Of a DNA stretch of 64,000 nucleotides, positions 1-64,000 are shown piece after piece (positions within the stretch are counted from its first letter, which is position 1; every line of letters begins with the position of its first letter). The notes under the pieces were generated by a model. It did not search any database. It saw only the letters and a program-made list of their open reading frames with translations, and was not told the DNA's origin. Source of the DNA: Roseicyclus marinus. GTDB lineage: Bacteria; Pseudomonadota; Alphaproteobacteria; Rhodobacterales; Rhodobacteraceae. Both the position numbers and the translations under genes were made by a program. The stretch covers positions 189,001-253,000 of the forward strand of contig NZ_AP027266.1 of assembly GCF_036322625.1 (NCBI RefSeq), in the 5' to 3' direction.

Positions 1-731
1 TCTGCGAAAAGCCCTTGGCGATGAGCGTCGCCGATGCCGTCACCATGGTCCGTGCGGCCGAGGCGGCGGGGCTGGTCTTCGGCACCAATCACCACCTGCG
101 CAACGCGGGCACCCATCTGGCGATCCGCGATGCCGTGGCCGCGGGCCGGATCGGCGATGTGCTGAGCGTGAGGGTGTTCCACGCCGTCTACCTGCCGCCC
201 GTCTTGCAGGGGTGGCGGCTCGACAATCCCGCCGCCGGGGGCGGTGTCATTCCCGACATCGTGGTCCATGACGCCGATACCGTGCGTTTCCATCTGGGCG
301 AGGACCCGGTCGACGTGGTCGCCATCGACGGGGTGTCGGGTCTTGGCAAGGGGGTGGAGGACAGCTGCATGTCGGTCTGGACCATGCCTTCGGGCGCGAT
401 GGTCATGGCGCATGAAAGCTTTACCCATGCCCATGCGCGGACGGGGTTCGAGATTTATGGCACCAAGGGCGCGATCGTCGCCCGCAACGTGATGACGCAA
501 GCCCCCGTGGGCGAGATCCTGCTGCGCAGCGATGCGGGCGAAGAGGCGCTGCCCTATTCGGATCACAACCTCTACCTCAGGTCGCTCAACCTGTTTCATG
601 CGGCCATCCAGGGGCAGGGGCGGCCCGCCGCCGACGGGATCGACGGGATCAAGTCGCTGGCCGTCGCCGCCGCCGTGGCCAAGGCCGCCAAGACCGGCCA
701 GCGCACCACGGTCGATTACGGCGGGGTCTGA
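1..731 (+). CDS. Gfo/Idh/MocA family dehydrogenase, C-terminal part (5' end outside window)
   Basis: NAD(P)-dependent oxidoreductases of this family oxidise or reduce sugars, inositols and related polyols. The reading frame enters the window at base 3 and reads C-E-K-P-L-A at once, which is the conserved EKP motif that follows the N-terminal Rossmann fold, so the dinucleotide-binding part lies upstream. The rest is the C-terminal alpha/beta substrate domain, with H-D-A-D at about base 270 where the family carries its catalytic His/Asp region. The next gene starts 3 bases after the stop, so the two are probably co-transcribed. The substrate cannot be told from sequence; the context of sugar transporter and LacI regulators favours a sugar or polyol. 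Confidence 0.85.
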   Translation, partial: CEKPLAMSVADAVTMVRAAEAAGLVFGTNHHLRNAGTHLAIRDAVAAGRIGDVLSVRVFHAVYLPPVLQGWRLDNPAAGGGVIPDIVVHDADTVRFHLGEDPVDVVAIDGVSGLGKGVEDSCMSVWTMPSGAMVMAHESFTHAHARTGFEIYGTKGAIVARNVMTQAPVGEILLRSDAGEEALPYSDHNLYLRSLNLFHAAIQGQGRPAADGIDGIKSLAVAAAVAKAAKTGQRTTVDYGGV

Positions 732-734
732 ACC

Positions 735-2306
735 ATGGGCAAGCATGTCACCGCGGCCGAGGCTGTCGCGCGCATTCCCGATGATGCGGTTGTCACGGTG
801 TCGTCCTCCTCCGCCTTGGGCTGTCCCGATGCGGTGCTGAAAGCGCTGGGCGAACGGTTCCGGGCCGAGGGGCATCCCAGGGGCCTCACGACGCTGCACC
901 CCATTGCGGCGGGCGACATGTACGGGGTCAAGGGGATCGACCATATCGCGCAGGACGGGCTTTTGGCGCGGGTCATTGCGGGCAGCTACCCGTCGGGGCC
1001 GTCGAACCTGCCCATGCCCGAGATCTGGAAGATGGTCGTGGAGGATCGTGTCGCGGCCTACAATGTCCCCTCGGGCATCTTGTTCGACATGCACCGCGAT
1101 GTCGCCGCGCGCAGGCCCGGTGTGCTGACGCGTGTGGGGCTCGAGACCTTCGTTGATCCGATCCGCGAGGGCTGCGCGATGAATGCGCGGGCGGCGGCAT
1201 CGCCCATCGTGCAGCGGCAGGATTTCGGCGGGGAGACATGGCTGCATTTCCCCAACATCGTGCCCAATGTCGCCATCATCCGCGCCACCACCGCCGATGA
1301 ACGCGGCAACCTGACCTATGAGCATGAGGGCGCGTATCTGGGCGGGCTGGATCAGGCGATCGCCACCCGCAACCACGGTGGCCTCGTCATCGCGCAGGTC
1401 AAGCGGATGACCGCGGCGGGCAGCCTGCGGCCCCATGACGTGCATGTGCCGGGCCATCTGGTCGATCTGATCGTGGTTGCCCCCGACCAGAAACAGACGA
1501 CCGAAACCCAATACGACCCTGCCATTTCGGGCGAGATCATGCGCCCCTGGGACAGTTTCAGCCTGGCCGAACATGGCGTGGAAAAGGTCATCGCGCGCCG
1601 CGCCGCGATGGAGTTGCGGCGCGGGCAGACCGCGAACCTGGGCTTCGGGATTTCCGCCATGGTCCCGCGCGTTCTTCTGGAAGAAGGCCATGCGCAGGCC
1701 GTCACATGGGCCATCGAACAGGGCGCGGTGGGCGGCATGCCCCTGACCGGCTTCGCCTTTGGCTGCGCGTCGAATGCCGATGCTTTCGTCCCCTCGCCCA
1801 ACCAGTTCAGCTATTTCCAGGGTGGGGGCTTTGATCAGACGTTCCTGTCCTTTCTCGAGGTCGATGTCGAGGGCAACGTGAATGTCTCGAAACTGGGCAA
1901 GAAACCCTATCTGACCGCTGGCTGCGGCGGGTTCGTCGACATCACGGCGCATGCGAAAAAGATCGTCTTTTCCGGGTTTTTCGAGGCCGGGGCCGAGCTC
2001 TCGCTGACCGATACGGGCCTCACCGTCGCCAAGCCCGGCAAATTCGCCAAGATGGTGGATCAGGTCGAACACGTCACCTTCTCGGGCCGCCGTGCGGTCG
2101 CGCAGGGGCAGGATGTGATCTACGTGACCGAGCGTTGCGTGATCCGCCTGACCGCGCAGGGGTTGCAGGCGGTCGAGATCATGCCCGGCATCGATCCCAC
2201 CCGCGATATCGTGGCGGCCAGCGGTGGGCGCGTGCAGGTGGCGGAAAATGCCACGAGCATGCCCGTGGCGCTTTTGCGCGATCAACCGATGGGATGGTCC
2301 CCATGA
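735..2306 (+). CDS. Propionate-CoA-transferase-like acyl-CoA:acetate CoA-transferase
   Basis: A 523-residue fused-subunit CoA-transferase (YdiF/Pct type, class I), the usual length for that family. These enzymes move CoA between short-chain acyl-CoAs and free acids through a glutamyl-CoA thioester. The first half (about 1-270) matches the alpha-subunit-like domain. The second half has N-L-G-F-G-I-S at about 301-307 and A-I-E-Q-G-A-V-G-G at about 326-334, where Glu328 is the expected thioester-forming residue. The 3' end overlaps the enoyl-CoA hydratase start by 4 bases, which indicates translational coupling. Beside a hydratase and an aldehyde dehydrogenase it probably activates an acid made from the imported substrate. 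The acyl specificity is not known. Confidence 0.85.
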   Translation: MGKHVTAAEAVARIPDDAVVTVSSSSALGCPDAVLKALGERFRAEGHPRGLTTLHPIAAGDMYGVKGIDHIAQDGLLARVIAGSYPSGPSNLPMPEIWKMVVEDRVAAYNVPSGILFDMHRDVAARRPGVLTRVGLETFVDPIREGCAMNARAAASPIVQRQDFGGETWLHFPNIVPNVAIIRATTADERGNLTYEHEGAYLGGLDQAIATRNHGGLVIAQVKRMTAAGSLRPHDVHVPGHLVDLIVVAPDQKQTTETQYDPAISGEIMRPWDSFSLAEHGVEKVIARRAAMELRRGQTANLGFGISAMVPRVLLEEGHAQAVTWAIEQGAVGGMPLTGFAFGCASNADAFVPSPNQFSYFQGGGFDQTFLSFLEVDVEGNVNVSKLGKKPYLTAGCGGFVDITAHAKKIVFSGFFEAGAELSLTDTGLTVAKPGKFAKMVDQVEHVTFSGRRAVAQGQDVIYVTERCVIRLTAQGLQAVEIMPGIDPTRDIVAASGGRVQVAENATSMPVALLRDQPMGWSP

Positions 2307-3070
2307 GCGCGGTTCACCTGATCCTCGACGGGGCGACGGCACATGTCGTGCTGGACAACCCGGCCAAGCTCAACGCCTTTACCCCCGACATGCTCGCGCA
2401 GTTGGAGGCGCATTGCGCCACGCTGGAACGCAGCCCCGATATCCGCGCCGTGATCCTCCGGTCGGAGAGCACACGCGCCTTTTGCGCCGGGGCCGATATC
2501 AAGGCCTGGGCGGGCTTGTCGCCCTTTGATTTTGCCCGGGCGTGGGTGCGCGAGGGGCATCGCATCTTTGATCGCCTCGCGCGGCTGTCGAAACCCACGA
2601 TTGCCGTGATCCACGCCCCGGCTTTCGGTGGCGGTCTGGAACTGGCCGCCTGTTGCGATATCCGCGTGATGGCGCCGGGGGCGACACTGGCGCTGCCCGA
2701 GGCGCAGGTGGGCATCGTGCCGGGGTGGTCGGGCACGCAGCGGCTTGCGCGGCTGATCCCGGAACCCGTGCTGAAAGAAATGGCGCTGTTCGGGCGGCGG
2801 ATCGATGCGGCGCGCGCCCATGGCTTGGGCTTTGTCGCCGAGGTGGCGGATGACCCGTTGGCCACGGCCCTTGGCATCGCGGGCGGGCTTTCCCATGCCT
2901 CCCCCCGCGCGGTGGAGGTGGCGAAATACCAGATCCATGCCGCCGTGGGCGAGGATCGCGCCGCCATGATCGAGGCCCTGGGCGGCGGCATGATCGGTGC
3001 GAGCCAGGACAAGGCCGAAGGCGTGCAAGCCTTTGCCGAGAAACGTAAACCCGAATTCCCCGGAGCGTGA
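2303..3070 (+). CDS. Enoyl-CoA hydratase/isomerase family protein
   Basis: A 255-residue crotonase-fold protein. The ATG at 2303 was chosen because it overlaps the upstream stop (ATGA) and gives the normal N-terminus; the frame is open further upstream inside the CoA-transferase gene, but nothing there resembles the family. The oxyanion-hole segment C-A-G-A-D-I-K lies at 61-67. Both catalytic glutamates of true hydratases appear present: Glu113 in F-G-G-G-L-E-L and Glu133 in L-P-E-A-Q-V-G. It probably hydrates or isomerises the acyl-CoA made by the preceding CoA-transferase. Another crotonase activity (lyase, isomerase) cannot be excluded. Confidence 0.88.
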   Translation: MSAVHLILDGATAHVVLDNPAKLNAFTPDMLAQLEAHCATLERSPDIRAVILRSESTRAFCAGADIKAWAGLSPFDFARAWVREGHRIFDRLARLSKPTIAVIHAPAFGGGLELAACCDIRVMAPGATLALPEAQVGIVPGWSGTQRLARLIPEPVLKEMALFGRRIDAARAHGLGFVAEVADDPLATALGIAGGLSHASPRAVEVAKYQIHAAVGEDRAAMIEALGGGMIGASQDKAEGVQAFAEKRKPEFPGA

Positions 3071-3073
3071 TGC

Positions 3074-4597
3074 ATGCTGGATCTGACCGTCATCCCCGCC
3101 ACCAATGCCGCCGATCTGCCGGCTGCGCCGCTGCGCTTGCGGCATTGGATCGGCGGCGCGTGGGTCGATAGCGCGGATGGCGCGACAAGCGAACGGCGCT
3201 CGCCCGCGCATGGCGTGGCGGTGTCGGTCGCGGCCAAGGGCGGCAGGGCTGAGGCCGAGGCTGCCATCGCTGCGGCAAGAAACGCTTTCGATACAGGCGC
3301 ATGGCCCAAAACCTCGGGCAAGGAGCGGGCGACGCTTCTGCTCAAGGTCGCCGACCTGATCGACCGCGACCGCGCCAAGATCGCCCGGCAGGAGGTGCTG
3401 GAATCCGGCAAACCCATCGCGCAGGCCATGGCCGAGATCGAGGGCGCCGCCGATATCTGGCGCTATGCGGCGGCATTGGCGCGCACGCAATCGGGCGAAA
3501 GCCACAACAGCCTTGGTCCCGACATGCTGGGGCTGGTGCTGAAGGAACCCATCGGGGTGGTGTCGCTCATAACCCCTTGGAATTTCCCGTTTCTCATCAT
3601 CTCGCAAAAGCTGCCCTTTGCGCTCGCGGCGGGCTGCACGGCAGTGGTCAAACCCTCGGAACTGACACCGGGCACGACCGTGATGCTGGGTGAACTTCTA
3701 GAAGAAGCGGGCCTGCCCCAGGGCGTGTGCAACATCGTCCTGGGCTATGGCGACCCGGTGGGCGAGGTGCTGTCGACGGATGCCCGCGTCGACATGGTGT
3801 CCTTCACCGGATCGACCGGCGTTGGCAAACGGATCACCGCCGCAGCCTCCGCAACGCTCAAGAAAGTGTCACTGGAACTGGGGGGCAAGAACCCGCAGGT
3901 CATCTTTGCCGATGCCGATCTGGATCAGGCCGCCGATGCCATCGCCTTTGGCGTCTATTTCAACGCGGGCGAATGCTGCAATTCGGGCAGCCGGATCATC
4001 GTCCACGAAGATGTCGCCGCCGAACTGGTCGACAAGATCGTGGCGCTCAGCCGCAAGGTGCCCTTTGGCGATCCGCTCGATCCGCGCACGCAGGTGGGCG
4101 CGATCATCTCGCCCGAGCATCTGGACAAGATCGACGGCTATGTCCGGGGTGCGGTGGCGGCAGGCGCGCGCGTGGCGCTGGGCGGTGCGGCGCTGCCCGT
4201 GGGGGGATTGGGCGCGCAATTCTACCAGCCCACCATCGTCACCGATGTCCGCCCCGAGATGGCCATCGCCCGCGAAGAGGTGTTCGGCCCGGTCCTGTCG
4301 GTCCTGACCTTTCGCACGGCGGACGAGGCCATCGCGCTTGCCAATGACGCGGCCTATGGCCTGTCGGCGGGGGTCTGGAGCCGCGATGTCTCCACCTGTC
4401 TGGATTTCATGCGCCGGGTGCGGGCGGGGACAATCTGGACCAACACCTGGATGGACGGGTTCGCGGAACTGCCCTTTGGTGGGTTCAAGGAAAGCGGGCA
4501 GGGGCGCGAGCTGGGCCGCTACGGGCTGGAGGAATTCCTCGAGGTCAAGACCGTGCAGATGCGCATCGGCCAGACGCGCGGGGCCTGGGTGGCATGA
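3074..4597 (+). CDS. NAD(P)-dependent aldehyde dehydrogenase
   Basis: A 507-residue aldehyde dehydrogenase that oxidises an aldehyde to the acid. The hallmarks are P-W-N-F-P with Asn170, V-K-P-S-E with Lys193, F-T-G-S-T-G-V-G for cofactor binding at about 244-251, L-E-L-G-G-K-N with general-base Glu268, and N-A-G-E-C-C with nucleophile Cys302. It starts 3 bases after the hydratase stop and closes this operon; the convergent LacI gene begins 2 bases beyond, leaving no room for a terminator. The likely role is oxidation of an aldehyde intermediate of the same pathway. The neighbours do not identify the substrate. Confidence 0.92.
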   Translation: MLDLTVIPATNAADLPAAPLRLRHWIGGAWVDSADGATSERRSPAHGVAVSVAAKGGRAEAEAAIAAARNAFDTGAWPKTSGKERATLLLKVADLIDRDRAKIARQEVLESGKPIAQAMAEIEGAADIWRYAAALARTQSGESHNSLGPDMLGLVLKEPIGVVSLITPWNFPFLIISQKLPFALAAGCTAVVKPSELTPGTTVMLGELLEEAGLPQGVCNIVLGYGDPVGEVLSTDARVDMVSFTGSTGVGKRITAAASATLKKVSLELGGKNPQVIFADADLDQAADAIAFGVYFNAGECCNSGSRIIVHEDVAAELVDKIVALSRKVPFGDPLDPRTQVGAIISPEHLDKIDGYVRGAVAAGARVALGGAALPVGGLGAQFYQPTIVTDVRPEMAIAREEVFGPVLSVLTFRTADEAIALANDAAYGLSAGVWSRDVSTCLDFMRRVRAGTIWTNTWMDGFAELPFGGFKESGQGRELGRYGLEEFLEVKTVQMRIGQTRGAWVA

Positions 4598-4599
4598 GC

Positions 4600-5628
4600 C
4601 TAGCGCGGCGGATCGGGCTGGAACAGCCGGTTGAGCCGCTCGGGCGGTTCGCCTGCCATGCGCCTGAGCAGCATTTCCGCCATGGCGCGGCCCGTGGCGC
4701 GCAGATCCTCGAACACGGTCCCGATGCGGGGGCGGATATTGTCGAAGATCGGCGAGGCGCGCTTGGCCACGATATCGGCATCGACGCCATGAACCGCCCC
4801 GGTATCGGCCAGCGCCGCAAGCGCCACCAGCGCCGTCACCTCGCCCACGCAGACATAGCCATCGGGCGGGTTGGGGCCGCGCCGCGCCTCGGCCAGGGCG
4901 GCGGAAATCGCGGCGGTGGGGCTGTCGAGCGTGATACCCGGCACGATCTCGTGGGCGATGCCCGCCTCCCGCGCGGCGGAGACGAAGCCGTAGCGCAGAT
5001 GCTGGGCAAAGGTGAACTGGTCGCCCGGCAGCACCATGCAGATGCGCCGCCGCCCCTTGGCCACCAGATGGGCCACGGCCTGACGGGCAAAGGTTTCGTT
5101 GTCGTAATCGACCCAAGGATGCGGTGCCGTGAATTCGGTGCGGCCATGGCTGACAAAGGGGAAATCCGCCTCCATCAGCAGGCGCACACGGGGATCGAAG
5201 GCTTCGGTCCGGGTGAACAAAAGCCCATCGGCAAGGTTGTTGCGCAAGATCGTGCGCACGGGCGCAAGCCGGTCATCGCCGGGGTGGTCGGGCACGACCG
5301 TGACGGAATAGCCGGTGCCGGCCAGAACCTCGGTGATGCCGGTCAGGAATTCATGGGTGAAGCCGAGAAATTCATGCTCGGTGTTGAGCAGAAGCGAGAT
5401 CACCTGCGTCCGGCCCGTGCGCAGGCGGCGCGCGGCGCGGTCGGGGATATAGCCCAGCCGTTTGGCCATCTCGGCGACCGTCGCGCGGGTCTTGGCGGCG
5501 ATTCGCGGATCATCGGCCAGGGCCCGCGATACGGTCGCCACCGAAAAGCCCGTGGCCTGCGCCAGCGTGCGCAGGGTGGGTTTTTCGCCATGCCCATGCA
5601 GGGCGGAAAGGCTGCTGTCGTCGGTCAT
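4600..5628 (-). CDS. LacI-family transcriptional regulator (first)
   Basis: A 342-residue LacI/GalR repressor. The HTH begins about residue 16 (T-L-R-T-L-A-Q-A-T-G-F, then S-V-A-T-V-S-R-A-L), followed by a periplasmic-binding-protein-like sugar domain. The ATG at 5628 gives the short leader typical of the family. Alternatives at 5664 and 5675 are in frame, but the latter would place a predicted operator inside the gene's start; the frame is open to 5967 with nothing family-like there. It is divergent from the sugar-binding protein gene at 5868. Two CG-centred palindromes lie in the gap, so it probably represses the transporter and itself until a sugar binds. The inducer is unknown. Confidence 0.88.
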   Translation of the reverse strand: MTDDSSLSALHGHGEKPTLRTLAQATGFSVATVSRALADDPRIAAKTRATVAEMAKRLGYIPDRAARRLRTGRTQVISLLLNTEHEFLGFTHEFLTGITEVLAGTGYSVTVVPDHPGDDRLAPVRTILRNNLADGLLFTRTEAFDPRVRLLMEADFPFVSHGRTEFTAPHPWVDYDNETFARQAVAHLVAKGRRRICMVLPGDQFTFAQHLRYGFVSAAREAGIAHEIVPGITLDSPTAAISAALAEARRGPNPPDGYVCVGEVTALVALAALADTGAVHGVDADIVAKRASPIFDNIRPRIGTVFEDLRATGRAMAEMLLRRMAGEPPERLNRLFQPDPPR

Positions 5629-5676
5629 CGGGCGTTGCCGGGCCTGTGGTTGGAGCTTGGCCATATTGACAGGCAT

Positions 5677-5690
5677 TTCAAACGTTTCAA
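5677..5690. promoter_or_regulatory. Candidate LacI-family operator O1 (near the regulator start)
   Basis: TTCAAACGTTTCAA is an inverted repeat with 6 of 7 base pairs matching around a central CG, the usual symmetry of LacI/GalR operators. It lies just upstream of the chosen start of the divergent LacI gene and shares the core AACGTTT with the site at 5804-5823. The function is inferred from position and symmetry. Confidence 0.5.
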
Positions 5691-5790
5691 CATGAAAACC
5701 GTTGCACATGAAAATGCCGCGATGCAGAAAAATGCTGCATATGCAGGGCGTTTTGTGGGTTTGCCATGCGCCCCCGTCGAAAATTATCAG

Positions 5791-5821
5791 TTGACGGAAG
5801 GCCAAATTATAACGTTTTAAT
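5791..5821 (+). promoter_or_regulatory. Candidate promoter for the sugar ABC transporter operon
   Basis: TTGACG (5791-5796) resembles a -35 box and TTTAAT (5816-5821) a -10 box, with a 19-base spacer, slightly long. The -10 lies inside the 20-base palindrome at 5804-5823, as expected if a LacI protein blocks RNA polymerase there. The binding-protein gene begins 46 bases downstream. Confidence 0.4.
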
Positions 5822-5823
5822 TT
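5804..5823. promoter_or_regulatory. Candidate LacI-family operator O2 (upstream of the sugar-binding protein)
   Basis: AAATTATAACGTTTTAATTT is a 20-base palindrome with 9 of 10 pairs matching and a central CG. It is strikingly AT-rich for this genome. It sits in the gap between the divergent LacI gene and the sugar-binding protein gene and overlaps the candidate -10 box, which is the classical layout for local repression. Confidence 0.65.
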
Positions 5824-5867
5824 ACGCAAGCCCGTAAGGGCGTGGTCAATCAGGGAGGAACCGAAAC

Positions 5868-7118
5868 ATGACCATGATGAAGAAACTGCACATGAGCGCC
5901 GCCATTCTGGCGCTGTCGACCACGGCGGTCGCAGCCCAGGAGGTCGAGGTGCTGCACTGGTGGACATCCGGTGGCGAAGCTGCCGCCGTGGGCACGCTGC
6001 GCGACACGCTGGCCGCTGGCGGCATCGGCTGGCAGGACATGCCCGTCGCAGGGGGCGGCGGCTCTGACGCCATGACCGTTCTGCGCGCTCGCGTCACCGC
6101 AGGCGATGCACCGACCGCCGTTCAGATGCTCGGCTTCTCGATCCAGGATTGGGCCGCCGAAGGCGCGCTGGCCAACCTTGACGCGCTGGCCGCCGAACAG
6201 GGCTGGAACGACGTGGTTCCCGCAGCGCTTCAGGCGTTCTCGACCTATGACGGCCACTGGGTTGCCGCCCCTGTGAACGTCCACTCGACCAACTGGGTCT
6301 GGGCCAACAGCGCGCTGATGGCGGAGCTGGGCATCGAACAGCCGACCAGCTGGGACGAATTCGTCGCCGCGATGGAAGCCGCCGAGGCCGCAGGCCACGT
6401 GGCGCTCGCCCATGGCGGTCAGGCCTGGCAGGACGCGACCATCTTCGATTCGATGGTGATGGGCGTCGGCGGGCCGGACTTCTACCAGGCCGCGATGGTC
6501 GACCTGGACCCCGCAGCGCTGGGGTCGGACACGATGGTCGAAGCGTTCCAGCGCATGGAAACGCTGCGTGGTTTCGTCGATGACAACTTCTCGGGCCGCG
6601 ACTGGAACCTCGCCACCGCGATGGTCATCAACGGCGAAGCGCTGTTCCAGATCATGGGCGACTGGGCCAAGGGTGAATTCGTCAATGCGGGCCTGACCGC
6701 CGGCAACGAATTCCAGTGCTTCCGCGTGCCCGGCACCGAAGGCACCGTCACCTTCAACTCCGACCAGTTCGCCATGTTCAACGTGAGCGACCCGGCAGCC
6801 CAGGAAGCCCAGCTCGCCATGGCCTCGGCCGTGCTGAGCCCGGAATTCCAGGTCGCCTTCAACCTCGTCAAGGGCTCGGTGCCCGCGCGCACCGACATCC
6901 CCTCGGACCAGTTCGACGCTTGTGGCCAGATGGGCATGGCGCAGCTGGCCGAAGCTGCGGCAAACGGTGGCCTCTTCGGGTCGATGGCGCATGGCCATGC
7001 CAACCCGCCCGCCGTGCAGAACGCGATGTATGACGTGATCACCGCGCATTTCAACGGCGAGTATGACGCCGCAACCGCCGCCGCCGAACTGGTGACGGCT
7101 GTCGAGATCGCCCAGTAA
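5868..7118 (+). CDS. Sugar ABC transporter substrate-binding protein (CUT1 type)
   Basis: A 416-residue periplasmic binding protein that delivers a sugar to the permeases encoded next. It has a signal peptide (two Lys, a hydrophobic stretch, A-V-A-A at 20-23 before Gln24) and a mature start [13 protein letters not shown] typical of glucose- and oligosaccharide-type CUT1 proteins. The ribosome site GGGAGGAA lies about 10 bases before the ATG. The operator upstream and the following permeases and ATPase define a complete LacI-controlled importer. The exact sugar is not readable. A strong hairpin follows the gene and may raise its expression over the membrane subunits. Confidence 0.93.
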
Positions 7119-7133
7119 TCACGGGCGTTTCGG

Positions 7134-7157
7134 ACCGGCCCCCCTTGCGGGGCCGGT
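7134..7157 (+). terminator. Intercistronic hairpin after the binding-protein gene
   Basis: ACCGGCCCC (7134-7142) pairs perfectly with GGGGCCGGT (7149-7157) around a 6-base loop. A T-rich but broken tract (TTCATTTTCT) follows. It probably acts as a partial terminator or an mRNA 3'-end stabiliser, a common way to make more binding protein than permease from one operon. Confidence 0.6.
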
Positions 7158-7215
7158 TCATTTTCTCCGGGCGCAGGGCCCGGTTTCCAGTCGCCGCAAA
7201 GGGGGAGAGGGGCCG

Positions 7216-8115
7216 ATGGCCACAACGACCGACACGGGCGCGGATTTCCGCACGCGGTTGCAGGAATGGCTGCCCAAGCTGGTGCTGTCCCCGTCGCTGG
7301 CGATCATGCTGGTCTTCGTCTACGGCTTCATCGCCTTCACCATCTACCTCAGCTTCACCGACAGCCGGATGCTGCCGTCCTATGGCTGGGTGGGTTTCGA
7401 CAATTACGACCGGTTGTTCCGGGTGCGCGAATGGAATGTCGCGCTGACGAACCTTGCGATCTTTGCCTCGCTCTACATCGTGATCTGCACGCTGATCGGC
7501 CTGACCCTGGCCATCCTGCTCGACCAGAAGATCCGGGGCGAGGGCGTGTTGCGCCCCATTTTCCTTTATCCGATGGCCCTGTCCTTCATCGTCACGGGGA
7601 CGGCGTGGAAATGGTTTCTCGACCCGGCCATCGGGCTGGAAAACACCATGCAGCTCTGGGGCTGGGAAAGTTTCACCTTCGACTGGATCAAGGACCGCGA
7701 GATGGCGATCTATACAATCGTCATCGCCGCCGTCTGGCAATCCTCGGGCTTTGTCATGGCGATGTTTCTTGCGGGCCTGCGCGGGATCGACAACGAGATC
7801 CTCAAGGCCGCGCAAATGGATGGCGCGTCGAACTGGAACCTCTATCGCCGGATCATCCTGCCGCAGCTGCGCCCCGCCTTCCTGTCGGCCTTCGTGATCC
7901 TGAGCCATCTCGCGATCAAGTCCTATGACCTTGTCATCGCGCTGACGGGTGGGGGCCCCGGCAATGCCACGGCGCTGCCTGCGACCTTCATGTATTCCTA
8001 CACTTTCACGCGTAACCAGATGGGGATCGGTGCTGCCTCGGCGGTCATCATGCTGATGACCATCGCCGCGATCATGGTCCCCTACCTCTACGCCGAACTG
8101 CGGGAGAAGAAGTGA
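7216..8115 (+). CDS. Sugar ABC transporter permease (MalF/UgpA-like)
   Basis: A 299-residue inner-membrane subunit with about six hydrophobic segments, the first near residues 23-45. The cytoplasmic EAA-loop motif that docks on the ATPase is visible late in the protein, with A-A-Q-M-D-G-A followed by I-I-L-P-Q-L. It has the short N-terminus of binding-protein-dependent sugar permeases rather than the long MalF insertion. The start is an ATG preceded by a GGGGGAGAGG ribosome site. It overlaps the next permease by one base (TGATG), so the two are probably translated together. It works with the binding protein at 5868 and the ATPase at 9001. Confidence 0.92.
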   Translation: MATTTDTGADFRTRLQEWLPKLVLSPSLAIMLVFVYGFIAFTIYLSFTDSRMLPSYGWVGFDNYDRLFRVREWNVALTNLAIFASLYIVICTLIGLTLAILLDQKIRGEGVLRPIFLYPMALSFIVTGTAWKWFLDPAIGLENTMQLWGWESFTFDWIKDREMAIYTIVIAAVWQSSGFVMAMFLAGLRGIDNEILKAAQMDGASNWNLYRRIILPQLRPAFLSAFVILSHLAIKSYDLVIALTGGGPGNATALPATFMYSYTFTRNQMGIGAASAVIMLMTIAAIMVPYLYAELREKK

Positions 8116-8996
8116 TGGCTGTCGCATCCACCGAAACCGCGATCCGGTCCTCGAATGCCGCGCGGGTGTTCATCTATCTCGTGCTGCTCCTGTTCGCGCT
8201 GTTCTACCTTTTGCCCTTCGGCATCATGCTGGTGAACTCGCTCAAACCCCTGTCGGAAATCACCGGCGGCAACATGATCGCCCTGCCGCAGGATTGGACG
8301 ATCGCGCCCTGGCTGTCGGCATGGTCCACGGCCCAGATCGGGGTCGAGCCGACGGGCCTGCGCCCCTATTTCATCAATTCCATCGTGATGGCCGTGCCAG
8401 CCGTGGTCCTGTCGACGGTGGTGGGGGCGCTGAACGGCTATGTCCTGACCAAGTGGCATTTCCGCGGCGCCACGATCATCTTTGGCCTCTTGCTGTTCTC
8501 GTGCTTCATCCCGTTCCAGATCGTGCTGATCCCGATGGCGCGCATCCTTGGGATTCTGGATGTGGCGGGGACGACGACGGGCTTGATCCTTGTGCATTTC
8601 GTCTACGGGATCGGCTTCACCACGCTCTATTTCCGCAATTACTACGCGGCCTTCCCGACAGAACTGGTGCGCGCGGCGCAAATCGATGGGGCGGGGTTCT
8701 TCCAGATCTTCTGGCGGATCATGCTGCCCTCGTCGGGGCCGATCATCGCGGTCAGCTTCATCTGGCAATTCACCAATATCTGGAACGACTTTCTGTTCGG
8801 GGCCTCCTTTGCCTCGGGGGGCGGGGCGCCGATGACGGTGGCGCTCAACAATCTCGTCAACTCTTCCACGGGGGTGCGCGAATACAACGTGCATTTCGCA
8901 GGTGCCATCATGGCCGCCGCCCCCACGCTTCTCGTTTATATCGTCGCGGGCCGCTATTTCGTGCGCGGTCTGATGGCGGGTTCTGTGAAAGGATAA
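8115..8996 (+). CDS. Sugar ABC transporter permease (MalG/UgpE-like)
   Basis: A 293-residue inner-membrane permease, the second half of the translocation pore. Hydrophobic segments run from about residue 16, and an EAA-loop (A-A-Q-I-D-G-A, then I-M-L-P-S-S) lies in the last third. The ATG at 8115 overlaps the upstream stop; a GTG one codon earlier is also open but less likely. It ends 4 bases before the ATPase gene. The pairing of a MalF-like with a MalG-like protein is standard for CUT1 carbohydrate importers. Confidence 0.92.
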   Translation: MAVASTETAIRSSNAARVFIYLVLLLFALFYLLPFGIMLVNSLKPLSEITGGNMIALPQDWTIAPWLSAWSTAQIGVEPTGLRPYFINSIVMAVPAVVLSTVVGALNGYVLTKWHFRGATIIFGLLLFSCFIPFQIVLIPMARILGILDVAGTTTGLILVHFVYGIGFTTLYFRNYYAAFPTELVRAAQIDGAGFFQIFWRIMLPSSGPIIAVSFIWQFTNIWNDFLFGASFASGGGAPMTVALNNLVNSSTGVREYNVHFAGAIMAAAPTLLVYIVAGRYFVRGLMAGSVKG

Positions 8997-9000
8997 CCCG

Positions 9001-10116
9001 ATGGGCTTTCTCGACATCGACAATGTCACCAAGTCCTATGGCGCGGTCGAAGTGCTGCACAAGGTCGACATCGCCGTGGAAGAGGGGGAATTCCTTGTCC
9101 TCGTCGGCCCCTCGGGCTGCGGCAAGTCCACGCTTCTGAACATGATCGCGGGGCTGGAGGGGATCACCTCGGGCGAGATCCGGATCAAGGACCGGGTGAT
9201 GAACGGCGTGCACCCGTCGCGGCGCAACATCGCGATGGTGTTCCAATCCTACGCGCTCTACCCCAACATGACGGTGGGCAAGAACATCACCTTTGGCCTC
9301 GAGATGCATGGCACGCCCAAGCCCGAGCGGGAAAAGGCGATGAAGGATGTGGCCCAGCTCTTGCAGATCGAGCATCTCCTGGACCGCAAGCCGGGGCAAT
9401 TGTCGGGCGGTCAGCGTCAGCGGGTGGCGATGGGCCGCGCGCTGGTGCGCAACCCCGATGTGTTCCTCTTTGACGAGCCGCTGTCGAACCTCGACGCGAA
9501 ACTGCGCGTCGACATGCGGACCGAGATCAAGAAGCTGCACCACCGGCTGGGCACGACCATCGTCTATGTCACCCATGACCAGATCGAGGCGATGACGCTC
9601 TCGACCCGGATCGCGGTCATGTTCAACGGCTATGTCCAGCAGCTCGGCACACCCAAGGAGATCTACGACACCCCCGCCAACCTGTTCGTTGCGACCTTCA
9701 TGGGCAGCCCCGCGATGAATGTCCTCAAGGTCCGGCTGGAGGAGCGCAACGGCATCCCCCATGCCGTGATGGCCGGGGCCGATGGCGGCGAACGCGCGCT
9801 GGCCATGCCCCATGCGCCCGCCGCCGCCCGATCCTATCTGGGGCGCGAGGTGATGCTGGGCATCCGCCCCGAGGCGATCACCGACCCCGAGGGCGCGGAC
9901 CGCAACGCCCGCAACATCCAGCCGCTGGCCAATACCGTCGGGGTGACCGAACCCGCCGGGGCCGACACCTTTGTCACCATGACGCTCGCGGGCAAGGATT
10001 GCGTCGCGCGGATGCGGGCGGATGCCGATGTGCGGCCCGGCCAACCCTTTGATTTCGCGGTCAACATGGACAAGGCGGTGCTCTTCGACATCGAGACCGA
10101 GACCCGCATCGCTTGA
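9001..10116 (+). CDS. Sugar ABC transporter ATP-binding protein (MsmK/UgpC/MalK-like)
   Basis: A 371-residue ATPase that powers the importer. It has Walker A G-P-S-G-C-G-K-S-T at 36-44, the Q-loop glutamine at 82, the signature L-S-G-G-Q at 134-138, Walker B F-L-F-D-E-P ending at about 160, and the H-loop His192. After about residue 240 comes the C-terminal regulatory domain of OB-fold type (TOBE) seen in MalK and UgpC. It is the last gene of the transporter operon: a textbook terminator follows 5 bases after the stop. Such ATPases sometimes serve several importers, but its position here argues for this one. Confidence 0.94.
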   Translation: MGFLDIDNVTKSYGAVEVLHKVDIAVEEGEFLVLVGPSGCGKSTLLNMIAGLEGITSGEIRIKDRVMNGVHPSRRNIAMVFQSYALYPNMTVGKNITFGLEMHGTPKPEREKAMKDVAQLLQIEHLLDRKPGQLSGGQRQRVAMGRALVRNPDVFLFDEPLSNLDAKLRVDMRTEIKKLHHRLGTTIVYVTHDQIEAMTLSTRIAVMFNGYVQQLGTPKEIYDTPANLFVATFMGSPAMNVLKVRLEERNGIPHAVMAGADGGERALAMPHAPAAARSYLGREVMLGIRPEAITDPEGADRNARNIQPLANTVGVTEPAGADTFVTMTLAGKDCVARMRADADVRPGQPFDFAVNMDKAVLFDIETETRIA

Positions 10117-10121
10117 TCCCG

Positions 10122-10157
10122 CGCCCGCAGGTCATCTCGGCCTGCGGGCGATTTTTT
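10122..10157 (+). terminator. Rho-independent terminator of the sugar transporter operon
   Basis: CGCCCGCAGG (10122-10131) pairs perfectly with CCTGCGGGCG (10141-10150) around a 9-base loop; an A and six T follow. It is the clearest intrinsic terminator in the window and separates the ABC transporter operon from the GMC/SDR/DUF993 operon. Confidence 0.92.
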
Positions 10158-10165
10158 CCGCTGGA

Positions 10166-10181
10166 ATTGGAACGATCCAAT
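10166..10181. promoter_or_regulatory. Candidate LacI-family operator O3 (upstream of the GMC/SDR/DUF993 operon)
   Basis: ATTGGAACGATCCAAT is a 16-base palindrome with 7 of 8 pairs matching and a central CG, as in LacI/GalR sites. It lies between the terminator at 10122-10157 and the GTG start at 10211. Its arms differ from O1 and O2, so it may be read by the second LacI protein, encoded at 15195 inside the operon it would control. Confidence 0.6.
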
Positions 10182-10210
10182 AGCTAAGTTGCAAGGGCAG
10201 GGAGGATCAG

Positions 10211-11686
10211 GTGAGCGACGCCGATATCATCATCGTCGGCTCCGGCATGGGGGGCGCGACGCTGGCCGCGGGGCTGGCGGCGACGGGCCTGCGCATCCTG
10301 ATCCTGGAGCGCGGTGAAAGGCTGGAGGATTGTGCCGAGGCGCGCGATCCCGCAGCGATCTTTGGCAAGGGCCATTTCCGCCCCGCCGAGACATGGCTGA
10401 CGCCCGAGGGCGCGCGATTCAATCCCGGCAATTACGCCTGCGTCGGCGGCAATTCCAAATTCTACGGCGCGGTGATGATCCGCTACCGCGAGGCCGATTT
10501 CGCCCCCATCCGCCACATGGGCGGCACCACACCCGGCTGGCCCTTTGCCTATGACACGCTCGCGCCGTGGTACACCCAAGCCGAGGCGCTCTATCAGGTG
10601 CGCGGGCAGGGCGGCATCGACCCGACCGAACCGCCGCGCGCCGCCGACTACCTTTTTCCCCCCGTCCCGCATGAGCCCGCCATCGTCGATCTCGACCACC
10701 GCCTGCGCGGGGTCGGCCTCCACCCCGCGCCCCTGCCGCTGGCCGTCGACATCGACCGCTGGCTTGCGCGCGCCGCAACGCCCTGGGATGCCTTCCCCGA
10801 CACGACGGGCGGCAAGCTCGACGCCGAAACCGCCGCGCTGACGCTCGCGTTGCAGCACCCCAATGTGCGGCTGCAAACCGGCGTCACCGTGCACCGGATC
10901 GAGGCCGAGGGCGACCGCATCACCGGTCTTCTTACCAGCGCCGGGCGTCTGACCGCGCCGCGTATCGTGCTGGCGGCAGGGGCGGTGCACACCGCCGCGC
11001 TGCTCCTGCGATCCGCCAATGCCGATCATCCCACGGGCCTTGCCAACCGCTCGGATCAGGTCGGGCGCAATTTCATGAACCACAACGCCTCGGCCCTGCT
11101 GGCGGTCTCGCCCCGCCGCAACGCGTCGATCTACCAGAAAACCCTGATGCTGAACGATTGGTATCTGACCGGCGGACCCAAGGGGGAACCGCTGGGCAAT
11201 ATCCAGCTTCTGGGCCGGGTTTCCGCCCCGATCCTTGCCGCGCAAACGGGTCTGCCGCGCGCCCTGGCCAAGCTGATCGCGGATCGCGCCATCGATTTCT
11301 ATGTCATGTCCGAGGATCTGCCCGACCCCGACAGCCGCGTCAGGGTCCGGGGCGATGACATCGTGCTGGACTGGCGGCGCTCCAACTGGGCGGCGCATGA
11401 GGCATTGGTCGCCCGCCTCAAGACCGCGCTCCGCAAGGCGGGGTTCCCCGTGCTTCTGTCCAAGCCCTTCGACCGCAGCACGCCGTCCCATCAATGCGGC
11501 ACCGCGCGGCTGGGCGCAGATCCCGCAACCAGCGTGACAGATTCCTATGGCCGCTGCCACGATCACCCCAATCTCTGGATCTGCGACGCGTCGCTCTTGC
11601 CGACCTCGGCGGCGGTGAACCCGTCGCTCACCATCGCGGCGCTGGCTTTGCGGCAGGCGGATCGCATCGCGCAGGAGGCCGCATGA
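10211..11686 (+). CDS. GMC-family FAD oxidoreductase (first)
   Basis: A 491-residue flavoprotein of the glucose-methanol-choline group, which oxidises alcohols, polyols and sugars. The N-terminal FAD site reads I-I-I-V-G-S-G-M-G-G-A, ending near 19, with an E-R-G near 36. A C-terminal H-Q-C-G-T-A-R-L-G segment and a final N-P-S-L-T-I stretch match the family's catalytic region. The start is GTG, supported by the ribosome site GGGAGGAT directly upstream; no ATG fits. No signal peptide is visible, so it is probably cytoplasmic. It is the first gene of the operon, overlapping the SDR gene by 4 bases. It resembles the gluconate/sorbose dehydrogenase-like members; the substrate is unknown. Confidence 0.85.
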   Translation: MSDADIIIVGSGMGGATLAAGLAATGLRILILERGERLEDCAEARDPAAIFGKGHFRPAETWLTPEGARFNPGNYACVGGNSKFYGAVMIRYREADFAPIRHMGGTTPGWPFAYDTLAPWYTQAEALYQVRGQGGIDPTEPPRAADYLFPPVPHEPAIVDLDHRLRGVGLHPAPLPLAVDIDRWLARAATPWDAFPDTTGGKLDAETAALTLALQHPNVRLQTGVTVHRIEAEGDRITGLLTSAGRLTAPRIVLAAGAVHTAALLLRSANADHPTGLANRSDQVGRNFMNHNASALLAVSPRRNASIYQKTLMLNDWYLTGGPKGEPLGNIQLLGRVSAPILAAQTGLPRALAKLIADRAIDFYVMSEDLPDPDSRVRVRGDDIVLDWRRSNWAAHEALVARLKTALRKAGFPVLLSKPFDRSTPSHQCGTARLGADPATSVTDSYGRCHDHPNLWICDASLLPTSAAVNPSLTIAALALRQADRIAQEAA

Positions 11687-12423
11687 GACGCGCATTGATC
11701 ACCGGCGGGCAGCAGGGCATCGGGTTGGGAATCGCGCAAGCGCTCCATGGCGCGGGCTGGCAGGTGGCGCTTGCCGCCGAGCTGTCGCCGGAGGCGGCGG
11801 TGGTGCAATCCGCCCTGGCCGGGATGCCGGGTGCGACCTATCACCGGCATGACCTGACGGACCTTGCGTCCATCCCCGCGCTGCTCGATGCCGTGGGGCC
11901 GGTCACGACGCTGATCTCCAACGCAGGCGTGCCTGCGATGGTGCGCGGCGACCTCTTGGACATGAAGCCCGACAGTTTCGACCGCTGCATCGACGTGAAC
12001 CTGCGCGGTGCCTTCTTTCTTGCACAAGATTGCGCGCGGCGGATGCGTGACCTGCCGCCCGATCCCTACCGGTCGATCTGTTTCATCACCTCGGTCTCTG
12101 CCACGATGGTCTCGCCCGACCGCGCGGAATACTGCATCTCCAAGGCAGGGGCCGCCATGATGGCGCAAGCCTTTGCCGCGCGGCTTGCGCCCGAGAATAT
12201 CGGCGTCTTCGACATCCGTCCCGGCATCATCGAAACGCCGATGACCGCGCCCGTCCGCGACCGCTATGACAGCCGCATCGCCGATGGCCTTGTCCCCGCC
12301 CGCCGCTGGGGCAATCCCGCCGATATCGCGCAAGTGATCCTGCCGCTTGCGCGCGGCGATTTCGCCTTTGCCACCGGGGCCGTGATCCCCGTCGATGGCG
12401 GGCTTTCCATTCACCGGCTCTAA
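11683..12423 (+). CDS. Short-chain dehydrogenase/reductase
   Basis: A 246-residue classical SDR that oxidises or reduces an alcohol/ketone with NAD(P). The cofactor motif is T-G-G-Q-Q-G-I-G at about 7-14; N-A-G is near 80-82; the catalytic residues are a Ser in I-T-S-V-S (about 137) and Tyr150/Lys154 in Y-C-I-S-K. The ATG at 11683 overlaps the preceding stop; the frame is open further upstream only because it runs through the GMC gene. Placed between two GMC oxidoreductases, it probably acts on the same carbohydrate or its keto product. An annotation as 3-oxoacyl-ACP reductase would be misleading in this context. Confidence 0.9.
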   Translation: MRRALITGGQQGIGLGIAQALHGAGWQVALAAELSPEAAVVQSALAGMPGATYHRHDLTDLASIPALLDAVGPVTTLISNAGVPAMVRGDLLDMKPDSFDRCIDVNLRGAFFLAQDCARRMRDLPPDPYRSICFITSVSATMVSPDRAEYCISKAGAAMMAQAFAARLAPENIGVFDIRPGIIETPMTAPVRDRYDSRIADGLVPARRWGNPADIAQVILPLARGDFAFATGAVIPVDGGLSIHRL

Positions 12424-12433
12424 AGGGGCGATC

Positions 12434-14020
12434 ATGGCCGAGGGGTTCGATTACATCATCATCGGCGGCGGCAGCGCGGGCTGTGTCCTGGCCGGCCGCC
12501 TGTCCGAGGATACGACGGCACGGGTGCTGCTGCTGGAGGCCGGGGGGCGCGACCGCAACCCGCTTTATCACCTGCCCGCAGGTTTCGCGAAAATGACCAA
12601 GGGCCTGGGCTCCTGGGGCTGGGAAACCGTGCCGCAGCGCCACATGAAGGGGCGCGTCTTTAACTATACCCAAGGCAAGGTCATCGGCGGCGGCTCCAGC
12701 CTCAACGCGCAGATCTACACGCGCGGCAATGCGCAGGATTACGACGAATGGCGGCAGATGGGCTGTGACGGCTGGGCCTACGACGATGTCCTGCCGTATT
12801 TCCGCAAGGCCGAGGACAACGACACCTACGACAACCGCTACCACGGCAAGGGCGGCCCCTTGGGCGTATCCCAACCCATCGCCCCCCTGCCGATCTGCGA
12901 GGCGTATTTCGAGGCGGCCGCCGCCCTCGGCATCCCGCGCAACATGGACATCAACGGCGAAACACAGGATGGCGTCTGCTATTACCAGCTGACCCAGCGC
13001 AACGCGCGCCGCTCCTCTGCCGCGATGGCCTATGTCGCCCCGAACGAGGGGCGGGCGAACCTGACCATCAAAACCGGCGCGCAGGTGCGGCGCATCACGG
13101 TCACGGGCGGCCGCGCCACGGGCGTCGAGTTGATGGACGGCACCCATGTCACCGCGACGACCGAGGTCATCCTGTCCTCCGGCGCCATCGGCTCCCCGCG
13201 CCTGTTGCAGCTGTCGGGCATCGGTCCGGCGGATCATCTGCAGGAACTGGGGATCGACGTGATCCTCGACCAGCCACAGGTGGGCGAGAACCTGCAAGAT
13301 CACCTCGATCTTTATTGCATCGTGGAACTGAGCGGCCCCTACAGCTACGACCGCTACGCCAAACCGCACTTGGCCGCCCTTGCCGGTCTGCAATACCTGC
13401 TGACGCGCAAGGGGCCGGTCGCCTCCTCGCTCTTTGAAACGGGCGGGTTCTGGTATGCCGACCGGGACGCCCGTTCCCCCGATATCCAGTTCCATCTCGG
13501 CCTTGGCACCGGCATCGAAAAGGGTGTCGCGGCCATGCCGCAGGGGGGCGTGACGCTCAATTCCTGCCACCTGCGCCCGCGCTCGCGTGGCAGCGTGCGG
13601 CTGGCCTCCAGCGATCCGGCCAAGGCCCCGCTGATCGACCCGAATTACCTGTCCGATCCCCATGACCGCGAGATGTCGATCCGGGGGCTGAAACTGACGC
13701 AAGAGATCATGGCCCAGGCGCCCCTTGCCAACTACGTGCTGGCCGAACGCCTGCCGGGGCCGGATGTGCGCACGGATCAGGACTATTTCGACTTCATCTG
13801 CGAACATTCCAAGACCTCGCACCATTGCGCGGGCACCTGCCGGATGGGCAGCGATCCTGCCGCCGTGGTCGACCCCCGCCTGCGGTTGAACGGCATCGCG
13901 GGGCTGCGCGTGGTGGACAATTCCATCATGCCCAAGGTCATTTCCTCCAACACCAATGCCGCCGCCATCATGATCGGCGAGAAAGCCGCCGACATGATCC
14001 GCCAAGACGCGAGGGCCTGA
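12434..14020 (+). CDS. GMC-family FAD oxidoreductase (second, choline-dehydrogenase-like)
   Basis: A 528-residue GMC flavoprotein, the length of BetA-type choline and alcohol dehydrogenases. The FAD motif I-I-I-G-G-G-S-A-G-C is at about 8-17, the GMC signature follows (G-G-G-S-S-L-N-A around 90), and the C-terminus has H-H-C-A-G-T-C-R-M-G and the N-T-N-A-A-A-I-M segment, with the catalytic His/Asn pair expected there. The chosen ATG (10 bases after the SDR stop) gives the usual N-terminus. It starts one base before the DUF993 gene ends the spacing series. Two unlike GMC enzymes in one operon suggest two successive oxidations, or two stereo- or position-specific ones. Confidence 0.88.
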   Translation: MAEGFDYIIIGGGSAGCVLAGRLSEDTTARVLLLEAGGRDRNPLYHLPAGFAKMTKGLGSWGWETVPQRHMKGRVFNYTQGKVIGGGSSLNAQIYTRGNAQDYDEWRQMGCDGWAYDDVLPYFRKAEDNDTYDNRYHGKGGPLGVSQPIAPLPICEAYFEAAAALGIPRNMDINGETQDGVCYYQLTQRNARRSSAAMAYVAPNEGRANLTIKTGAQVRRITVTGGRATGVELMDGTHVTATTEVILSSGAIGSPRLLQLSGIGPADHLQELGIDVILDQPQVGENLQDHLDLYCIVELSGPYSYDRYAKPHLAALAGLQYLLTRKGPVASSLFETGGFWYADRDARSPDIQFHLGLGTGIEKGVAAMPQGGVTLNSCHLRPRSRGSVRLASSDPAKAPLIDPNYLSDPHDREMSIRGLKLTQEIMAQAPLANYVLAERLPGPDVRTDQDYFDFICEHSKTSHHCAGTCRMGSDPAAVVDPRLRLNGIAGLRVVDNSIMPKVISSNTNAAAIMIGEKAADMIRQDARA

Positions 14021-14021
14021 G

Positions 14022-15185
14022 ATGCTGCTGCCGACCTATGCCGGAACGCTGGAGGACTACCGCCTGTCGGGCGACCCGCTGACCCCGCGCAGCCCCCGTG
14101 TGGCGCTCACCCGCACCGCCTTTGCCGCGGCCCATGTCATCAGCGACCCGATGGCCGAACGCAGCCCGTGGGATGGCCGCCCCGCCGTCGATTGGGAGGC
14201 GACACTGGGCTTTCGCCACCGGCTCTGGGATCAGGGTCTGGGTCTGGCCGAGGCGATGGATACCGCGCAGCGCGGCATGGGCGTGGATTGGCCCACCGCG
14301 CTCGAATTGATCCAACGCACCATGGCCGAGGCGCGGGCCCATCCCCTGCGCCCCCGCGTCGCCTGTGGCGCGGGCACCGATCACCTGACCCTGTCCGATC
14401 TCACCAGCCTTGACGCGATCCTTGCCGCCTATCGCACCCAGATGGAGGCGATCGAGGCCGCAGGCGGCCAGATCATCCTGATGGCCACCCGCGCCCTGCC
14501 CGCGATCAAGGCGGGGCCTGAGGATTACGCCGCGCTTTACGGAAAACTTATAGAAGAATCCGCAAACCCCGTGATCCTGCACTGGCTGGGCGACATGTTC
14601 GACCCCGCCCTGACCGGCTATTGGGGCGCGCAGGATATCGCGACGGCCAACAATGTCGTCCTCGACATCATCACGCGCCACGCCGCCAAGATCGACGGGA
14701 TCAAGATCAGCCTCCTCGATCAGGCGCACGAGGAATCGTTCCGCGCCAAGCTGCCGCCCGGTGTCCGCCTCTATACCGGCGACGATTTCAACTACGCCCC
14801 CCTGATCGAGGGCGACGGGACCCGCCATTCCCACGCGCTTCTGGGCATCTTTGCCGCCATCGCCCCCGCCGCCTCCCAGGCGCTGGAGGCGCTGGCGATG
14901 GGCGACAGCGCCACCTATCACGCGCTCTTCGCGCCCACCGTGCCCCTCAGCCGCGAAATCTTCAAACCACCGACCCGGTTCTACAAGGCGGGCATCGCCT
15001 TTCTGAGCTGGCTCAACGGCACGCAAAGCCATTTCATCATGCCCGGCGGCTTCCAATCCTCGCGCGAGATTGCGCATTACGCGCAGGTCTACCGCCTGGC
15101 CGATCAGGCGCGGCTCCTGTCCGACCCCGATCTGGCCCAAACCCGGATGCGATCGCTCTTGGCCTTGCACGGGATCGGCGGCTAA
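14022..15185 (+). CDS. DUF993 family protein, DapA-like TIM barrel (putative lyase/aldolase)
   Basis: A 387-residue protein I recognise as DUF993, a family of unproven function related to dihydrodipicolinate synthase. The sequence shows strand-like segments around I-I-L-M-A-T-R (about 151) and V-I-L-H-W-L-G (about 184), then D-G-I-K-I-S with Lys228. The G-I-K context matches the Schiff-base lysine of class I DapA-type aldolases, although the usual Tyr after the earlier strand is replaced by His. It starts one base after the GMC stop and sits in the middle of the operon. Aldol cleavage or dehydration of a keto-sugar acid is a reasonable inference, not shown. Confidence 0.8.
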   Translation: MLLPTYAGTLEDYRLSGDPLTPRSPRVALTRTAFAAAHVISDPMAERSPWDGRPAVDWEATLGFRHRLWDQGLGLAEAMDTAQRGMGVDWPTALELIQRTMAEARAHPLRPRVACGAGTDHLTLSDLTSLDAILAAYRTQMEAIEAAGGQIILMATRALPAIKAGPEDYAALYGKLIEESANPVILHWLGDMFDPALTGYWGAQDIATANNVVLDIITRHAAKIDGIKISLLDQAHEESFRAKLPPGVRLYTGDDFNYAPLIEGDGTRHSHALLGIFAAIAPAASQALEALAMGDSATYHALFAPTVPLSREIFKPPTRFYKAGIAFLSWLNGTQSHFIMPGGFQSSREIAHYAQVYRLADQARLLSDPDLAQTRMRSLLALHGIGG

Positions 15186-15194
15186 CTAGGGCGC

Positions 15195-16208
15195 ATGATC
15201 CGCCGCCCCACCATCCTCGATGTCGCCGCCCGCGCGGGCGTGTCGAAATCCACCGTGTCCCTGGTCCTGCAAGGGTCCAAACAGGTGCGCCCCGAAACCC
15301 GCGCCGCCGTTGAACGGGCCATGGCCGAGATCGGCTATGTCTACAACCGCGCGGCGGCCAACCTGCGCTCGGCCTCGGTGGGTCTGGTGGGTCTTGTGAT
15401 CAACGACCTGCGCAACCCGTTTTTCACCGAATTCGCGACCAGCCTGCAAATGGCGCTCGCGGCCGAAGGCTATGCCACCGTCATCGCCAATTCCGACGAG
15501 GATGCAGAGCTTCAGGCGAAACTGGTGGGCTCCATGATCGAACATGGCGTGTCCGCGCTCGTCATCTCGCCCGCCTATGGCGGCGCGTCCGAGACCTTCG
15601 ACCAATTGGCGCGCACCGGCCTGCCGGTGATGCAGGTGCTGCGCAAGATGGATGAGCGGACCGATCTCTTTCCCTTCGCCAGTTTCGATTATGCCAGCGG
15701 CAGCGCCATGGCCGCGCGCCACCTGCTCGAACAGGGCGCGCGCAACATCGCCTTTGTCGGGGGGCTGCCGGGCCGCGCCATCACGCGCGAACGCAAATCC
15801 GGCTGGCGCGAGGTGCTGAAATCCGAAGGGCATCAGGAAATCGCGCTCCACGGCAAATCCAGCCGCGCCTTCGGCATGCAGGCGGCGGGACAGCTCATCG
15901 CCGATCACCCCGATGTCGATGCCGCGATCTGTTTCAACGATCTCGTGGCGCTGGGCCTGATGGCCGGTTTCGCCCGCGCCGGTCGGCCCATCGGGGCGGA
16001 ATTCCGCGTCGTCGGCTTCGACGATATCGAAGAGGCGCAACAGGCCTGGCCGCCGCTCTCCTCGGTCGCTTGCGATATCGCCGGCTTCGCCCGCGACACG
16101 GCCACGCGCCTCTTGGCCTGGATGGTGGAGGGGCAGCGCCCCGCCCCCGAATTGCGCAGCCCCGTCCATCTCGTTTCCCGCATGTCCAGCACGGGCCATC
16201 CAGAATGA
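15195..16208 (+). CDS. LacI-family transcriptional regulator (second)
   Basis: A 337-residue LacI/GalR regulator. The HTH is at the extreme N-terminus: T-I-L-D-V-A-A-R-A-G-V, then S-K-S-T-V-S-L-V-L, and the hinge helix ends with N-L-R-S near 56-59. A sugar-binding domain fills the rest (for instance I-C-F-N-D-L-V-A and V-V-G-F-D-D-I-E late in the protein). It lies inside the operon, 9 bases after DUF993 and overlapping the glycerate kinase start by 4 bases, so it is made with the enzymes it probably controls. The palindrome at 10166-10181 is the likely target. The effector is probably the pathway substrate or an intermediate. Confidence 0.92.
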   Translation: MIRRPTILDVAARAGVSKSTVSLVLQGSKQVRPETRAAVERAMAEIGYVYNRAAANLRSASVGLVGLVINDLRNPFFTEFATSLQMALAAEGYATVIANSDEDAELQAKLVGSMIEHGVSALVISPAYGGASETFDQLARTGLPVMQVLRKMDERTDLFPFASFDYASGSAMAARHLLEQGARNIAFVGGLPGRAITRERKSGWREVLKSEGHQEIALHGKSSRAFGMQAAGQLIADHPDVDAAICFNDLVALGLMAGFARAGRPIGAEFRVVGFDDIEEAQQAWPPLSSVACDIAGFARDTATRLLAWMVEGQRPAPELRSPVHLVSRMSSTGHPE

Positions 16209-17437
16209 CCCCCCCCGATCTGCTCCGCGCGATGTTCGACCGCGCCGTCGCCGTCGCCGACCCGATGCAAAGCCTTGGCCAGCGCCTGCCGCCCAAGCCG
16301 CCCGGCCGGGTTGTCGTGATCGGCGCGGGCAAGGCCAGCGCCCGCATGGCCGAAGCGGTCGAGGCCGCATGGGGCCCCTGCGAGGGCCTGGTCATCACCC
16401 GCTACGGCTATGCCCGCCCCTGCAAGGGGATCGAGATCGTGGAGGCGGCCCACCCCGTCCCCGATGCCGCAGGCGTCGCCGCCACCCGCCGGATGCTCGA
16501 CCTCCTGTCCGGGCTGGGGGAGGGGGATTTCGTCCTCGCCCTCATCTCGGGCGGTGGCTCCGCCCTGCTCTGTGCGCCCGCACCCGGCATCACGCTGTCC
16601 GAGAAACAGGCGCTGACCCAGGGCCTCTTGGCCTCGGGCGCGCCCATCGGCGACATCAACGGCATCCGCAAGGAGATATCGGCGGTCAAGGGCGGACGGC
16701 TCGCCGCCGCAGCCTATCCCGCACGGATGCTCGCGCTGATGATCTCGGATGTTCCGGGCGATGATCCGGGCGATATCGCCTCTGGCCCCACGGTCGGGCA
16801 TCGCGGCGATGCGGCCCGCGCGCTGGCCACGCTCGCCCGCTGGGGCGTCACGCCGCCCCCCTCCATCGACGCCTTCCTGCGCGCGGGCGGTGACCCGGTC
16901 CTGCCCGATGATCCGCGCCTGTCGCGGGTGGAAAACGTGATCTACGCCGCCCCCGCCCAATCTCTGGCCGCCGCCGCCGATCTGGCCCGCGCGCAGGGTT
17001 ACGCCGTCGACATCCTCGGCGACGCGCTGGAGGGGGAGGCGCGCGAGGTCGCCACCATCCACGCCACCCTGGCCCGCGCCGCCAAGGGTCCGCGCCTGAT
17101 CCTGTCGGGCGGTGAGCTGACCGTGACGCGGCGCGGCGACGGAATAGGGGGCCCCAATGCCGAATACGCGCTGGCGCTGGCGCTGGCCCTCGATGGCGCA
17201 CCGGGGATCCATGCCATCGCCTGCGACACCGATGGCGTCGATGGCGCGGCCGAGGTCGCGGGCGCGCTCATCGGCCCCGATACGCTGGCGCGCGCCGCAT
17301 CCGCAGGCATCGACGCGGCCGGGGCGCTGGCGCAGAACGATGCCCATAATTTCTTCTACAAGATCGGCGGGCAGGTCGTCACCGGCCCCACCCTCACCAA
17401 CGTGAACGACTTCCGCGCCATCCTGATCGAAGGCTAG
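16205..17437 (+). CDS. Glycerate 2-kinase, MOFRL family (TtuD/GckA-like)
   Basis: A 410-residue protein of the glycerate kinase family often mislabelled hydroxypyruvate reductase. It phosphorylates D-glycerate at C2, feeding 2-phosphoglycerate into glycolysis. Visible features are V-V-V-I-G-A-G-K-A-S near 37-46, the I-S-G-G-G-S-A-L-L segment around 116-124, the D-V-P-G-D-D-P turn around 183-189, and a C-terminal MOFRL domain with L-S-G-G-E-L-T-V-T and N-D-A-H-N-F-F. The ATG overlaps the LacI stop. As the last carbon enzyme of the operon, it implies the pathway yields glycerate (or tartronate semialdehyde or hydroxypyruvate reduced to it). Confidence 0.9.
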   Translation: MTPPDLLRAMFDRAVAVADPMQSLGQRLPPKPPGRVVVIGAGKASARMAEAVEAAWGPCEGLVITRYGYARPCKGIEIVEAAHPVPDAAGVAATRRMLDLLSGLGEGDFVLALISGGGSALLCAPAPGITLSEKQALTQGLLASGAPIGDINGIRKEISAVKGGRLAAAAYPARMLALMISDVPGDDPGDIASGPTVGHRGDAARALATLARWGVTPPPSIDAFLRAGGDPVLPDDPRLSRVENVIYAAPAQSLAAAADLARAQGYAVDILGDALEGEAREVATIHATLARAAKGPRLILSGGELTVTRRGDGIGGPNAEYALALALALDGAPGIHAIACDTDGVDGAAEVAGALIGPDTLARAASAGIDAAGALAQNDAHNFFYKIGGQVVTGPTLTNVNDFRAILIEG

Positions 17438-17440
17438 ACC

Positions 17441-17749
17441 ATGCTGCACCATATCGTCCTGATGGACCCCGACGGGCCCGAGGCGCTGGCCGCGATCAAG
17501 GCCGCCATGCCGATCCTTGCCGCCGTCTGTGACGCTCTGCCGGGTGCCTCCGGCTTCACCCATGGCCCCAACCGCGATTTCGAGGGGAAATCGGCGCGCT
17601 ATACCTACGGCTTCTCGGTCCATTTCACCGATCGCGCCGCCCATCTCGCCTATGAACAGCACCCCGACCATATCCGCGCGGGCGGCATGCTGGTTGCCGC
17701 CTGCCGGGGTGGTCACGACGGGATTTTCGTCGCCGATCTCGAGGTCTGA
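17441..17749 (+). CDS. Dabb-family (stress-responsive alpha/beta-barrel) protein
   Basis: A 102-residue protein of the dimeric alpha/beta-barrel Dabb group: it opens M-L-H-H-I-V-L-M and carries Y-T-Y-G-F-S-V-H-F and a Y-E-Q-H-P-D-H segment, all usual in the family. Such domains are found in small enzymes, isomerases and monooxygenase-like proteins, with no common reaction. It starts 3 bases after the glycerate kinase stop, so it belongs to the sugar-oxidation operon and may act on an intermediate or be an accessory protein. Confidence 0.8.
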   Translation: MLHHIVLMDPDGPEALAAIKAAMPILAAVCDALPGASGFTHGPNRDFEGKSARYTYGFSVHFTDRAAHLAYEQHPDHIRAGGMLVAACRGGHDGIFVADLEV

Positions 17750-17812
17750 ACTGGCCAAACCTTCGTTGTGCGGGCATCTTTTGCCGAAACCCGGGCAGGA
17801 TGCGGCGCAGGC

Positions 17813-18700
17813 ATGACCGATACCCATATCTTCTTCGTGGCCGATGGCGAGCGCCTCGAATGGCAAAGCTGGCTTCTGGCGGCAAGCCTTGCCCATGCCC
17901 ATCGGGGGCGGGGCGATGTCCATCTCTACGCCTATGCCAGCCCCGATTGGCTGGAGCAGGTCGGCCCCGTCACCCGCGCCATCTATGCCGAGGCAGGCGT
18001 CGACCTGCGCGCCCTGCCGGAATCGCCCAACTGGGCCAAACCCTATCCGCATGGCAACAAGATCGTCGCGGCGACCGACCACCGCGGGCCCGGGCGCGGC
18101 ATCTTTCTCGATACCGACATGATCTGCCTCAAACCCCTGACGGAATTGGCCGATCTGCCCGCCACCCACATCGCCGCAGCACCCGAGGGGCGGCCCACAT
18201 GGGGCCCCGATGACCGCTGGCAGCGCGCCTATGACCATTTCGGCCTGCCGCTCCCCACGTCCCGCGTCCGCCTCTTGCGCGGCGACCGGCCCGAACACCT
18301 GCCCTATTTCAACGCGGGCCTCGTCGCCATGCCCGAGGATGCGCAGCCAGACGGCAAACGCTTTGCCGATCACTGGCTCGAAACCGCGCTCGACTTCGAC
18401 CACAAGTGCAAGATCGCCAACAAGCGCCCCTGGCTCGACCAGATCACCCTGCCGCTCGCCATCGCGCGCTTCGGCTATACCGCCCATGTGCTGGACGAAA
18501 GCTGGAACCACGCGCTGTCGCATCGCGGCTCGGCCATCGACCAGACGCCCGATGCGCATATCCTGCACTATCACCGCTTCATGTTCCTGCGCGCCGCCCC
18601 GCAATGGCCGGGCATCTTGCAACGCTTCTTCGACCTCGTGCCAAGGGCGCAGCACCCCGCCGCAACCGACCGCCTGCGCGAGATGAACCTTCTACCCTAA
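17813..18700 (+). CDS. Glycosyltransferase-like protein (GT8-like fold), function unknown
   Basis: A 295-residue cytoplasmic protein. It begins with a beta-strand plus early donor-site region (T-H-I-F-F-V-A-D-G), and F-L-D-T-D-M-I at about 101-107 provides a D-T-D metal and nucleotide-sugar motif like the D-x-D of glycosyltransferases. A later P-Y-F-N-A-G-L-V-A segment and an H-Y-H-R near the end also match GT8-type enzymes. The ATG was chosen at 17813; a short in-frame extension upstream has no support. It is 63 bases downstream of the Dabb gene and ends at a terminator. The acceptor is not predictable, and it may not belong to the catabolic operon. Confidence 0.6.
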   Translation: MTDTHIFFVADGERLEWQSWLLAASLAHAHRGRGDVHLYAYASPDWLEQVGPVTRAIYAEAGVDLRALPESPNWAKPYPHGNKIVAATDHRGPGRGIFLDTDMICLKPLTELADLPATHIAAAPEGRPTWGPDDRWQRAYDHFGLPLPTSRVRLLRGDRPEHLPYFNAGLVAMPEDAQPDGKRFADHWLETALDFDHKCKIANKRPWLDQITLPLAIARFGYTAHVLDESWNHALSHRGSAIDQTPDAHILHYHRFMFLRAAPQWPGILQRFFDLVPRAQHPAATDRLREMNLLP

Positions 18701-18701
18701 A

Positions 18702-18736
18702 GAGCGTCGCGATAACGCGCCGCTCCTTTTCTTTCT
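18702..18736 (+). terminator. Rho-independent terminator after the glycosyltransferase-like gene
   Basis: GAGCG and CGCTC, with inner CGCG/CGCG and a loop ATAA, form a 9-pair stem with one mismatch; CTTTTCTTTCT follows. It begins one base after the stop at 18700 and lies in the convergent gap with the ribokinase-like gene. Confidence 0.75.
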
Positions 18737-18742
18737 GACTTC

Positions 18743-18789
18743 GCATGTCCGGGGAGCGCAAAACCGGTTCCCACTTTTGCGCGACATGC
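18743..18789. repeat. Long inverted-repeat element between convergent genes
   Basis: GCATGTC (18743-18749) pairs with GACATGC (18783-18789), and inside it GCGCAAAA (18756-18763) pairs with TTTTGCGC (18775-18782). The core reads CCGGTTCCCAC. The sequence resembles palindromic repeat elements I recall from alphaproteobacterial genomes that contain CCGGTTCCCACTTTT. It probably ends transcription or stabilises RNA from the minus-strand side and may be a dispersed repeat. Confidence 0.6.
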
Positions 18790-18790
18790 T

Positions 18791-19714
18791 TCAGCGCGCC
18801 AGCAACGCCTCTACCTCGGCACGGGTGGGCATCGCCGCCGCCGCCCCCGCCCGCGTGACCGAGATCGCGGCAACGGCGGTGGCAAAGCGCAAGGCATCCT
18901 CCAGCCCCCGCCCTTCGGCCAGCGCCGTGGCGAACCCGCCGTTGAACGCATCGCCTGCGCCGGTTGTATCCACCACCGGCCCTGCGTTGATAGGCGGCAC
19001 ATGCCGCGCGCCCGCCGCATCGCAGACGAGCGCCCCATCGCCCCCCAGCGTCACGATCACCGCCTTGCCCACGCCCTGATCCAGCAATGCGCCCCCAGCC
19101 CTCGCCGCGCTGTCGCGGTCCGTCACGGCAATGCCCGTCAACCCCTCGGCCTCCGCCTCGTTCGGGATCAGGTAATCGCAAAGCGCCAGCATCCCTTGGG
19201 GCAGGGGGGCCGCAGGCGCAGGGTTCAGGATCGTGATCGCGCCCCCCTCCCGCGCCACGCGCAAAAACGCTTCTGCCGCCGCCATCGGCTGTTCCAGCTG
19301 CGTCAGCGCCACCCTAGCCTGTCCGATCGCCTCGGCCTGTGCCGCCACATCCGCCACGCTGATGGCCCCCGCCGCACCGGGACTGACCACGATGGCATTC
19401 TTGCCCGTGCCCGTTTCCACGAATATCCCCGCAGCCCCGGTGGGCAGGCTCTCGTCGATCACGGCCAGCGGATGGACCCCCGCCCGGGCCCAGGTCTCCT
19501 GCCCCATCGCGCCGAACGTGTCTTTCCCGATCCGGGTCAGGAACCCCACATCGCCCCCCGCCATGGCGGCGGCCACCGCCTGGTTCGACCCCTTGCCGCC
19601 GGGGCCAAGGGTGAACCCCGTTCCCAGCACCGTCTCCCCCAACCGGGGCGGCGCGTCACAGCGGAACGCCGCATCGGCCACGAATATGCCAAGGATCACG
19701 ATATCATGGGGCAT
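18791..19714 (-). CDS. rbsK: Ribokinase-like PfkB-family sugar kinase
   Basis: A 307-residue PfkB carbohydrate kinase closest to ribokinase: G-G-K-G-S-N-Q-A near 39-46 is the family's N-terminal signature, and D-T-T-G-A-G-D-A-F-N-G-G near 247-258 is the anion-hole and catalytic-Asp signature. It phosphorylates a sugar such as ribose at the 5-position using ATP. The ATG at 19714 was chosen because AAGGAGAAGG lies 7 bases upstream; the frame is open for much longer upstream only through antisense of other genes. It is divergent from the acyl-CoA ligase and has no ribose transporter beside it, so other sugars remain possible. Confidence 0.85.
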   Translation of the reverse strand: MPHDIVILGIFVADAAFRCDAPPRLGETVLGTGFTLGPGGKGSNQAVAAAMAGGDVGFLTRIGKDTFGAMGQETWARAGVHPLAVIDESLPTGAAGIFVETGTGKNAIVVSPGAAGAISVADVAAQAEAIGQARVALTQLEQPMAAAEAFLRVAREGGAITILNPAPAAPLPQGMLALCDYLIPNEAEAEGLTGIAVTDRDSAARAGGALLDQGVGKAVIVTLGGDGALVCDAAGARHVPPINAGPVVDTTGAGDAFNGGFATALAEGRGLEDALRFATAVAAISVTRAGAAAAMPTRAEVEALLAR

Positions 19715-19837
19715 GGGCGGACCTTCTCCTTGCGCGCGCGTCCCCAGCCTAGCCGCCCCGCGCGCGCCCTGCCAGCACCCCCTTGCAGCCGCGCGCCCTG
19801 CAAGGGAACATCCCGCCGGAACAGGGGGGACAGGTCC

Positions 19838-21340
19838 ATGAACATCGCCCATTGGCTCGCCCGCAGCGCGCAAGTCGCCGGCGACAGCCCGGCCCTGATG
19901 CTGGGCGACAGGCTCATGGCCGATTACGCCACCTTCCACGCTCGCGCCGCCGCCCTGGCAACGGCCCTGACCGCCAGGGGCATCTTGCCCGGCGACCGCG
20001 TCGCGATCTGGTCCGGCAATGCCCCCGATTACCTCACGGCCCTCTACGGCATCTGGATCGCCGGGGCCGCCGCCGTGCCGATCAACGCCAAGCTCCACCC
20101 GCGCGAGGCGGCGTTCATCCTCCAGGACAGCGGCGCGCGCCACCTGTTCCTCGGCCCCGGCCTCGCCCCCGACACCGACATGCCGCAGACCCCGCTCGCC
20201 AGCCCCGCCTTCGCCTCCATGACCACGGGCGCGCCCGCCCCGATCACCGACCGCGCGCCCGGCGATCTGGCCTGGCTCTTCTACACCTCGGGCACCACCG
20301 GCCAGCCCAAGGGGGTGCAGATCACCCATGGCATGCTCGCCGCCACCTCGCTCTGCTATCCCGTCGATGTCGATCCGGTCAGCCCCTTGGATGCCGCGCT
20401 CTATGCCGCCCCGATGAGCCATGGCGCGGGCCTTTACGCTCCGATCCATGTCCGCATGGGCGCGCGCCACATCGTGCCCCCCTCGGGCGGCTTCGATCCT
20501 GCCGAGGTTCTGGCGCTCTCCGCAACCCTTGGCCCCACCTCGATGTTCATGGCCCCCACCATGGTCCGCCGCCTGACCGATGCCGCCCGCGCCATGGGCA
20601 GCAAGGGCCGCGGCATCCGCACCATCGTCTATGGCGGCGGCCCCATGTATCGCGCCGATATCGAAGAGGCCGTGGCGCTCTTCGGTCCCAAATTCGTGCA
20701 GATCTACGGGCAGGGCGAATGCCCCATGGCGATCACGGCGCTCTCGCGCGCCGATGTCGCGGATCGCAGCCACCCCAACTGGCGCGCGCGCCTCGCCTCT
20801 GTCGGCCGCGCCCAAAGCCTCGTGGAAATCGCCATCGGCGACGCCACAGGCACCCCCCTGCCCAGGGGCGAGATCGGCGAGATCATGGTGCGCGGCGCCC
20901 CCGTCATGCCCGGCTACTGGCAAAACCCCGAGGCCACGGCGAAAACGCTCGTCAACGGCTGGCTCATGACCGGCGACATGGGCAGCCTCGACGCCCATGG
21001 CTACCTCACCCTCGCCGACCGCTCCAAGGATGTGATCATCTCGGGCGGCAGCAACATCTACCCCCGCGAGGTGGAGGAGGTTCTCCTGACCCACCCCTCC
21101 ATCCACGAGGTTTCGGTCATCGGCCGCCCCTCCCCCGAATGGGGCGAAGAGGTCGTGGCCTTCATCGTCCCTACGCCCGGTTCCACCCCCGATCCGGCAG
21201 CGCTCGATGCCCATTGCCTCGCCCATATCGCGCGCTTCAAACGGCCCAAGGCCTACGTGACCCTGCAAGAGCTGCCCAAGAACAATTACGGCAAGGTCCT
21301 GAAAACCGACCTCCGCCGCCGCCTCGCGGAGGAACCCTGA
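19838..21340 (+). CDS. AMP-forming acyl-CoA synthetase/ligase
   Basis: A 500-residue ANL-superfamily ligase that activates a carboxylic acid as acyl-AMP, then as acyl-CoA. The P-loop-like motif Y-T-S-G-T-T-G-Q-P-K-G lies at about 149-159, Y-G-Q-G-E near 290, T-G-D-M-G near 380, the hinge D-R-S-K-D near 397, and the catalytic lysine of the C-terminal lid in N-N-Y-G-K-V-L-K near the end. The start is an ATG with GGGGGGACAGG upstream. It resembles fatty-acid or long-chain ligases; the chain length is not determined. It stands alone, with no operon partner on this strand. Confidence 0.9.
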   Translation: MNIAHWLARSAQVAGDSPALMLGDRLMADYATFHARAAALATALTARGILPGDRVAIWSGNAPDYLTALYGIWIAGAAAVPINAKLHPREAAFILQDSGARHLFLGPGLAPDTDMPQTPLASPAFASMTTGAPAPITDRAPGDLAWLFYTSGTTGQPKGVQITHGMLAATSLCYPVDVDPVSPLDAALYAAPMSHGAGLYAPIHVRMGARHIVPPSGGFDPAEVLALSATLGPTSMFMAPTMVRRLTDAARAMGSKGRGIRTIVYGGGPMYRADIEEAVALFGPKFVQIYGQGECPMAITALSRADVADRSHPNWRARLASVGRAQSLVEIAIGDATGTPLPRGEIGEIMVRGAPVMPGYWQNPEATAKTLVNGWLMTGDMGSLDAHGYLTLADRSKDVIISGGSNIYPREVEEVLLTHPSIHEVSVIGRPSPEWGEEVVAFIVPTPGSTPDPAALDAHCLAHIARFKRPKAYVTLQELPKNNYGKVLKTDLRRRLAEEP

Positions 21341-21354
21341 CCGCCTGCTTCTCT

Positions 21355-21435
21355 GTTTCCCAAATATCCCGGGGGGAGGGGCCAAAAGGCCCCGGGGGGC
21401 GGAGCCCCCACCCTCAGCAACGGGCAGAGCCCCCC
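21355..21435. repeat. GC-rich intergenic repeat of the Rhodobacteraceae type
   Basis: After CAAATATCCC comes a G-run, then GGGGCC-AAAA-GGCCCC (21378-21393), then GGGGGC-GGA-GCCCCC (21395-21409), and a further GGGC-AGA-GCCC at 21422 onward. Such consecutive hairpins with the CAAATAT lead are familiar between genes in this family. It follows the acyl-CoA ligase gene and may end its transcript. Confidence 0.6.
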
Positions 21436-21516
21436 ACAGGCACATCCGACACAACGTCCCCGAAACCCGAGGGCCCCGCCTTGTTCGCGCCCGCGCCACG
21501 GCCTACATCGCGCCTT

Positions 21517-22320
21517 ATGAAGCGTTTCGTTCCGTTCATCGCCAAGGACCCGCTCGTCTCGGTCATCACCCTGTCGGGCGTGATCGCGGCCTCCAACCGT
21601 GGCGGCACACTCAGCGATGCCGCCCTCGCGCCCGCCATCGAACGCGCCTTCGCCAAGGGAAAACCGACCGCCGTCGCGCTTGTCCTGAATTCGCCGGGCG
21701 GCAGCCCCGCCCAATCCTCGCTCATCGCCGCCCGCATCCGCCGCCTGGCCGAGGAAAAACAGATCCCCGTCCATGCCTTCGTCGAGGATGTGGCAGCCTC
21801 CGGCGGCTATTGGCTGGCCTGCGCCGCCGATGACATCTGGATCGACGCAAGCTCCATCGTGGGCTCCATCGGCGTCATCTCGGCGGGCTTCGGCCTGCAC
21901 GAGGCGATCGCGCGCATCGGCATCGAACGCCGCGTCCATACCTCGGGTAAGGACAAGTCGATGCTCGACCCGTTCCGCCCCGAACGCCCCGAGGATGTCG
22001 AACGCCTCAAATCCATCCAGTCCCAGATCCACGACAGCTTCATCGCCCATGTGAAATCTCGCCGCGGCGCACGGCTGGCGCAGGATGCCGATCTTTTCAC
22101 CGGCGAATTCTGGGTCGGGCAGCGCGCCGTCGACCTCGGGCTTGCCGACGGGATCGGCCATATCGTCCCGGTCCTGAAAGACCGCTACGGCAAGAAAACC
22201 CGCTTCCAGCGCTTCGGCCCGCGCCGGGGCCTGTTCCAGCGCTTCAGCGCCAGCCTTTCCGCCGAACTGACCGGCACCCTCCAGGACAGCGCGCTCCGGG
22301 CGCGCTACGGCCTGTCGTGA
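21517..22320 (+). CDS. S49-family peptidase (SppA/SohB-like)
   Basis: A 267-residue serine protease of the signal-peptide-peptidase A class. The nucleophile is Ser95 in D-V-A-A-S-G-G-Y-W, and the general-base lysine is probably Lys147 in S-G-K-D-K-S-M. L-V-L-N-S-P-G-G-S near 56-63 forms the oxyanion loop and S-I-V-G-S-I-G-V-I follows the nucleophile, as in the family. It is a short, single-domain form without an obvious N-terminal membrane anchor, so its location is unsure. The following 63-residue gene overlaps its stop by one base. It probably removes signal peptides or other small membrane fragments. Confidence 0.88.
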   Translation: MKRFVPFIAKDPLVSVITLSGVIAASNRGGTLSDAALAPAIERAFAKGKPTAVALVLNSPGGSPAQSSLIAARIRRLAEEKQIPVHAFVEDVAASGGYWLACAADDIWIDASSIVGSIGVISAGFGLHEAIARIGIERRVHTSGKDKSMLDPFRPERPEDVERLKSIQSQIHDSFIAHVKSRRGARLAQDADLFTGEFWVGQRAVDLGLADGIGHIVPVLKDRYGKKTRFQRFGPRRGLFQRFSASLSAELTGTLQDSALRARYGLS

Positions 22321-22511
22321 TGCTCAAGATCGTCAGCCTTTTCCTGATCTTCATGGCGGTGCTCGCCATGTTCGGCCGCCTGCGCTGGCCCCGGATCGGG
22401 GGCAGGGGCGACCGCGCGGGCGGATTGCCCAAACCCAGACTTTGCCCCGATTGCGGGCGCTACAACCTGCGCGGCGGCCCCTGCCGCACGTGCAAGAACG
22501 AACAGGGCTGA
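22320..22511 (+). CDS. Small membrane protein with a zinc-ribbon-like C-terminus
   Basis: A 63-residue protein: one transmembrane helix at about residues 2-20, then a basic linker, then C-P-D-C-G (about 43-47) and C-R-T-C (about 56-59), the spacing of a small zinc ribbon. It starts within the stop of the S49 peptidase gene, so it is translationally coupled, and may be a partner or regulator of that protease. I do not recognise a named family. Confidence 0.75.
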   Translation: MLKIVSLFLIFMAVLAMFGRLRWPRIGGRGDRAGGLPKPRLCPDCGRYNLRGGPCRTCKNEQG

Positions 22512-22515
22512 CATC

Positions 22516-23481
22516 TTGATCACGGAATTCGCCTATGCCGGCCTCGGCCTGATCATTCTCCTTCTGGCCGGGGACCTCCTGGTGAAGGGCGCGGTCAACC
22601 TCAGCCTCCGGCTCGGCATCCCGGCACTGATCGTCAGCCTGACGGTGGTGGCCTTCGGCACCTCCGCGCCCGAACTCCTGATCTCGATCACGGCGGTGCT
22701 CGATGGCGTGCCGGGTCTGGCGCTGGGCAACGTGATCGGCTCGAACACCGCCAATGTGCTGCTGATCCTCGGCATCCCGGCGATGATCTTCGGGCTTGCC
22801 ACGGGCAGCGATACGCGCCGCAGCTTCCTTTTCATGATGCTGGGCAGCGCGCTGTTCGTGGGCTTGGGCTTTCTGGGTCCCTATCGCTGGTGGGCGGGCC
22901 TGATCCTTCTGGGCGCGCTGGCGCTGATCTTGTTCGATTCCGCGCGCGAGGTGCAGGCCCACCGCCGCGCCGCCGCCGCCGATGCCCAAGCGGCAGAAGA
23001 CGACGACGATCTCCCCGAGGAGGCGGACCCCGACATGCCCTGGTGGAAGATCCTGGGCTTTCTCGCGCTGGGCCTGATCGGCCTGCCCATCGGGGCCGAA
23101 CTGCTGATCGACAGCTCCGTCAGCATCGCGCAGGCCTTCGGGGTCAGCGACACGGTGATCGGCCTGACGCTTGTTGCGGTCGGCACCTCCTTGCCGGAAC
23201 TGGCCACCACCGTCATGGCCGCGCTGCGCCGCCATGCCGATGTGGCGCTCGGCAATGTCATCGGCTCGAACATGTTCAACCTTCTGGGCATCATCGGCGT
23301 GGCCTCCCTTGTCGGGCAGATCCCCGTCGATCCGGCGCTTCTGCGCTTCGATGTCTGGGTGATGCTGGCGGCCTCTGCGGTGCTTGCGCCCTTCGTCTTC
23401 CTGCGCTGGGGCATGGGGCGTCTGGTTGGCGTGATCTTCACCGCGCTCTATGTCGCCTACATTCTGATGGTCCTGGCATAG
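22516..23481 (+). CDS. Calcium/sodium antiporter (YrbG family)
   Basis: A 321-residue inner-membrane protein of the Ca2+:cation antiporter family, with two inverted halves. The alpha-repeats are visible as G-T-S-A-P-E-L near 53-59 and G-T-S-L-P-E-L near 223-229, each carrying the acidic ion ligand. A hydrophilic acidic loop (about 157-175, rich in D and E) joins the halves. The start is a TTG at 22516, needed to supply the first transmembrane helix; no ATG or GTG fits. It lies 4 bases after the small zinc-ribbon protein. It exchanges cations across the membrane; the exact ions are not readable. Confidence 0.87.
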   Translation: MITEFAYAGLGLIILLLAGDLLVKGAVNLSLRLGIPALIVSLTVVAFGTSAPELLISITAVLDGVPGLALGNVIGSNTANVLLILGIPAMIFGLATGSDTRRSFLFMMLGSALFVGLGFLGPYRWWAGLILLGALALILFDSAREVQAHRRAAAADAQAAEDDDDLPEEADPDMPWWKILGFLALGLIGLPIGAELLIDSSVSIAQAFGVSDTVIGLTLVAVGTSLPELATTVMAALRRHADVALGNVIGSNMFNLLGIIGVASLVGQIPVDPALLRFDVWVMLAASAVLAPFVFLRWGMGRLVGVIFTALYVAYILMVLA

Positions 23482-23491
23482 GAAGATTGTG

Positions 23492-24268
23492 ATGACGGCA
23501 TTGGTCACGGGGGCGGCGCGGCGTCTGGGTCGCGCCATGGCGCTGGAACTTGCGCGCGCGGGCCATGATCTGGCCATCCATTATTCCGGCAGCGCCGAAG
23601 AGGCCGCGACCGTGGCCGATGAGGTGCGCGCGCTCGGCCGCCGCGCCGTGACGCTGCAAGCCGACCTGACCCACGAGGACGAGACCCAGACCCTGCTCCC
23701 CCGCGCGGTCGCGGCGCTCGATGCCCCGATCACGGTGCTGATCAACAACGCCTCGATCTTCGAATACGACAATATCGCCACCGCCACCCGCAGCAGCTGG
23801 GACAGGCACCTGGAATCGAACCTCCGCGCCCCCTTCGTCCTGACGCAAGCCATGGCCGCGCAGGTGCCGGACCCCCTCACGGATGAAAACGGCGAACCGC
23901 AGGCGCAGGGCCTGATCGTCAACATGATCGACCAGCGCGTCCTGAAACCCACGCCCGAATTCATGAGCTACACGATCGCCAAGATGGGCCTCTGGGCGCT
24001 CACCCGCACCTCGGCGCAGGCTTTGGCCCCCCGCGTGCGGGTCAATGCCATCGGTCCCGGTCCGACCATGCAGGGCGCCCGCCAATCCGCCGCGCATTTC
24101 GCGGGCCAGCGCGCGGCGACGATCCTGAACCGGGGCGCGGACCCCGCGGGCATCTGCGACGCGCTGCGCTATTTCCTGACCGCGCGCGCCGTGACCGGCC
24201 AGCTCATCTGCGTCGATGGGGGCCAGCATCTCGCATGGCAGACCCCGGACGTCCTTGGGGTTGAATAG
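23492..24268 (+). CDS. SDR-family oxidoreductase (FolM/pteridine-reductase-like)
   Basis: A 258-residue classical SDR. Cofactor motif T-G-A-A-R-R-L-G at about 6-13, where the paired Arg fits NADPH preference and is usual in pteridine reductases; N-N-A-S near 88; catalytic Y-T-I-A-K near 161-165; and P-G-P-T-M after the Lys. The ATG at 23492 is chosen over the GTG one codon earlier because AGGAAG sits 6 bases upstream. It precedes uvrC, the order I recall in relatives. It probably reduces dihydrofolate or dihydrobiopterin-like pterins, though other substrates are possible. Confidence 0.8.
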   Translation: MTALVTGAARRLGRAMALELARAGHDLAIHYSGSAEEAATVADEVRALGRRAVTLQADLTHEDETQTLLPRAVAALDAPITVLINNASIFEYDNIATATRSSWDRHLESNLRAPFVLTQAMAAQVPDPLTDENGEPQAQGLIVNMIDQRVLKPTPEFMSYTIAKMGLWALTRTSAQALAPRVRVNAIGPGPTMQGARQSAAHFAGQRAATILNRGADPAGICDALRYFLTARAVTGQLICVDGGQHLAWQTPDVLGVE

Positions 24269-24571
24269 CGCCACGGGTCGGGGCGCGATGCGGAGTTTTC
24301 CACCGGCCCCGATTTTGTGAAGTCCTTGTAAATGCAAGGTAACAGGATGATGACAGGATCGGCGTTTGAAAAATAAACGCTTTGAAATCAGAGCGTTAAA
24401 AGTTAGCCTAAAAAATAGGCAAAGCTCAGAACCCACCTCGAAACAAGGAAAATTTTCCCTCTCCCAAGATTTTTCCTCAAGCTTGTCCACAGGTTTGGTG
24501 GAGTCTTCTTCCCTTGATCAAAACACCGTTCCGTTGCAGCCGAACAGGGAATCGCCAAAGCAGTCCCGACC
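24269..24571. other. AT-rich intergenic region upstream of uvrC with two small hairpins
   Basis: This 303-base gap is far richer in A and T than its surroundings. It contains a 9-pair hairpin AACGCTTTG-AAAT-CAGAGCGTT (24376-24397, one G-U) and GCCTA-AAAAA-TAGGC (24406-24420). It is a plausible promoter and leader region for uvrC-pgsA-moaD-moaE, but I can define no exact promoter, and a small RNA is possible. A weak LexA-like match (GAAC, 7 bases, GAAA at 24429-24443) is present. Confidence 0.55.
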
Positions 24572-26440
24572 ATGACCGAACCGACCTCGAAAGCGCCCGA
24601 AACCGGGCATGAGATCATCCACTCCTATCTCAAGACGCTCGACAATTCGCCGGGCGTCTACCGGATGCTCGATGCCCAATCCCGGGTGCTTTACGTGGGC
24701 AAGGCGCGGGCGCTGAAACGGCGGGTGTCCAATTACGCCAAGCCGTCCGGGCACAGCCCCCGCATCGCGCGGATGATCCGCGAAACGGCCTCGATGATGT
24801 TCCTGACCACGCGCACCGAAACCGAGGCGCTGCTTCTGGAACAAAACCTCATCAAGCAGCTCAAACCCCGCTACAACGTGCTCCTGCGCGACGACAAATC
24901 GTTCCCCAACATCCTCGTCGCGCGCGCCCATGCCTTTCCCCAGATCAAGAAACATCGCGGGGCCAAGACGGAAAAGGGAGATTATTTCGGCCCCTTCGCC
25001 AGCGCGGGGGCCGTGAACCGCACGCTCAACCAGCTGCAAAAGGTCTTCTTGCTCCGCAACTGCACCGATGCGACCTTTGAATCCCGCACGCGACCCTGCC
25101 TGCTCTACCAGATCAAGCGCTGCTCGGCCCCTTGCACCGGCTATATCAGCGCGACGGATTATGCTGCCTCCGTCGCCGATGCCGTCCGCTTCCTCAAGGG
25201 CGACTCGACCGAGCTTCAGGCCCAGCTCGCCACCCAGATGGCCGAGGCCTCCGAGGCCATGGAATTCGAACGCGCCGCAGCGCTCCGCGACCGCATCCGC
25301 GCGCTGACCAATGTGCAATCCGCCCAAGGCATCAATCCCCGTGGCGTGCGCGAGGCCGATGTGATCGCGCTGCACATGGAAGGCGGGCAGGCCTGCGTTC
25401 AGGTCTTCTTCATCCGCGCCAACCAGAACTGGGGCAACCGCGATTTCTACCCCCGCGTGGGCGCCGACATCGACGCCCCCGAGGTGCTCGAGGCGTTCTT
25501 GGGCCAATTCTACGACCAAAAGGACCCGCCCCCCCAGCTGATCCTCTCCCACCAGATCGACAATGCCGACCTGATGGCCGATGCGCTCTCGCAGAAATTG
25601 GGGCGCAAGGTGGAATTGCTCGTCCCCCAACGCGGCGAAAAGGCCGAATTGATCGACAGCGCGATGCGCAACGCCCGCGAAAGCCTCGCCCGCCGCATGG
25701 CCGAGGGGCAGGCCCAGACCAAGCTCCTGGACGGTCTGGCCGATGCCTTCGACCTCGACACACCCCCCAAGCGGATCGAAGTCTACGACAACTCCCACAT
25801 CCAGGGCGCGCATGCCGTGGGCGCGATGATCGTCGCAGGCCCCGACGGCTTCCTCAAATCCCAATACCGCAAGTTCAATATCCGCGGCGACGACCTCACC
25901 CCCGGCGACGATTTCGGCATGATGAAAGAGGTGCTGACCCGCCGCTTCCAGCGCCTCCTCAAGGAAGACCCCGATCGGATGTCCGAAGCCTGGCCCGATC
26001 TCCTCCTGATCGACGGCGGCGCGGGACAGGTTTCGGCAGTCAAACAGATCATGGATGATCTCGGCATCGACGATCTGCCCTTCATCGGCGTGGCCAAGGG
26101 CATCGACCGCGACCAGGGCAAGGAGGAATTCCACCGCCCCGGCCAGCCGGTCATGGCGCTCCAGCGCAACGATCCCGTGCTCTATTTCATCCAGCGCCTG
26201 CGCGACGAGGCGCACCGCTTCGCCATCGGCGCCCACCGCGCCAAACGGTCCAAGGCCGTCAGCGCCACCCCCCTCGACGACATCCCCGGCGTCGGCGCCA
26301 CCCGCAAACGCGCCCTGCTCGCGCATTTCGGCTCGGCCAAGGCCGTCTCCCGCGCCAACCTCTCCGACCTCACGGCGGTCGAGGGCATCAACGACGCGCT
26401 GGCGCAAAAGATCTACGATTACTTCCAGGACCGGGGGTGA
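24572..26440 (+). CDS. uvrC: Excinuclease ABC subunit C
   Basis: A 622-residue UvrC, the nuclease that cuts on both sides of a UvrAB-bound DNA lesion in nucleotide excision repair. The N-terminal GIY-YIG-type domain reads P-G-V-Y-R-M then V-L-Y-V-G-K-A-R (about 28-48). The UvrB-binding UVR motif follows near 215-245, the RNase-H-like 5'-incision domain begins around 400 (Y-D-N-S-H-I-Q-G), and the C-terminal HhH pair is near 565-620 (D-D-I-P-G-V-G-A). All domains are complete. The ATG follows the AT-rich leader. It is the first of uvrC-pgsA-moaD-moaE. Confidence 0.97.
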
Positions 26441-26493
26441 CACCGCTACCGCGCCCGCTTCCCTCTCCCCCGCGCCCGCGCTAAACCTGCCCC

Positions 26494-27156
26494 ATGCGTT
26501 GGACCCTGCCCAATATCCTGACCGTCGCCCGGATGATCGCGGCCCCTCTCGTGGGGCTCGTGTTCCTCGTCCTGCCGCGGCCTTTCGCGGATTGGGTGGC
26601 GATGATCCTCTTCCTCGCGGCCTCGCTCACCGACTATGTCGACGGCTATCTCGCCCGCGCCTGGAACCAGATCAGCCGCTTCGGCGCGATGCTCGATCCG
26701 ATCGCGGACAAGGCGGTCGTGGTCATCGCGCTGGCCGTGATCCTCGGCATCCACGGCATCACCGCCTGGACGCTGATCCCCGTCACCGCCATCCTCTTCC
26801 GCGAGGTTTTCGTCTCGGGCCTGCGCGAATTTCTCGGCCATTCCGCCGCCACGCTCAAGGTCACGCCGCTGGCCAAGTGGAAGACGATGGTCCAGATGGT
26901 CGCCATCACCATGCTGTTTGCCTGGGGTCTTTTCGACCATTACTTCCTGATGCAGACGCTCGGCATGAACGGCGAGATCGTGATGGGCATCCTGAACGGC
27001 GACATCCCCGATGCCGTCGGCCTCAACTGGAAATACCAGGGCCTGATGCTCACCTCCTATGGTGGCCTCGTCCTCTTGTGGCTGGCCGCAGCGCTCACGC
27101 TCGTCACCGGCTACGATTACTTCCGCAAGGCCCTGCCCTTCCTGAAGGACACGTGA
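26494..27156 (+). CDS. pgsA: CDP-diacylglycerol-glycerol-3-phosphate 3-phosphatidyltransferase
   Basis: A 220-residue integral membrane enzyme that makes phosphatidylglycerol phosphate, the committed step to phosphatidylglycerol. The CDP-alcohol phosphotransferase signature is complete: D-Y-V-D-G-Y-L-A-R, then S-R-F-G-A-M-L-D-P-I-A-D at about 47-72, with the three essential Asp positions. Hydrophobic helices fill the rest. It is 53 bases after uvrC and its stop overlaps the moaD start by one base. The uvrC-pgsA-moaD-moaE order is a known pattern in Rhodobacteraceae. Confidence 0.96.
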   Translation: MRWTLPNILTVARMIAAPLVGLVFLVLPRPFADWVAMILFLAASLTDYVDGYLARAWNQISRFGAMLDPIADKAVVVIALAVILGIHGITAWTLIPVTAILFREVFVSGLREFLGHSAATLKVTPLAKWKTMVQMVAITMLFAWGLFDHYFLMQTLGMNGEIVMGILNGDIPDAVGLNWKYQGLMLTSYGGLVLLWLAAALTLVTGYDYFRKALPFLKDT

Positions 27157-27407
27157 TGAAACTCGATATCCGCTATTTCGCCTGGCTGCGCGAACGCACC
27201 GGCACCGCTTCCGAAACGATCGAGACCGAGGCCGCGACCCTATCGGACCTCATCACCGAGCTGTCGGCCCGCGACGAAGGCTATGCGCTCGCCTTTTCCG
27301 ATCCCGCAGGCATCCGCGCCGCCATCGACCAGACCCTGGTCGAGATGGACGCGCCCCTTTCGGGCGCGCGCGAAGTGGCGTTTTTCCCGCCCATGACCGG
27401 GGGCTGA
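27156..27407 (+). CDS. moaD: Molybdopterin synthase sulfur carrier subunit
   Basis: An 83-residue ubiquitin-like protein ending in G-G, the residue pair that is adenylated and thiocarboxylated before sulfur donation to precursor Z. It starts M-K-L-D-I-R-Y-F-A-W-L-R-E, typical MoaD. It works as a heterotetramer with MoaE, encoded 4 bases downstream. The ATG overlaps the pgsA stop. The frame is open far upstream only because it runs through uvrC and pgsA. Confidence 0.95.
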   Translation: MKLDIRYFAWLRERTGTASETIETEAATLSDLITELSARDEGYALAFSDPAGIRAAIDQTLVEMDAPLSGAREVAFFPPMTGG

Positions 27408-27411
27408 CCCC

Positions 27412-27867
27412 ATGCCCGACCCGATCCGCGTGCAACAGGCCGCCTTCGACATGGGGGCCGAACTCAACGCCTTCGCCGCCAGCGTTTCGGGGGCAGGGGC
27501 CGTGGTCAGCTTTTCGGGCATCACCCGCGACGTGGCCACCGGCGATCTCCAGGTGATGGAGATCGAACATTACCCCGGCATGACCGAAAAGGCGCTCACC
27601 GATATCCGCGCGCAGGCCATCGACCGATTTTCCCTGACCGACGCCATGATCCTGCACCGCTACGGGCCCCTTGCGCCCTCCGAGCCGATCATGATGGTCG
27701 CCACCGCCGCCCGCCACCGCGCCGACGCTTTCGCGGGGGCCGAATTCCTGATGGATTACCTCAAATCCCGCGCCCCCTTCTGGAAGAAGGAGGTCACGGC
27801 CGCAGGCGCCGCCTGGGTCGACGCCAAGGACGAGGATGAAGACGCGCTCGCCCGCTGGATGCGCTAG
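27412..27867 (+). CDS. moaE: Molybdopterin synthase catalytic subunit
   Basis: A 151-residue MoaE, which inserts two sulfurs into precursor Z to give molybdopterin. Visible family features are F-S-G-I-T-R-D near 35-41, L-E-V-M-E-I-E-H-Y-P-G-M (starting Q-V-M here), R-Y-G-P-L near 81-85, and P-F-W-K-K-E near 122-127 with the active-site lysines. It is the last gene of the uvrC-pgsA-moaD-moaE run. A moaB gene lies separately at 48516; other cofactor genes are not in the window. Confidence 0.96.
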   Translation: MPDPIRVQQAAFDMGAELNAFAASVSGAGAVVSFSGITRDVATGDLQVMEIEHYPGMTEKALTDIRAQAIDRFSLTDAMILHRYGPLAPSEPIMMVATAARHRADAFAGAEFLMDYLKSRAPFWKKEVTAAGAAWVDAKDEDEDALARWMR

Positions 27868-27939
27868 AGCTTCCCGGCCCCGCGCCTTGCCCTTGGCGCG
27901 CGGCAGGCCCCACACCCCCTCCCGAAAGAACGACAAGGC

Positions 27940-28731
27940 ATGGCGATGAACACGGATCTGCCCGACCTGACCGAAGATCTTCGCGACGGAATCCTCTGGG
28001 TCACCTTCAACCGGCCCGAGGCGCGCAATGCGCTGACCTTCGCCATGTATGAACGCCTGGCCCGGATCTGCGCCACCATGCCCACCGACGGCTCGGTCCG
28101 GGCCATGGTGACCTCCGGCGCGGGCGGCAGGGCCTATGCGGCGGGCACCGACATGACGCAGTTCCGCGCCTTCGAGACGGCAGAGGATGCGCTGGCCTAT
28201 GAACGCCGGATCGATGCGGTGCTCGATGCCATCGAACGCTGCCCCGTGCCGACCATCGCGGCGATCCACGGGGCCTGCACGGGCGGCGGGGCCTCCATCG
28301 CGGCGGCCTGTGATCTGCGCATCGCCTCGGCGCAGCTGAAATACGGCTTTCCCATCGCGCGCACGCTGGGCAATTGCCTGGCCGCCGCCAATCTCGCGCG
28401 GTTGAGCGAGCTGATCGGCGCGGGCCGGGTGCGCGAGATGATCTTCACCGCCCGCCTGATCGAAGCCGATGAGGCGCTGTCCTGCGGTCTGGTTTCAGAA
28501 ATCCTGCCCGATGAGGCCGCGCTGATGGCGCGTGCAGCGGAGCTTGCCGCGCTCGTGGGCGGCATGGCCCCCCTGACGCTCCGCGCCACCAAGGAGGCTT
28601 TGCGCCGCAACCGCGCGGCGGCCAAGGTCGATGACGACGACCTGATCACCTCGTGCTACATGAGCGAGGATTTCCGCATCGGCATGGAAGCCTTCCTGGG
28701 CAAGACCAAGCCGGAGTGGACCGGGCGCTGA
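27940..28731 (+). CDS. Enoyl-CoA hydratase/isomerase family protein (second)
   Basis: A 263-residue crotonase-fold protein. The oxyanion segment Y-A-A-G-T-D-M-T is near 66-73 and H-G-A-C-T-G-G-G-A near 108-116. At the first catalytic-glutamate position the usual G-G-x-E reads G-G-A-S, and the second segment is Y-G-F-P-I-A-R where hydratases have P-E. Both hydratase glutamates therefore look replaced, so a different reaction of the superfamily is more likely than hydration. It lies 72 bases after moaE, convergent with the GntR regulator, with no obvious partner genes. Confidence 0.82.
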   Translation: MAMNTDLPDLTEDLRDGILWVTFNRPEARNALTFAMYERLARICATMPTDGSVRAMVTSGAGGRAYAAGTDMTQFRAFETAEDALAYERRIDAVLDAIERCPVPTIAAIHGACTGGGASIAAACDLRIASAQLKYGFPIARTLGNCLAAANLARLSELIGAGRVREMIFTARLIEADEALSCGLVSEILPDEAALMARAAELAALVGGMAPLTLRATKEALRRNRAAAKVDDDDLITSCYMSEDFRIGMEAFLGKTKPEWTGR

Positions 28732-28759
28732 GCGTCCCGCACCCCCCGCACCCCGCGAC

Positions 28760-29416
28760 CTAGCCCGCGCTTTTCTTGAGCGAGGCGAGCTTGTTGTTCA
28801 GATGCATCTCGAGCAGCGCACCCAACCGCGCGCCATCGCGTTCCGCCACCGCCTCGACGATATCGCGATGCTCGGCCACGGCCTCCGCCCATCGCGTGTC
28901 CGAGACATTGGCCAACAGCCGTGCCCGCGCCACGCGCGCCGACAGCATCGCGTAATGCTGCTCCAGCACCGGGTTGCGCGCCGCCGAAAACAGCGCGGCA
29001 TGGATATCGCGGTTCGCCTTGAAATAGCTCGGCCGGTCGCCCGCGTCGAAAGCGCGGAACATGTCGTCATGCCGCGCCACGATGGCCGCGATCTCCGCAT
29101 CCGTCGCCCGTGCACAGGCCAGCTCGCCCGCCAGCCCCTCCAGCACCGCGATCACCGGAAAGGCGGCTTCCAGCTCCTCCATCGTGATGGGCGAGATGCG
29201 GGCCCCCCGGTTGGGCTCCAGCACCACCAGCCCCTCGCTCGCCAGCACCTTCAGCGCCTCGCGCAGGGGGGTGCGCGACACGCCCAAATTCTCGCACAAT
29301 TCGCGCTCGGGGATCTTTGACCCCGGTTCCAGCACACCCTCCACGACCGCCTCGCGCAGCCGGGTGACAAGCTCGTCATGCAGCGACGGGCGCGCCAGCG
29401 GGGTAGACAGGTTCAT
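28760..29416 (-). CDS. GntR-family regulator with FCD domain
   Basis: A 218-residue regulator of the FadR/GlcC-like branch. The N-terminal winged HTH (about 10-75) shows L-R-E-A-V-V-E-G, then P-G-S-K-I-P-E-R-E-L-C-E and S-R-T-P-L-R-E-A-L. The C-terminal FCD ligand domain is helical and carries D-I-H-A-A-L-F near 133-139 and an E-H-R-D-I-V segment near 185, positions where FCD proteins place metal-binding residues. The ATG is one base after the stop of the FAD/Fe-S oxidoreductase, so the two are one operon. It probably senses a small hydroxy- or keto-acid such as glycolate or lactate and controls the divergent promoter region near 32.3 kb. Confidence 0.88.
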   Translation of the reverse strand: MNLSTPLARPSLHDELVTRLREAVVEGVLEPGSKIPERELCENLGVSRTPLREALKVLASEGLVVLEPNRGARISPITMEELEAAFPVIAVLEGLAGELACARATDAEIAAIVARHDDMFRAFDAGDRPSYFKANRDIHAALFSAARNPVLEQHYAMLSARVARARLLANVSDTRWAEAVAEHRDIVEAVAERDGARLGALLEMHLNNKLASLKKSAG

Positions 29417-29417
29417 C

Positions 29418-32309
29418 TCACAGACCTCGATCCAATAGGGCCATTTCGAGGATGCGGGCGACATGCACCGCCCGGCGTCCGGTTCCATCCGCGATCTGAT
29501 GCCGACAGGATGTGCCGTCGGCAACGATCAATGTCGTTTCATCCGCTGCCCGCACCGCGGGCAACAGGTTCGCCTCGGCCATCTTCAGGGAAACCTCGAC
29601 CGTCTCCCGATTATAGCCAAAGGCACCGGCCATGCCGCAACAACTGGTCTCGACCACCTCGACCTCCGCCTCGGGGATCATGGCCAGCGCCGCCTGCACA
29701 TCTGGCATGACCTGATGCGCCTTCTGGTGGCAATGCCCGTGCAACAGGATCTTGCGTCCCAGAGGTTGCAAGGGCAAAGCGATTTTCGCGCGCACGAGGT
29801 ATTCTTCGAGCATCAGCGCCTGTTCCGCGACGATCCCGGCCCGGCCATCGGTGATCAGCGCCGGGATCTCGTCGCGCAGCGTCAAAAGCGACGAGGGCTC
29901 CAGCCCCACGATGGGCACCCCGGCCTCTGCATGGGGCAACAGCGCCGCGATCAGCCGCTCGGCCTCGGCGCGGGCCTCCTCGACCAATCCCACCGACAAC
30001 AGCGTGCGCCCGCAATCGAGCGGGCGACCGCCATCCGTTGGCCGTGCGACGGAAACCTTCAGCCCCGCAGCTTTCAGGACACGCGCCGCCGCGCGCAGGT
30101 TCTCGGGCTCGAAATAGCGGTTGAACGCATCGGCGAACAGGATCACATCGGGCCGCTCCGCCTGCACCTCGCTGTCGCGGAACGGGCGATGCGACCATGT
30201 CGGCAGATCGCGCGTGGCGGCAAAGCCGGTCAGCCCCTCGGTCAGCTTGGCCAATCCGGGGATCTTGTTGCGCAGGTTCATCAGCCACGGCATCCGCGCG
30301 GCAAGGGGCGCATAGCGCGGCATGTAGCCCACCAGCCTGTCATGCAGGGTCAGCCCGTGCTTCGCCACACGCGCGGCCAGAACCTCCGTCTTCATCCGGG
30401 CCATGTCGACACCCGTGGGGCATTCGCGCTTGCAGGCCTTGCACGAGACACAAAGCTTCATCGTCTCGGCCATCGCGTCGGAGGTCAGCGCATCCGGGCC
30501 CAGCTGTCCCGAGATCGCCAGCCTCAGCGAATTCGCCCGCCCCCGCGTCACGTCGCGTTCGTTGCGCGTCACCCGGTAGGACGGGCACATCGCCCCGCCC
30601 TGCAGCTTCCGGCAAGCCCCGTTGTTGTTGCACATCTCGACCGCGCCCTGAAAACCGCCGCCTTCGCCGGTCCAGGCGGACCAGTCGAACTGCGTCTTGA
30701 GCGGCGCGACCCTGTAATCGGGCGGATAGCGGAACAGGCTGCGGTCATCCATCTTGGGCGGATCGACGATCTTGCCGGGGTTCATCACCCCCGTGGGGTC
30801 AAAGCGGTCCTTCACCTTGCGGAACAGATCGGTGACCTCGGTCCCGTACATGCGTTCGTGGAATTCCGACCGCACGATGCCGTCGCCATGTTCGCCCGAA
30901 TGGGACCCCTTGTATTCCGCGACCAGCGCAAAGGCTTCTTCGGCAATGGAGCGCATCTTCTGCACGTCCTCGGCCAGCTTCAGGTTCAGCACCGGCCGCA
31001 CATGCAGACACCCGACCGACGCATGGGCATACCACGTGCCGCGCGTGCCGTGGCGCTCGAACACCTCCGTCAACCGGGCGGTGTAATCGGCCAGATCGGG
31101 CAGTGCGACCGCGCAATCCTCGACGAAAGAGACAGGTTTGCCGTCCTCCTTCATCGACATCATGATGTTCAGGCCCGATTTGCGCACTTCGGCGATCTGG
31201 CTCTGCAGGCGCTGATCGGTGATCGGCGTCACCCCGCCCCAGCTTCGCCCCGTGCCCTGCCACGAAAAGCCCAATTCCCCCATCCGCGCCTCGATCTCGG
31301 CCAGCTTGCGGGCATTGCCCTCGGCCGAGCCTTCGTCGAATTCGACCAGCAAAAGCGCGGCAGGCTCGCCCGTGACCACCGCGTCGATGGTGCGCCGGAA
31401 CAGCGGGATCTGCCGCGACAGCGCGATCATCGTGTCATCGACCAATTCGACCGACAGCGGGTCCAGCGCCACCAGGTGCTGGGTCGCATCCATCGCCTGG
31501 TAGAAACTCGGGAAATGGCAGACGGCCAGGACCTTCTCGCCCACCAGCGGCCAAAGCTTCAGCTCGATGGCGGTGAAATAGGCCAGCGTCCCCTCGGACC
31601 CGACCAACAGATGCGACAGGTTGGGGGCGCCCCCGCCGGGGATCAGCGCATCGAGATTGTAGCCCCCCACGCGGCGGTTGAGCTTGGGGAAACGGGCATC
31701 GATCAGCTCCGCGTGATCCGCTCCGATCCGCAGCATGTCGTTGATGATGTCGGCGGCAGGATGGTTCGACAGCCGCCCGCCCTGCACCTCGCCAAAGCGC
31801 GCCTGCGTCCCATCGGCAAGGATCGCGTCGATGGACAGCACGTTCGAGCGCATCGTCCCGTATCTCAGCGACCGCCCCCCGCAGGAATTGTTGGCGGCCA
31901 TCCCCCCGATGGTGGCGCGCGATGCGGTCGACACATCCACCGGGAACCAAAGACCATGGGGTTTCAGCGCCCGGTTCAGCTCGTCCAGCACGACGCCCGG
32001 CTCCACGATGGCGCGGCGTCCTTCCACGTCGATCTCGAGGATGCGGTTGAAATGCCGGGCATTGTCGATGATCAGCCCCGAATTCACCGTCTGCCCGCAT
32101 TGCGACGTGCCGCCGCCCCGCCCGGTGACGCTCAATCCCTCGGCCCGCGCCATGGACAGCGCGGCCATGACATCCTCCTTGGACCGGGGAATCGCCACCG
32201 CCGTCGGCATCATCTGATAGATCGACGCATCCGTCGAATACCGCCCCCGCGTAAAGGCATCGGTCAGGATTTCCCCTGAAAACTGATACTTGAGCTGGTC
32301 GAGCGGCAT
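29418..32309 (-). CDS. Fused FAD/Fe-S 2-hydroxyacid dehydrogenase (GlcD-GlcF-type)
   Basis: A 963-residue fusion. Residues about 35-460 form the FAD-binding PCMH and FAD-linked oxidase domains (G-R-G-G-G-T-S near 63; H-S-G-E-H-G-D-G near 470). Then come two ferredoxin-type Cys sets (C-x5-C-x8-C-P from about 560; C-V-S-C-K-A-C-K-R-E-C-P at about 620-631) and C-terminal cysteine-rich CCG segments (H-C-H-Q-K-A-H; S-C-C-G-M-A-G). This layout is known in D-lactate and glycolate oxidising enzymes that pass electrons to the quinone pool. The ATG at 32309 is supported by GGAGGAAGG upstream. It is divergent from serine-glyoxylate aminotransferase, favouring glycolate; D-lactate is an alternative. Confidence 0.87.
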   Translation of the reverse strand: MPLDQLKYQFSGEILTDAFTRGRYSTDASIYQMMPTAVAIPRSKEDVMAALSMARAEGLSVTGRGGGTSQCGQTVNSGLIIDNARHFNRILEIDVEGRRAIVEPGVVLDELNRALKPHGLWFPVDVSTASRATIGGMAANNSCGGRSLRYGTMRSNVLSIDAILADGTQARFGEVQGGRLSNHPAADIINDMLRIGADHAELIDARFPKLNRRVGGYNLDALIPGGGAPNLSHLLVGSEGTLAYFTAIELKLWPLVGEKVLAVCHFPSFYQAMDATQHLVALDPLSVELVDDTMIALSRQIPLFRRTIDAVVTGEPAALLLVEFDEGSAEGNARKLAEIEARMGELGFSWQGTGRSWGGVTPITDQRLQSQIAEVRKSGLNIMMSMKEDGKPVSFVEDCAVALPDLADYTARLTEVFERHGTRGTWYAHASVGCLHVRPVLNLKLAEDVQKMRSIAEEAFALVAEYKGSHSGEHGDGIVRSEFHERMYGTEVTDLFRKVKDRFDPTGVMNPGKIVDPPKMDDRSLFRYPPDYRVAPLKTQFDWSAWTGEGGGFQGAVEMCNNNGACRKLQGGAMCPSYRVTRNERDVTRGRANSLRLAISGQLGPDALTSDAMAETMKLCVSCKACKRECPTGVDMARMKTEVLAARVAKHGLTLHDRLVGYMPRYAPLAARMPWLMNLRNKIPGLAKLTEGLTGFAATRDLPTWSHRPFRDSEVQAERPDVILFADAFNRYFEPENLRAAARVLKAAGLKVSVARPTDGGRPLDCGRTLLSVGLVEEARAEAERLIAALLPHAEAGVPIVGLEPSSLLTLRDEIPALITDGRAGIVAEQALMLEEYLVRAKIALPLQPLGRKILLHGHCHQKAHQVMPDVQAALAMIPEAEVEVVETSCCGMAGAFGYNRETVEVSLKMAEANLLPAVRAADETTLIVADGTSCRHQIADGTGRRAVHVARILEMALLDRGL

Positions 32310-32334
32310 TCCCTTCCTCCCCCTGTGCGATGCC

Positions 32335-32365
32335 TTGACAGGCGTCTGCATTTTGTATTCATAAT
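32335..32365 (+). promoter_or_regulatory. Candidate promoter for the serine-glyoxylate aminotransferase gene
   Basis: TTGACA (32335-32340) is a perfect -35 box; CATAAT (32360-32365) is a good -10 box with a 19-base spacer. The surrounding 118-base gap between divergent genes turns AT-rich at 32351-32380, unlike the rest of the region, and probably also holds the opposite promoter and a GntR-type operator, although I cannot define a clean palindrome. Confidence 0.5.
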
Positions 32366-32427
32366 TCTAAATAATGCGCACAACAAGACGATACCGCCGT
32401 GGTGCGCTCCGGTCTAGGGAGGACAAA

Positions 32428-33624
32428 ATGAAGCGGAGAAACGCAGGCCGACACTTCCTGCAGATTCCTGGGCCAAGTGCCGTGCCCGAGCGCATCCTCC
32501 GGGCGATGAGCGCGCAGGTGATCGACCACCGCGGCCCGGATTTCGCCGATGTGGGCAAGACCGCGCTCGACGGCATGAAGACGATCTTCAAGACCGAGGC
32601 CGGTCGCGTCTTCATCTATCCCGCTTCCGGCACCGGCGCCTGGGAGGCCGCATTGGTCAACACCTTGGCCGAGGGCGACCGCGTCTTGATGTATGAAACC
32701 GGCCATTTCGCGACGCTGTGGAAAAAGATGGCCGACCGGCTCGGCGTGCGCGCCGAATTCATCGAAGGCGACTGGCGCGGCGGGGCCGATGCCGATGCCA
32801 TCGAAGCCTATCTGCGCAAGGATACCGCCCACGAGATCAAGGCGGTCTGCGTGGTCCACAACGAGACCTCGACCGGCTCCGTCTCTCCCATCGCCGACAT
32901 CCGCGCGGCCATCGACGCGGCGGGCCATCCCGCGCTCTTGATGGTGGATTCGATATCGGGCCTCGCCTCGGTCGATTTCCGCTTCGACGAATGGGGCGTG
33001 GATGTCTGCGTCTCGGGTTCGCAAAAGGGCCTGATGCTGCCGCCCGGCATCTCCTTCAACTGCGTCAGCGACAAGGCGATGGAAGTGTCGCGCAAGGGCG
33101 GCATGCGCCGGTCCTACTGGGATTGGCACGACATGACCGGGCCCAATGCCACCGGCTATTTCCCCTACACGCCCGCCACCAACGCGCTTTACGGCCTGAA
33201 CGAGGCCATCGCGATGCTGCACGAGGAAGGGCTCGACAACGTCTTCGCCCGCCACGCCCGCCATGCCCGCGCCACCCGTGCCGCCGTCCGCGCCTGGGGG
33301 CTCGAGGTGCTCTGCCGCCAGCAGGGACAGGAAAGCGGCGTCCTGACCGCCGTCCTCATGCCCGAGGGCCACAGCGCCGATGCCTTCCGCGCGCAGGTGC
33401 TGCGCTCCTTCGACATCTCGCTCGGCAACGGCCTGTCCAAGGTCGCCGACAAGGTGTTCCGCATCGGCCATCTGGGCGATTTCAACGATGCGATGCTGAT
33501 GGGTACCCTCTCGGGCATCGAGATGGCGCTCGCCAAATCGCGCATCCCCCATTCCGCCGGTGGAACGGCAGCGGCGATGGCTGTCCTGGAGGAGGACATC
33601 CCCGCCGCGATCGCCGCGGAATAA
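32428..33624 (+). CDS. sgaA: Serine-glyoxylate aminotransferase
   Basis: A 398-residue class V PLP aminotransferase that converts glyoxylate plus serine to glycine plus hydroxypyruvate. Opening motif H-F-L-Q-I-P-G-P-S is typical. H-N-E-T-S-T-G is near 144-150, D-S-I-S near 174-177, and S-G-S-Q-K-G-L-M gives the Schiff-base Lys200. The ATG at 32428 has an AGGGAGGA site 8 bases upstream. Together with the divergent glycolate-type oxidase it forms a route from C2 acids to glycine and hydroxypyruvate, in the style of the serine cycle or photorespiration. A hairpin follows, then a transporter operon. Confidence 0.93.
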   Translation: MKRRNAGRHFLQIPGPSAVPERILRAMSAQVIDHRGPDFADVGKTALDGMKTIFKTEAGRVFIYPASGTGAWEAALVNTLAEGDRVLMYETGHFATLWKKMADRLGVRAEFIEGDWRGGADADAIEAYLRKDTAHEIKAVCVVHNETSTGSVSPIADIRAAIDAAGHPALLMVDSISGLASVDFRFDEWGVDVCVSGSQKGLMLPPGISFNCVSDKAMEVSRKGGMRRSYWDWHDMTGPNATGYFPYTPATNALYGLNEAIAMLHEEGLDNVFARHARHARATRAAVRAWGLEVLCRQQGQESGVLTAVLMPEGHSADAFRAQVLRSFDISLGNGLSKVADKVFRIGHLGDFNDAMLMGTLSGIEMALAKSRIPHSAGGTAAAMAVLEEDIPAAIAAE

Positions 33625-33630
33625 CGCCTG

Positions 33631-33660
33631 CCCGGGGCGCTCGTGCGGTTGCGCCCCGGG
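33631..33660 (+). terminator. Perfect 10-pair hairpin after sgaA
   Basis: CCCGGGGCGC (33631-33640) pairs exactly with GCGCCCCGGG (33651-33660) around a 10-base loop. No T tract follows (AAACAC), so it is more likely an RNA-stabilising or processing site, or a Rho-dependent end, than a classical terminator. It separates sgaA from the Tct transporter genes. Confidence 0.6.
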
Positions 33661-33713
33661 AAACACACCGCAACTGCACCAAACCCCAGAGACCACCAAG
33701 GGAGGAACTTGCC

Positions 33714-34676
33714 ATGGTTTCGTTGAAGGCAACCGTCATCACGACATTCACCGCAGCCAGCCTGGCTGTGGCCGCCAGCCCGGCGGCAGCGGACTACCCC
33801 GAACGCACAGTTGAAGTGATCCATTCCTACGGTCCGGGTGGCGGCACGGACAATTTCGTCCGCGCCGTGGCCGCGCCCTTCCAGGAGGTGGCCGGCGAAT
33901 CCATGGTGCCGATCTCGATCCAGGGCGGCAGCGGCATTCCCGCCTTCGCCAACCTGATGCAGCGTCCCCGCGACGGCTACACGATGATGGCGATCAGCCC
34001 CGATGAAATCATCAACCACGCGCTCGGCCGCATCGACATGGCCGATTTCGCCCCCGTCGCACGGGTCCAGTTCGACCAGGGCATGATCGTCGTTCCGGCA
34101 TCGAGCCCGTTCCAGACCATCCAGGAGCTGATGGAACACGCCCGCGCCAATCCCGGCGATCTGACCATCGGCATCACTGGTGCGGCAGGCTTCGACGATA
34201 CCGTCATCGGCCTTTGGAACATCGAAACCGGTGCCGAACTGACCACCGTTCCCTTCGGCTCGGCCGAAATGGTGTCAAACACGCTCGGCGGTCAGGTCGA
34301 CGCGATGCACGAGGAATACGGCCCCGCACGCGGCCTGATCGAATCGGGCGACATGCGCCCGCTCGTCGTCTTCTCCGAAGAACGCCTGCCGGTCCTGCCC
34401 GATGTGCCCACGGCGGTCGAGCTGGGCTATAACGTGACGCTCGGCCGCTGGCGCGCCTTCGCCATGCCCGCAGGCGTCGACCCCGAGATCGTGAACGCGA
34501 TGTACAGCCTGGTGGAGCAATCCGTCGCCAGCGACAGCTACCGCGAATTCGAGGAACAGGCCGCACTCCAGTTCCGGTCCGAATTGCTCGATCCGGCCGA
34601 GTTCCAGGCCTTCATCGACACCGAGGTCGAGACCTATACCCGCGTCCTCGACGCGCTGGGCCTCCTGAACAACTGA
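33714..34676 (+). CDS. tctC: Tripartite tricarboxylate transporter substrate-binding protein
   Basis: A 320-residue periplasmic binding protein of the Bug/TctC family. The signal peptide is about 1-26 (K5, hydrophobic stretch, A-A-A before D27). The mature part has Y-P-E-R-T-V-E-V-I, then G-P-G-G-G-T-D near 43-49, the first substrate loop of the family. The second loop G-I-T-G-A-A-G lies near 148. It has AGGGAGGA at 33699 and starts the TctCBA set. Such systems import citrate, tartrate, terephthalate and other carboxylates; position next to sgaA suggests a C2-C4 acid, but that is inference. Confidence 0.92.
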   Translation: MVSLKATVITTFTAASLAVAASPAAADYPERTVEVIHSYGPGGGTDNFVRAVAAPFQEVAGESMVPISIQGGSGIPAFANLMQRPRDGYTMMAISPDEIINHALGRIDMADFAPVARVQFDQGMIVVPASSPFQTIQELMEHARANPGDLTIGITGAAGFDDTVIGLWNIETGAELTTVPFGSAEMVSNTLGGQVDAMHEEYGPARGLIESGDMRPLVVFSEERLPVLPDVPTAVELGYNVTLGRWRAFAMPAGVDPEIVNAMYSLVEQSVASDSYREFEEQAALQFRSELLDPAEFQAFIDTEVETYTRVLDALGLLNN

Positions 34677-34687
34677 CGCCGTCGCAC

Positions 34688-34718
34688 CTGCCCGGTCGTG
34701 GATGCCACGGCCGGGCAG
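34688..34718 (+). terminator. Strong hairpin between tctC and tctB
   Basis: CTGCCCGGTCGTGG (34688-34701) pairs with CCACGGCCGGGCAG (34705-34718) in a 14-pair stem with one G-U and a 3-base loop. No T tract follows. It mirrors the hairpin after the sugar-binding protein gene at 7134-7157, and probably stabilises the tctC message or reduces read-through into the membrane subunit genes. Confidence 0.7.
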
Positions 34719-34749
34719 CACCCCATCCCTCTCGATTCTGGAGATAGCC

Positions 34750-35259
34750 ATGGCGGCGCGTCTTCTCGATGTGGCTTTCGCTGGCCTCCTCTTCCTCCTC
34801 TCGATCTATCTCTGGATCGAGGCGGACGGATTTCCCACATCCCGCCGCTTCGCGCAGGCCGATGCGGATTTCTGGCCCAAGGCCGTTTTCGGCACCATGG
34901 CCCTGATCACCGCGATCATGGTGGTGCGCGGGCTGATGGGCCTGCGGGGTCCGAAAGACGCCGACACGCAAGCTTTCGTGATGACCTCCGAAAACTGGGT
35001 CTCGGTGGCGCGCGTGGGCGCGATGGCGGGCCTCATCCTCGCCTTCTATTTCGCGCTGCAGATCGTGGGCTTCCCGATTGCCACCATCACCTTCCTGTTT
35101 CTGGCAAGCTTCGTGATCCCCTATCCCAACCACGCGATCCGCGTGGCCTTCGCGCTGGGGTTCACGGTGGCTCTCGTCCTCTTCTTCACCAAGGCGCTGC
35201 AACTGCCGCTGCCACGGGGAACCGGGGTCTTCTACGAATTCAACGTGCTCTTCTACTGA
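34750..35259 (+). CDS. tctB: Tripartite tricarboxylate transporter small membrane subunit
   Basis: A 169-residue membrane protein with about four hydrophobic helices (near 5-22, 54-72, 92-125, 132-150). This is the usual size and layout of TctB. The ATG at 34750 was chosen because TGGAGATAG precedes it; the 16-residue upstream extension is Pro/Ser-rich and unlike the family. It sits between tctC and tctA in the normal gene order and helps the large subunit use the binding protein. Confidence 0.85.
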   Translation: MAARLLDVAFAGLLFLLSIYLWIEADGFPTSRRFAQADADFWPKAVFGTMALITAIMVVRGLMGLRGPKDADTQAFVMTSENWVSVARVGAMAGLILAFYFALQIVGFPIATITFLFLASFVIPYPNHAIRVAFALGFTVALVLFFTKALQLPLPRGTGVFYEFNVLFY

Positions 35260-35280
35260 GCCAGCCGAAGGAAACGTCAC

Positions 35281-36789
35281 ATGCTGGAAGCTTATGGGTC
35301 CGCCTTCGCCTATCTCTTCGGGAACCCGTCCTCGTTCCTTCTGCTGATCGTCGCCGTGATCTGGGGCATCGCCTTTGGCTCGGTCCCCGGCCTGACCGGC
35401 ATCGTCGGGGTCGCGCTGCTGATCCCCTTCACCTTCGTCCTCGACCCGATCGCGGGCCTGTTGCTCTTGTCGGGCGTCTATGTCGGCTCGACCTTCGGCG
35501 GGTCCATCTCGGCCATCTTGTTCAACACACCGGGCAGTCCCGAGGCCGCCTGTACCGCGCTGGACGGCTATCCGATGGCCCGGCGCGGCGAAGCCGGCAA
35601 GGCGCTGGGCATCGCGCTTGCGGCTTCGGCCATCGGCGGCATCTTCGGCACCGTTGTCCTGATGCTGCTGGCCCCGCCCATGGCGCAATTCGCGCTGAAT
35701 TTCGGTCCGGCCGAATATTTCGCGCTGGCCGTTCTGGGCATCACCGCCATCGCGGCCATCGGCGGCGGTTCGATCCTCAAGGGGCTGGTGGCGGGCCTGA
35801 TCGGCCTTGGCATCGCCACGGTCGGGCTTGACCCGATCACCGGCACCGAGCGCTACACGTTCGGAAACCTGTCGCTTCTGACCGGCATCAGCTTCGTGCC
35901 CGCCATCATCGGCACCTTCGCGCTCGCCGAAGTGCTGCAGCGCTCGGGCGAACGCGTGACGACGGGTCAGGTCATCACCGATGTCTCGACCCAGCTGCCC
36001 AGCCTCAAGGAATTCATGGCCACACGCATCACGCTTTTGCGCTCGTCCACCATCGGGGCGATCATCGGCGCGCTGCCCGGCGTCGGGGCGACGACCGCCG
36101 CCTTCATCAGCTATTCCGAGGCCGTCCGCTGGTCCCGGCGCCCGCAGGATTTCGGCACCGGCATCGCGGATGGCATCGCTGCCCCGGAATCGGCCAACAA
36201 CTCCGCCGTGGGCGGTTCCATGGTGCCGCTTCTGGCGCTCGGCATTCCCGGCAGCGCCACCACCGCCGTCATGCTCGGCGGGCTCACGATCCACGGCATC
36301 ATCCCCGGCCCGCTGCTGATGGAAAACAACGCGCAGCTTGTCTACACGGTCTTCATCGGCATGTTCCTGGCCAATATCCTGATGCTGGTCTTCGGCATCC
36401 GCGCCGCGCGGTATTTCGCCCTTGTGCTCAAGGCACCCTATGCGCTGGTCGGCCCTGCCATCGTCGTCTTGTGCATGACCGGCGTCTATGCGCTGAATTC
36501 CAACATCTCCGATGTCGGCATCATGCTCGCCATGGGGGCTTTCGGCTTTCTCTTGCGCAAGTTGAAATATCCCATCGCGTCTTTCGTGATCGGCCTAGTT
36601 CTGGGACCGATCGCGGAAACCAGTCTGCGGCAGGGGCTCGTGATCTCGAACTACGACTACTGGGAATTCGTTTCCCGCCCGATCACCGCTGTGCTTCTGA
36701 CCGCCAGTATCGCGTCGCTCGTCTACGGCTTCTACGGCCAGTGGAAGCGCCACAGGTCCTACCGTGCCGCGGTCGCGGCGGGCGAGTAG
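35281..36789 (+). CDS. tctA: Tripartite tricarboxylate transporter large membrane subunit
   Basis: A 502-residue polytopic membrane protein with about 11-12 helices, the expected TctA size. Conserved family segments include G-S-V-P-G-L-T-G near 35-42, F-N-T-P-G-S-P-E near 81-88, P-G-V-G-A-T near 267-272 and G-I-P-G-S-A-T-T near 321-328, the glycine-proline motifs of the family. It lies 21 bases after tctB. It carries the substrate across the inner membrane using an ion gradient. Substrate specificity is set by TctC and is unknown here. Confidence 0.94.
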   Translation: MLEAYGSAFAYLFGNPSSFLLLIVAVIWGIAFGSVPGLTGIVGVALLIPFTFVLDPIAGLLLLSGVYVGSTFGGSISAILFNTPGSPEAACTALDGYPMARRGEAGKALGIALAASAIGGIFGTVVLMLLAPPMAQFALNFGPAEYFALAVLGITAIAAIGGGSILKGLVAGLIGLGIATVGLDPITGTERYTFGNLSLLTGISFVPAIIGTFALAEVLQRSGERVTTGQVITDVSTQLPSLKEFMATRITLLRSSTIGAIIGALPGVGATTAAFISYSEAVRWSRRPQDFGTGIADGIAAPESANNSAVGGSMVPLLALGIPGSATTAVMLGGLTIHGIIPGPLLMENNAQLVYTVFIGMFLANILMLVFGIRAARYFALVLKAPYALVGPAIVVLCMTGVYALNSNISDVGIMLAMGAFGFLLRKLKYPIASFVIGLVLGPIAETSLRQGLVISNYDYWEFVSRPITAVLLTASIASLVYGFYGQWKRHRSYRAAVAAGE

Positions 36790-37094
36790 CCGGGCCCGTC
36801 CCGGGAAAAGCCCGCATCGCTGCCTGATCGCCCGGCCCGAACGGCACCCGCCGCAGGGTCGGGCGGTCCGCATGTCGGGGGGGGCGCAACGCGGCCAAGG
36901 ACGCCCGGCGGGGCCCCGAAACCGCTCCGTCACGCCAATAGATGAACAAATCCCCAAAGGCCCTGCACCGGCGCAAGGATGCGTTCATCTTCGCGCCGGA
37001 AAATTAACCCTCTGTCAGGATTTGCCCGGAAATCTTCACCGCTTGTTCACCATGGGCGCCTGCGGTTGACCGGATATCAACCACGATCCGCCGC
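36790..37094. other. Intergenic region between convergent tctA and the 110-residue gene
   Basis: I see no convincing gene in these 305 bases. A small 6-pair inverted repeat GGTTGA-CCGGATA-TCAACC lies at 37064-37082, close to the end of the minus-strand gene, and GC-rich self-complementary tracts follow tctA (36790-36815). There is no T tract, so terminator function is uncertain. A 101-codon open frame across here has no family features and is probably chance. Confidence 0.5.
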
Positions 37095-37427
37095 TCAATC
37101 CTCGGCGCGGTTCATGCGTTCGATATAGACGCGCAGCTCTTCCGTCTCGTGCCGCGCCTCGCGCAGACCATCCATCGCGGCGCGCAATTCCGCCTCCGTC
37201 TGGCTCAGTTGCCCGGTCAGCTCCGCCTCGCGATGTTGCAGATAGGCGATGGCCTGATCCCGCGTTTCTTCCGCGTCATGCAGCGCTTTTGCCAGCGATT
37301 CCAATTCGTTGAGATCCGCGCTCGTCACCTGGCTGAACCGCGCGACCAGCCAATGCGCGAACCATCCCAGCACAAAGGCCACGAACAGGATGATCGCGAT
37401 CACGATGATGAACTCGATGCGGTTCAT
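37095..37427 (-). CDS. Membrane-anchored coiled-coil protein, function unknown
   Basis: A 110-residue protein with one N-terminal transmembrane helix (about 5-28) and then a long alpha-helical, probably coiled-coil region rich in Glu, Ala, Arg and Leu heptads (about 38-105). It begins inside the stop of the OmpA-family gene (ATGA overlap), so the two are coupled and may act together at the envelope. I do not recognise a named family; proteins of this kind appear in Rhodobacteraceae. Confidence 0.75.
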   Translation of the reverse strand: MNRIEFIIVIAIILFVAFVLGWFAHWLVARFSQVTSADLNELESLAKALHDAEETRDQAIAYLQHREAELTGQLSQTEAELRAAMDGLREARHETEELRVYIERMNRAED

Positions 37428-39382
37428 GGGGCTTCATCCTCTTGCTCGGGCGCGCCGGACAGGCTCGCGGGCCGGGGCCGGGGACGCGCGCCAGCCGGAA
37501 CCTCCGCCGCGTCACCTGTTGCATTTTCCCCTTCCAAAACAGGGGCTTGATCCGTTTCTTCCGACGCTTCGACCAGCAGCCGGAACTCGATCCGCCGGTT
37601 CTGTTCGCGCCCTTCCTCGGTCTCGTTCGAGGCCAGCGGCTGGCTCTCGCCATAGCCCTGCGCGACAAGGTTCGACACCAGAACCTCCCGCGCCAAAAGC
37701 CCGTTCAGCACCGCATCCGCGCGCGATTGGCTCAGGTTCAGGTTCATTTCCTCGCGGCCCTGGCTGTCGGTATGACCGCTGATTTCCATCCGCACATGCT
37801 GGCAATCGGGCAAAACCTCGGCGATCCGGTCCAGCACTTCGCCCGCGCTCTCGTTGATCTCGACCGAGCCGGGATCAAAGGTGATCTTTCCCTCGGCCTG
37901 AATTTCCTGAATTCTTTCAACGCATTGTTCGGGCGTCGGCAGGGCCGCGACCGGGTCCAGCGCCTCGTCGTAGCGCACCGCCACGTCAAAGGCCGCAGCC
38001 TGTCCCAGCTCGCCCGCCAGAAACCGCGTGATCTCGGAGGCGACCGCCGCATCGCCCGTCCGCCCCTCCAGCCGCAGCGTTTCGGGCTCCAGCGTCATCG
38101 TGCCCTCGCCGACCTGCGACAAGGCCTGCAGCCCCGCCATCGCCCGGATCGACCAGCCCTGCGGCAGGTCCGCCACCGCCCGCGTCGCGATATCGGTCCG
38201 CGCCGCGCCGAACAGCGCCCGCGCATAAGCCTCTACCGACCGGCCCACCGGTCCCTCCGGCAACCGCCCGCGCAGGCGCAACCTTCCGTCCTCGCTCAGT
38301 GTCGCGATGAGCCGCGCGGGCCCGGTGCTGGCCGATGCGCTGTCCACCTGCGGGGTCGGCAGCACGCCATCGAGCGAGAAGACATCGGGCAGCGCGGCGC
38401 TCAACTCCCCGATAACACGGTCAAAATCGTCCTGCCCCGTCCCCTCGGCGGCGATGAACGTCACATCCGCATCCGAAAAGGCGACCGTGCCTTGCCCCAG
38501 TTGTGCAAGGGCCCCGATCGCGGTGACGACGGCATCGCCCCATTGCGGCGACGGCACGCCCAACCCGATCGTGCAGGTCAGGACACCCTGCGCGCCGGCG
38601 GCTGCGGCGGCCTGGATGATACGGTCGCGCGCGGCCAGCGTATCGGCGGCGCAGGTCTCGAACCGTGCCCCATCCGCATCGATGGTGAACCGCAGGGTAA
38701 AGGGCGTGATGACCGGGCGCGGGGCCGAAATGTCCAGAACGACGGTCACGCCCTGCGGCTGGCCCCGTTCCAGCGTCGCAAGGAAACGGGCACGCTGTTC
38801 CGCGCTTTCGCTGATGGCCTGAACCTCGACCCGGTCGGCATAGATCGTGACCTTGGACCGGGGCAGTTCTTGCAGGGCGCGCAGCCCGTAATCCAGTGCG
38901 GCCACCCAGGTCGGAGGCACAGGAAAATCAGCGATTTCAACAAGGTTCGTGACCTCGCCGACATTCTCGATGGCCATGATCGCGTCATTGATCGGATCAA
39001 GACCCGTGGCCGTCGGAACCAATCCGATGACCTGCAGACCCGTCGTGGTGCGCAGCACATCGACCGAAAAGCGCGGCGGTGCGGTGGCGTCACGCCGCCG
39101 GATTTCGACACGGTTCACCAGCCGGTCCGCGTCGATGATCGCGCCCGCCCGGCTGACCGCGCGAAAGGCCGCCGCCTCGCTCGGGGCCGTTCCGTCGATG
39201 AAGACCTGAAGTCCGTTGGCCGATATCTCGGCCCAAGTCATGCCGCCCGCATGCAGCGTCTCGGTGATCGCCTCGACCGAACGCCGTTCCATGGCCACCG
39301 CGAGAAAACCCGCGGTGAAGATGGCAAGAACGGCCGCGAGAACAAAGGAACCAGCAGCAATAAGGGTCGGCAAACGGATCAT
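37424..39382 (-). CDS. OmpA-family protein with N-terminal membrane anchor and repeat-like domains
   Basis: A 652-residue envelope protein. One hydrophobic segment at about 6-25 (no good cleavage site) suggests an anchored protein. A long middle part (about 40-500) looks like repeated BON-like alpha/beta units, including A-E-I-S-A-N-G-L-Q-V-F-I-D-G-T-A near 49-64. The C-terminal OmpA/peptidoglycan-binding domain has I-S-G-H-T-D-S-Q-G near 550-558, N-L-N-L-S-Q-S-R-A-D-A-V, and E-Q-N-R-R-I-E-F near 608-615. The ATG at 39382 was chosen for that anchor; a 24-residue extension upstream lacks family features. It follows ubiA by 72 bases. It probably links membrane and cell wall. Confidence 0.83.
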   Translation of the reverse strand: MIRLPTLIAAGSFVLAAVLAIFTAGFLAVAMERRSVEAITETLHAGGMTWAEISANGLQVFIDGTAPSEAAAFRAVSRAGAIIDADRLVNRVEIRRRDATAPPRFSVDVLRTTTGLQVIGLVPTATGLDPINDAIMAIENVGEVTNLVEIADFPVPPTWVAALDYGLRALQELPRSKVTIYADRVEVQAISESAEQRARFLATLERGQPQGVTVVLDISAPRPVITPFTLRFTIDADGARFETCAADTLAARDRIIQAAAAAGAQGVLTCTIGLGVPSPQWGDAVVTAIGALAQLGQGTVAFSDADVTFIAAEGTGQDDFDRVIGELSAALPDVFSLDGVLPTPQVDSASASTGPARLIATLSEDGRLRLRGRLPEGPVGRSVEAYARALFGAARTDIATRAVADLPQGWSIRAMAGLQALSQVGEGTMTLEPETLRLEGRTGDAAVASEITRFLAGELGQAAAFDVAVRYDEALDPVAALPTPEQCVERIQEIQAEGKITFDPGSVEINESAGEVLDRIAEVLPDCQHVRMEISGHTDSQGREEMNLNLSQSRADAVLNGLLAREVLVSNLVAQGYGESQPLASNETEEGREQNRRIEFRLLVEASEETDQAPVLEGENATGDAAEVPAGARPRPRPASLSGAPEQEDEAP

Positions 39383-39454
39383 GGGCCGTATCGTCAAAGG
39401 CTGCCCGCGGGCGTGCGTTGCAAAGGGGTTACAGGCTAGCCCGGCCGGGTTCAA

Positions 39455-40417
39455 TCAGACCAGTGCCGCTGCGGCGAAAAACAGCGCAGGGATCAGGCCC
39501 GTGTCCCGGTTGGACCGGAACAGCCGCAGACAGGTCGCGGCATCGTCGATGTCGAGCCGCTGCAACTGCCACAGCATGTGCCAACCCATGCCCCAGATCC
39601 CCGCCAAGGCCAGCACCAGCGCCAGAACCGAGGCCTGACCAAGCGCCACAAGGACGGCAAGCCCCATGAGGACGATGGTTGCGACCAGAAAGCCGCGCAG
39701 CCACAGATGGGTGTTGTCGGCGAACAGCCGGGCCGTGGACTTGACCCCGATCAGGGCGTCATCCTCCCGGTCCTGATGGGCGTAGATCGTGTCGTAGAAG
39801 AGCGTCCAGCTGATCCCCGAAAGGTACAGCAGCACCGCAGGCCAACCCAGGCTGCCCGTCTGCGCCGTCCACAGCAACAGCGCCCCCCAGTTGAAGGCGA
39901 GGCCCAGGAAAACCTGCGGCCACCAGGTGAAGCGCTTGGCAAAAGGATAGACCGCAACCGTCAGGAGCGACGCGAACCCCAGAAGGATGGCGGGCAGGTT
40001 GAAGGTCAAAAGGATGCCAAAGGCCAGAAGCGCCTGCGCCACCATCCAGGCCAGCGCCTGCTTGACGCTCACCTGCCCCGAGGGAATGGGCCGCGACCGG
40101 GTGCGCGCGACCGATCCGTCGATGTCGCGGTCGGTGATGTCGTTCCAAGTGCAGCCTGCACCGCGCATCAGGAAGGCCCCGATGGAGGACCCGACGAAGA
40201 GCCACAGCTCGTGCAGCGACAGCCCCGCCCCGTCCGAGGCCGCCGCCAGAAAGATCGCCCACCAGCAGGGCAGAAGCAAAAGCCATGTCCCGATGGGGCG
40301 GTCGGCCCGGCTGAGCCGCAGATAGGGGCGCGTGGGCGCGGGCGCGAGCCGGTCGACCCAATTGCCGCGCACGGCGTCAGCCACCTGACCCTCTGGCGTT
40401 TTGCTGGCCTCGCTCAT
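39455..40417 (-). CDS. ubiA: 4-hydroxybenzoate polyprenyltransferase
   Basis: A 320-residue membrane prenyltransferase that attaches the isoprenoid tail to 4-hydroxybenzoate in ubiquinone synthesis. The two Asp-rich metal motifs are N-D-I-T-D-R-D-I-D near 97-105 and Y-D-T-I-Y-A-H-Q-D-R-E-D near 213-224. Hydrophobic helices fill the rest. R-P-I-G-T-W-L-L-L and R-S-R-P-I-P-S-G are the family's usual flanking signatures. The ATG at 40417 is divergent from rsmE with only 12 bases between starts, so promoters must overlap the opposite genes' 5' ends. The ubiA/rsmE pair is typical in this family. Confidence 0.95.
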   Translation of the reverse strand: MSEASKTPEGQVADAVRGNWVDRLAPAPTRPYLRLSRADRPIGTWLLLLPCWWAIFLAAASDGAGLSLHELWLFVGSSIGAFLMRGAGCTWNDITDRDIDGSVARTRSRPIPSGQVSVKQALAWMVAQALLAFGILLTFNLPAILLGFASLLTVAVYPFAKRFTWWPQVFLGLAFNWGALLLWTAQTGSLGWPAVLLYLSGISWTLFYDTIYAHQDREDDALIGVKSTARLFADNTHLWLRGFLVATIVLMGLAVLVALGQASVLALVLALAGIWGMGWHMLWQLQRLDIDDAATCLRLFRSNRDTGLIPALFFAAAALV

Positions 40418-40429
40418 AGTTTGCGCCTC

Positions 40430-41185
40430 ATGTCGGACCGTCCCAAGATACGCCTCCATGTAGACCAGCCTTTGGGCCCGGAGCAAACACTCGACCTGTC
40501 GCGGGAGCAGGCCAATTACCTGTTCAACGTCATGCGGCTGGGGCCGGGGGCCGAGGTCGCGCTGTTCAACGGGCGCGACGGCGAATGGGCCGCCAGCGTG
40601 GCCGAGGCCGGAAAGCGCGGCGGCGTCCTGCGTTGCGTGCGGCAGACAGCGCCCCTGCTGTTGCCGCCGGACCTGTGGCTGCTCTTTGCCCCGATCAAGA
40701 AGGCGCGCACCGATTTCATCGTGGAAAAGGCGGTCGAGATGGGGGCCGCGCGCATCATGCCGGTCCAGACCGAATTCACGAATTCCGAACGCATCCGGCA
40801 GGACCGCTTGCAGGCCCATGCGGTGGAAGCGGCCGAGCAATGCGGCGGCACCTTCGTGCCCGAGGTGACGGATCTTCACAGGCTGGACCGGGTTCTGGCC
40901 GATTGGCCCGACGGGCGGCGGCTGATCTTTGCGGATGAAGGTGCGGTCGGTCGCTCCGCGCTCCTGCCCGACCTTGTCGCGGCTGACGCGGACCAACAGG
41001 TCCAAGGAAGCGGCTGGGCCATCCTGATCGGGCCTGAAGGCGGCTTTTCGCAAGCCGAGCGTGACCGCTTGCGCGGCCTGCCCTTCGTGCATCCCATCGC
41101 GCTGGGTCCGCGCATCCTGCGCGCCGATACGGCCGCGGTCGCAGCCCTGACCTTGTTCCAATCCAGCCTCGGGGATTGGCGGTGA
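40430..41185 (+). CDS. rsmE: 16S rRNA (uracil-1498-N3)-methyltransferase
   Basis: A 251-residue SPOUT methyltransferase that methylates U1498 of 16S rRNA. The C-terminal knot motifs are clear: L-I-G-P-E-G-G-F-S near 199-207 and L-G-P-R-I-L-R-A-D-T-A near 224-234. The N-terminal PUA-like part has H-Y/N-L-F-N-V-M-R-L type segments (here Y-L-F-N-V-M-R-L near 30-37). The ATG at 40430 lies 12 bases from the divergent ubiA start. Its end overlaps the next gene by 4 bases. Confidence 0.94.
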   Translation: MSDRPKIRLHVDQPLGPEQTLDLSREQANYLFNVMRLGPGAEVALFNGRDGEWAASVAEAGKRGGVLRCVRQTAPLLLPPDLWLLFAPIKKARTDFIVEKAVEMGAARIMPVQTEFTNSERIRQDRLQAHAVEAAEQCGGTFVPEVTDLHRLDRVLADWPDGRRLIFADEGAVGRSALLPDLVAADADQQVQGSGWAILIGPEGGFSQAERDRLRGLPFVHPIALGPRILRADTAAVAALTLFQSSLGDWR

Positions 41186-41703
41186 ACGGGTTTCTCCGCC
41201 CCGAGGTCGCGGCCCTGCTCTACCGCTGGCGCGAGGTGATCGGGGCCGTGGCCGTCATCCTCCTCGGCCTGTGGATCGCGGCGCGACCGGGGCTGATCGT
41301 GCAGGGCTTTGGCTATGTGCTGGCCGCACTGGCATTGCTGGCGCTGATCCCGGCGGTGCGGCGGGCACGTTTCGTCACGGCGGGCGAGGGGCCGGGCGTG
41401 GTGCAAGTGGTCGAGGGGCGCATCCTTTACATGGGTCCCCAGACCGGCGGCGCGGTCTCGCTTGCCGATCTGACAAGCCTTGCGATCCGGCGCGATCACA
41501 CGGGTGCGGCGGCCTGGATCCTGAGCGAGCCGGGGCAGATGCTGATCGTGCCCGTGGACGCGGCCGGGGCCGATGCGCTCTTCGATGCATTCACCGCGCT
41601 GCCGGGTCTTGGCGGCCAGAGCCTGTTGGCTGCGCGGCGGGGAACGCGCATGGGTGAACAGCTGCTGTGGCGGCGTGTGAACGCTCCGGCCTTGACACGA
41701 TAG
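41182..41703 (+). CDS. Conserved membrane protein of unknown function
   Basis: A 173-residue protein with two adjacent hydrophobic helices near 16-36 and 41-58, then a soluble C-terminal part with beta-rich sequence. The start is GTG at 41182, inside the rsmE stop (GTGA); a TTG two codons earlier is less likely. It lies between rsmE and gshA, a position I recall in relatives for a conserved hypothetical protein. No motif identifies a function. Confidence 0.75.
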   Translation: MNGFLRPEVAALLYRWREVIGAVAVILLGLWIAARPGLIVQGFGYVLAALALLALIPAVRRARFVTAGEGPGVVQVVEGRILYMGPQTGGAVSLADLTSLAIRRDHTGAAAWILSEPGQMLIVPVDAAGADALFDAFTALPGLGGQSLLAARRGTRMGEQLLWRRVNAPALTR

Positions 41704-41759
41704 AGCCACCGGGTCACCTGTGCCCCCCGAAGGCAGCCCCGAGCGCGAAAGAAACACCC

Positions 41760-43130
41760 ATGTCCATCCCTCAGTCCGGCGGCGGTCCCATCGAGCATCA
41801 CGGGCAATTGGCCGAATACATCGCCTCGGGGTGCAAGCCCAAATCCGAGTGGCGGATCGGCACCGAGCACGAGAAATTCGGCTATTGCCGCGACACGCTT
41901 GCGCCGCTTCCCTACGAGGGGGCGCGCTCGATCAAGGCAGTGCTCGAAGGGTTGCAGCAGAAATTCGGATGGCAGCCGGTTTTCGAAGGCGGAAACATCA
42001 TCGGCCTGACCAAGGATGGCGCGAATGTCAGCCTCGAGCCCGGTGGACAGCTGGAACTGTCGGGCGCGCCGCTCGAGACGATCCACCAGACCTGCGACGA
42101 GGTGAACGAACATCTGCGCGAAGTGCGCGAGGTCGCCGACCGGATCGGGGTGGAATTCATCGGGCTGGGCGCGGCCCCGATCTGGCGGCACGAGGACATG
42201 CCGCTCATGCCCAAGGGTCGCTACAAGTTGATGGATGGCTACATGCAATCCGTCGGCACCATGGGCACCACCATGATGCGGCGCACCTGCACGGTTCAGG
42301 TGAACCTCGATTTCGCCTCCGAGGCGGATATGGTGCAAAAGCTGCGGGTGGCCCTTGCCCTGCAGCCCGTGGCCACCGCGCTCTTTGCCAATTCGCCCTT
42401 CCTCGACGGCAAGCCGAACGGTCACAAGTCGTGGCGCTCGCGGGTCTGGCGCGACCTTGATGCCGCGCGGACCGGCATGTTGCCCTTCGTCTTCGAGGAG
42501 GGTTTCGGCTTCGAGGCCTGGGTCGATTACGTGCTCGATGTGCCGATGTATTTCGTCTACCGCGACGGCACATACATCAACGCTTTGGGCCAATCCTTCC
42601 GCGATTTCCTGAAGGGGCAATTGCCTGCCCTGCCCGGTGAAGTGCCGACGCTGAGCGATTGGGCCGATCACATGACCACCGTCTTTCCCGAGGCGCGCGT
42701 CAAGAAATACATCGAGATGCGCGGTGCAGATGGTGGCCCGTGGCGCAGGCTTTGCGCGCTGCCCGCCTTTTGGGTCGGCCTGATGTATGACCAATCGGCG
42801 CTCGATGCGGCCTGGGATCTGGTCAAGGGCTGGGATGCCGAAACGCGCGAGGCGCTGCGGGTTGCGGCCTCGGTCGATGGGTTGCAGGGGCAGGTCGGAA
42901 CGCTCCGCCTGCATGATATCGCCCGCGAGGCCGTTGCTATCGCCGAAGCCGGGCTCAAGGCCCGCGCGCGACCCGGTGCCGATGGCCTGATCCCCGACGA
43001 GACGCATTTCCTGAATGCGCTGAAGGACAGCGTGGAAACCGGGCGTGTGCCTGCCGACGAGCTGCTCGAGGAATACCACGGCGCATGGGCGGGCGACCTG
43101 AGCCGGATCTACGCGGCGCATCGCTACTGA
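41760..43130 (+). CDS. gshA: Glutamate-cysteine ligase (plant/proteobacterial type)
   Basis: A 456-residue ATP-dependent ligase for the first step of glutathione synthesis. It is the class shared by plants and alphaproteobacteria: the N-terminus reads W-R-I-G-T-E-H-E-K-F-G near 33-43, then E-P-G-G-Q-L-E-L-S-G near 91-100, and M-R-R-T-C-T-V-Q-V-N-L-D near 175-186. The ATG at 41760 was chosen because it begins the usual family N-terminus; upstream in-frame codons are the tail of the previous gene's region. It is 56 bases after the membrane protein gene and converges on plsY. Confidence 0.94.
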   Translation: MSIPQSGGGPIEHHGQLAEYIASGCKPKSEWRIGTEHEKFGYCRDTLAPLPYEGARSIKAVLEGLQQKFGWQPVFEGGNIIGLTKDGANVSLEPGGQLELSGAPLETIHQTCDEVNEHLREVREVADRIGVEFIGLGAAPIWRHEDMPLMPKGRYKLMDGYMQSVGTMGTTMMRRTCTVQVNLDFASEADMVQKLRVALALQPVATALFANSPFLDGKPNGHKSWRSRVWRDLDAARTGMLPFVFEEGFGFEAWVDYVLDVPMYFVYRDGTYINALGQSFRDFLKGQLPALPGEVPTLSDWADHMTTVFPEARVKKYIEMRGADGGPWRRLCALPAFWVGLMYDQSALDAAWDLVKGWDAETREALRVAASVDGLQGQVGTLRLHDIAREAVAIAEAGLKARARPGADGLIPDETHFLNALKDSVETGRVPADELLEEYHGAWAGDLSRIYAAHRY

Positions 43131-43181
43131 AAGGGGCGCGGGCCACCGGCCTTTGCCCCACCGCCACGCGGTCTGGGTCGT

Positions 43182-43799
43182 TCAACCCTTTGTGGATTTT
43201 CCGATCCGTGGCTCCGTCCCTGCGAGCAGGCGTGAAATATTGCCCGCATGCCGCCAGAAGATCAGTCCTGCTAGCAAGACAAGCAGTAGCGCCGCCGCGC
43301 TGTTTCCAAGCAAGATGGCCCAGACCGGGGCGAGGGCGGCTGCCACCAGCGCCGAAAGCGAGGAGATGCGGCTGACGGCTGCCACCGCCGCCCATGTCGC
43401 GCAAGCCGCCAATCCGACGGGCCATGCCAGGGCCAGGAGCGTTCCCAGAAAGGTCGCCACGCCCTTGCCGCCCTTGAACCCCAGGAACACCGGGAAGCAA
43501 TGGCCAAGAAAGGCGGCAAAGCCCGCGACCTGCGCCGCATCCTCGCCCAGCGTCGCACGGGCGGCCAGCACCGCGATGCCACCCTTGCCCGCGTCCAGAA
43601 CCAGCGTCAGGAAGGCTGCGAGCTTGTTGCCGGTGCGCAGGACGTTGGTGGCCCCGATATTGCCCGATCCGATCTTGCGCAGGTCGCCAAGCCCGAAGAG
43701 GCGCGCCATCACGATGCCGAAGGGCACGGAGCCCAGCACATAGGCGAGCAGGCCAACCACCCCCAGAAGCGCCGGACCGGTTTCAAGCGCGGGGATCAT
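43182..43799 (-). CDS. plsY: Acyl-phosphate:glycerol-3-phosphate acyltransferase
   Basis: A 205-residue membrane enzyme that makes lysophosphatidate from acyl-phosphate and glycerol-3-phosphate. The three family motifs are visible: G-S-V-P-F-G near 23-28, S-G-N-I-G-A-T-N near 45-52, and F-K-G-G-K-G-V-A-T near 107-115. The ATG overlaps the pyrC-like stop by 4 bases; the open frame extends 16 codons upstream, but only into that gene. It is the last gene of the operon starting with pyrB. Confidence 0.95.
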   Translation of the reverse strand: MIPALETGPALLGVVGLLAYVLGSVPFGIVMARLFGLGDLRKIGSGNIGATNVLRTGNKLAAFLTLVLDAGKGGIAVLAARATLGEDAAQVAGFAAFLGHCFPVFLGFKGGKGVATFLGTLLALAWPVGLAACATWAAVAAVSRISSLSALVAAALAPVWAILLGNSAAALLLVLLAGLIFWRHAGNISRLLAGTEPRIGKSTKG

Positions 43800-45079
43800 G
43801 CCGCCATCTCCGACGTGCGGTCGTAGACCACGGCCCCATCCACCCATGTGCGCAGCACGCGCCCCTGCATCCGCTGGCCATCGAAGGGCGTGTTGCGCGA
43901 CTTGGAATTGAGCGCGTAGCGGTCGAGGATATAGGGCACGTCAGGGTCGAAGAGCACCAGATCCGCAGGCGCGCCGGGCGCAAGCCGCCCCCCGTCAAGG
44001 CCGAACCGCCGCGCCGGGTTCAGCGACAGCGCCCGGAACAGAAGCGGCAGCTCCAGCGCCTCGGCATGGTAAAGGCGCAAGGCTGCGGGCAGCAGGGTTT
44101 CGAGCCCCACCGCGCCCGCGGCGGCGGCTTCGAAGGGCAGGCGCTTGCTTTCCTCGTCTTGCGGGGTGTGCATGGAGCAGATCACGTCGATCACCCCGTC
44201 GCGCAGCGCCTCGACCATGGCAAGCCGATCCTCCTCGTCGCGGAGCGGCGGCTTGACCTTGAAGAAGGTGCGGTAATCGCCCACGTCGAGCGCGTTGAGC
44301 GTCAGGTGATGGATCGAAACACCGGCGGTCACGTCGAGCCCTGCGGCCTTGGCGTGGGCTAGGGCAGGCAGGGCCATGGCGGTGGTGATCTGGTCGGCGT
44401 GGTAGCGCACGCCCGTCATCTCGACCAAGGCGAGATCACGCTCCAGCCCCATGCGCTCGGCCATGGGCGAGACGGCGGGCAGGCCGCGCAGCGAGGCGAA
44501 TTTGCCCGAGGTCACGGCGGCCCCGTCGCTCAGGCCTGGTTCCTGCGGGTGGCCCACGATCAGCGCGCCGAGCGATCTTGCGTAGGTCATGCAGCGCGAC
44601 AGGACCTTGGTGTTGGTGGTCACCGCATCGCCATCGGTGAAGGCCACGGCACCCGCATCCAGAAGAAAGCCGATCTCGGTCATCTCGCGGCCCTGCCGGG
44701 CGCGGGTCAGGGCGGCCATGGGCCGGACCTTGACGCTGGCATCTTGTTGCGCGCGGCGGGTGACGAATTCCAGCACTTCGGGCGTGTCGATGGGGGTGGC
44801 GGTGTCGGGGCGGGTGACCATGGTGGTGACGCCGCCCGCCGCCGCCGCGCGGCCAGCGGTGCGGAAGCTTTCCTTGTGGCGTTCGCCCGGTTCGCCCACC
44901 TTGACGCCGATATCCACGATGCCGGGCGCAAGGCAGGCCCCGTGGCAGTCGATGCCGCCTGCGCGCGCGCCCTCGCCGGTTTCGGCGATGCGCCCCCCCT
45001 CGATCCGGAGCCAGCCCAGCGTTTCGGTCCCCGCCTCCGGGTCGATCAGGCGGGCGTTGCGAAGCAGCGCGTTGGTCAT
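43796..45079 (-). CDS. pyrC: Dihydroorotase-like protein, probably inactive (PyrC'-type)
   Basis: A 427-residue amidohydrolase of the type I dihydroorotase family by length and flanking sequence (E-P-G-E-R-H-K-E-S-F, A-A-A-A-G-G-V-T-T-M, I-D-T-P-E, and F-E-A-A-A-A-G-A-V-G-L-E-T). Several metal ligands are missing. The D-x-H-x-H site reads D-I-G-V-K-V (56-61), the H-x-x-H-x-S segment has Gln230, and S-D-H-A-P-H reads S-M-H-T-P-Q (302-307); His177 persists. In Pseudomonas and others such PyrC' proteins are non-catalytic partners that hold aspartate transcarbamoylase together. Its partner pyrB is four genes upstream. A true dihydroorotase should exist elsewhere. Confidence 0.88.
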   Translation of the reverse strand: MTNALLRNARLIDPEAGTETLGWLRIEGGRIAETGEGARAGGIDCHGACLAPGIVDIGVKVGEPGERHKESFRTAGRAAAAGGVTTMVTRPDTATPIDTPEVLEFVTRRAQQDASVKVRPMAALTRARQGREMTEIGFLLDAGAVAFTDGDAVTTNTKVLSRCMTYARSLGALIVGHPQEPGLSDGAAVTSGKFASLRGLPAVSPMAERMGLERDLALVEMTGVRYHADQITTAMALPALAHAKAAGLDVTAGVSIHHLTLNALDVGDYRTFFKVKPPLRDEEDRLAMVEALRDGVIDVICSMHTPQDEESKRLPFEAAAAGAVGLETLLPAALRLYHAEALELPLLFRALSLNPARRFGLDGGRLAPGAPADLVLFDPDVPYILDRYALNSKSRNTPFDGQRMQGRVLRTWVDGAVVYDRTSEMAA

Positions 45080-45684
45080 GGCGTCTCGTCCCTTTCCAGT
45101 CGTTCCATCGCCGCCTGCCGGTCGCGGATCATCCGCCAGACCTTGCGCGCCTCGGTGATCTTGCGAAAGCCCGTTTGCGTCACCGTTCCGGTCACCAGCT
45201 TGTTGCGCGCGCGGCCCTGCCGCGCAACGCGCTCGGGGTGGGCATGCCGTGCCACGCCGAAGATCACGTCCCCCGGCATGCCATCGGTGAGTTCCAGCCT
45301 GTCCATGGCGGCGATGGGATAGCTTTCCAGCGTGCGTTTTCCAAGGATTACGCGCGCGACATAGGCCGTGCGGTCCGTCAGCGTATACCACGTGGTCGCG
45401 CGGACATAAGCATCCAGCACCACATGCCCCCCCATCATGAAAAGTCCGACCAGCAGGAAAGGCAGGCCGAACAGCGGAAAGAGCGTGAAGGGAAAGCCCG
45501 GCCCCTCGGCCAGCATCGAAGCGGCGGCGGTGATCCAGAACAGCGAGAACCCCGTGAACACGACCCCGAACAGGCCAAGCGGCGAGAGCGCGTCGCGCCA
45601 GATGATCCCCGGCTGGGGCTGCCCCTGCCACAGGATCGTCTCGCCCGGTTCCAGAATGCCGTCCCAGCCCGCCCCCTGCGTCAT
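45076..45684 (-). CDS. Membrane protein with bacterial PH-like domain (first)
   Basis: A 202-residue protein: two hydrophobic helices near 33-56 and 65-90, then a beta-rich C-terminal region (about 95-160: Y-T-L-T-D-R-T-A-Y-V, I-A-A-M-D-R-L-E-L) that resembles the bacterial PH domain family. It opens with L-E-P-G-E-T-I-L-W-Q-G-Q-P-Q-P, a frequent lead in PH-type proteins. Its start and end each overlap neighbours by 4 bases, so it is inside the pyrB-plsY operon. The function is unknown; it might anchor or regulate something at the membrane. Confidence 0.78.
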   Translation of the reverse strand: MTQGAGWDGILEPGETILWQGQPQPGIIWRDALSPLGLFGVVFTGFSLFWITAAASMLAEGPGFPFTLFPLFGLPFLLVGLFMMGGHVVLDAYVRATTWYTLTDRTAYVARVILGKRTLESYPIAAMDRLELTDGMPGDVIFGVARHAHPERVARQGRARNKLVTGTVTQTGFRKITEARKVWRMIRDRQAAMERLERDETP

Positions 45685-46133
45685 GCCCGCCCCCGCGCGG
45701 CGTCGATGCGGGCCTTGGTGGCCATGGCATCGGCCTGATATTTCAGCAGGTGCTTGTCGCCTGTGACGGTCACGACCTGCACGGCGGAAAAGATCGTGTT
45801 GACCTGCGCGATATTGTCCAGCGCGATGACGCGGGGACCGGGACCAAGAAGGCGGCGGTCTGTCAGGTCCCAGCGCATCCTGGTCTCGTCCGAGGACAGG
45901 TAAAGCGCGCGGACCGCGATGGCCAGAAGACCCCCGACCGCCCCGGTCCAGACATGTTCATTGCCAAGCGCCCAAAGGATGCCCATGCCCGCTGCCATGG
46001 CTATGGCCGCAAGCCAAGCGTTTTCCCGCCAATAGGTGGCGCGGTCGGCGTGGAATTGCGCGACCACCCCCTCGCCCGGATCGAGCGGTGTCTCGGGGGT
46101 GAAGATGTTGCGGGTCGGCAGATGCGGGTCCAT
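45681..46133 (-). CDS. Membrane protein with bacterial PH-like domain (second)
   Basis: A 150-residue protein similar in layout to its neighbour: L-D-P-G-E-G-V-V-A-Q-F-H near 17-28, two hydrophobic helices near 38-80, then a PH-like segment with W-D-L-T-D-R-R-L-L and I-A-L-D-N-I-A-Q-V-N near 88-112. It overlaps the following gene by 4 bases and the preceding one by 1 base. It is probably a paralogue or partner of the 202-residue protein. Confidence 0.75.
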   Translation of the reverse strand: MDPHLPTRNIFTPETPLDPGEGVVAQFHADRATYWRENAWLAAIAMAAGMGILWALGNEHVWTGAVGGLLAIAVRALYLSSDETRMRWDLTDRRLLGPGPRVIALDNIAQVNTIFSAVQVVTVTGDKHLLKYQADAMATKARIDAARGRA

Positions 46134-46636
46134 CACAGCGCCCATATCAGGATCAGCGCCACGGCCCCCAGCACGACCATGGCCCAAAGCGCCCCTGTTC
46201 CACGACGCGCAGGCGGGGCAGGGAGCGGCGGCAGGGTCTGGGGCATCGGCGCGACATCGGCCTTGGGCAGCGTCGCGCTGTGATCGGGCCGCGCGAGGGG
46301 CAGGGAGGCTATAAGCCGTGCCTCGCCCGTGGGCGCGGGTTCTTCGGACAGGGCGCGCTCGGGCACCAGAAGGGCATGGCCCTTGATCCCGTTGATCTTT
46401 CGCAGCGCCTGCGGAGGGATGGCTTCGGGGGCAAAGGCCATGGTGATGTAATCGGACAGGGCCATGTCGCCCAGATCGCGGATCGGGAACAGCTCGATCT
46501 CTTCCGTATCCACCTCGGCGCCCAGCCAATCGGTCAGGGGCGGCAGGTCCGGGGCCAACCCTTCGGCGCGGGTGAGGTGGGTGTGCCTCAGCCCCTCGGG
46601 CGCGGTGATGGCAAAGACGTGGAGCGTATCCGTCAT
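46133..46636 (-). CDS. Tail-anchored membrane protein, function unknown
   Basis: A 167-residue protein with a soluble N-terminal domain (about 1-110; opens [10 protein letters not shown]), a Pro-rich linker, and a single C-terminal hydrophobic helix near 148-167 that would anchor it in the membrane with the N-domain in the cytoplasm. It overlaps pyrB by 4 bases. I recognise no family. Tight coupling to pyrB and the two PH-like proteins suggests a common envelope-related role. Confidence 0.72.
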
Positions 46637-47583
46637 GCCACGCCTTTCTCGCGCCGCTCCCGCAGGTTTTCGGCCAGAAGCTCCATCGCGGCCATGCGGA
46701 CCGCGACGCCCATCTCGACCTGCTCCTGGATTACGGATCGGTTGATGTCGTCGGCGATGGTCCCGTCGATTTCCACGCCGCGGTTCATTGGACCGGGATG
46801 CATCACGATGGCATCGGGCTTGGCATGGGCCAGTTTCTCGGCGTTCAGGCCGAAACGGTGGAAATATTCGCGCTCGGAGGGGATGAAGGCGCCGTCCATC
46901 CGCTCTTTCTGAAGGCGGAGCATCATCACGACATCCACATCCTTCAAGCCTTCGGCCATGTCGTCGTAGACCTCGACCCCCCAATCCCTGGCCCCGGCGG
47001 GGATCAGCGTCGGCGGTCCGACCAGCCGAACGCGGTTTTCCATCCGGCCCAAAAGGAAGATGTTGGAGCGTGCCACGCGGCTGTGGGCGATGTCGCCGCA
47101 GATCGCGATGTTCAGGCGATGGATGCGCCCCTTGGCGCGTTTGATCGTCAGCGCGTCGAGAAGCGCTTGTGTCGGATGTTCGTGCCGCCCATCGCCCGCG
47201 TTCAGGACCGCGCAATTCACCTTGTCGGCCAAAAGCTTGACCGCGCCGGAATGCGGATGGCGCACGACCAGGAGATCGGGGTGCATGGCGTTGAGCGTCA
47301 GCGCCGTGTCGATCAGCGTCTCGCCCTTTTTCAGCGAAGATGCCGCCATCGCCATGTTCATCACATCCGCGCCCAGCCGTTTGCCCGCGATCTCGAAGCT
47401 GGCTTGGGTGCGGGTCGAGGCCTCGAAGAACATGTTGATCTGGGTCAGGCCCTTGAGCGGTTGCCCGTGCTGGCGGCTGCCGCGCTCGGCCTCGGCATGG
47501 ATATTGGCCCGGTCGAGCAGCATCGTGATCTCCATCGGGTGAAGGTCTTCGATCCCCAAGAGATGCGTCTGGCTGAATTTCAT
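46633..47583 (-). CDS. pyrB: Aspartate carbamoyltransferase catalytic subunit
   Basis: A 316-residue ATCase that makes carbamoyl-aspartate, the committed step of pyrimidine synthesis. The carbamoyl-phosphate motif S-T-R-T-Q-A-S-F-E is near 55-63; [10 protein letters not shown] near 137-146; M-H-P-G-P-M-N-R-G near 271-279. Length and motifs fit the short catalytic chain that needs a dihydroorotase-like partner in some bacteria. No regulatory pyrI is present. It is the first gene of a six-gene operon with overlaps at every junction, divergent from the uracil-DNA glycosylase gene. Confidence 0.95.
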
Positions 47584-47702
47584 CGTGCCGCCCCGGTGCC
47601 TTGCGCCTGTGTGCGCTTATAGGTGCGGGCAGGGCGGGGCGGCAAGGCATCAGACCCGTTGCCCCCTTTTCCTTTGTTGCGCCTGCGCATAGCCTGCGCG
47701 GC

Positions 47703-48512
47703 ATGGATGACATGGGCTATCACGAGGCGCTGGCGCTGCTGGATTGGCAGATCGAGCTTGGGGCGGACGAGGCGATCCTCGACGCGCCGGTCGACCGTTT
47801 CGCGCTGGAGGATGCCGCGCCGGTCGTCCCCGTCGCCGCACCCGCCACCGCCCGGCCTGTTCAGCCTGCCGCGCGCCCGGTCGAGGCTGCGGCACGGGCC
47901 GATACCGTGGATGCCGTTGCCGTGGCGCGCGATGCCGCCGCCGCCGCGCGGGACCTGCCCTCGCTCAGGGCCGCGATGGAGGCGTTTGCCCATTGCCCGC
48001 TCAGCCAGACGGCGACGCGGCTCGTCTTTGCCGATGGCGATCCGGCGGCGCGCGTGATGATCGTGGGCGAGGCCCCGGGCCGCGAAGAGGATCAGCAGGG
48101 CAAGCCCTGTGTCGGGCAGGCGGGTCAGTTGCTGGACCGCATGCTGGCCGCCATCGGGCTGGGCCGCACCGCCACCGATCCCGCGCAGGGTGTCTACATC
48201 ACCAACATGCTGCCATGGCGTCCGCCGCAGGACCGCGAGCCAACACCCGAGGAACTGGCGATCATGGGTCCCTTCGTGCGGCGGCATATCGAATTGGCCG
48301 CCCCCGACATCCTTGTCCTGATGGGCAACCATGCCTGCCAGGGTCTGACCGGAAAGATGGGCATCACGCGTCTGCGCGGCCAATGGACCGAGGTGATGGA
48401 CCGCCCCGCGATCCCGATGTTCCATCCCGCCCACCTGTTGCGGAAACCCCATGAAAAGGCCAAGGCTTGGGAGGATCTTCTGTCCCTCAAGGCGCGGCTG
48501 AGAAAGATGTGA
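47703..48512 (+). CDS. Uracil-DNA glycosylase superfamily protein (family-4-like)
   Basis: A 269-residue protein. Residues 1-90 are an Ala/Val-rich, poorly conserved leader; the glycosylase domain begins near 95. Motif 1 is G-E-A-P-G-R-E-E-D near 121-129, followed by G-Q-A-G-Q-L-L-D; the second motif is H-P-A-H-L-L-R near 243-249. It lacks most of the four Fe-S cysteines of classic family 4: the N-terminal pair has only one Cys, and the usual N-V-V-K-C-R-P-P reads N-M-L-P-W-R-P-P. A role in removing uracil from DNA is probable. The ATG follows a short leader; moaB starts 4 bases after the stop. Confidence 0.82.
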   Translation: MDDMGYHEALALLDWQIELGADEAILDAPVDRFALEDAAPVVPVAAPATARPVQPAARPVEAAARADTVDAVAVARDAAAAARDLPSLRAAMEAFAHCPLSQTATRLVFADGDPAARVMIVGEAPGREEDQQGKPCVGQAGQLLDRMLAAIGLGRTATDPAQGVYITNMLPWRPPQDREPTPEELAIMGPFVRRHIELAAPDILVLMGNHACQGLTGKMGITRLRGQWTEVMDRPAIPMFHPAHLLRKPHEKAKAWEDLLSLKARLRKM

Positions 48513-48515
48513 GCC

Positions 48516-49058
48516 ATGTCGCGCATCGACGAATCCCGCCCCTTTCATCCCGTGCGCATCGCCGTTCTGGCCGTGTCCGATACCCGTGGCCTGTCCGAGG
48601 ACAAATCGGGCGACCTGCTGGTCCAGCGGTTGACGGATGCGGGCCATGTGCTGGCCGCGCGCAACATCCTGCGCGACGAGCGTGACGCCATCGCGGATCA
48701 ATTGCGGCGCTGGTGCGCCGATCCCGGCATCGACGTGATCCTGACCACGGGCGGCACCGGCCTGACCGGGCGCGACGTGACCATCGAGGCGCATCGCGAC
48801 GTCTACGAAAAGGAGATCGAGGCCTTTGGCACCGTGTTCACGATCATCTCCATGCAGAAGATCGGCACATCGGCGGTGCAAAGCCGCGCGACGGGCGGGG
48901 TGTCGAACGGCACCTATCTTTTCGCGCTGCCCGGCTCCAGCGGGGCCTGTCGGGATGCCTGGGATGAAATCCTGCGGTTCCAGCTCGATTCGCGGCACCT
49001 GCCGTGCAATTTCGTGGAGATCATGCCGCGGCTCGACGAGCATCTGCGACGGAAATGA
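48516..49058 (+). CDS. moaB: Molybdenum cofactor biosynthesis protein B
   Basis: A 180-residue MogA/MoaB-family protein that adenylates molybdopterin before metal insertion. T-T-G-G-T-G-L-T-G-R-D near 76-86 is the nucleotide-binding motif, and L-P-G-S-S-G-A-C near 145-152 the second conserved loop. It starts 4 bases after the uracil-DNA glycosylase stop. It complements moaD and moaE at 27 kb. The MogA/MoaB split cannot be made firmly by eye, but length and the D-K-S-G segment near 29 favour MoaB. Confidence 0.93.
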   Translation: MSRIDESRPFHPVRIAVLAVSDTRGLSEDKSGDLLVQRLTDAGHVLAARNILRDERDAIADQLRRWCADPGIDVILTTGGTGLTGRDVTIEAHRDVYEKEIEAFGTVFTIISMQKIGTSAVQSRATGGVSNGTYLFALPGSSGACRDAWDEILRFQLDSRHLPCNFVEIMPRLDEHLRRK

Positions 49059-49103
49059 CCGCTTGCATCGTGGAACCGCGGTGATCGGGTCGCGCGATCC
49101 TGC

Positions 49104-49116
49104 GTGACTTGGTCAC
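49104..49116. promoter_or_regulatory. Candidate operator upstream of the RND efflux operon
   Basis: GTGAC-TTG-GTCAC is a perfect 5-base inverted repeat with a 3-base centre, lying 60 bases before the adaptor gene. Such short palindromes often bind TetR- or MarR-type regulators of efflux pumps. No regulator gene is adjacent, so the function is only suggested by position. Confidence 0.35.
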
Positions 49117-49175
49117 TTGGACCTTGCCGCGCCGCCCTCTACCTCTGGTGCAGGTACTTCTTGAGGCATTGAGCC

Positions 49176-50633
49176 ATGCGATTCTTTCGCCGCGCCCTGA
49201 TCGGGCTTTTCCTGATGTCATTGACGGTCGGTCTGTTGGCTGTGGCCGGCCAGACGATCCGGGGCGCGATCCAGACGCGGTTCGCCGATGGCGGCCCGTC
49301 GCAACCGGCGCGCGAGCGTGTCTTTGCGGCGGAGGTGATGACGGTCTCGGTCGGGACCGAAGCGCCTGTCCTGACCGCCTTTGGCGAGCTGCGGTCGCGC
49401 CGCGTTCTGGAGCTGAGATCTCCGGTCGAGGGGACGGTGATCGAACTGGCCGAGAATGTCGAAGAGGGTGGCATTGTCTACGCAGGGCAGGTCCTCATGC
49501 GCATCGATCCCGCCGAGGCGCAATCGGCGCGCGACATGGCCGCTGCCGACCTGCAGGATGCCGAGAACGAACTGGCCGAGGCTGCGTCAGCGCTGGACCT
49601 TGCGCAGGATGATCTGCGCGCCGCCCAGGCACAGGCCGACTTGCGCCAGCGCGCCATGGAACGGCAGATCGATCTTCTGGACAGGGGTGTGGGCAGCGCC
49701 GCCGCCGTGGAAGCGGTCGAACTGACCGCCGCCGCCGCCGATCAGGCAGTCCTGTCGCGCAGGCAGGCTCTGGCTCAGGCCGAGGCGCGGCTTGCGCAGG
49801 CGGAAACGGCGCTGGAACGTCGGCGCATCGCCCTGTCCGAGGCCGAGCGCATGCTGGCCCGAACGGTCCTGAGTGCGGAATTCGACGGGGTCCTGTCCGA
49901 GGTCGATGTGGTCGCCGGAGGGGTGCTCAACCGAAATGAAATGGTCGCCCGCCTGATCGACCCCCAAGCGTTGGAGGTCGCGTTCCGGATCTCGGCGGCG
50001 CAATACGCACAGCTTCTCGGGCCCGGGGGCGATCTGCCCGAGGCATCGGTGCGGGTGGTGCTGGATGCCTTCGGGTTCGATCTGAGTGCCGATGCCGTGC
50101 TGACGCGTGAAAGCGGATCGGTCGAGGCCGGGCAATCGGGCCGCCTGCTTTTCGCCCGGATCGACGCGCCGCGCGGCCTGCGCGCGGGGGATTTCGTGCG
50201 GGTCGAGGTGCAGGAACCGCCCGTGCACGGCGTTGCGCGTCTGCCGGCCTCGGCGCTCGGCTCGGACGGACAGGTTCTGGCACTGGGCGAAGACGACAGG
50301 TTGGAGGCCCTGGCCGTGGAGTTGGTGAGGCGGCAGGGCGATGCCGTTCTCGTGCGTGCCGCCAATCTCGACGGGCGCGAAGTGGTCGTGGTGCGCACCC
50401 CGGTTCTGGGCGCGGGCATCCGGGTCAACCCGGTTCGGCCCGAAGCCCCGGACGCCGCGGCAGAGCCCGAGACCATCACGCTCGATCCCGACCGACGCGC
50501 CCGGTTGATCGCCTATGTCGAAGGCAATCGCATGATCCCCGCCGAGGCCCGCGCCCGGATGCTGGACCAGTTGCGGCAAGATCAGGTGCCCGCGCAGATG
50601 GTCGCGCGCATTGAAAGCCGGATGGGCAGCTGA
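49176..50633 (+). CDS. RND efflux periplasmic adaptor (membrane fusion protein)
   Basis: A 485-residue HlyD/AcrA-type adaptor linking an inner-membrane RND pump to an outer-membrane channel. An N-terminal anchor helix lies near 7-27. The lipoyl/barrel-sandwich half-motif R-S-P-V-E-G-T-V-I-E-L near 81-91 is followed by a long coiled-coil hairpin (about 110-225, rich in Ala, Glu, Gln, Arg), the second lipoyl half (V-L-S-A-E-F-D-G-V-L near 229-238) and a beta-barrel. A C-terminal extension of about 60 residues (from 425) is less usual. It starts the operon; the pump gene begins 2 bases after the stop. No TolC-type gene is nearby. Confidence 0.9.
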   Translation: MRFFRRALIGLFLMSLTVGLLAVAGQTIRGAIQTRFADGGPSQPARERVFAAEVMTVSVGTEAPVLTAFGELRSRRVLELRSPVEGTVIELAENVEEGGIVYAGQVLMRIDPAEAQSARDMAAADLQDAENELAEAASALDLAQDDLRAAQAQADLRQRAMERQIDLLDRGVGSAAAVEAVELTAAAADQAVLSRRQALAQAEARLAQAETALERRRIALSEAERMLARTVLSAEFDGVLSEVDVVAGGVLNRNEMVARLIDPQALEVAFRISAAQYAQLLGPGGDLPEASVRVVLDAFGFDLSADAVLTRESGSVEAGQSGRLLFARIDAPRGLRAGDFVRVEVQEPPVHGVARLPASALGSDGQVLALGEDDRLEALAVELVRRQGDAVLVRAANLDGREVVVVRTPVLGAGIRVNPVRPEAPDAAAEPETITLDPDRRARLIAYVEGNRMIPAEARARMLDQLRQDQVPAQMVARIESRMGS

Positions 50634-50635
50634 CG

Positions 50636-53600
50636 ATGCGCGCGCTTCCGCCCAAAGGTGTCGGCATCCTGAGCTATTTCACCCGGCACCGCACGGCGGC
50701 GAACCTGCTGTTGATGCTGATGGTCGTGGCGGGCCTTGCCGCGATTCCGCAAATGCGGGCGCAATTCTTTCCAGATGTGATTTCCGATGACGTGTCCATC
50801 GTCGTCGCCTGGGACGGGGCCGGGGCCGAGGATGTGGACGAGGCCATCGTCGGTGTTCTGGAACCCGTGCTGCTGGCCGTGCCCGGCGTCGCCGGGTCCC
50901 AAGCCATCAGCCGCGAGGGGCGCGCCAGCCTGACGCTGGAATTCGACCCCGGTTGGGACATGGCGCGCGCCGCCGACGAGGTTCAGGCAGCGCTCGATGC
51001 CGTCACCGATCTGCCCGAAGATGCCGAAGACCCCGAGATCCGCCGGGGCAGCTGGTCGGATCGGGTGACCGATGTGGTCATCACCGGGCCGGTCGCGCCC
51101 GGGCAACTGGGCCGGTTCGCCGATGAATTCGTCGCGCGCCTGTTCGAGGTGGGCGTGACCCGGACGACGATCCGGGGCGTTGCCGCACCCCAGACATTGG
51201 TGGAGGTGCCGCAGGCTTCGCTGGTGCGCCATGACGTGACCATGGCCCAGATCGCCGAGGTGATCGCCGCCGCAGCCTCGACCGCGCCGGCGGGAGATGT
51301 GGAGGGCGCGAATACCCGCATCCGCACCGGTGCCGCACAGCGCGATGCGGCCCAGATCGCGGGCCTGACGCTTCGCATCAACGCGGATGGATCGCCCTTG
51401 ACCATCGGGGATGTGGCGCTTGTGCGCCTCGAGGGGGTCGACCGGGAACGGGCCTATTTCGTGGGTGAAAACCCCGCGATTTCCATTCGCGTCGACCGGT
51501 CGGAAGATGGGGACGCCATCGCGATACAGGCGCAGGTCGAACAAGTGGCCGCCGCGATGCAGGAGACATTGCCGCAAGGCGCGACCATCGATCTGATCCG
51601 CACGCAGGCCGAGGCGATATCCGGGCGGCTCGATATCCTGATCGACAATGCGCTGATGGGCCTGTTGCTGGTCGTGGCGCTGTTGTTCCTGTTTTTGAAC
51701 GCGCGCACGGCGCTTTGGGTCGCGGCGGGCATCCCGGTGGCGTTGCTTGCGGCCATTGCGCTGATGTGGGCGGCGGGGCTGACGATCAACATGATCTCGC
51801 TCTTTGCGCTTATCATCACGCTGGGCATCGTTGTCGATGACGCCATCGTGGTGGGCGAACATGCCGATTACCGGGCGCGTCAATTGGGCGAGACCCCGGT
51901 CGTGGCCGCAGAAACCGCCGCGCGGCGCATGGCGGCACCGGTGTTTTCGGCGACCATCACCACGATCCTGGCCTTTGCCGCCCTGACCGCCATCGGCGGG
52001 CGGTTCGGCAGCATGATCGCCGATATCCCCTTCACCGTCATCGCGGTTCTGGTGGCGAGCCTTGTGGAATGCTTCCTTGTCCTGCCCAACCACATGGCCC
52101 ATGCCCTGGCCCATTCGGCGCGGGAACATTGGTATGATTGGCCCTCGCGCGTTGTGAACAAGGGTTTCGAGAGGGTCAAGGAAATGGCCTTCCGGCCCGC
52201 GATGCGGATCGTGATCGCGGCGCGTTACCCTGTGGTGGCGGCGATGGTGCTGATCCTTGCGGTTCAGGTGTCCAGCGTCATCCGGGGCGATGTGACATGG
52301 CGTTTCTTCAACGCGCCGGAACTGTCGTCTGTCACCGGCAATTTCGCGATGCTCGACGGTGCGACGCGGGACGACAGCCTTGCCATGGTGCGCGAGATGC
52401 AGCGCGCGACCGAAGCCGTCGCCGCCCGCTACGAGGCGGAACACGGCGTGAACCCGCTGATCTACGTTCTGGCCGAGGTGGGCGGCAACAGCGGGCCGGG
52501 GCTGAGCGGGGTCGAGAACAAGGACGAGGACCTGTTGGGCTCCATCGCCATCGAATTGATCGATGCCGACCTGCGGCCCTATTCGGCCTTTGCCTTTGTC
52601 GCGGACCTTCAGGACGAGGTGCGCCAATTGCCCCTGACCGAGGTCGTCAGTTTCCGTGGCTTTCGCGGCGGACCGGGGGGCGATGCGATCGACGTGCAAA
52701 TCACGGGGGCCGGGACCGAAACGCTCAAGGCGGCGGCGATCTGGCTGCAGACGCAACTGGCCCGCTTTCCCGAGGTCTCGGGTCTGCAGGACAGCATGGC
52801 CTATGACCGCGAGGAATTGAGCCTGACGCTGACCCCGCAGGGCGAAGCGCTGGGGTTCGACATCGGCACACTGGGCCGCGTGTTGCGCAACCGTCTGGCC
52901 GGGATCGAGGCCGCGACCTATCCCGATGGCCCCCGCACCGCGTCGATCCGGGTGGAATTGCCCGAGGGCGAACTGACCGCCGATTTCCTCGACCGGACGC
53001 TGTTGCGGGCGGCGTCGGGGCAATATGTGCCCTTGGCCGACATCGTGACCGTAACCGCCCGGCAGGGGTTTTCGTCGATCCGGCGTGAGAACGGGCTGCG
53101 GCTGATCTCGGTCACAGGCGATCTGTCCGAGGATGACCCCGCCCGCGCCGCCGAGATCATGACGGAACTGACCGAGGTCATCGTCCCGCAGCTCGAGGAA
53201 CGGTTCGGCGTCGCCACCCGCCTGTCGGGTCTGGCCGAACAGGAGCGGGAATTCCTTGGCGATGCGATGACCGGGTTCATCCTGTGCCTGATCGGCATCT
53301 ACCTTGTTCTGGCGTGGATATTCGCCAGCTGGACCCGACCGATGGTGGTGATGGCCATCATCCCCTTCGGATTGGTGGGAGCGATCTACGGCCACATGGC
53401 CTGGGACATTCCCTTGTCGATGTTCACCGTGGTCGGCCTGATCGGGATGACGGGGATCATCATCAACGATTCCATCGTTCTGGTGACGACGATCGACGAA
53501 TATGCAGAAACCCGTGGCCTTGTCCCGGCCATCATCGACGGGGTTTGCGACCGTCTGCGGCCTGTGCTGCTGACGACGTTGACGACGGTTCTGGGGTTGG

Positions 53601-54022
53601 CGCCGCTCCTCTATGAGCGGTCGCAAGATGCGCAGTTCCTGCGGCCCACCGTGGTGACGCTGGTCTACGGGTTGGGGTTCGGCATGGTGATCGTCTTGCT
53701 GGTCGTGCCGGCCATCATGGCGATGCAGCGCGATTTCGCGACCCAGATGCGCGCCATGCGCCGGGCATTCGGGGCGTTTCGGCGCAGACCCGATCTTGGG
53801 CGCGGGATGGCCGCGATGGGTGTGGCGACCGCCGCGCTTTTCGCCATGACGCTGGGCAGCGTGATCGTGACCGGGAACATGGCCGGTCCCCTGGCGGGGA
53901 TCAGCGGGGGGACAAGCGTTGCCTTGGCGCTGTTTGTCGGCGGCGCGGCGCTGGTCTGCCTCATCGGATGGGTGGTCGCGGTTCTGCGCACCCTGCTGAT
54001 GCGGCAGCGCCGGGCGGGCTGA
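50636..54022 (+). CDS. RND-family inner-membrane efflux transporter
   Basis: A 1128-residue proton-driven pump of the AcrB/MexB superfamily. The first helix is near 18-36 and a cluster of helices follows near 340-480; TM4 has G-I-V-V-D-D-A-I-V-V near 397-406, with the two Asp of the proton relay. Periplasmic porter loops lie between. A second cluster runs to about 1040. Beyond the normal end, after a basic linker, two more hydrophobic helices occur near 1061-1081 and 1090-1115, which standard AcrB-type pumps lack. The substrate may be drugs, detergents or lipids; sequence does not decide. It converges on the DsbD-like gene 7 bases away. Confidence 0.93.
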   Translation: MRALPPKGVGILSYFTRHRTAANLLLMLMVVAGLAAIPQMRAQFFPDVISDDVSIVVAWDGAGAEDVDEAIVGVLEPVLLAVPGVAGSQAISREGRASLTLEFDPGWDMARAADEVQAALDAVTDLPEDAEDPEIRRGSWSDRVTDVVITGPVAPGQLGRFADEFVARLFEVGVTRTTIRGVAAPQTLVEVPQASLVRHDVTMAQIAEVIAAAASTAPAGDVEGANTRIRTGAAQRDAAQIAGLTLRINADGSPLTIGDVALVRLEGVDRERAYFVGENPAISIRVDRSEDGDAIAIQAQVEQVAAAMQETLPQGATIDLIRTQAEAISGRLDILIDNALMGLLLVVALLFLFLNARTALWVAAGIPVALLAAIALMWAAGLTINMISLFALIITLGIVVDDAIVVGEHADYRARQLGETPVVAAETAARRMAAPVFSATITTILAFAALTAIGGRFGSMIADIPFTVIAVLVASLVECFLVLPNHMAHALAHSAREHWYDWPSRVVNKGFERVKEMAFRPAMRIVIAARYPVVAAMVLILAVQVSSVIRGDVTWRFFNAPELSSVTGNFAMLDGATRDDSLAMVREMQRATEAVAARYEAEHGVNPLIYVLAEVGGNSGPGLSGVENKDEDLLGSIAIELIDADLRPYSAFAFVADLQDEVRQLPLTEVVSFRGFRGGPGGDAIDVQITGAGTETLKAAAIWLQTQLARFPEVSGLQDSMAYDREELSLTLTPQGEALGFDIGTLGRVLRNRLAGIEAATYPDGPRTASIRVELPEGELTADFLDRTLLRAASGQYVPLADIVTVTARQGFSSIRRENGLRLISVTGDLSEDDPARAAEIMTELTEVIVPQLEERFGVATRLSGLAEQEREFLGDAMTGFILCLIGIYLVLAWIFASWTRPMVVMAIIPFGLVGAIYGHMAWDIPLSMFTVVGLIGMTGIIINDSIVLVTTIDEYAETRGLVPAIIDGVCDRLRPVLLTTLTTVLGLAPLLYERSQDAQFLRPTVVTLVYGLGFGMVIVLLVVPAIMAMQRDFATQMRAMRRAFGAFRRRPDLGRGMAAMGVATAALFAMTLGSVIVTGNMAGPLAGISGGTSVALALFVGGAALVCLIGWVVAVLRTLLMRQRRAG

Positions 54023-54029
54023 GCCCCGA

Positions 54030-54857
54030 TCAGCCCGTGCAGCCGTCCAGTTCGACGGCCATCCGGCTGCCGATGACGGTGATGCGCAGATCCGACCGGC
54101 TCAAGGGAAAGGGGCCGGGCCGACCGGGGGGGATCACGTCGGCCACCGCCCTGATCGTTGCCCCCTCGCGCCGTGTGGTCGCTTCGGACACCCAGATGCC
54201 CGGGTTGCGATGTTCCAGAACCAGCGTTTCGTCACTGCCGGTCGTGGGCATGTCGACCGAAACGGTGACGCGCAAACCGTCGGCAATGGGCTGGACCGCA
54301 CAGGTCGCGCGCCCCGCCCCGGCCTCGGTCGCGGTCAGGGGGCGGTCGGAGAGCGCCAGACCGATCTCGTGCACCCGGTCGGTGACGGGCGGCAAAAGAC
54401 CGACAAGATCGAGCGTGACGGGCATGCAGACATCCAGACACACGCCCAGATCGATTTCCCCCGCGATCGAAACCTCGCCCTGTTGGCTCAGGGCAAATTC
54501 GACGGGCAAGATGACCTCGTCCCGGTATCCGATGGAGCGCATTCCGTTGACATAGAACACGTTGGGGCTGGGCCAGTGGATCGCCATGCCGTCAATGCCG
54601 GAGGCCTCGGTCAGGGTGATGATCGTGGGCACGCCGCCTTCGCCCGGGGCGCGCCAATAGGTCTTCCACCCCGGGGCAAGGGATATGCGGACCCCCGCCA
54701 TATGGTTGCCGTTTTGCATCCGCCATCCGGGCAGCAAGCTGACCTCGACCACATCCGCGGCGGACCGCCCCTCGAACTGTGCGAGGGCTGGCGGCGCGCC
54801 GAGCAGGGCGGCGAAAGCGGCAAGGGCGGCGATGATGGATCTGGTCGTCTGGATCAT
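54030..54857 (-). CDS. Secreted DsbD N-terminal-domain-like protein
   Basis: A 275-residue exported protein: signal peptide about 1-26 (A-L-A before Gln27). It matches the periplasmic N-terminal domain of the reductant-transfer protein DsbD: G-W-R-M-Q-N-G-N-H-M near 44-53, then W-K-T-Y-W-R-A-P-G-E-G-G near 63-74. The paired cysteines are C-L-D-V-C-M-P near 139-145. The membrane and thioredoxin-like domains of full DsbD are absent. Such stand-alone forms probably accept electrons from a separate CcdA/DsbD-type membrane partner and reduce periplasmic targets. No partner lies in this window. Confidence 0.82.
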   Translation of the reverse strand: MIQTTRSIIAALAAFAALLGAPPALAQFEGRSAADVVEVSLLPGWRMQNGNHMAGVRISLAPGWKTYWRAPGEGGVPTIITLTEASGIDGMAIHWPSPNVFYVNGMRSIGYRDEVILPVEFALSQQGEVSIAGEIDLGVCLDVCMPVTLDLVGLLPPVTDRVHEIGLALSDRPLTATEAGAGRATCAVQPIADGLRVTVSVDMPTTGSDETLVLEHRNPGIWVSEATTRREGATIRAVADVIPPGRPGPFPLSRSDLRITVIGSRMAVELDGCTG

Positions 54858-54973
54858 GCCCCTCAGCTAGGCGCAGGTGGTCGGTTTGGGAAGTCACGAA
54901 TTGGCGACGCTGCCGTGACCGTGTCGCCCGTGTCGCGCTTGAATGCGGTGGGCCGAACCCCCATGCTCAATCC

Positions 54974-55552
54974 ATGACCAGAAAGCCCGCCTTTGCCGAT
55001 CTGACCGGAAAGCTGTTGATCGCCATGCCCGACATGGGCGACCCGCGATTCCACGGCAGCGTGGTCTTTTTGTGCGCGCATTCGGCGGATGGGGCGATGG
55101 GCCTCATCGTCAACAAGCCGATGGAGGATGTCCGCTTTTCCGAAATGTTGGAGCAGCTGGACATCCCGCGCGGTGCGGCTACCCCGGATCTGCCGGTCTG
55201 TTACGGCGGGCCGGTCGAATTGCGGCGGGGTTTCGTGCTGCATGGCGCGGGCTACCGGGGGCGGCAGGACGATCAGCTGCGCGTCGACGACAGTTTCGCC
55301 ATGACGGCCACGATCGATGTGCTGGAGGATCTGGCGCGGGGTGTCGGGCCGGAACGGGCGCTGATGGCGCTGGGCTATTCCGGCTGGGGGCCGGGACAGC
55401 TGGAGGATGAGATCGCGCGGAACGGTTGGTTGACGGCCGATGCCACGCCCGAGATCGTCTTTGGCGCGCGGATGGAAGGCAAATGGGCGGCGGCGCTGGC
55501 GACGCTGGGCGTGTCGCCCCTGACGCTGTCGTCCGAAGCCGGACGCGCGTAG
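54974..55552 (+). CDS. YqgE/AlgH family protein
   Basis: A 192-residue protein of the UPF0301/YqgE/AlgH family, of uncertain function, linked to regulation of alginate genes in Pseudomonas and otherwise a conserved cytoplasmic protein. It opens L-T-G-K-L-L-I-A-M-P-D-M near 9-20, then F-L-C-A-H-S near 32-37 and G-A-M-G-L-I-V-N-K-P near 40-49; G-G-P-V near 77-80 and G-Y-S-G-W-G-P-G-Q-L near 136-145. The extreme C-terminus (S-S-E-A-G-R-A) is encoded by the first copy of a 26-base tandem repeat, so the end of the gene may vary among relatives. Confidence 0.88.
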   Translation: MTRKPAFADLTGKLLIAMPDMGDPRFHGSVVFLCAHSADGAMGLIVNKPMEDVRFSEMLEQLDIPRGAATPDLPVCYGGPVELRRGFVLHGAGYRGRQDDQLRVDDSFAMTATIDVLEDLARGVGPERALMALGYSGWGPGQLEDEIARNGWLTADATPEIVFGARMEGKWAAALATLGVSPLTLSSEAGRA

Positions 55553-55600
55553 GGTCGTCCGAAGCCGGGCGCGCGTAGGGTCGTCCGAAGCCGGGCGCGC
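55529..55600. repeat. Short tandem repeat, 26-base unit, 2.8 copies
   Basis: The unit begins TCGTCCGAAGCCGG and ends CGCGTAGGG. Copies lie at 55529-55554, 55555-55580 and 55581-55600 (partial, 20 bases). Copies 1 and 2 differ by one base (A or G at unit position 16). The first copy encodes the last residues of the YqgE/AlgH gene. Each copy carries TAG, so extra copies add no protein. It may have arisen by slippage or a recent duplication. Confidence 0.9.
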
Positions 55601-55687
55601 CTGAAGGGCGCGAAGAGTTGCGTAGGGGCTTCGCGTCTTGGGGGTGTCACGCTGGCGCCCTACATTCCCTGAACAGGAGGTCATGCC

Positions 55688-56323
55688 ATGCAGATCACGG
55701 TCATCGGTGCCAGCCGCGGGATCGGCCGCAAGGTGGTGGATTACGCCCTGTCGCGCGGCCATGCCGTGCGCGCCCTTGCGCGCAGTGCCGACCAGATGGG
55801 GATCGTGGCCGAGGGGTTTGAGCCGATTGCAGGCGATGCGACCGATCCTGCCGCCCTTGCCCGCGCGGTTGCGGGTGCCGATGCGGTCATCCTGACGCTG
55901 GGCGTGCCGCGCGACCTGCGCGTCTTGCGGCGAACGACGCTTTTTTCCGACGTGACCGCGACCTTGATCCCGGTGATGGAGGCGGCTGGCGTCCGGCGCT
56001 TGCTGGCGGTGACAGGCTTTGGTGCGGGCGACAGCGAAGCCAAGTTGTCGAGCGTGGAACGTATCCCCTTCAGGCTGTTTCTGGGCCGGGCCTATGCGGA
56101 CAAATCCCTGCAGGAAGAGATGATCCGCGCGTCGGGTCTGGATTGGACCATCGCGCGGCCCGGCATCCTGAACGACAATGCGATGAGCGCGAAATACAAG
56201 GTTCTCGTCGAACCCGAAACCTGGCGGCAGGGGATCATCAGCCGGGCCGATGTGGCCCATTTCCTTGTCCATGCCGCCGAGGATGGCAGCCATATCGGCA
56301 AGACGCCCGCCATCCAACGCTGA
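55688..56323 (+). CDS. NAD(P)-binding (NmrA/SDR-a-like) protein
   Basis: A 211-residue atypical SDR: T-V-I-G-A-S-R-G-I-G-R near 3-13 is the Rossmann glycine motif; later segments A-D-A-V-I-L-T-L-G near 64-72, and R-L-L-A-V-T-G-F-G near 104-112, match NAD(P)H-binding proteins of the NmrA type. There is no standard Y-x3-K catalytic pair. Such proteins act as redox sensors, or oxidoreductases and epimerases. The ATG follows AGGAGGTC. It is 90 bases before the exported YCII gene and is perhaps unrelated to it. Confidence 0.82.
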   Translation: MQITVIGASRGIGRKVVDYALSRGHAVRALARSADQMGIVAEGFEPIAGDATDPAALARAVAGADAVILTLGVPRDLRVLRRTTLFSDVTATLIPVMEAAGVRRLLAVTGFGAGDSEAKLSSVERIPFRLFLGRAYADKSLQEEMIRASGLDWTIARPGILNDNAMSAKYKVLVEPETWRQGIISRADVAHFLVHAAEDGSHIGKTPAIQR

Positions 56324-56413
56324 TTTTTTTCCGGACCTGTCGAAATCGGGTCGACCCGAGGCTCATGGGTGTGACGGCGCTGTGCCGTCGCGCAACACCA
56401 AGGAGCCTGACCG

Positions 56414-56782
56414 ATGATCCGCACCACCCTGTTTGCCGCCGCCTTGACCGCGATGTCGGTCCCGGCCTTGGCCGATCCCTTTACCCTCTTCATCCATGAA
56501 AGCCCCGCCGATATCGCGCTCAGGTCCGACATGACCGAGGCGGGGGCAGCCTATTGGGCGCTCTGGGCGGCCTATTCCGCCATGCTGGGCGAGACCGGCA
56601 TGGTGCGGGGTGGCGCGCCTTTGGTTGTTTCGGGGGGCGACGGAAACACGATTTCGGGGTATTTCATTCTTGAGACGACGCAGGCCGAGGCCGAGGCGCT
56701 TGCCGCCCTCGCCCCGGCGGCGACGCGGGGTGGTCGGGTCGCGGTGGTGCCGCATTACCCGATGCCCGGAATGTCGAACTGA
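56414..56782 (+). CDS. Exported YCII-related protein
   Basis: A 122-residue protein with a clear N-terminal signal peptide (about 1-20, A-L-A before Asp21), then a YCII/DGPF-like fold: F-T-L-F-I-H-E near 23-29, A-A-Y-W-A-L-W-A-A-Y near 44-53, and G-Y-F-I-L-E-T near 82-88. YCII proteins are normally cytoplasmic and small, so an exported version is unusual. It lies 26 bases before a cytoplasmic YCII protein and an ECF42-like sigma factor, and may be part of the same stress-sensing module. Confidence 0.78.
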   Translation: MIRTTLFAAALTAMSVPALADPFTLFIHESPADIALRSDMTEAGAAYWALWAAYSAMLGETGMVRGGAPLVVSGGDGNTISGYFILETTQAEAEALAALAPAATRGGRVAVVPHYPMPGMSN

Positions 56783-56808
56783 AACCGCGTGGAAGAAGGA
56801 CCAAGGAC

Positions 56809-57171
56809 ATGCAGTACATGATCATCTTCCGCGAGCCGATGGCCGAGTTCGACAAGCGCGAGGATCCGGCGCAACAGGGCGAGTATTGGGGCGCCTGGGG
56901 CGCCTATATCGGCGCGATGCGAGAGGCAGGTATCATCGTGAAGGGTGACGGGCTTTTGCCGCCCGCGACCGCCACCATCGTGCGCAACCGGGATGGTGCG
57001 CGCCTGATCGAGGATGGGCCGTTTCCCGACGTGAAGGAACAGCTTGGCGGCTATTTCGTGATCGAGGTGCCCGATCTGGATGCCGCGATCGATTGGGCCG
57101 GCCGGTCGCCTGCAGCCCTGGTCGGTTCGGTCGAGGTGCGGCCGGTGATGCCGGCCGACATGCTGCTGTGA
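56809..57171 (+). CDS. YCII/DGPF-domain protein
   Basis: A 120-residue DGPF-family protein: M-Q-Y-M-I-I-F near 1-7, E-D-G-P-F-P-D near 68-74 (the naming motif D-G-P-F), and G-Y-F-V-I-E-V near 81-87. These proteins are commonly encoded beside ECF42 sigma factors and are thought to form part of that signalling unit. Its stop overlaps the GTG start of the sigma factor by 3 bases, confirming coupling. Its reaction, if any, is unknown. Confidence 0.9.
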   Translation: MQYMIIFREPMAEFDKREDPAQQGEYWGAWGAYIGAMREAGIIVKGDGLLPPATATIVRNRDGARLIEDGPFPDVKEQLGGYFVIEVPDLDAAIDWAGRSPAALVGSVEVRPVMPADMLL

Positions 57172-58391
57172 CGGAACACGGTGCGCGCGAGGCTGTCGCG
57201 CGCACCGCGCGCAACAGCTACGGGCGGCTTCTGGCCTATGTCGCCGCCCGCACCCGTGACATCGCCGCCGCCGAAGATGCGCTGGCCGATGCCTTTGCCG
57301 CAGCGCTCAGGCGTTGGCCCGAAACCGGCATTCCCGACAGCCCCGAGGCCTGGCTTCTGACGGTGGCGCGACGGTCCGCTGGCCGGGCGACGCGGTCCGC
57401 AGGACACCTGGCCGCTGCCCGGCCCGTGCTTGACCTGATGACGGAGGAAGCGATGGATCGGGCGCCGGTCGATTTTCCCGACGAACGGCTGAAGCTCATG
57501 TTCGCCTGCGCGCACCCTGCCATCGACCGCACGGTACGCAGCGCCCTGATCCTTCAGACGGTGATCGGGTTGGATGCGGCACGGATCGCGCGCGCCTTCG
57601 TCGTGCAACCTGCCGCTATGGGTCAGCGCCTGTCGCGGGCCAAGACCAAGATCAAGGCGGCGGGCATCCCCTTTCGGATGCCGGAGGGGGATGAGCTTGT
57701 CGCGCGTCTCGATGATGTGCTGATGGCGGTCTATGCCGCCTACGGGTTGGGATGGGAGGTACCGGGCGGCGTGGCAGCCGGGCGCATGGGCGAGGATCTG
57801 GCGGGCGAGGCGCTCTACCTTGCGCAGCTTGTGGCGGGGCTGATGCCCGGGCAGCCCGAGCCGATGGGTCTTGTGGCGCTGATGCTCTATTGCGAGGCGC
57901 GACGGGCCACGCGGCGCGGATCTGACGGGGCTTATGTGCCGCTGGCCCAGCAAGATCGCGCCCAGTGGGACGCCGCGATGGTGGCCGAAGCGGAACGGGT
58001 CCTGACCGCGGCCGCGGCACTTGGTCGGCCCGGACGCTTCCAGACCGAGGCCGCGATCCAGTCGGTGCAGGTGCAGGCCCCAAGGGGGCAATCCGGCAAT
58101 CCGAAGGTTCTGGCGGCGCTTTATGACTTTCTTGTCACGCGCTGGCCCAGTCTGGCTGCGGAAGTGTCGCGTGCGGTGGTCCATGGTGCGGCGCATGGGC
58201 CGGAACGGGGACTGGCCATTCTCGATGCGATGCCGCCTGATCGGGTGACGGGGTATCAACCGTGGTGGGCCGCGCGGCTCGACCTGTGCCTGCGTGCCGG
58301 CGACGGTGCCGGAGCGGAGGCGGCGCGGAAACGGGCCATCGCCTTGACCGACGACGCCTCGGTGCGCTCATGGCTGGCGGGGCGTGGCTGA
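57168..58391 (+). CDS. ECF-type RNA polymerase sigma factor (ECF42-like, extended C-terminus)
   Basis: A 407-residue sigma factor. Sigma-2 covers about 15-80 (Y-G-R-L-L-A-Y-V-A-A-R-T-R-D-I, then D-A-L-A-D-A-F) and sigma-4 about 125-170 (L-D-A-A-R-I-A-R-A-F, then A-A-M-G-Q-R-L-S-R-A). A long C-terminal helical TPR-like extension follows (about 200-400; L-A-A-L-Y-D-F-L-V near 330). This length and the overlap with a DGPF gene are the known signature of ECF42 sigma factors, which are not tied to an anti-sigma factor. The start is GTG inside the DGPF stop. Targets are unknown. Confidence 0.9.
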   Translation: MTEHGAREAVARTARNSYGRLLAYVAARTRDIAAAEDALADAFAAALRRWPETGIPDSPEAWLLTVARRSAGRATRSAGHLAAARPVLDLMTEEAMDRAPVDFPDERLKLMFACAHPAIDRTVRSALILQTVIGLDAARIARAFVVQPAAMGQRLSRAKTKIKAAGIPFRMPEGDELVARLDDVLMAVYAAYGLGWEVPGGVAAGRMGEDLAGEALYLAQLVAGLMPGQPEPMGLVALMLYCEARRATRRGSDGAYVPLAQQDRAQWDAAMVAEAERVLTAAAALGRPGRFQTEAAIQSVQVQAPRGQSGNPKVLAALYDFLVTRWPSLAAEVSRAVVHGAAHGPERGLAILDAMPPDRVTGYQPWWAARLDLCLRAGDGAGAEAARKRAIALTDDASVRSWLAGRG

Positions 58392-58400
58392 CGGCAGCGA

Positions 58401-59534
58401 TCAGCGGGGCAGGGGGTTTTGTCCCTTGTTGTAGGGCTGCCAATCCGTGATCTCGGGGTAGTAGCGTTGCCGCCATGCCCTCACGCGGGGGTTCATGACG
58501 CGCCGCCACAGGGGCGGGATCATGGCGGCAAGGGTCATCACCGGATAGCCATAGGGCAGCTGCGGGGCGTCATCCTCGGTGTAGTTCTGCAGCAGGGGAA
58601 AGCGGCGGTCCGGCTTGTAATGGTGATCGGAATGGCGCTGCAGGTTGATCAGCAGCCAGTTCGACGCCTTGTGCGCCGCATTCCAAGAATGGCGCGGCAA
58701 GACATGCTCGTATTTCCCGTCGCCCAGATGTTTCCGGGTCAGACCGTAATGTTCGACGTAGTTGGTCAGCTCAAGCTGCCAGATGGCGATGAAGGCCTGA
58801 AAGACGAACAGCACCACCCCCATCCCGCCACCCAGGCCAAAGGCAAGGCCAAGGAACGCGGCCTGCAGGGTCCAGTAGCGCCAGAACGGGTTTGACAGGT
58901 CGGTCCATGGCTTGCCCTTGCGCGCCAGCATCGCCCGTTCGGCGGCGAAAGCGCTGAACAGGCTTTCGCGCAGGACGCGGGGAAAGAAGCGGTGAAACCC
59001 TTCGTTGTAGCGCGCGGTCACCGGGTCGCGGGCGGTTCCCACGTGGCGATGATGAACCAGCAGATGTTCCGAGCGGAAATGCGAATAGAGCACCGTCGCA
59101 AGCAGAAGATCCGCCAGCCAGCGTTCCAGCCGGTTCTTCTGATGCATCAACTCGTGCGAATAATTGATGCCGATCGTACCCGACAGGACGCCAACCCCGA
59201 AGAACAGCGCGAATTGCTCGACCACGGACAGGTGATCGGCGCGGGTGGCATACCAGATCAGGAAAAAGATCGTCCCCACCTGCACCGGAAACCAGATCAG
59301 CGTGACCAGGCGATACCAGCGCAGGGAGGGTTCGGGCGTATCCGGGTCGGCGTTTTCGACGTTGAGACCGAGCGCCGCGTCGAGCACGATGAACAGCCAC
59401 CACGTCGATACCGGTGCAAGGATCAACCACCATCCGCCCTGTCCGGCCGCGATCACCAGCAACGGCGACAGCGCAAGCGACATCCAGAAGGGAATCGCGC
59501 GGCTGATGCGTGCGACCTGAGCGGCGGGGATCAT
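58401..59534 (-). CDS. alkB: Alkane 1-monooxygenase-like membrane di-iron hydroxylase
   Basis: A 377-residue membrane enzyme of the AlkB family, which hydroxylates the end carbon of medium-chain alkanes. All His boxes are present: H-E-L-M-H at 127-131, E-H-L-L-V-H-H-R-H at 156-164, the N-Y-V-E-H-Y-G family segment near 258-264, and L-Q-R-H-S-D-H-H-Y at 298-306. Hydrophobic helices lie in the first 120 and near 220-252. The ATG at 59534 gives the usual N-terminus. No rubredoxin or rubredoxin reductase lies beside it, so electrons must come from elsewhere. It follows mutY on the minus strand by 52 bases. Confidence 0.93.
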   Translation of the reverse strand: MIPAAQVARISRAIPFWMSLALSPLLVIAAGQGGWWLILAPVSTWWLFIVLDAALGLNVENADPDTPEPSLRWYRLVTLIWFPVQVGTIFFLIWYATRADHLSVVEQFALFFGVGVLSGTIGINYSHELMHQKNRLERWLADLLLATVLYSHFRSEHLLVHHRHVGTARDPVTARYNEGFHRFFPRVLRESLFSAFAAERAMLARKGKPWTDLSNPFWRYWTLQAAFLGLAFGLGGGMGVVLFVFQAFIAIWQLELTNYVEHYGLTRKHLGDGKYEHVLPRHSWNAAHKASNWLLINLQRHSDHHYKPDRRFPLLQNYTEDDAPQLPYGYPVMTLAAMIPPLWRRVMNPRVRAWRQRYYPEITDWQPYNKGQNPLPR

Positions 59535-59586
59535 CGGGGTCCTCGTAACGTTACACTTGAAAAGATGGGGAGGCTTGGACCTTCCG

Positions 59587-60660
59587 TCAATCCTTGGGCC
59601 ATGCACCTGCCGCGACGTCCCACGCCTTGCGCATCACGGTGGGCAGGCTTGCGGGTCGAAAGCTCGCGCGCGGGTGAAAGCTGCCGCGCTCGGGTTGGGC
59701 GTCTTGCGGAACGCGGGCCAACAGCACCCGCAGGCGCAGATGGAAATGGGTGAAGGTGTGGCGCACCTCGAGGTCCGGATCGTGCCAATCGGCGGCAAGG
59801 GGGGGCGCCTCGGGCGGTGGGGCCTCGGTCCAGTCGGTGCCGGGCCAGCCCAGCATGCCGCCCAAAAGCCCCTTGTCCGGCCGGGTTTCCAACAGCACGG
59901 CCCCATCCGTGCGCAGGGCCAGATAGGCAATGCCCTGCCGCGTCGGCTTGGCCTGTTTGGGCGCTTTGCGCGGAAGCTCGGCGGCGATGCCTTGCGCCCG
60001 GCCCCGGCACATCGCGACAAGCGGGCAGATGCCGCAGGCGGGCGACCGCGGGGTGCAGACCGTCGCGCCAAGGTCCATGACCGCCTGCGCGTAGCAGCCG
60101 GGCCGCGTGTCGGGGGTGAGCCGTTCGGTCAGGAGGCGCAGCTCCGGTTTCGCGGTGGGAAGGGGCGTTTCGACCGCGAAAAGCCGCGCCACCACCCGTT
60201 CCACGTTCCCATCCATGACGGCGGCGGGCCGGTCAAAGGCGATGGCCGCGATGGCCGCCGCCGTATAGGGGCCGATGCCGGGAAGTTGGCGCAAGCCATC
60301 CTCGGTGTCGGGAAAGACGCCGCCATGATCGCTGGCGACCACGCGGGCGCATTTGAGCAGGTTCCGCGCACGGGCGTAATAGCCAAGCCCCGCCCATTCC
60401 GCCATCACGGCGGCATCTTCTGCGGCGGCCAGCGCGGTGACGCTGGGCCAAAGTGCCGTGAAGCGTTGGAAATAGTCTTTCACCGCCGCGACGGTGGTTT
60501 GCTGCAACATGATCTCGGACAGCCAGACACGATAGGGGTCCGGGCGTTCGCCTGCTGCCAGCGCCGCAGGGCCCATGCGCCAGGGCAGATCGCGCGCATG
60601 TCGATCATACCAGGGCAAAAGCGCTGCCGCGACCGCCCCATCCGAAAACCCGTCACGCAA
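59587..60660 (-). CDS. mutY: A/G-specific adenine DNA glycosylase
   Basis: A 357-residue MutY that removes A mispaired with 8-oxoguanine. Catalytic Glu49 is in W-L-S-E-I-M-L-Q-Q-T; the HhH motif L-P-G-I-G-P-Y-T is at 126-133; Asp150 lies in V-M-D-G-N-V. The [4Fe-4S] cysteines are Cys202, Cys209, Cys212 and Cys218. The C-terminal NUDIX-like domain (about 230-350) recognises oxidised guanine. The start is a TTG at 60660: an in-frame TAA sits two codons upstream, and the family needs residues before W-Y-D-R, so this rare start is very likely. It is divergent from the DUF721 gene. Confidence 0.95.
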   Translation of the reverse strand: MRDGFSDGAVAAALLPWYDRHARDLPWRMGPAALAAGERPDPYRVWLSEIMLQQTTVAAVKDYFQRFTALWPSVTALAAAEDAAVMAEWAGLGYYARARNLLKCARVVASDHGGVFPDTEDGLRQLPGIGPYTAAAIAAIAFDRPAAVMDGNVERVVARLFAVETPLPTAKPELRLLTERLTPDTRPGCYAQAVMDLGATVCTPRSPACGICPLVAMCRGRAQGIAAELPRKAPKQAKPTRQGIAYLALRTDGAVLLETRPDKGLLGGMLGWPGTDWTEAPPPEAPPLAADWHDPDLEVRHTFTHFHLRLRVLLARVPQDAQPERGSFHPRASFRPASLPTVMRKAWDVAAGAWPKD

Positions 60661-60743
60661 GGTTTATCCGCCCCCTCACCCGGCTGTTATTGGTTATCAC
60701 CGCGTAACCGCATAGATTGCCCTCAACATCCCGAAGGCAAGCC

Positions 60744-61274
60744 ATGTCGCGCACTCGAACTCCAGACCCGTCCGAGCCACCCCGCCGCCGCAAGCGTGGG
60801 TTCGAGACTGCTGGCGCGCTTCTGGCGGGTGCGCTGAAAGCCCCTGCGGAAAAGCGCGGTTTCGGCGAGGCGAAACTCTTGACCCATTGGCCCGAAATCG
60901 TGGGCGAGGACATCGCCGCCATTGCCCGGCCGGTCAAGATCACATGGGGCCGGGGGTTTGGCGGAACGCTGGTGCTGCTGACCACGGGGGCGCATGCCCC
61001 GCTGCTGGACATGCAGAAGGACCGCATCGCCGAGCGTGTGAATGCCACCTATGGCTACCGGGCCGTGGCCCATGTCCATATCACCCAGACTGCGCCGACA
61101 GGCTTTGCCGAGGGACAGGTCGCCTTTGGCAGGCCTGCGCCCAAGGCTCCGCCGCCGCCCGATCCCGTGCGCCTTGCCCGCGCCATGGACAGCGTCGAGG
61201 GCATCGAGGATGCGCGCCTGAAAGAAGCGCTCGCGCGGCTGGCCCGCAACGTGCTAACCCCCCGGAAAAGCTAA
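60744..61274 (+). CDS. DUF721 family protein (DciA-like)
   Basis: A 176-residue protein with the DUF721 domain, seen in bacterial helicase-loader-type DciA proteins and others. After a basic, disordered head (about 1-20) come the usual segments W-P-E-I-V-G-E-D-I-A near 49-58 and G-G-T-L-V-L-L-T-T near 73-81; the C-terminal 40 residues are Pro- and Ala-rich, then helical. The ATG at 60744 is supported by GAAGG upstream; a TTG 9 codons earlier is less likely. It lies 15 bases before the DsbA-like gene. Its role in replication here is inferred from the family only. Confidence 0.8.
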   Translation: MSRTRTPDPSEPPRRRKRGFETAGALLAGALKAPAEKRGFGEAKLLTHWPEIVGEDIAAIARPVKITWGRGFGGTLVLLTTGAHAPLLDMQKDRIAERVNATYGYRAVAHVHITQTAPTGFAEGQVAFGRPAPKAPPPPDPVRLARAMDSVEGIEDARLKEALARLARNVLTPRKS

Positions 61275-61289
61275 GGAGAGACAGGAAAC

Positions 61290-61967
61290 ATGGATCGCAG
61301 GACCCTGATGATGGGCGCCGGTGCCGGCGTCATGGCGGCAGGAACCTATGCGCTGCTGCGCCCGGAAAGCGCGCCCGGATTGCCGCTGCTGCCGCAGGCT
61401 GCCCATGCGCAAGACACCTCTGCCGCGACCGATCTGCCGATGGTGGTCGAGATGGTGCTGGGCAATCCCGATGCGCCGGTGGAAGTGATCGAATACGCCT
61501 CCTTCACCTGCCCGCATTGCGCGAGCTTCCACCGCAACACCATGCCCCGGATCAAGGAAAACTATATCGACACCGATCAGGTGCGGTTCATCTACCGCGA
61601 GGTCTATTTCGACCGTTTCGGGCTCTGGGCCGGGATGGTGGCGCGCTGCGCGGGGCCCGATCGCTATTTCGGGATCGTCGATCTGATCTACCAGCGCCAG
61701 GCCGAATGGACGCAGGGCGCGCCCGGTGCCGTGGCGGAAAACCTGCGCCAGATCGGGCGGGTGGCGGGGCTGTCGGACGAACAGCTCGACGCCTGCCTGA
61801 CCGATGCGGCCATGGCACAGGCCATGATCGCCAATTACGAGGCGCATATGGAGGTGCATGACATCCCCGGCACGCCCCATTTCGTGATCGACGGCGAGAT
61901 GCATTCGAACATGAGCTACGAGGATTTCGCCACGATCCTCGACGCGCGTATCGCCGCCGCGCAATGA
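61290..61967 (+). CDS. DsbA-family thiol:disulfide oxidoreductase (Tat-like signal)
   Basis: A 225-residue periplasmic thioredoxin-fold protein. The N-terminus (M-D-R-R-T-L-M-M-G-A-G) has a twin-arginine and hydrophobic stretch, so export may be through Tat. The active site is S-F-T-C-P-H-C-A near 69-76, with Cys-Pro-His-Cys as in DsbA, and the cis-Pro loop is G-T-P-H-F near 193-197. It probably oxidises secreted proteins and needs DsbB, which is not in the window. Its end overlaps the CoA transferase start by 4 bases. Confidence 0.9.
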   Translation: MDRRTLMMGAGAGVMAAGTYALLRPESAPGLPLLPQAAHAQDTSAATDLPMVVEMVLGNPDAPVEVIEYASFTCPHCASFHRNTMPRIKENYIDTDQVRFIYREVYFDRFGLWAGMVARCAGPDRYFGIVDLIYQRQAEWTQGAPGAVAENLRQIGRVAGLSDEQLDACLTDAAMAQAMIANYEAHMEVHDIPGTPHFVIDGEMHSNMSYEDFATILDARIAAAQ

Positions 61968-63097
61968 CGGCACCCCTTGCCGGTGTCCGCGTGCTGGAAC
62001 TGGCGCGCATCCTGGCCGGCCCCTGGGCCGGTCAGACGCTGTCGGACCTGGGCGCGGAAGTGATCAAGGTCGAGGCGCCCGAGGGGGATGACACCCGCCA
62101 ATGGGGCCCCCCCTTCATCGAGCGGGAGGGCGACCGGACAGCCGCCTATTTCCATGCCTGCAACCGGGGCAAGCGGTCGGTCATCGCCGATTTCCGCACG
62201 GATGAAGGTCGCGCGCGCGTGCAGGACCTGGCGCGCGGGGCCGATGTGCTGATCGAGAATTTCAAGCTCGGCGGGCTTGCGAAATACGGTCTTGATTACG
62301 AAACCTTGAGCGCGATCAACCCCGGTCTCGTCTATTGCTCGATCACGGGTTTCGGTCAGACGGGCCCTTATGCGCATCGCGCGGGCTATGATTACATCAT
62401 CCAGGGCATGTCGGGCCTGATGTCTGTCACGGGCGAACCGGATGGCCAGCCGCAAAAGGTGGGCGTGGCCGTCACCGATATCTTCACGGGGCTTTATGCC
62501 TCCAACGCGATTCTGGCCGCGCTGCACCTGCGCCAGACCACCGGGCGGGGGCAGCATATCGATCTGAGCCTGATGGATACGGCCGTGTCCGTTATGGCAA
62601 ATCAGGCGATGAATTATCTTGCCACCGGGGTCGCGCCGCAGCGCCTGGGCAATGCGCATCCCAATCTCGTGCCCTATCAGGTCTTTGACTGCGCCGATGG
62701 CTGGATCATCATCGCGACAGGCAATGACGGGCAATATCGTCGGCTGTGCGCGCTTTTGGGTCTGCCCGAACTGGCGGAGCATCCCGATTACCTGACCAAT
62801 GCCGACAGGATCGCCCATCGCGATGCGCTGACCGAGGTTCTGGGCGCCGCGACGCGCCGGATGGGCAAGGCCGAGTTGCTGGCCGCCTGCGAGGCGCAGG
62901 GTGTGCCGGCCGGACCGATCAACGATCTGGGAGAGGTTTTTGCCGATCCACAAGTGGTGGCACGGGGCGCGCGCATCACACCCGATGGCGTTCCGGGCGT
63001 GCGCCCGCCGTTCCGGTTCTCCGATGCGGACCTGGCGCTGGACCGGTCCGCGCCGAAGCTCGGTCAGGATGGCGCGGCCGGTTGGTCGCAGCGCTGA
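61964..63097 (+). CDS. CaiB/BaiF-family CoA transferase (class III)
   Basis: A 377-residue class III CoA transferase, which moves CoA through a mixed anhydride on an aspartate. The N-terminal R-V-L-E-L-A-R-I-L-A-G-P near 9-20 and V-I-K-V-E-A-P-E-G-D near 37-46 are typical; the catalytic Asp is probably in the D-L-S-L-M-D-T-A segment near 201-208, as in formyl-CoA and carnitine CoA transferases. Substrates vary widely and are not predictable here. The ATG overlaps the DsbA stop. It converges on lpxK with an inverted repeat between. Confidence 0.92.
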   Translation: MTAPLAGVRVLELARILAGPWAGQTLSDLGAEVIKVEAPEGDDTRQWGPPFIEREGDRTAAYFHACNRGKRSVIADFRTDEGRARVQDLARGADVLIENFKLGGLAKYGLDYETLSAINPGLVYCSITGFGQTGPYAHRAGYDYIIQGMSGLMSVTGEPDGQPQKVGVAVTDIFTGLYASNAILAALHLRQTTGRGQHIDLSLMDTAVSVMANQAMNYLATGVAPQRLGNAHPNLVPYQVFDCADGWIIIATGNDGQYRRLCALLGLPELAEHPDYLTNADRIAHRDALTEVLGAATRRMGKAELLAACEAQGVPAGPINDLGEVFADPQVVARGARITPDGVPGVRPPFRFSDADLALDRSAPKLGQDGAAGWSQR

Positions 63098-63140
63098 GCG
63101 CGGAGCGCCGATACGGCCTGATCTGCGTGTCAGGACGAAA

Positions 63141-63220
63141 ATGGTGCGCCTGAAGGCACACCCTACGGCCATGGACGACCTTTGATCCTCGGGTAGGGTG
63201 CGCCTGTCACGGCGCACCAT
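63141..63220. repeat. Large imperfect inverted repeat between convergent genes
   Basis: ATGGTGCGCC starts the left arm (63141), which continues to GGCACACCCTAC (63155-63166). The right arm GTAGGGTGCGCC (63193-63204) to GGCGCACCAT (63211-63220) is nearly its reverse complement, and each arm is itself a small hairpin. It lies between the CoA transferase and lpxK. GTAGGGTGCGCC elements occur as dispersed repeats in many proteobacteria, from memory. It probably ends transcription from both sides. Confidence 0.75.
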
Positions 63221-64000
63221 CACCCGATCACCCGGTCCAGCGCCGCATCCAACGGTCCCCAATCCGCCACCCGCAGCCGGACCGGAACCGTCATCACCTG
63301 CGCGCGCAAAGGGGATGGCAGGCGGACCGCGTCCTTTTCGGTCGTCACCACCTGTGCGCCGATGGCGCGTGCCTCGCGCAGCATTCGGGTCATCAGCGCA
63401 TCGCTGAGCGGCTGGTGGTCGCTCAGGGCATGGGTGGCGCGGATATCGGCCCCCATCGCCTTGAGCGTCTGAAAGAATTTCTCGGGCCGCCCGATCCCGG
63501 CGAAGGCCAACACCGGCAGGCCCTTCAGCGGCAGTCCCATGGGCAAAGGCTCAAGCGATCCGGACACGCGGGGCAGGGTCACGGCCTGACCCCATCGGGC
63601 CGCGAACCGCGCCTGTGCGGCCGCGTCGCCGACGGACAACACGATCTCCGCCCGCGCCAATCCCGTCTTGATGGGTTCACGCAAGGGACCGGCCGGGATC
63701 ACGCGGCCATTGCCGAAACCGACATGGGCATCCACCACGACGATCGACAGATCATGGGCAAGGCCCGGGTTCTGGAACCCGTCATCGAGCAAGATCACCT
63801 GCGCGCCTGCCCCTACGGCGGCCTGTGCGCCCGCCACCCTGTCCTTTGCCACCCAGGTGGGCAGAAAGGCCGCAAGCAGCAGGGGCTCATCCCCGGTTTC
63901 GCTCGCGCTGTGGCGGCGTTCATCGACCCTGACCGGCCCGCCAAGCGTGCCGCCATGACCCCGGCTGACGGCATGGGCCACCACGCCCCTGTCGCGCAGC
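63220..64000 (-). CDS. lpxK: Tetraacyldisaccharide 4'-kinase, C-terminal part (5' end outside window)
   Basis: The visible 260 residues are the C-terminal part of LpxK, the inner-membrane kinase that adds the 4'-phosphate to the lipid A precursor. The frame continues beyond the window edge with L-R-D-R-G-V-V-A-H-A-V-S-R-G-H-G-G, the segment just after the Walker A helix. I-L-L-D-D-G-F-Q-N is near 64-72 of the visible part (D-D-G-F-Q-N-P is the family's signature), T-T-E-K-D-A-V-R near 213-220. The stop at 63220 touches the inverted repeat. Function requires the missing N-terminus. Confidence 0.95.
   Translation of the reverse strand, partial: LRDRGVVAHAVSRGHGGTLGGPVRVDERRHSASETGDEPLLLAAFLPTWVAKDRVAGAQAAVGAGAQVILLDDGFQNPGLAHDLSIVVVDAHVGFGNGRVIPAGPLREPIKTGLARAEIVLSVGDAAAQARFAARWGQAVTLPRVSGSLEPLPMGLPLKGLPVLAFAGIGRPEKFFQTLKAMGADIRATHALSDHQPLSDALMTRMLREARAIGAQVVTTEKDAVRLPSPLRAQVMTVPVRLRVADWGPLDAALDRVIG

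Follow-up and report, generated by a model that had tools for sequence, protein, structure and literature searches.

What does the operon around the DUF993 gene of Roseicyclus marinus break down, and does it do so alone? An earlier note on the window, the whole stretch of 64,000 nucleotides analysed here, had described a seven-gene operon, and the operon is real: all seven genes are present on one strand (plus) and closely packed. They encode GMC flavoenzyme 1 (GMC1, 10211–11686; GMC_oxred_C E 3e-20); an SDR dehydrogenase of the '3-ketoacyl-ACP reductase' type PRK12745 (11683–12423; NF009386 314 bits, above the cut-off of 250), whose ATG start codon overlaps the GMC1 stop; GMC flavoenzyme 2, of the choline dehydrogenase / alcohol oxidase type (GMC2, about 12434–14020, the start being placed within an ORF open from 12395; GMC_oxred_C 3e-39); the DUF993 barrel protein (14022–15185); a LacI-type regulator (15195–16208; PF00356); a MOFRL-type glycerate kinase, probably a 2-kinase (16205–17437; PF05161, PF13660), with an ATGA overlap with LacI; and a Dabb protein (17441–17749; PF07876 E 8e-9).

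The operon is, however, half of a larger unit whose boundaries were drawn too narrowly: an ABC transporter and a further operon that carries the same operator are also part of it. This upstream operon lies partly outside the window and encodes, all on the plus strand, a Gfo/Idh oxidoreductase predicted to be a 1,5-anhydro-D-fructose reductase (afr, 1–731, with its start outside the window at G000:C1:188718), a fused-type CoA-transferase (735–2306; PF01144; closest solved protein YdiF, 2AHU, E 2e-94), a crotonase / enoyl-CoA hydratase (2300–3070; PF00378 E 1e-44) and an aldehyde dehydrogenase (ALDH, 3074–4597; best NCBIfam model betaine-aldehyde dehydrogenase, 481 bits, below the model cut-off). 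A second LacI-type regulator follows on the minus strand (LacIup, 4600–5967, likely start about 5664), together with a palindrome, TTCAAACGTTTCAA, at 5677–5690, a likely operator for LacIup and the transporter operon that is exact in four of the five closest relatives and has one change in the fifth. The transporter, of glucose type, is again on the plus strand: a solute-binding protein of the glucose-binding-protein type (5868–7118; 4R2B E 7e-166, 5DVF 5e-115, glucose-binding protein 2B3B E 4e-36), two permeases (7216–8115, PF00528; 8112–8996, PF00528, GlcU 142 bits, below cut-off) and a UgpC/MalK-type ATPase (9001–10116; NF008653 453 bits, passing the cut-off of 432). On the same strand, 3' of the transporter operon, lies a terminator-like hairpin of 12 pairs with a T-run (10122–10150), one of 10 such sites in a scan that gave 10.7 in shuffled sequence, i.e., no excess. 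The earlier note had passed over the upstream operon, the transporter, this hairpin and the operator at 10167–10180.

The operator ties the two operons together. The site at 10167–10180, TTGGAACGATCCAA, lies 5' of GMC1 and recurs at G000:188656, 5' of afr; as TTGGAWCGWTCCAA it stands before both operons, at the afr and GMC1 promoters. It was first spotted by eye in the window and counted afterwards. Allowing up to one mismatch, the 3.55 Mb genome holds three matches, against none for the reversed control: the two just named and a third at G000:3031710, which was set aside as a regulon site because it lies inside an ORF. For the comparison of loci we called a locus reductase-type if it had a reductase match of more than 45% identity, or GMC1, GMC2 and the binding protein together (the reductase itself is seen in 35 of the 61 such loci, the others being cut by the flank), and isomerase-type if DUF993 stood beside an isomerase-like gene (54 of 129 DUF993 loci). 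With L149 (the same place as L162) and L161 left out, TTGGAWCGWTCCAA is present in 43 of the 61 reductase-type loci versus 0 of the 54 isomerase-type loci, and in none of the five sister CoA-type loci (L215–L218, L220). The operator is missing from 18 reductase-type loci, all of the window's type, in which the 10-kb flank ends before the afr promoter; L150 and L219, of the same type with a longer flank, both carry the operator there. The recognition-helix motif SKSTVSLVL, found in the window's regulator, is kept in 57 of the 58 reductase-type loci that have a LacI gene, which is a description rather than a blind test because the pattern was picked after viewing examples; stricter patterns missed loci, matching 33/61 and 22/58. 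The regulon is well supported, and the two operons very probably form a single one under LacI.

The gene set is not a chance assembly, since 27 of the 28 close relatives with enough flank keep GMC1, SDR, GMC2 and DUF993, at 55–90% identity. Two loci that were too short (L080, L092) are excluded from this count. Among the 27, LacI is also found in 25, the Dabb gene in 24 and glycerate kinase in 14. The single exception, L084, which we restored to the count, has the transporter and DUF993, but lacks GMC1, SDR, GMC2, LacI and glycerate kinase. In two Mesorhizobium loci (L131, L135) the cluster and the operator are kept and the reductase is not in its usual place. Across 385 genomes of the class, DUF993 occurs in 35, more commonly without the reductase than with it; the reductase gene occurs in 5, of which 2 have DUF993, and the copies apart from DUF993 stand alone (G070), by other genes (G340) or on a contig that is too short (G339). 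A sister cluster shares the core genes GMC2-ALDH-CoAT-ECH-SDR-DUF993 and has an acyl-CoA dehydrogenase and ETF in addition. A quick tree placed L035 among the isomerase-type DUF993s, as an independent recruitment of DUF993 into the reductase cluster would; the short or interrupted match L156 was left out. We make no recruitment claim, because placing L035 within the reductase group yields a tree of higher likelihood, which the AU test does not reject (p 0.658).

DUF993 itself fills its Pfam model (PF06187, E 6e-174; 578 bits against a cut-off of 24, model positions 2–382 of 382), and the closest solved relatives of its predicted barrel, after 4DNH, are DapA-family proteins, led by 3E96 (Foldseek E 2.5e-9; TM 0.59–0.75 for the DapA-family matches). 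The G-I-K lysine to which the earlier note had pointed, Lys228, is invariant in 129/129 DUF993 rows and lies in strand 224–230, which is strand 6; it matches a Schiff-base lysine in position. DUF993 shares the fold and the strand-6 lysine of the DapA / N-acetylneuraminate lyase superfamily (DHDPS, KDG aldolase), but without detectable sequence similarity (hhalign probability 0.3 of 100, E 0.19; the two alignments compared were small, with 20 and 11 rows). The strand-5 Tyr of that superfamily, which we take to be Tyr133 in DapA, is absent, with His187 (strand 184–189, 129/129) in its stead and an invariant Tyr200 after the strand. Absent, too, is the GTTGE pyruvate-binding motif after strand 2, the consensus of 11 DapA rows: by strand order, DUF993 has A78-M79-D80-T81 there, with A78 in 128/129 rows and M79 in 129/129. 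The proposed aldol-type cleavage of a keto acid therefore survives in part: Schiff-base cleavage of a C-C bond is probable, but a 2-keto acid as its specific target is unsupported, since DUF993 has Ala-Met where the DapA pyruvate motif has its two Thr. We consider DUF993 a fairly probable Schiff-base lyase, more likely to act on some other ketone than to be a 2-keto-acid aldolase. That the same barrel instead carries a hydrolase, isomerase or metal enzyme would accord with its many invariant acidic and His positions besides Lys228 (H38, D57, D80, D120, H187, D194, D254, D255), but is rather unlikely when the lysine position of the class I aldolase Schiff base is kept without exception. No reaction for DUF993 was found in the literature searched, in line with the earlier note, and the solved homologue SMc04132 appears in print only as an 'uncharacterized protein'.

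The two GMC flavoenzymes share just 26–27% identity over two aligned parts and are therefore different enzymes, as had been claimed; the closest solved proteins are FAD glucose dehydrogenase (8HDD/6A2U, E 8e-34) and fructose dehydrogenase (3e-26) for GMC1, and 8B7S (E 5e-116) and choline dehydrogenase 9LQ0 (2e-108) for GMC2. The kinase has the DUF4147 and MOFRL domains over cut-off (262.8 bits, E 3e-78; 113.8 bits, E 5e-33) and reaches 167 bits, below cut-off, with the glycerate 2-kinase model. What is supported is a dedicated, LacI-controlled catabolic route that includes several oxidations and has glycerate kinase at its exit. A stepwise oxidation scheme free of CoA chemistry is incomplete, given the upstream operon with its CoA-transferase and its crotonase. 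The closest solved relative of the latter is the 3-hydroxypropionyl-CoA dehydratase 5ZAI (E 1e-44), and both hydratase Glu positions are present in GGGLELA and LPEAQVG, which we read as the catalytic-Glu motifs of enoyl-CoA hydratase. Handling of 3-hydroxypropionate by the CoA-transferase and crotonase was also considered; none of the unit's genes encodes an acryloyl-CoA reductase, and a single AcuI/YhdH-type protein passes the cut-off in the genome.

These genes also allow a plainer polyol or sugar scheme to be weighed, a non-phosphorylative Entner-Doudoroff route in which a 2-keto-3-deoxy sugar acid is cut by DUF993 as a pyruvate-type aldolase and glyceraldehyde is converted to glycerate and phosphorylated. 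The DapA-type fold and strand-6 lysine, ALDH and the MOFRL glycerate 2-kinase are common to that route and the window's unit, and some isomerase-type clusters contain an enolase-superfamily gene like the acid-sugar dehydratases (MR in 22/50 loci, the related query Enol in 10/50). However, the GTTGE stretch is replaced, neither of the two operons contains a gene for a sugar-acid dehydratase, and the window's unit adds two GMC enzymes, a CoA-transferase and a crotonase, the last two of which would be left without a role. We regard the scheme as improbable.

The substrate is indicated by the reductase. Among Gfo/Idh proteins of known structure it matches 4KOA (E 1e-117) and 2GLX (E 3e-115), followed by glucose-fructose oxidoreductase at 9e-29, and it is 57% identical to the 1,5-anhydro-D-fructose reductase 4KOA. 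Its CEKPLAM and DIVVHDADT segments align with both proteins and contain an EKP lysine and a D-x3-H that we take to be Gfo/Idh active-site motifs. 4KOA in turn is 99.7% identical to a gene of S. meliloti Ak57 annotated '1,5-anhydro-D-fructose reductase', a gene flanked by LacI and the CoA-transferase within the cluster that also holds DUF993 (DUF993 | LacI-afr-CoAT-ECH-ALDH-SBP-perm-perm-ATPase-GMC-SDR-GMC-glycerate kinase). Because the reductase is closest to 4KOA and 2GLX, a polyol or sugar is an incomplete description and the reductase points to 1,5-anhydro sugars, a substrate class that is well supported and that we hold with good confidence. The candidates are 1,5-anhydro-D-fructose, 1,5-anhydro-D-mannitol and perhaps 1,5-anhydroglucitol. 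Such sugars derive from starch and resist normal metabolism. Going by its number, smc04396 of S. meliloti encodes this cluster's binding protein, and the accessible part of one report describes the gene as dextrin-induced (PMC4960864).

Two other readings of the reductase deserve mention. The substrate could be another glucose-like compound, e.g., an osone or a glycoside, with the reductase acting on a 2-keto aldose: AFR reduces osones too, the binding protein is of glucose type, and the window's enzyme is merely 57% identical to the known reductase. Because the reductase encoded by this cluster in S. meliloti is all but identical to the solved enzyme, we find this quite improbable. Alternatively, the cluster could oxidise a hexose released by the route described for S. 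morelense in the accessible text of a 2025 review (PMC12441222), in which anhydrofructose is reduced to anhydromannitol and an oxygenase hydroxylates C1 to give mannose, the enzyme after the reductase being unidentified as of that review. The reductase is common to that catabolism (AFR, 2GLX, 4KOA) and the window, as in S. meliloti are the whole cluster and operator, but the hydroxylation differs from the CoA route proposed below. The mannose route leaves the CoA genes without a role, and the cluster contains no P450; the genome has P450 matches at three sites, of which the closest is some 1.15 Mb off. Immediately 5' of afr lies a gene for an FAD monooxygenase (L161:11340–12614), which neither P. 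desertarenae nor S. meliloti has at that position. We therefore judge this reading very improbable. Kojic acid as the substrate was dropped, since a literature search gave nothing relevant.

We lean towards reading the DUF993 operon, the afr operon and the importer between them as one LacI regulon for aerobic catabolism of 1,5-anhydrohexoses. From these genes we infer the following chemistry. GMC1 and the reductase would switch the anhydro sugar between its C2-alcohol and C2-ketone forms, while GMC2 and ALDH would oxidise the C6 alcohol to a carboxylate, much as choline dehydrogenase is followed by betaine-aldehyde dehydrogenase. The CoA-transferase could then form the thioester of the C6 carboxylate, and the crotonase and SDR could work at the beta-carbon as in beta-oxidation, opening the ether ring or giving a beta-keto thioester. 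DUF993 would cut a C-C bond through a Lys228 imine, and the C3 piece would pass through glycerate and the kinase into glycolysis, the products being glycerate and another small unit. This order of the CoA steps is tentative and less likely than not. Slightly more doubtful is the broader idea of sugar catabolism by beta-oxidation logic, in which DUF993 would found a class of Schiff-base lyases cleaving a keto (acyl-CoA) intermediate and the sister cluster with acyl-CoA dehydrogenase and ETF would do likewise for deoxy analogues.

A parallel in logic is an oxidative deoxyribonate pathway, said to have been described by Price et al. in 2020, which reportedly uses CoA intermediates, glycerate and a BKACE-type cleavage enzyme. 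Like the proposed route it has CoA activation, SDR oxidation, C-C cleavage and glycerate kinase, but its substrate differs, as does the cleaving enzyme, BKACE-type instead of DUF993. The same substrate class as the window's is handled anaerobically in E. coli and gut bacteria, where, as the accessible text of the review has it, 1,5-anhydroglucitol and anhydromannitol are processed by a PTS and the glycyl radical enzymes YbiW and PflD (PMC12441222). That route relies on phosphorylated intermediates and an oxygen-sensitive radical enzyme, whereas the window's cluster has ABC uptake, flavoenzymes and CoA, and no PTS or glycyl radical gene. According to the accessible text, an analogous oxidative pathway for 1,5-anhydroglucitol has yet to be described, and an enzyme acting on this compound in air would be useful against neutropenia in GSDIb and in G6PC3 deficiency (PMC12441222). 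In the literature searched we found no description of the cluster, its CoA genes or DUF993.

Since the review, in its accessible part, describes the step that follows the reductase as unidentified, the locus opens this question to testing: in S. meliloti, which is readily handled in the laboratory, the cluster supplies about nine candidate enzymes together with an operator. It also provides the DUF993 family, for which a structure has been solved (4DNH), with an initial substrate class, and the gene set looks like one that serves soil and marine bacteria in taking up 1,5-anhydro sugars and breaking them down in air.

Every gene that the earlier note had listed for the block at 10166-17749 was found in our gene and domain check: two GMC oxidases (GMC1 and GMC2), an SDR, DUF993, LacI, a glycerate kinase and Dabb, packed with overlaps or gaps of a few bases in this 3.55-Mb genome. 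The predicted catabolic unit extends beyond this block. The window starts within a Gfo/Idh gene (afr, the predicted reductase), complete in the fetched locus L161. Next come genes for a CoA-transferase, a crotonase and ALDH (aldehyde dehydrogenase), then a divergent LacI-type gene and an ABC transporter. Immediately 5' of afr, outside the window, lie SDR and FAD monooxygenase genes (L161:10519-12614), a pair that P. desertarenae and S. meliloti lack at the corresponding position. The gene 3' of Dabb (17768-18700) weakly matches glycosyltransferase family 8, below the cut-off, and two of the nearest relatives, L067 and L071, also have such a gene beside the cluster; a pfkB-type sugar kinase on the minus strand (18791-19702) is oriented towards the cluster.

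The substrate clue comes from the reductase and the binding protein. Compared with solved structures, the Gfo/Idh protein matches the 1,5-anhydro-D-fructose reductases 4KOA (E 1e-117) and 2GLX (3e-115), the next structure following at 9e-29. Identity to 4KOA is 57% for the window reductase and 93-94% for its counterparts in Ensifer aridi and Sinorhizobium sp. 8-89; the enzyme of the S. meliloti cluster, whose afr is reportedly SMc04400, reaches 99.7%. The ABC binding protein groups with the sugar-binding proteins 4R2B, 5DVF and 8HQQ and the glucose-binding protein 2B3B. The gene smc04396 is reported to be induced by dextrin (PMC4960864), and SMc04390-SMc04392 encode a GMC-type protein, an SDR and a dehydrogenase (PMC12542648); from the nearness of these gene numbers, together with the gene order seen in S. 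meliloti, we infer that smc04396 belongs to the cluster.

The full set recurs in one direction in P. desertarenae (Gfo/Idh, CoA-transferase, crotonase, ALDH, ABC, GMC, SDR, GMC, Dabb, DUF993, LacI, glycerate kinase) and rearranged, with DUF993 divergent from LacI, in R. daejeonense and S. meliloti, while Roseibium porphyridii carries the cluster on a 49-kb plasmid. Fifteen other window-type loci have a readable gap between the ATPase gene and GMC1: in 14 it is 3-29 bases, so that transporter and GMC genes run on there, and in L093 it is 87; the Roseicyclus group has about 100 bases, holding a hairpin and the putative operator. In two Microvirga loci (L105, L158) an HbpS-like gene adjoins the glycerate kinase, with Dabb too in L158. 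At 3.72 Mb and with loci expected on the chromosome, the record CP090106.1 (L214) is probably mislabelled as S. meliloti pSymB.

The palindrome TTGGAACGATCCAA lies 5' of GMC1, and at the same position in all five nearest relatives (L067-L071), and TTGGATCGTTCCAA lies 5' of afr. Allowing at most one mismatch, TTGGAWCGWTCCAA occurs at three places in the whole genome, the third within an ORF, and its reversed control at none. Across 129 loci, the putative operator is present in 43/61 of the reductase type (a reductase match above 45% identity, or GMC1, GMC2 and binding protein together), 0/54 of the isomerase type (DUF993 with an isomerase-like gene) and 5/14 others. It sits in the LacI-DUF993 gap in rhizobial loci, S. 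meliloti included, and 5' of the reductase in Roseibium. The LacI recognition-helix motif SKSTVSLVL is found in 57 of the 58 reductase-type loci having that gene and in none of the 54 isomerase-type loci. The second regulator, divergent from the transporter, differs from the regulon LacI in its recognition helix and probably has its own operator.

DUF993 occurs in 35/385 genomes of the class and 0/14 controls. At least 586 relatives turned up when genome contigs were scanned, and 80 of them were kept; among the matches listed, and in the tree, those closest to the window copy are from Roseicyclus and other Rhodobacterales. In the tree the DUF993s of reductase-type loci form one group of 70 rows; its support of 91 falls short of the starred level. 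AlphaFold2 predicts DUF993 to be a barrel carrying an extra helical part (mean pLDDT 85), and Foldseek ranks the solved homologue 4DNH as the best match to this model and DHDPS-type proteins next. Lys228 on strand 6 and His187 on strand 5 are each invariant (129/129 rows), and AMDT stands where DapA has GTTGE.

Isomerase-type loci combine DUF993 with a different Gfo/Idh gene (48/50) and a xylose-isomerase-like gene; this common setting, seen in 50 such loci and in L148 of S. meliloti (SMc04132-type DUF993), also includes a TetR regulator and, in many cases, an enolase-superfamily gene or a TTT transporter. Four further isomerase-type loci join DUF993 to a CoA-transferase, a crotonase, an SDR and often an acyl-CoA dehydrogenase and ETF. 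The same holds for five loci added later, from P. kondratievae, P. versutus, Rhizobium TH2, S. meliloti pSymA and Sagittula, the last also being among the four. These neighbourhoods place DUF993 usually beside a dehydrogenase that might make its ketone. The sister cluster in L215-L218 and L159, from those five sources, comprises GMC2, ALDH, CoA-transferase, crotonase, acyl-CoA dehydrogenase, SDR, DUF993 and the isomerase-like gene; several of these loci add ETF and a CUT2-type ABC importer.

Against the anhydro sugar route proposed here, the reductase is found also without the cluster in other genomes, two Mesorhizobium clusters are without the reductase, and DUF993 is commoner in settings other than the reductase type. 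A further point against it is that a different published route leads from an anhydro sugar to mannose; Kuhn et al. 2006 reportedly described it, and a review confirms it (PMC12441222).

In the anhydro sugar route, GMC1 and the reductase, both absent from the sister cluster, would act at C2 of the anhydro sugar itself. The likeness of GMC2 and ALDH to the choline dehydrogenase/betaine-aldehyde dehydrogenase pair suggests that a primary alcohol, here C6, is oxidised to the acid. The CoA-transferase, crotonase and SDR (3-ketoacyl-reductase type, over the NCBIfam cut-off) suggest a beta-oxidation logic after acid formation. An attractive possibility is that the thioester enables elimination of the C4 hydroxyl from an anhydrohexuronyl-CoA by the crotonase, giving an enol ether that would open on hydration, so that an inert cyclic ether would become an open keto acid; the glycerate kinase would mark the exit of the pathway.
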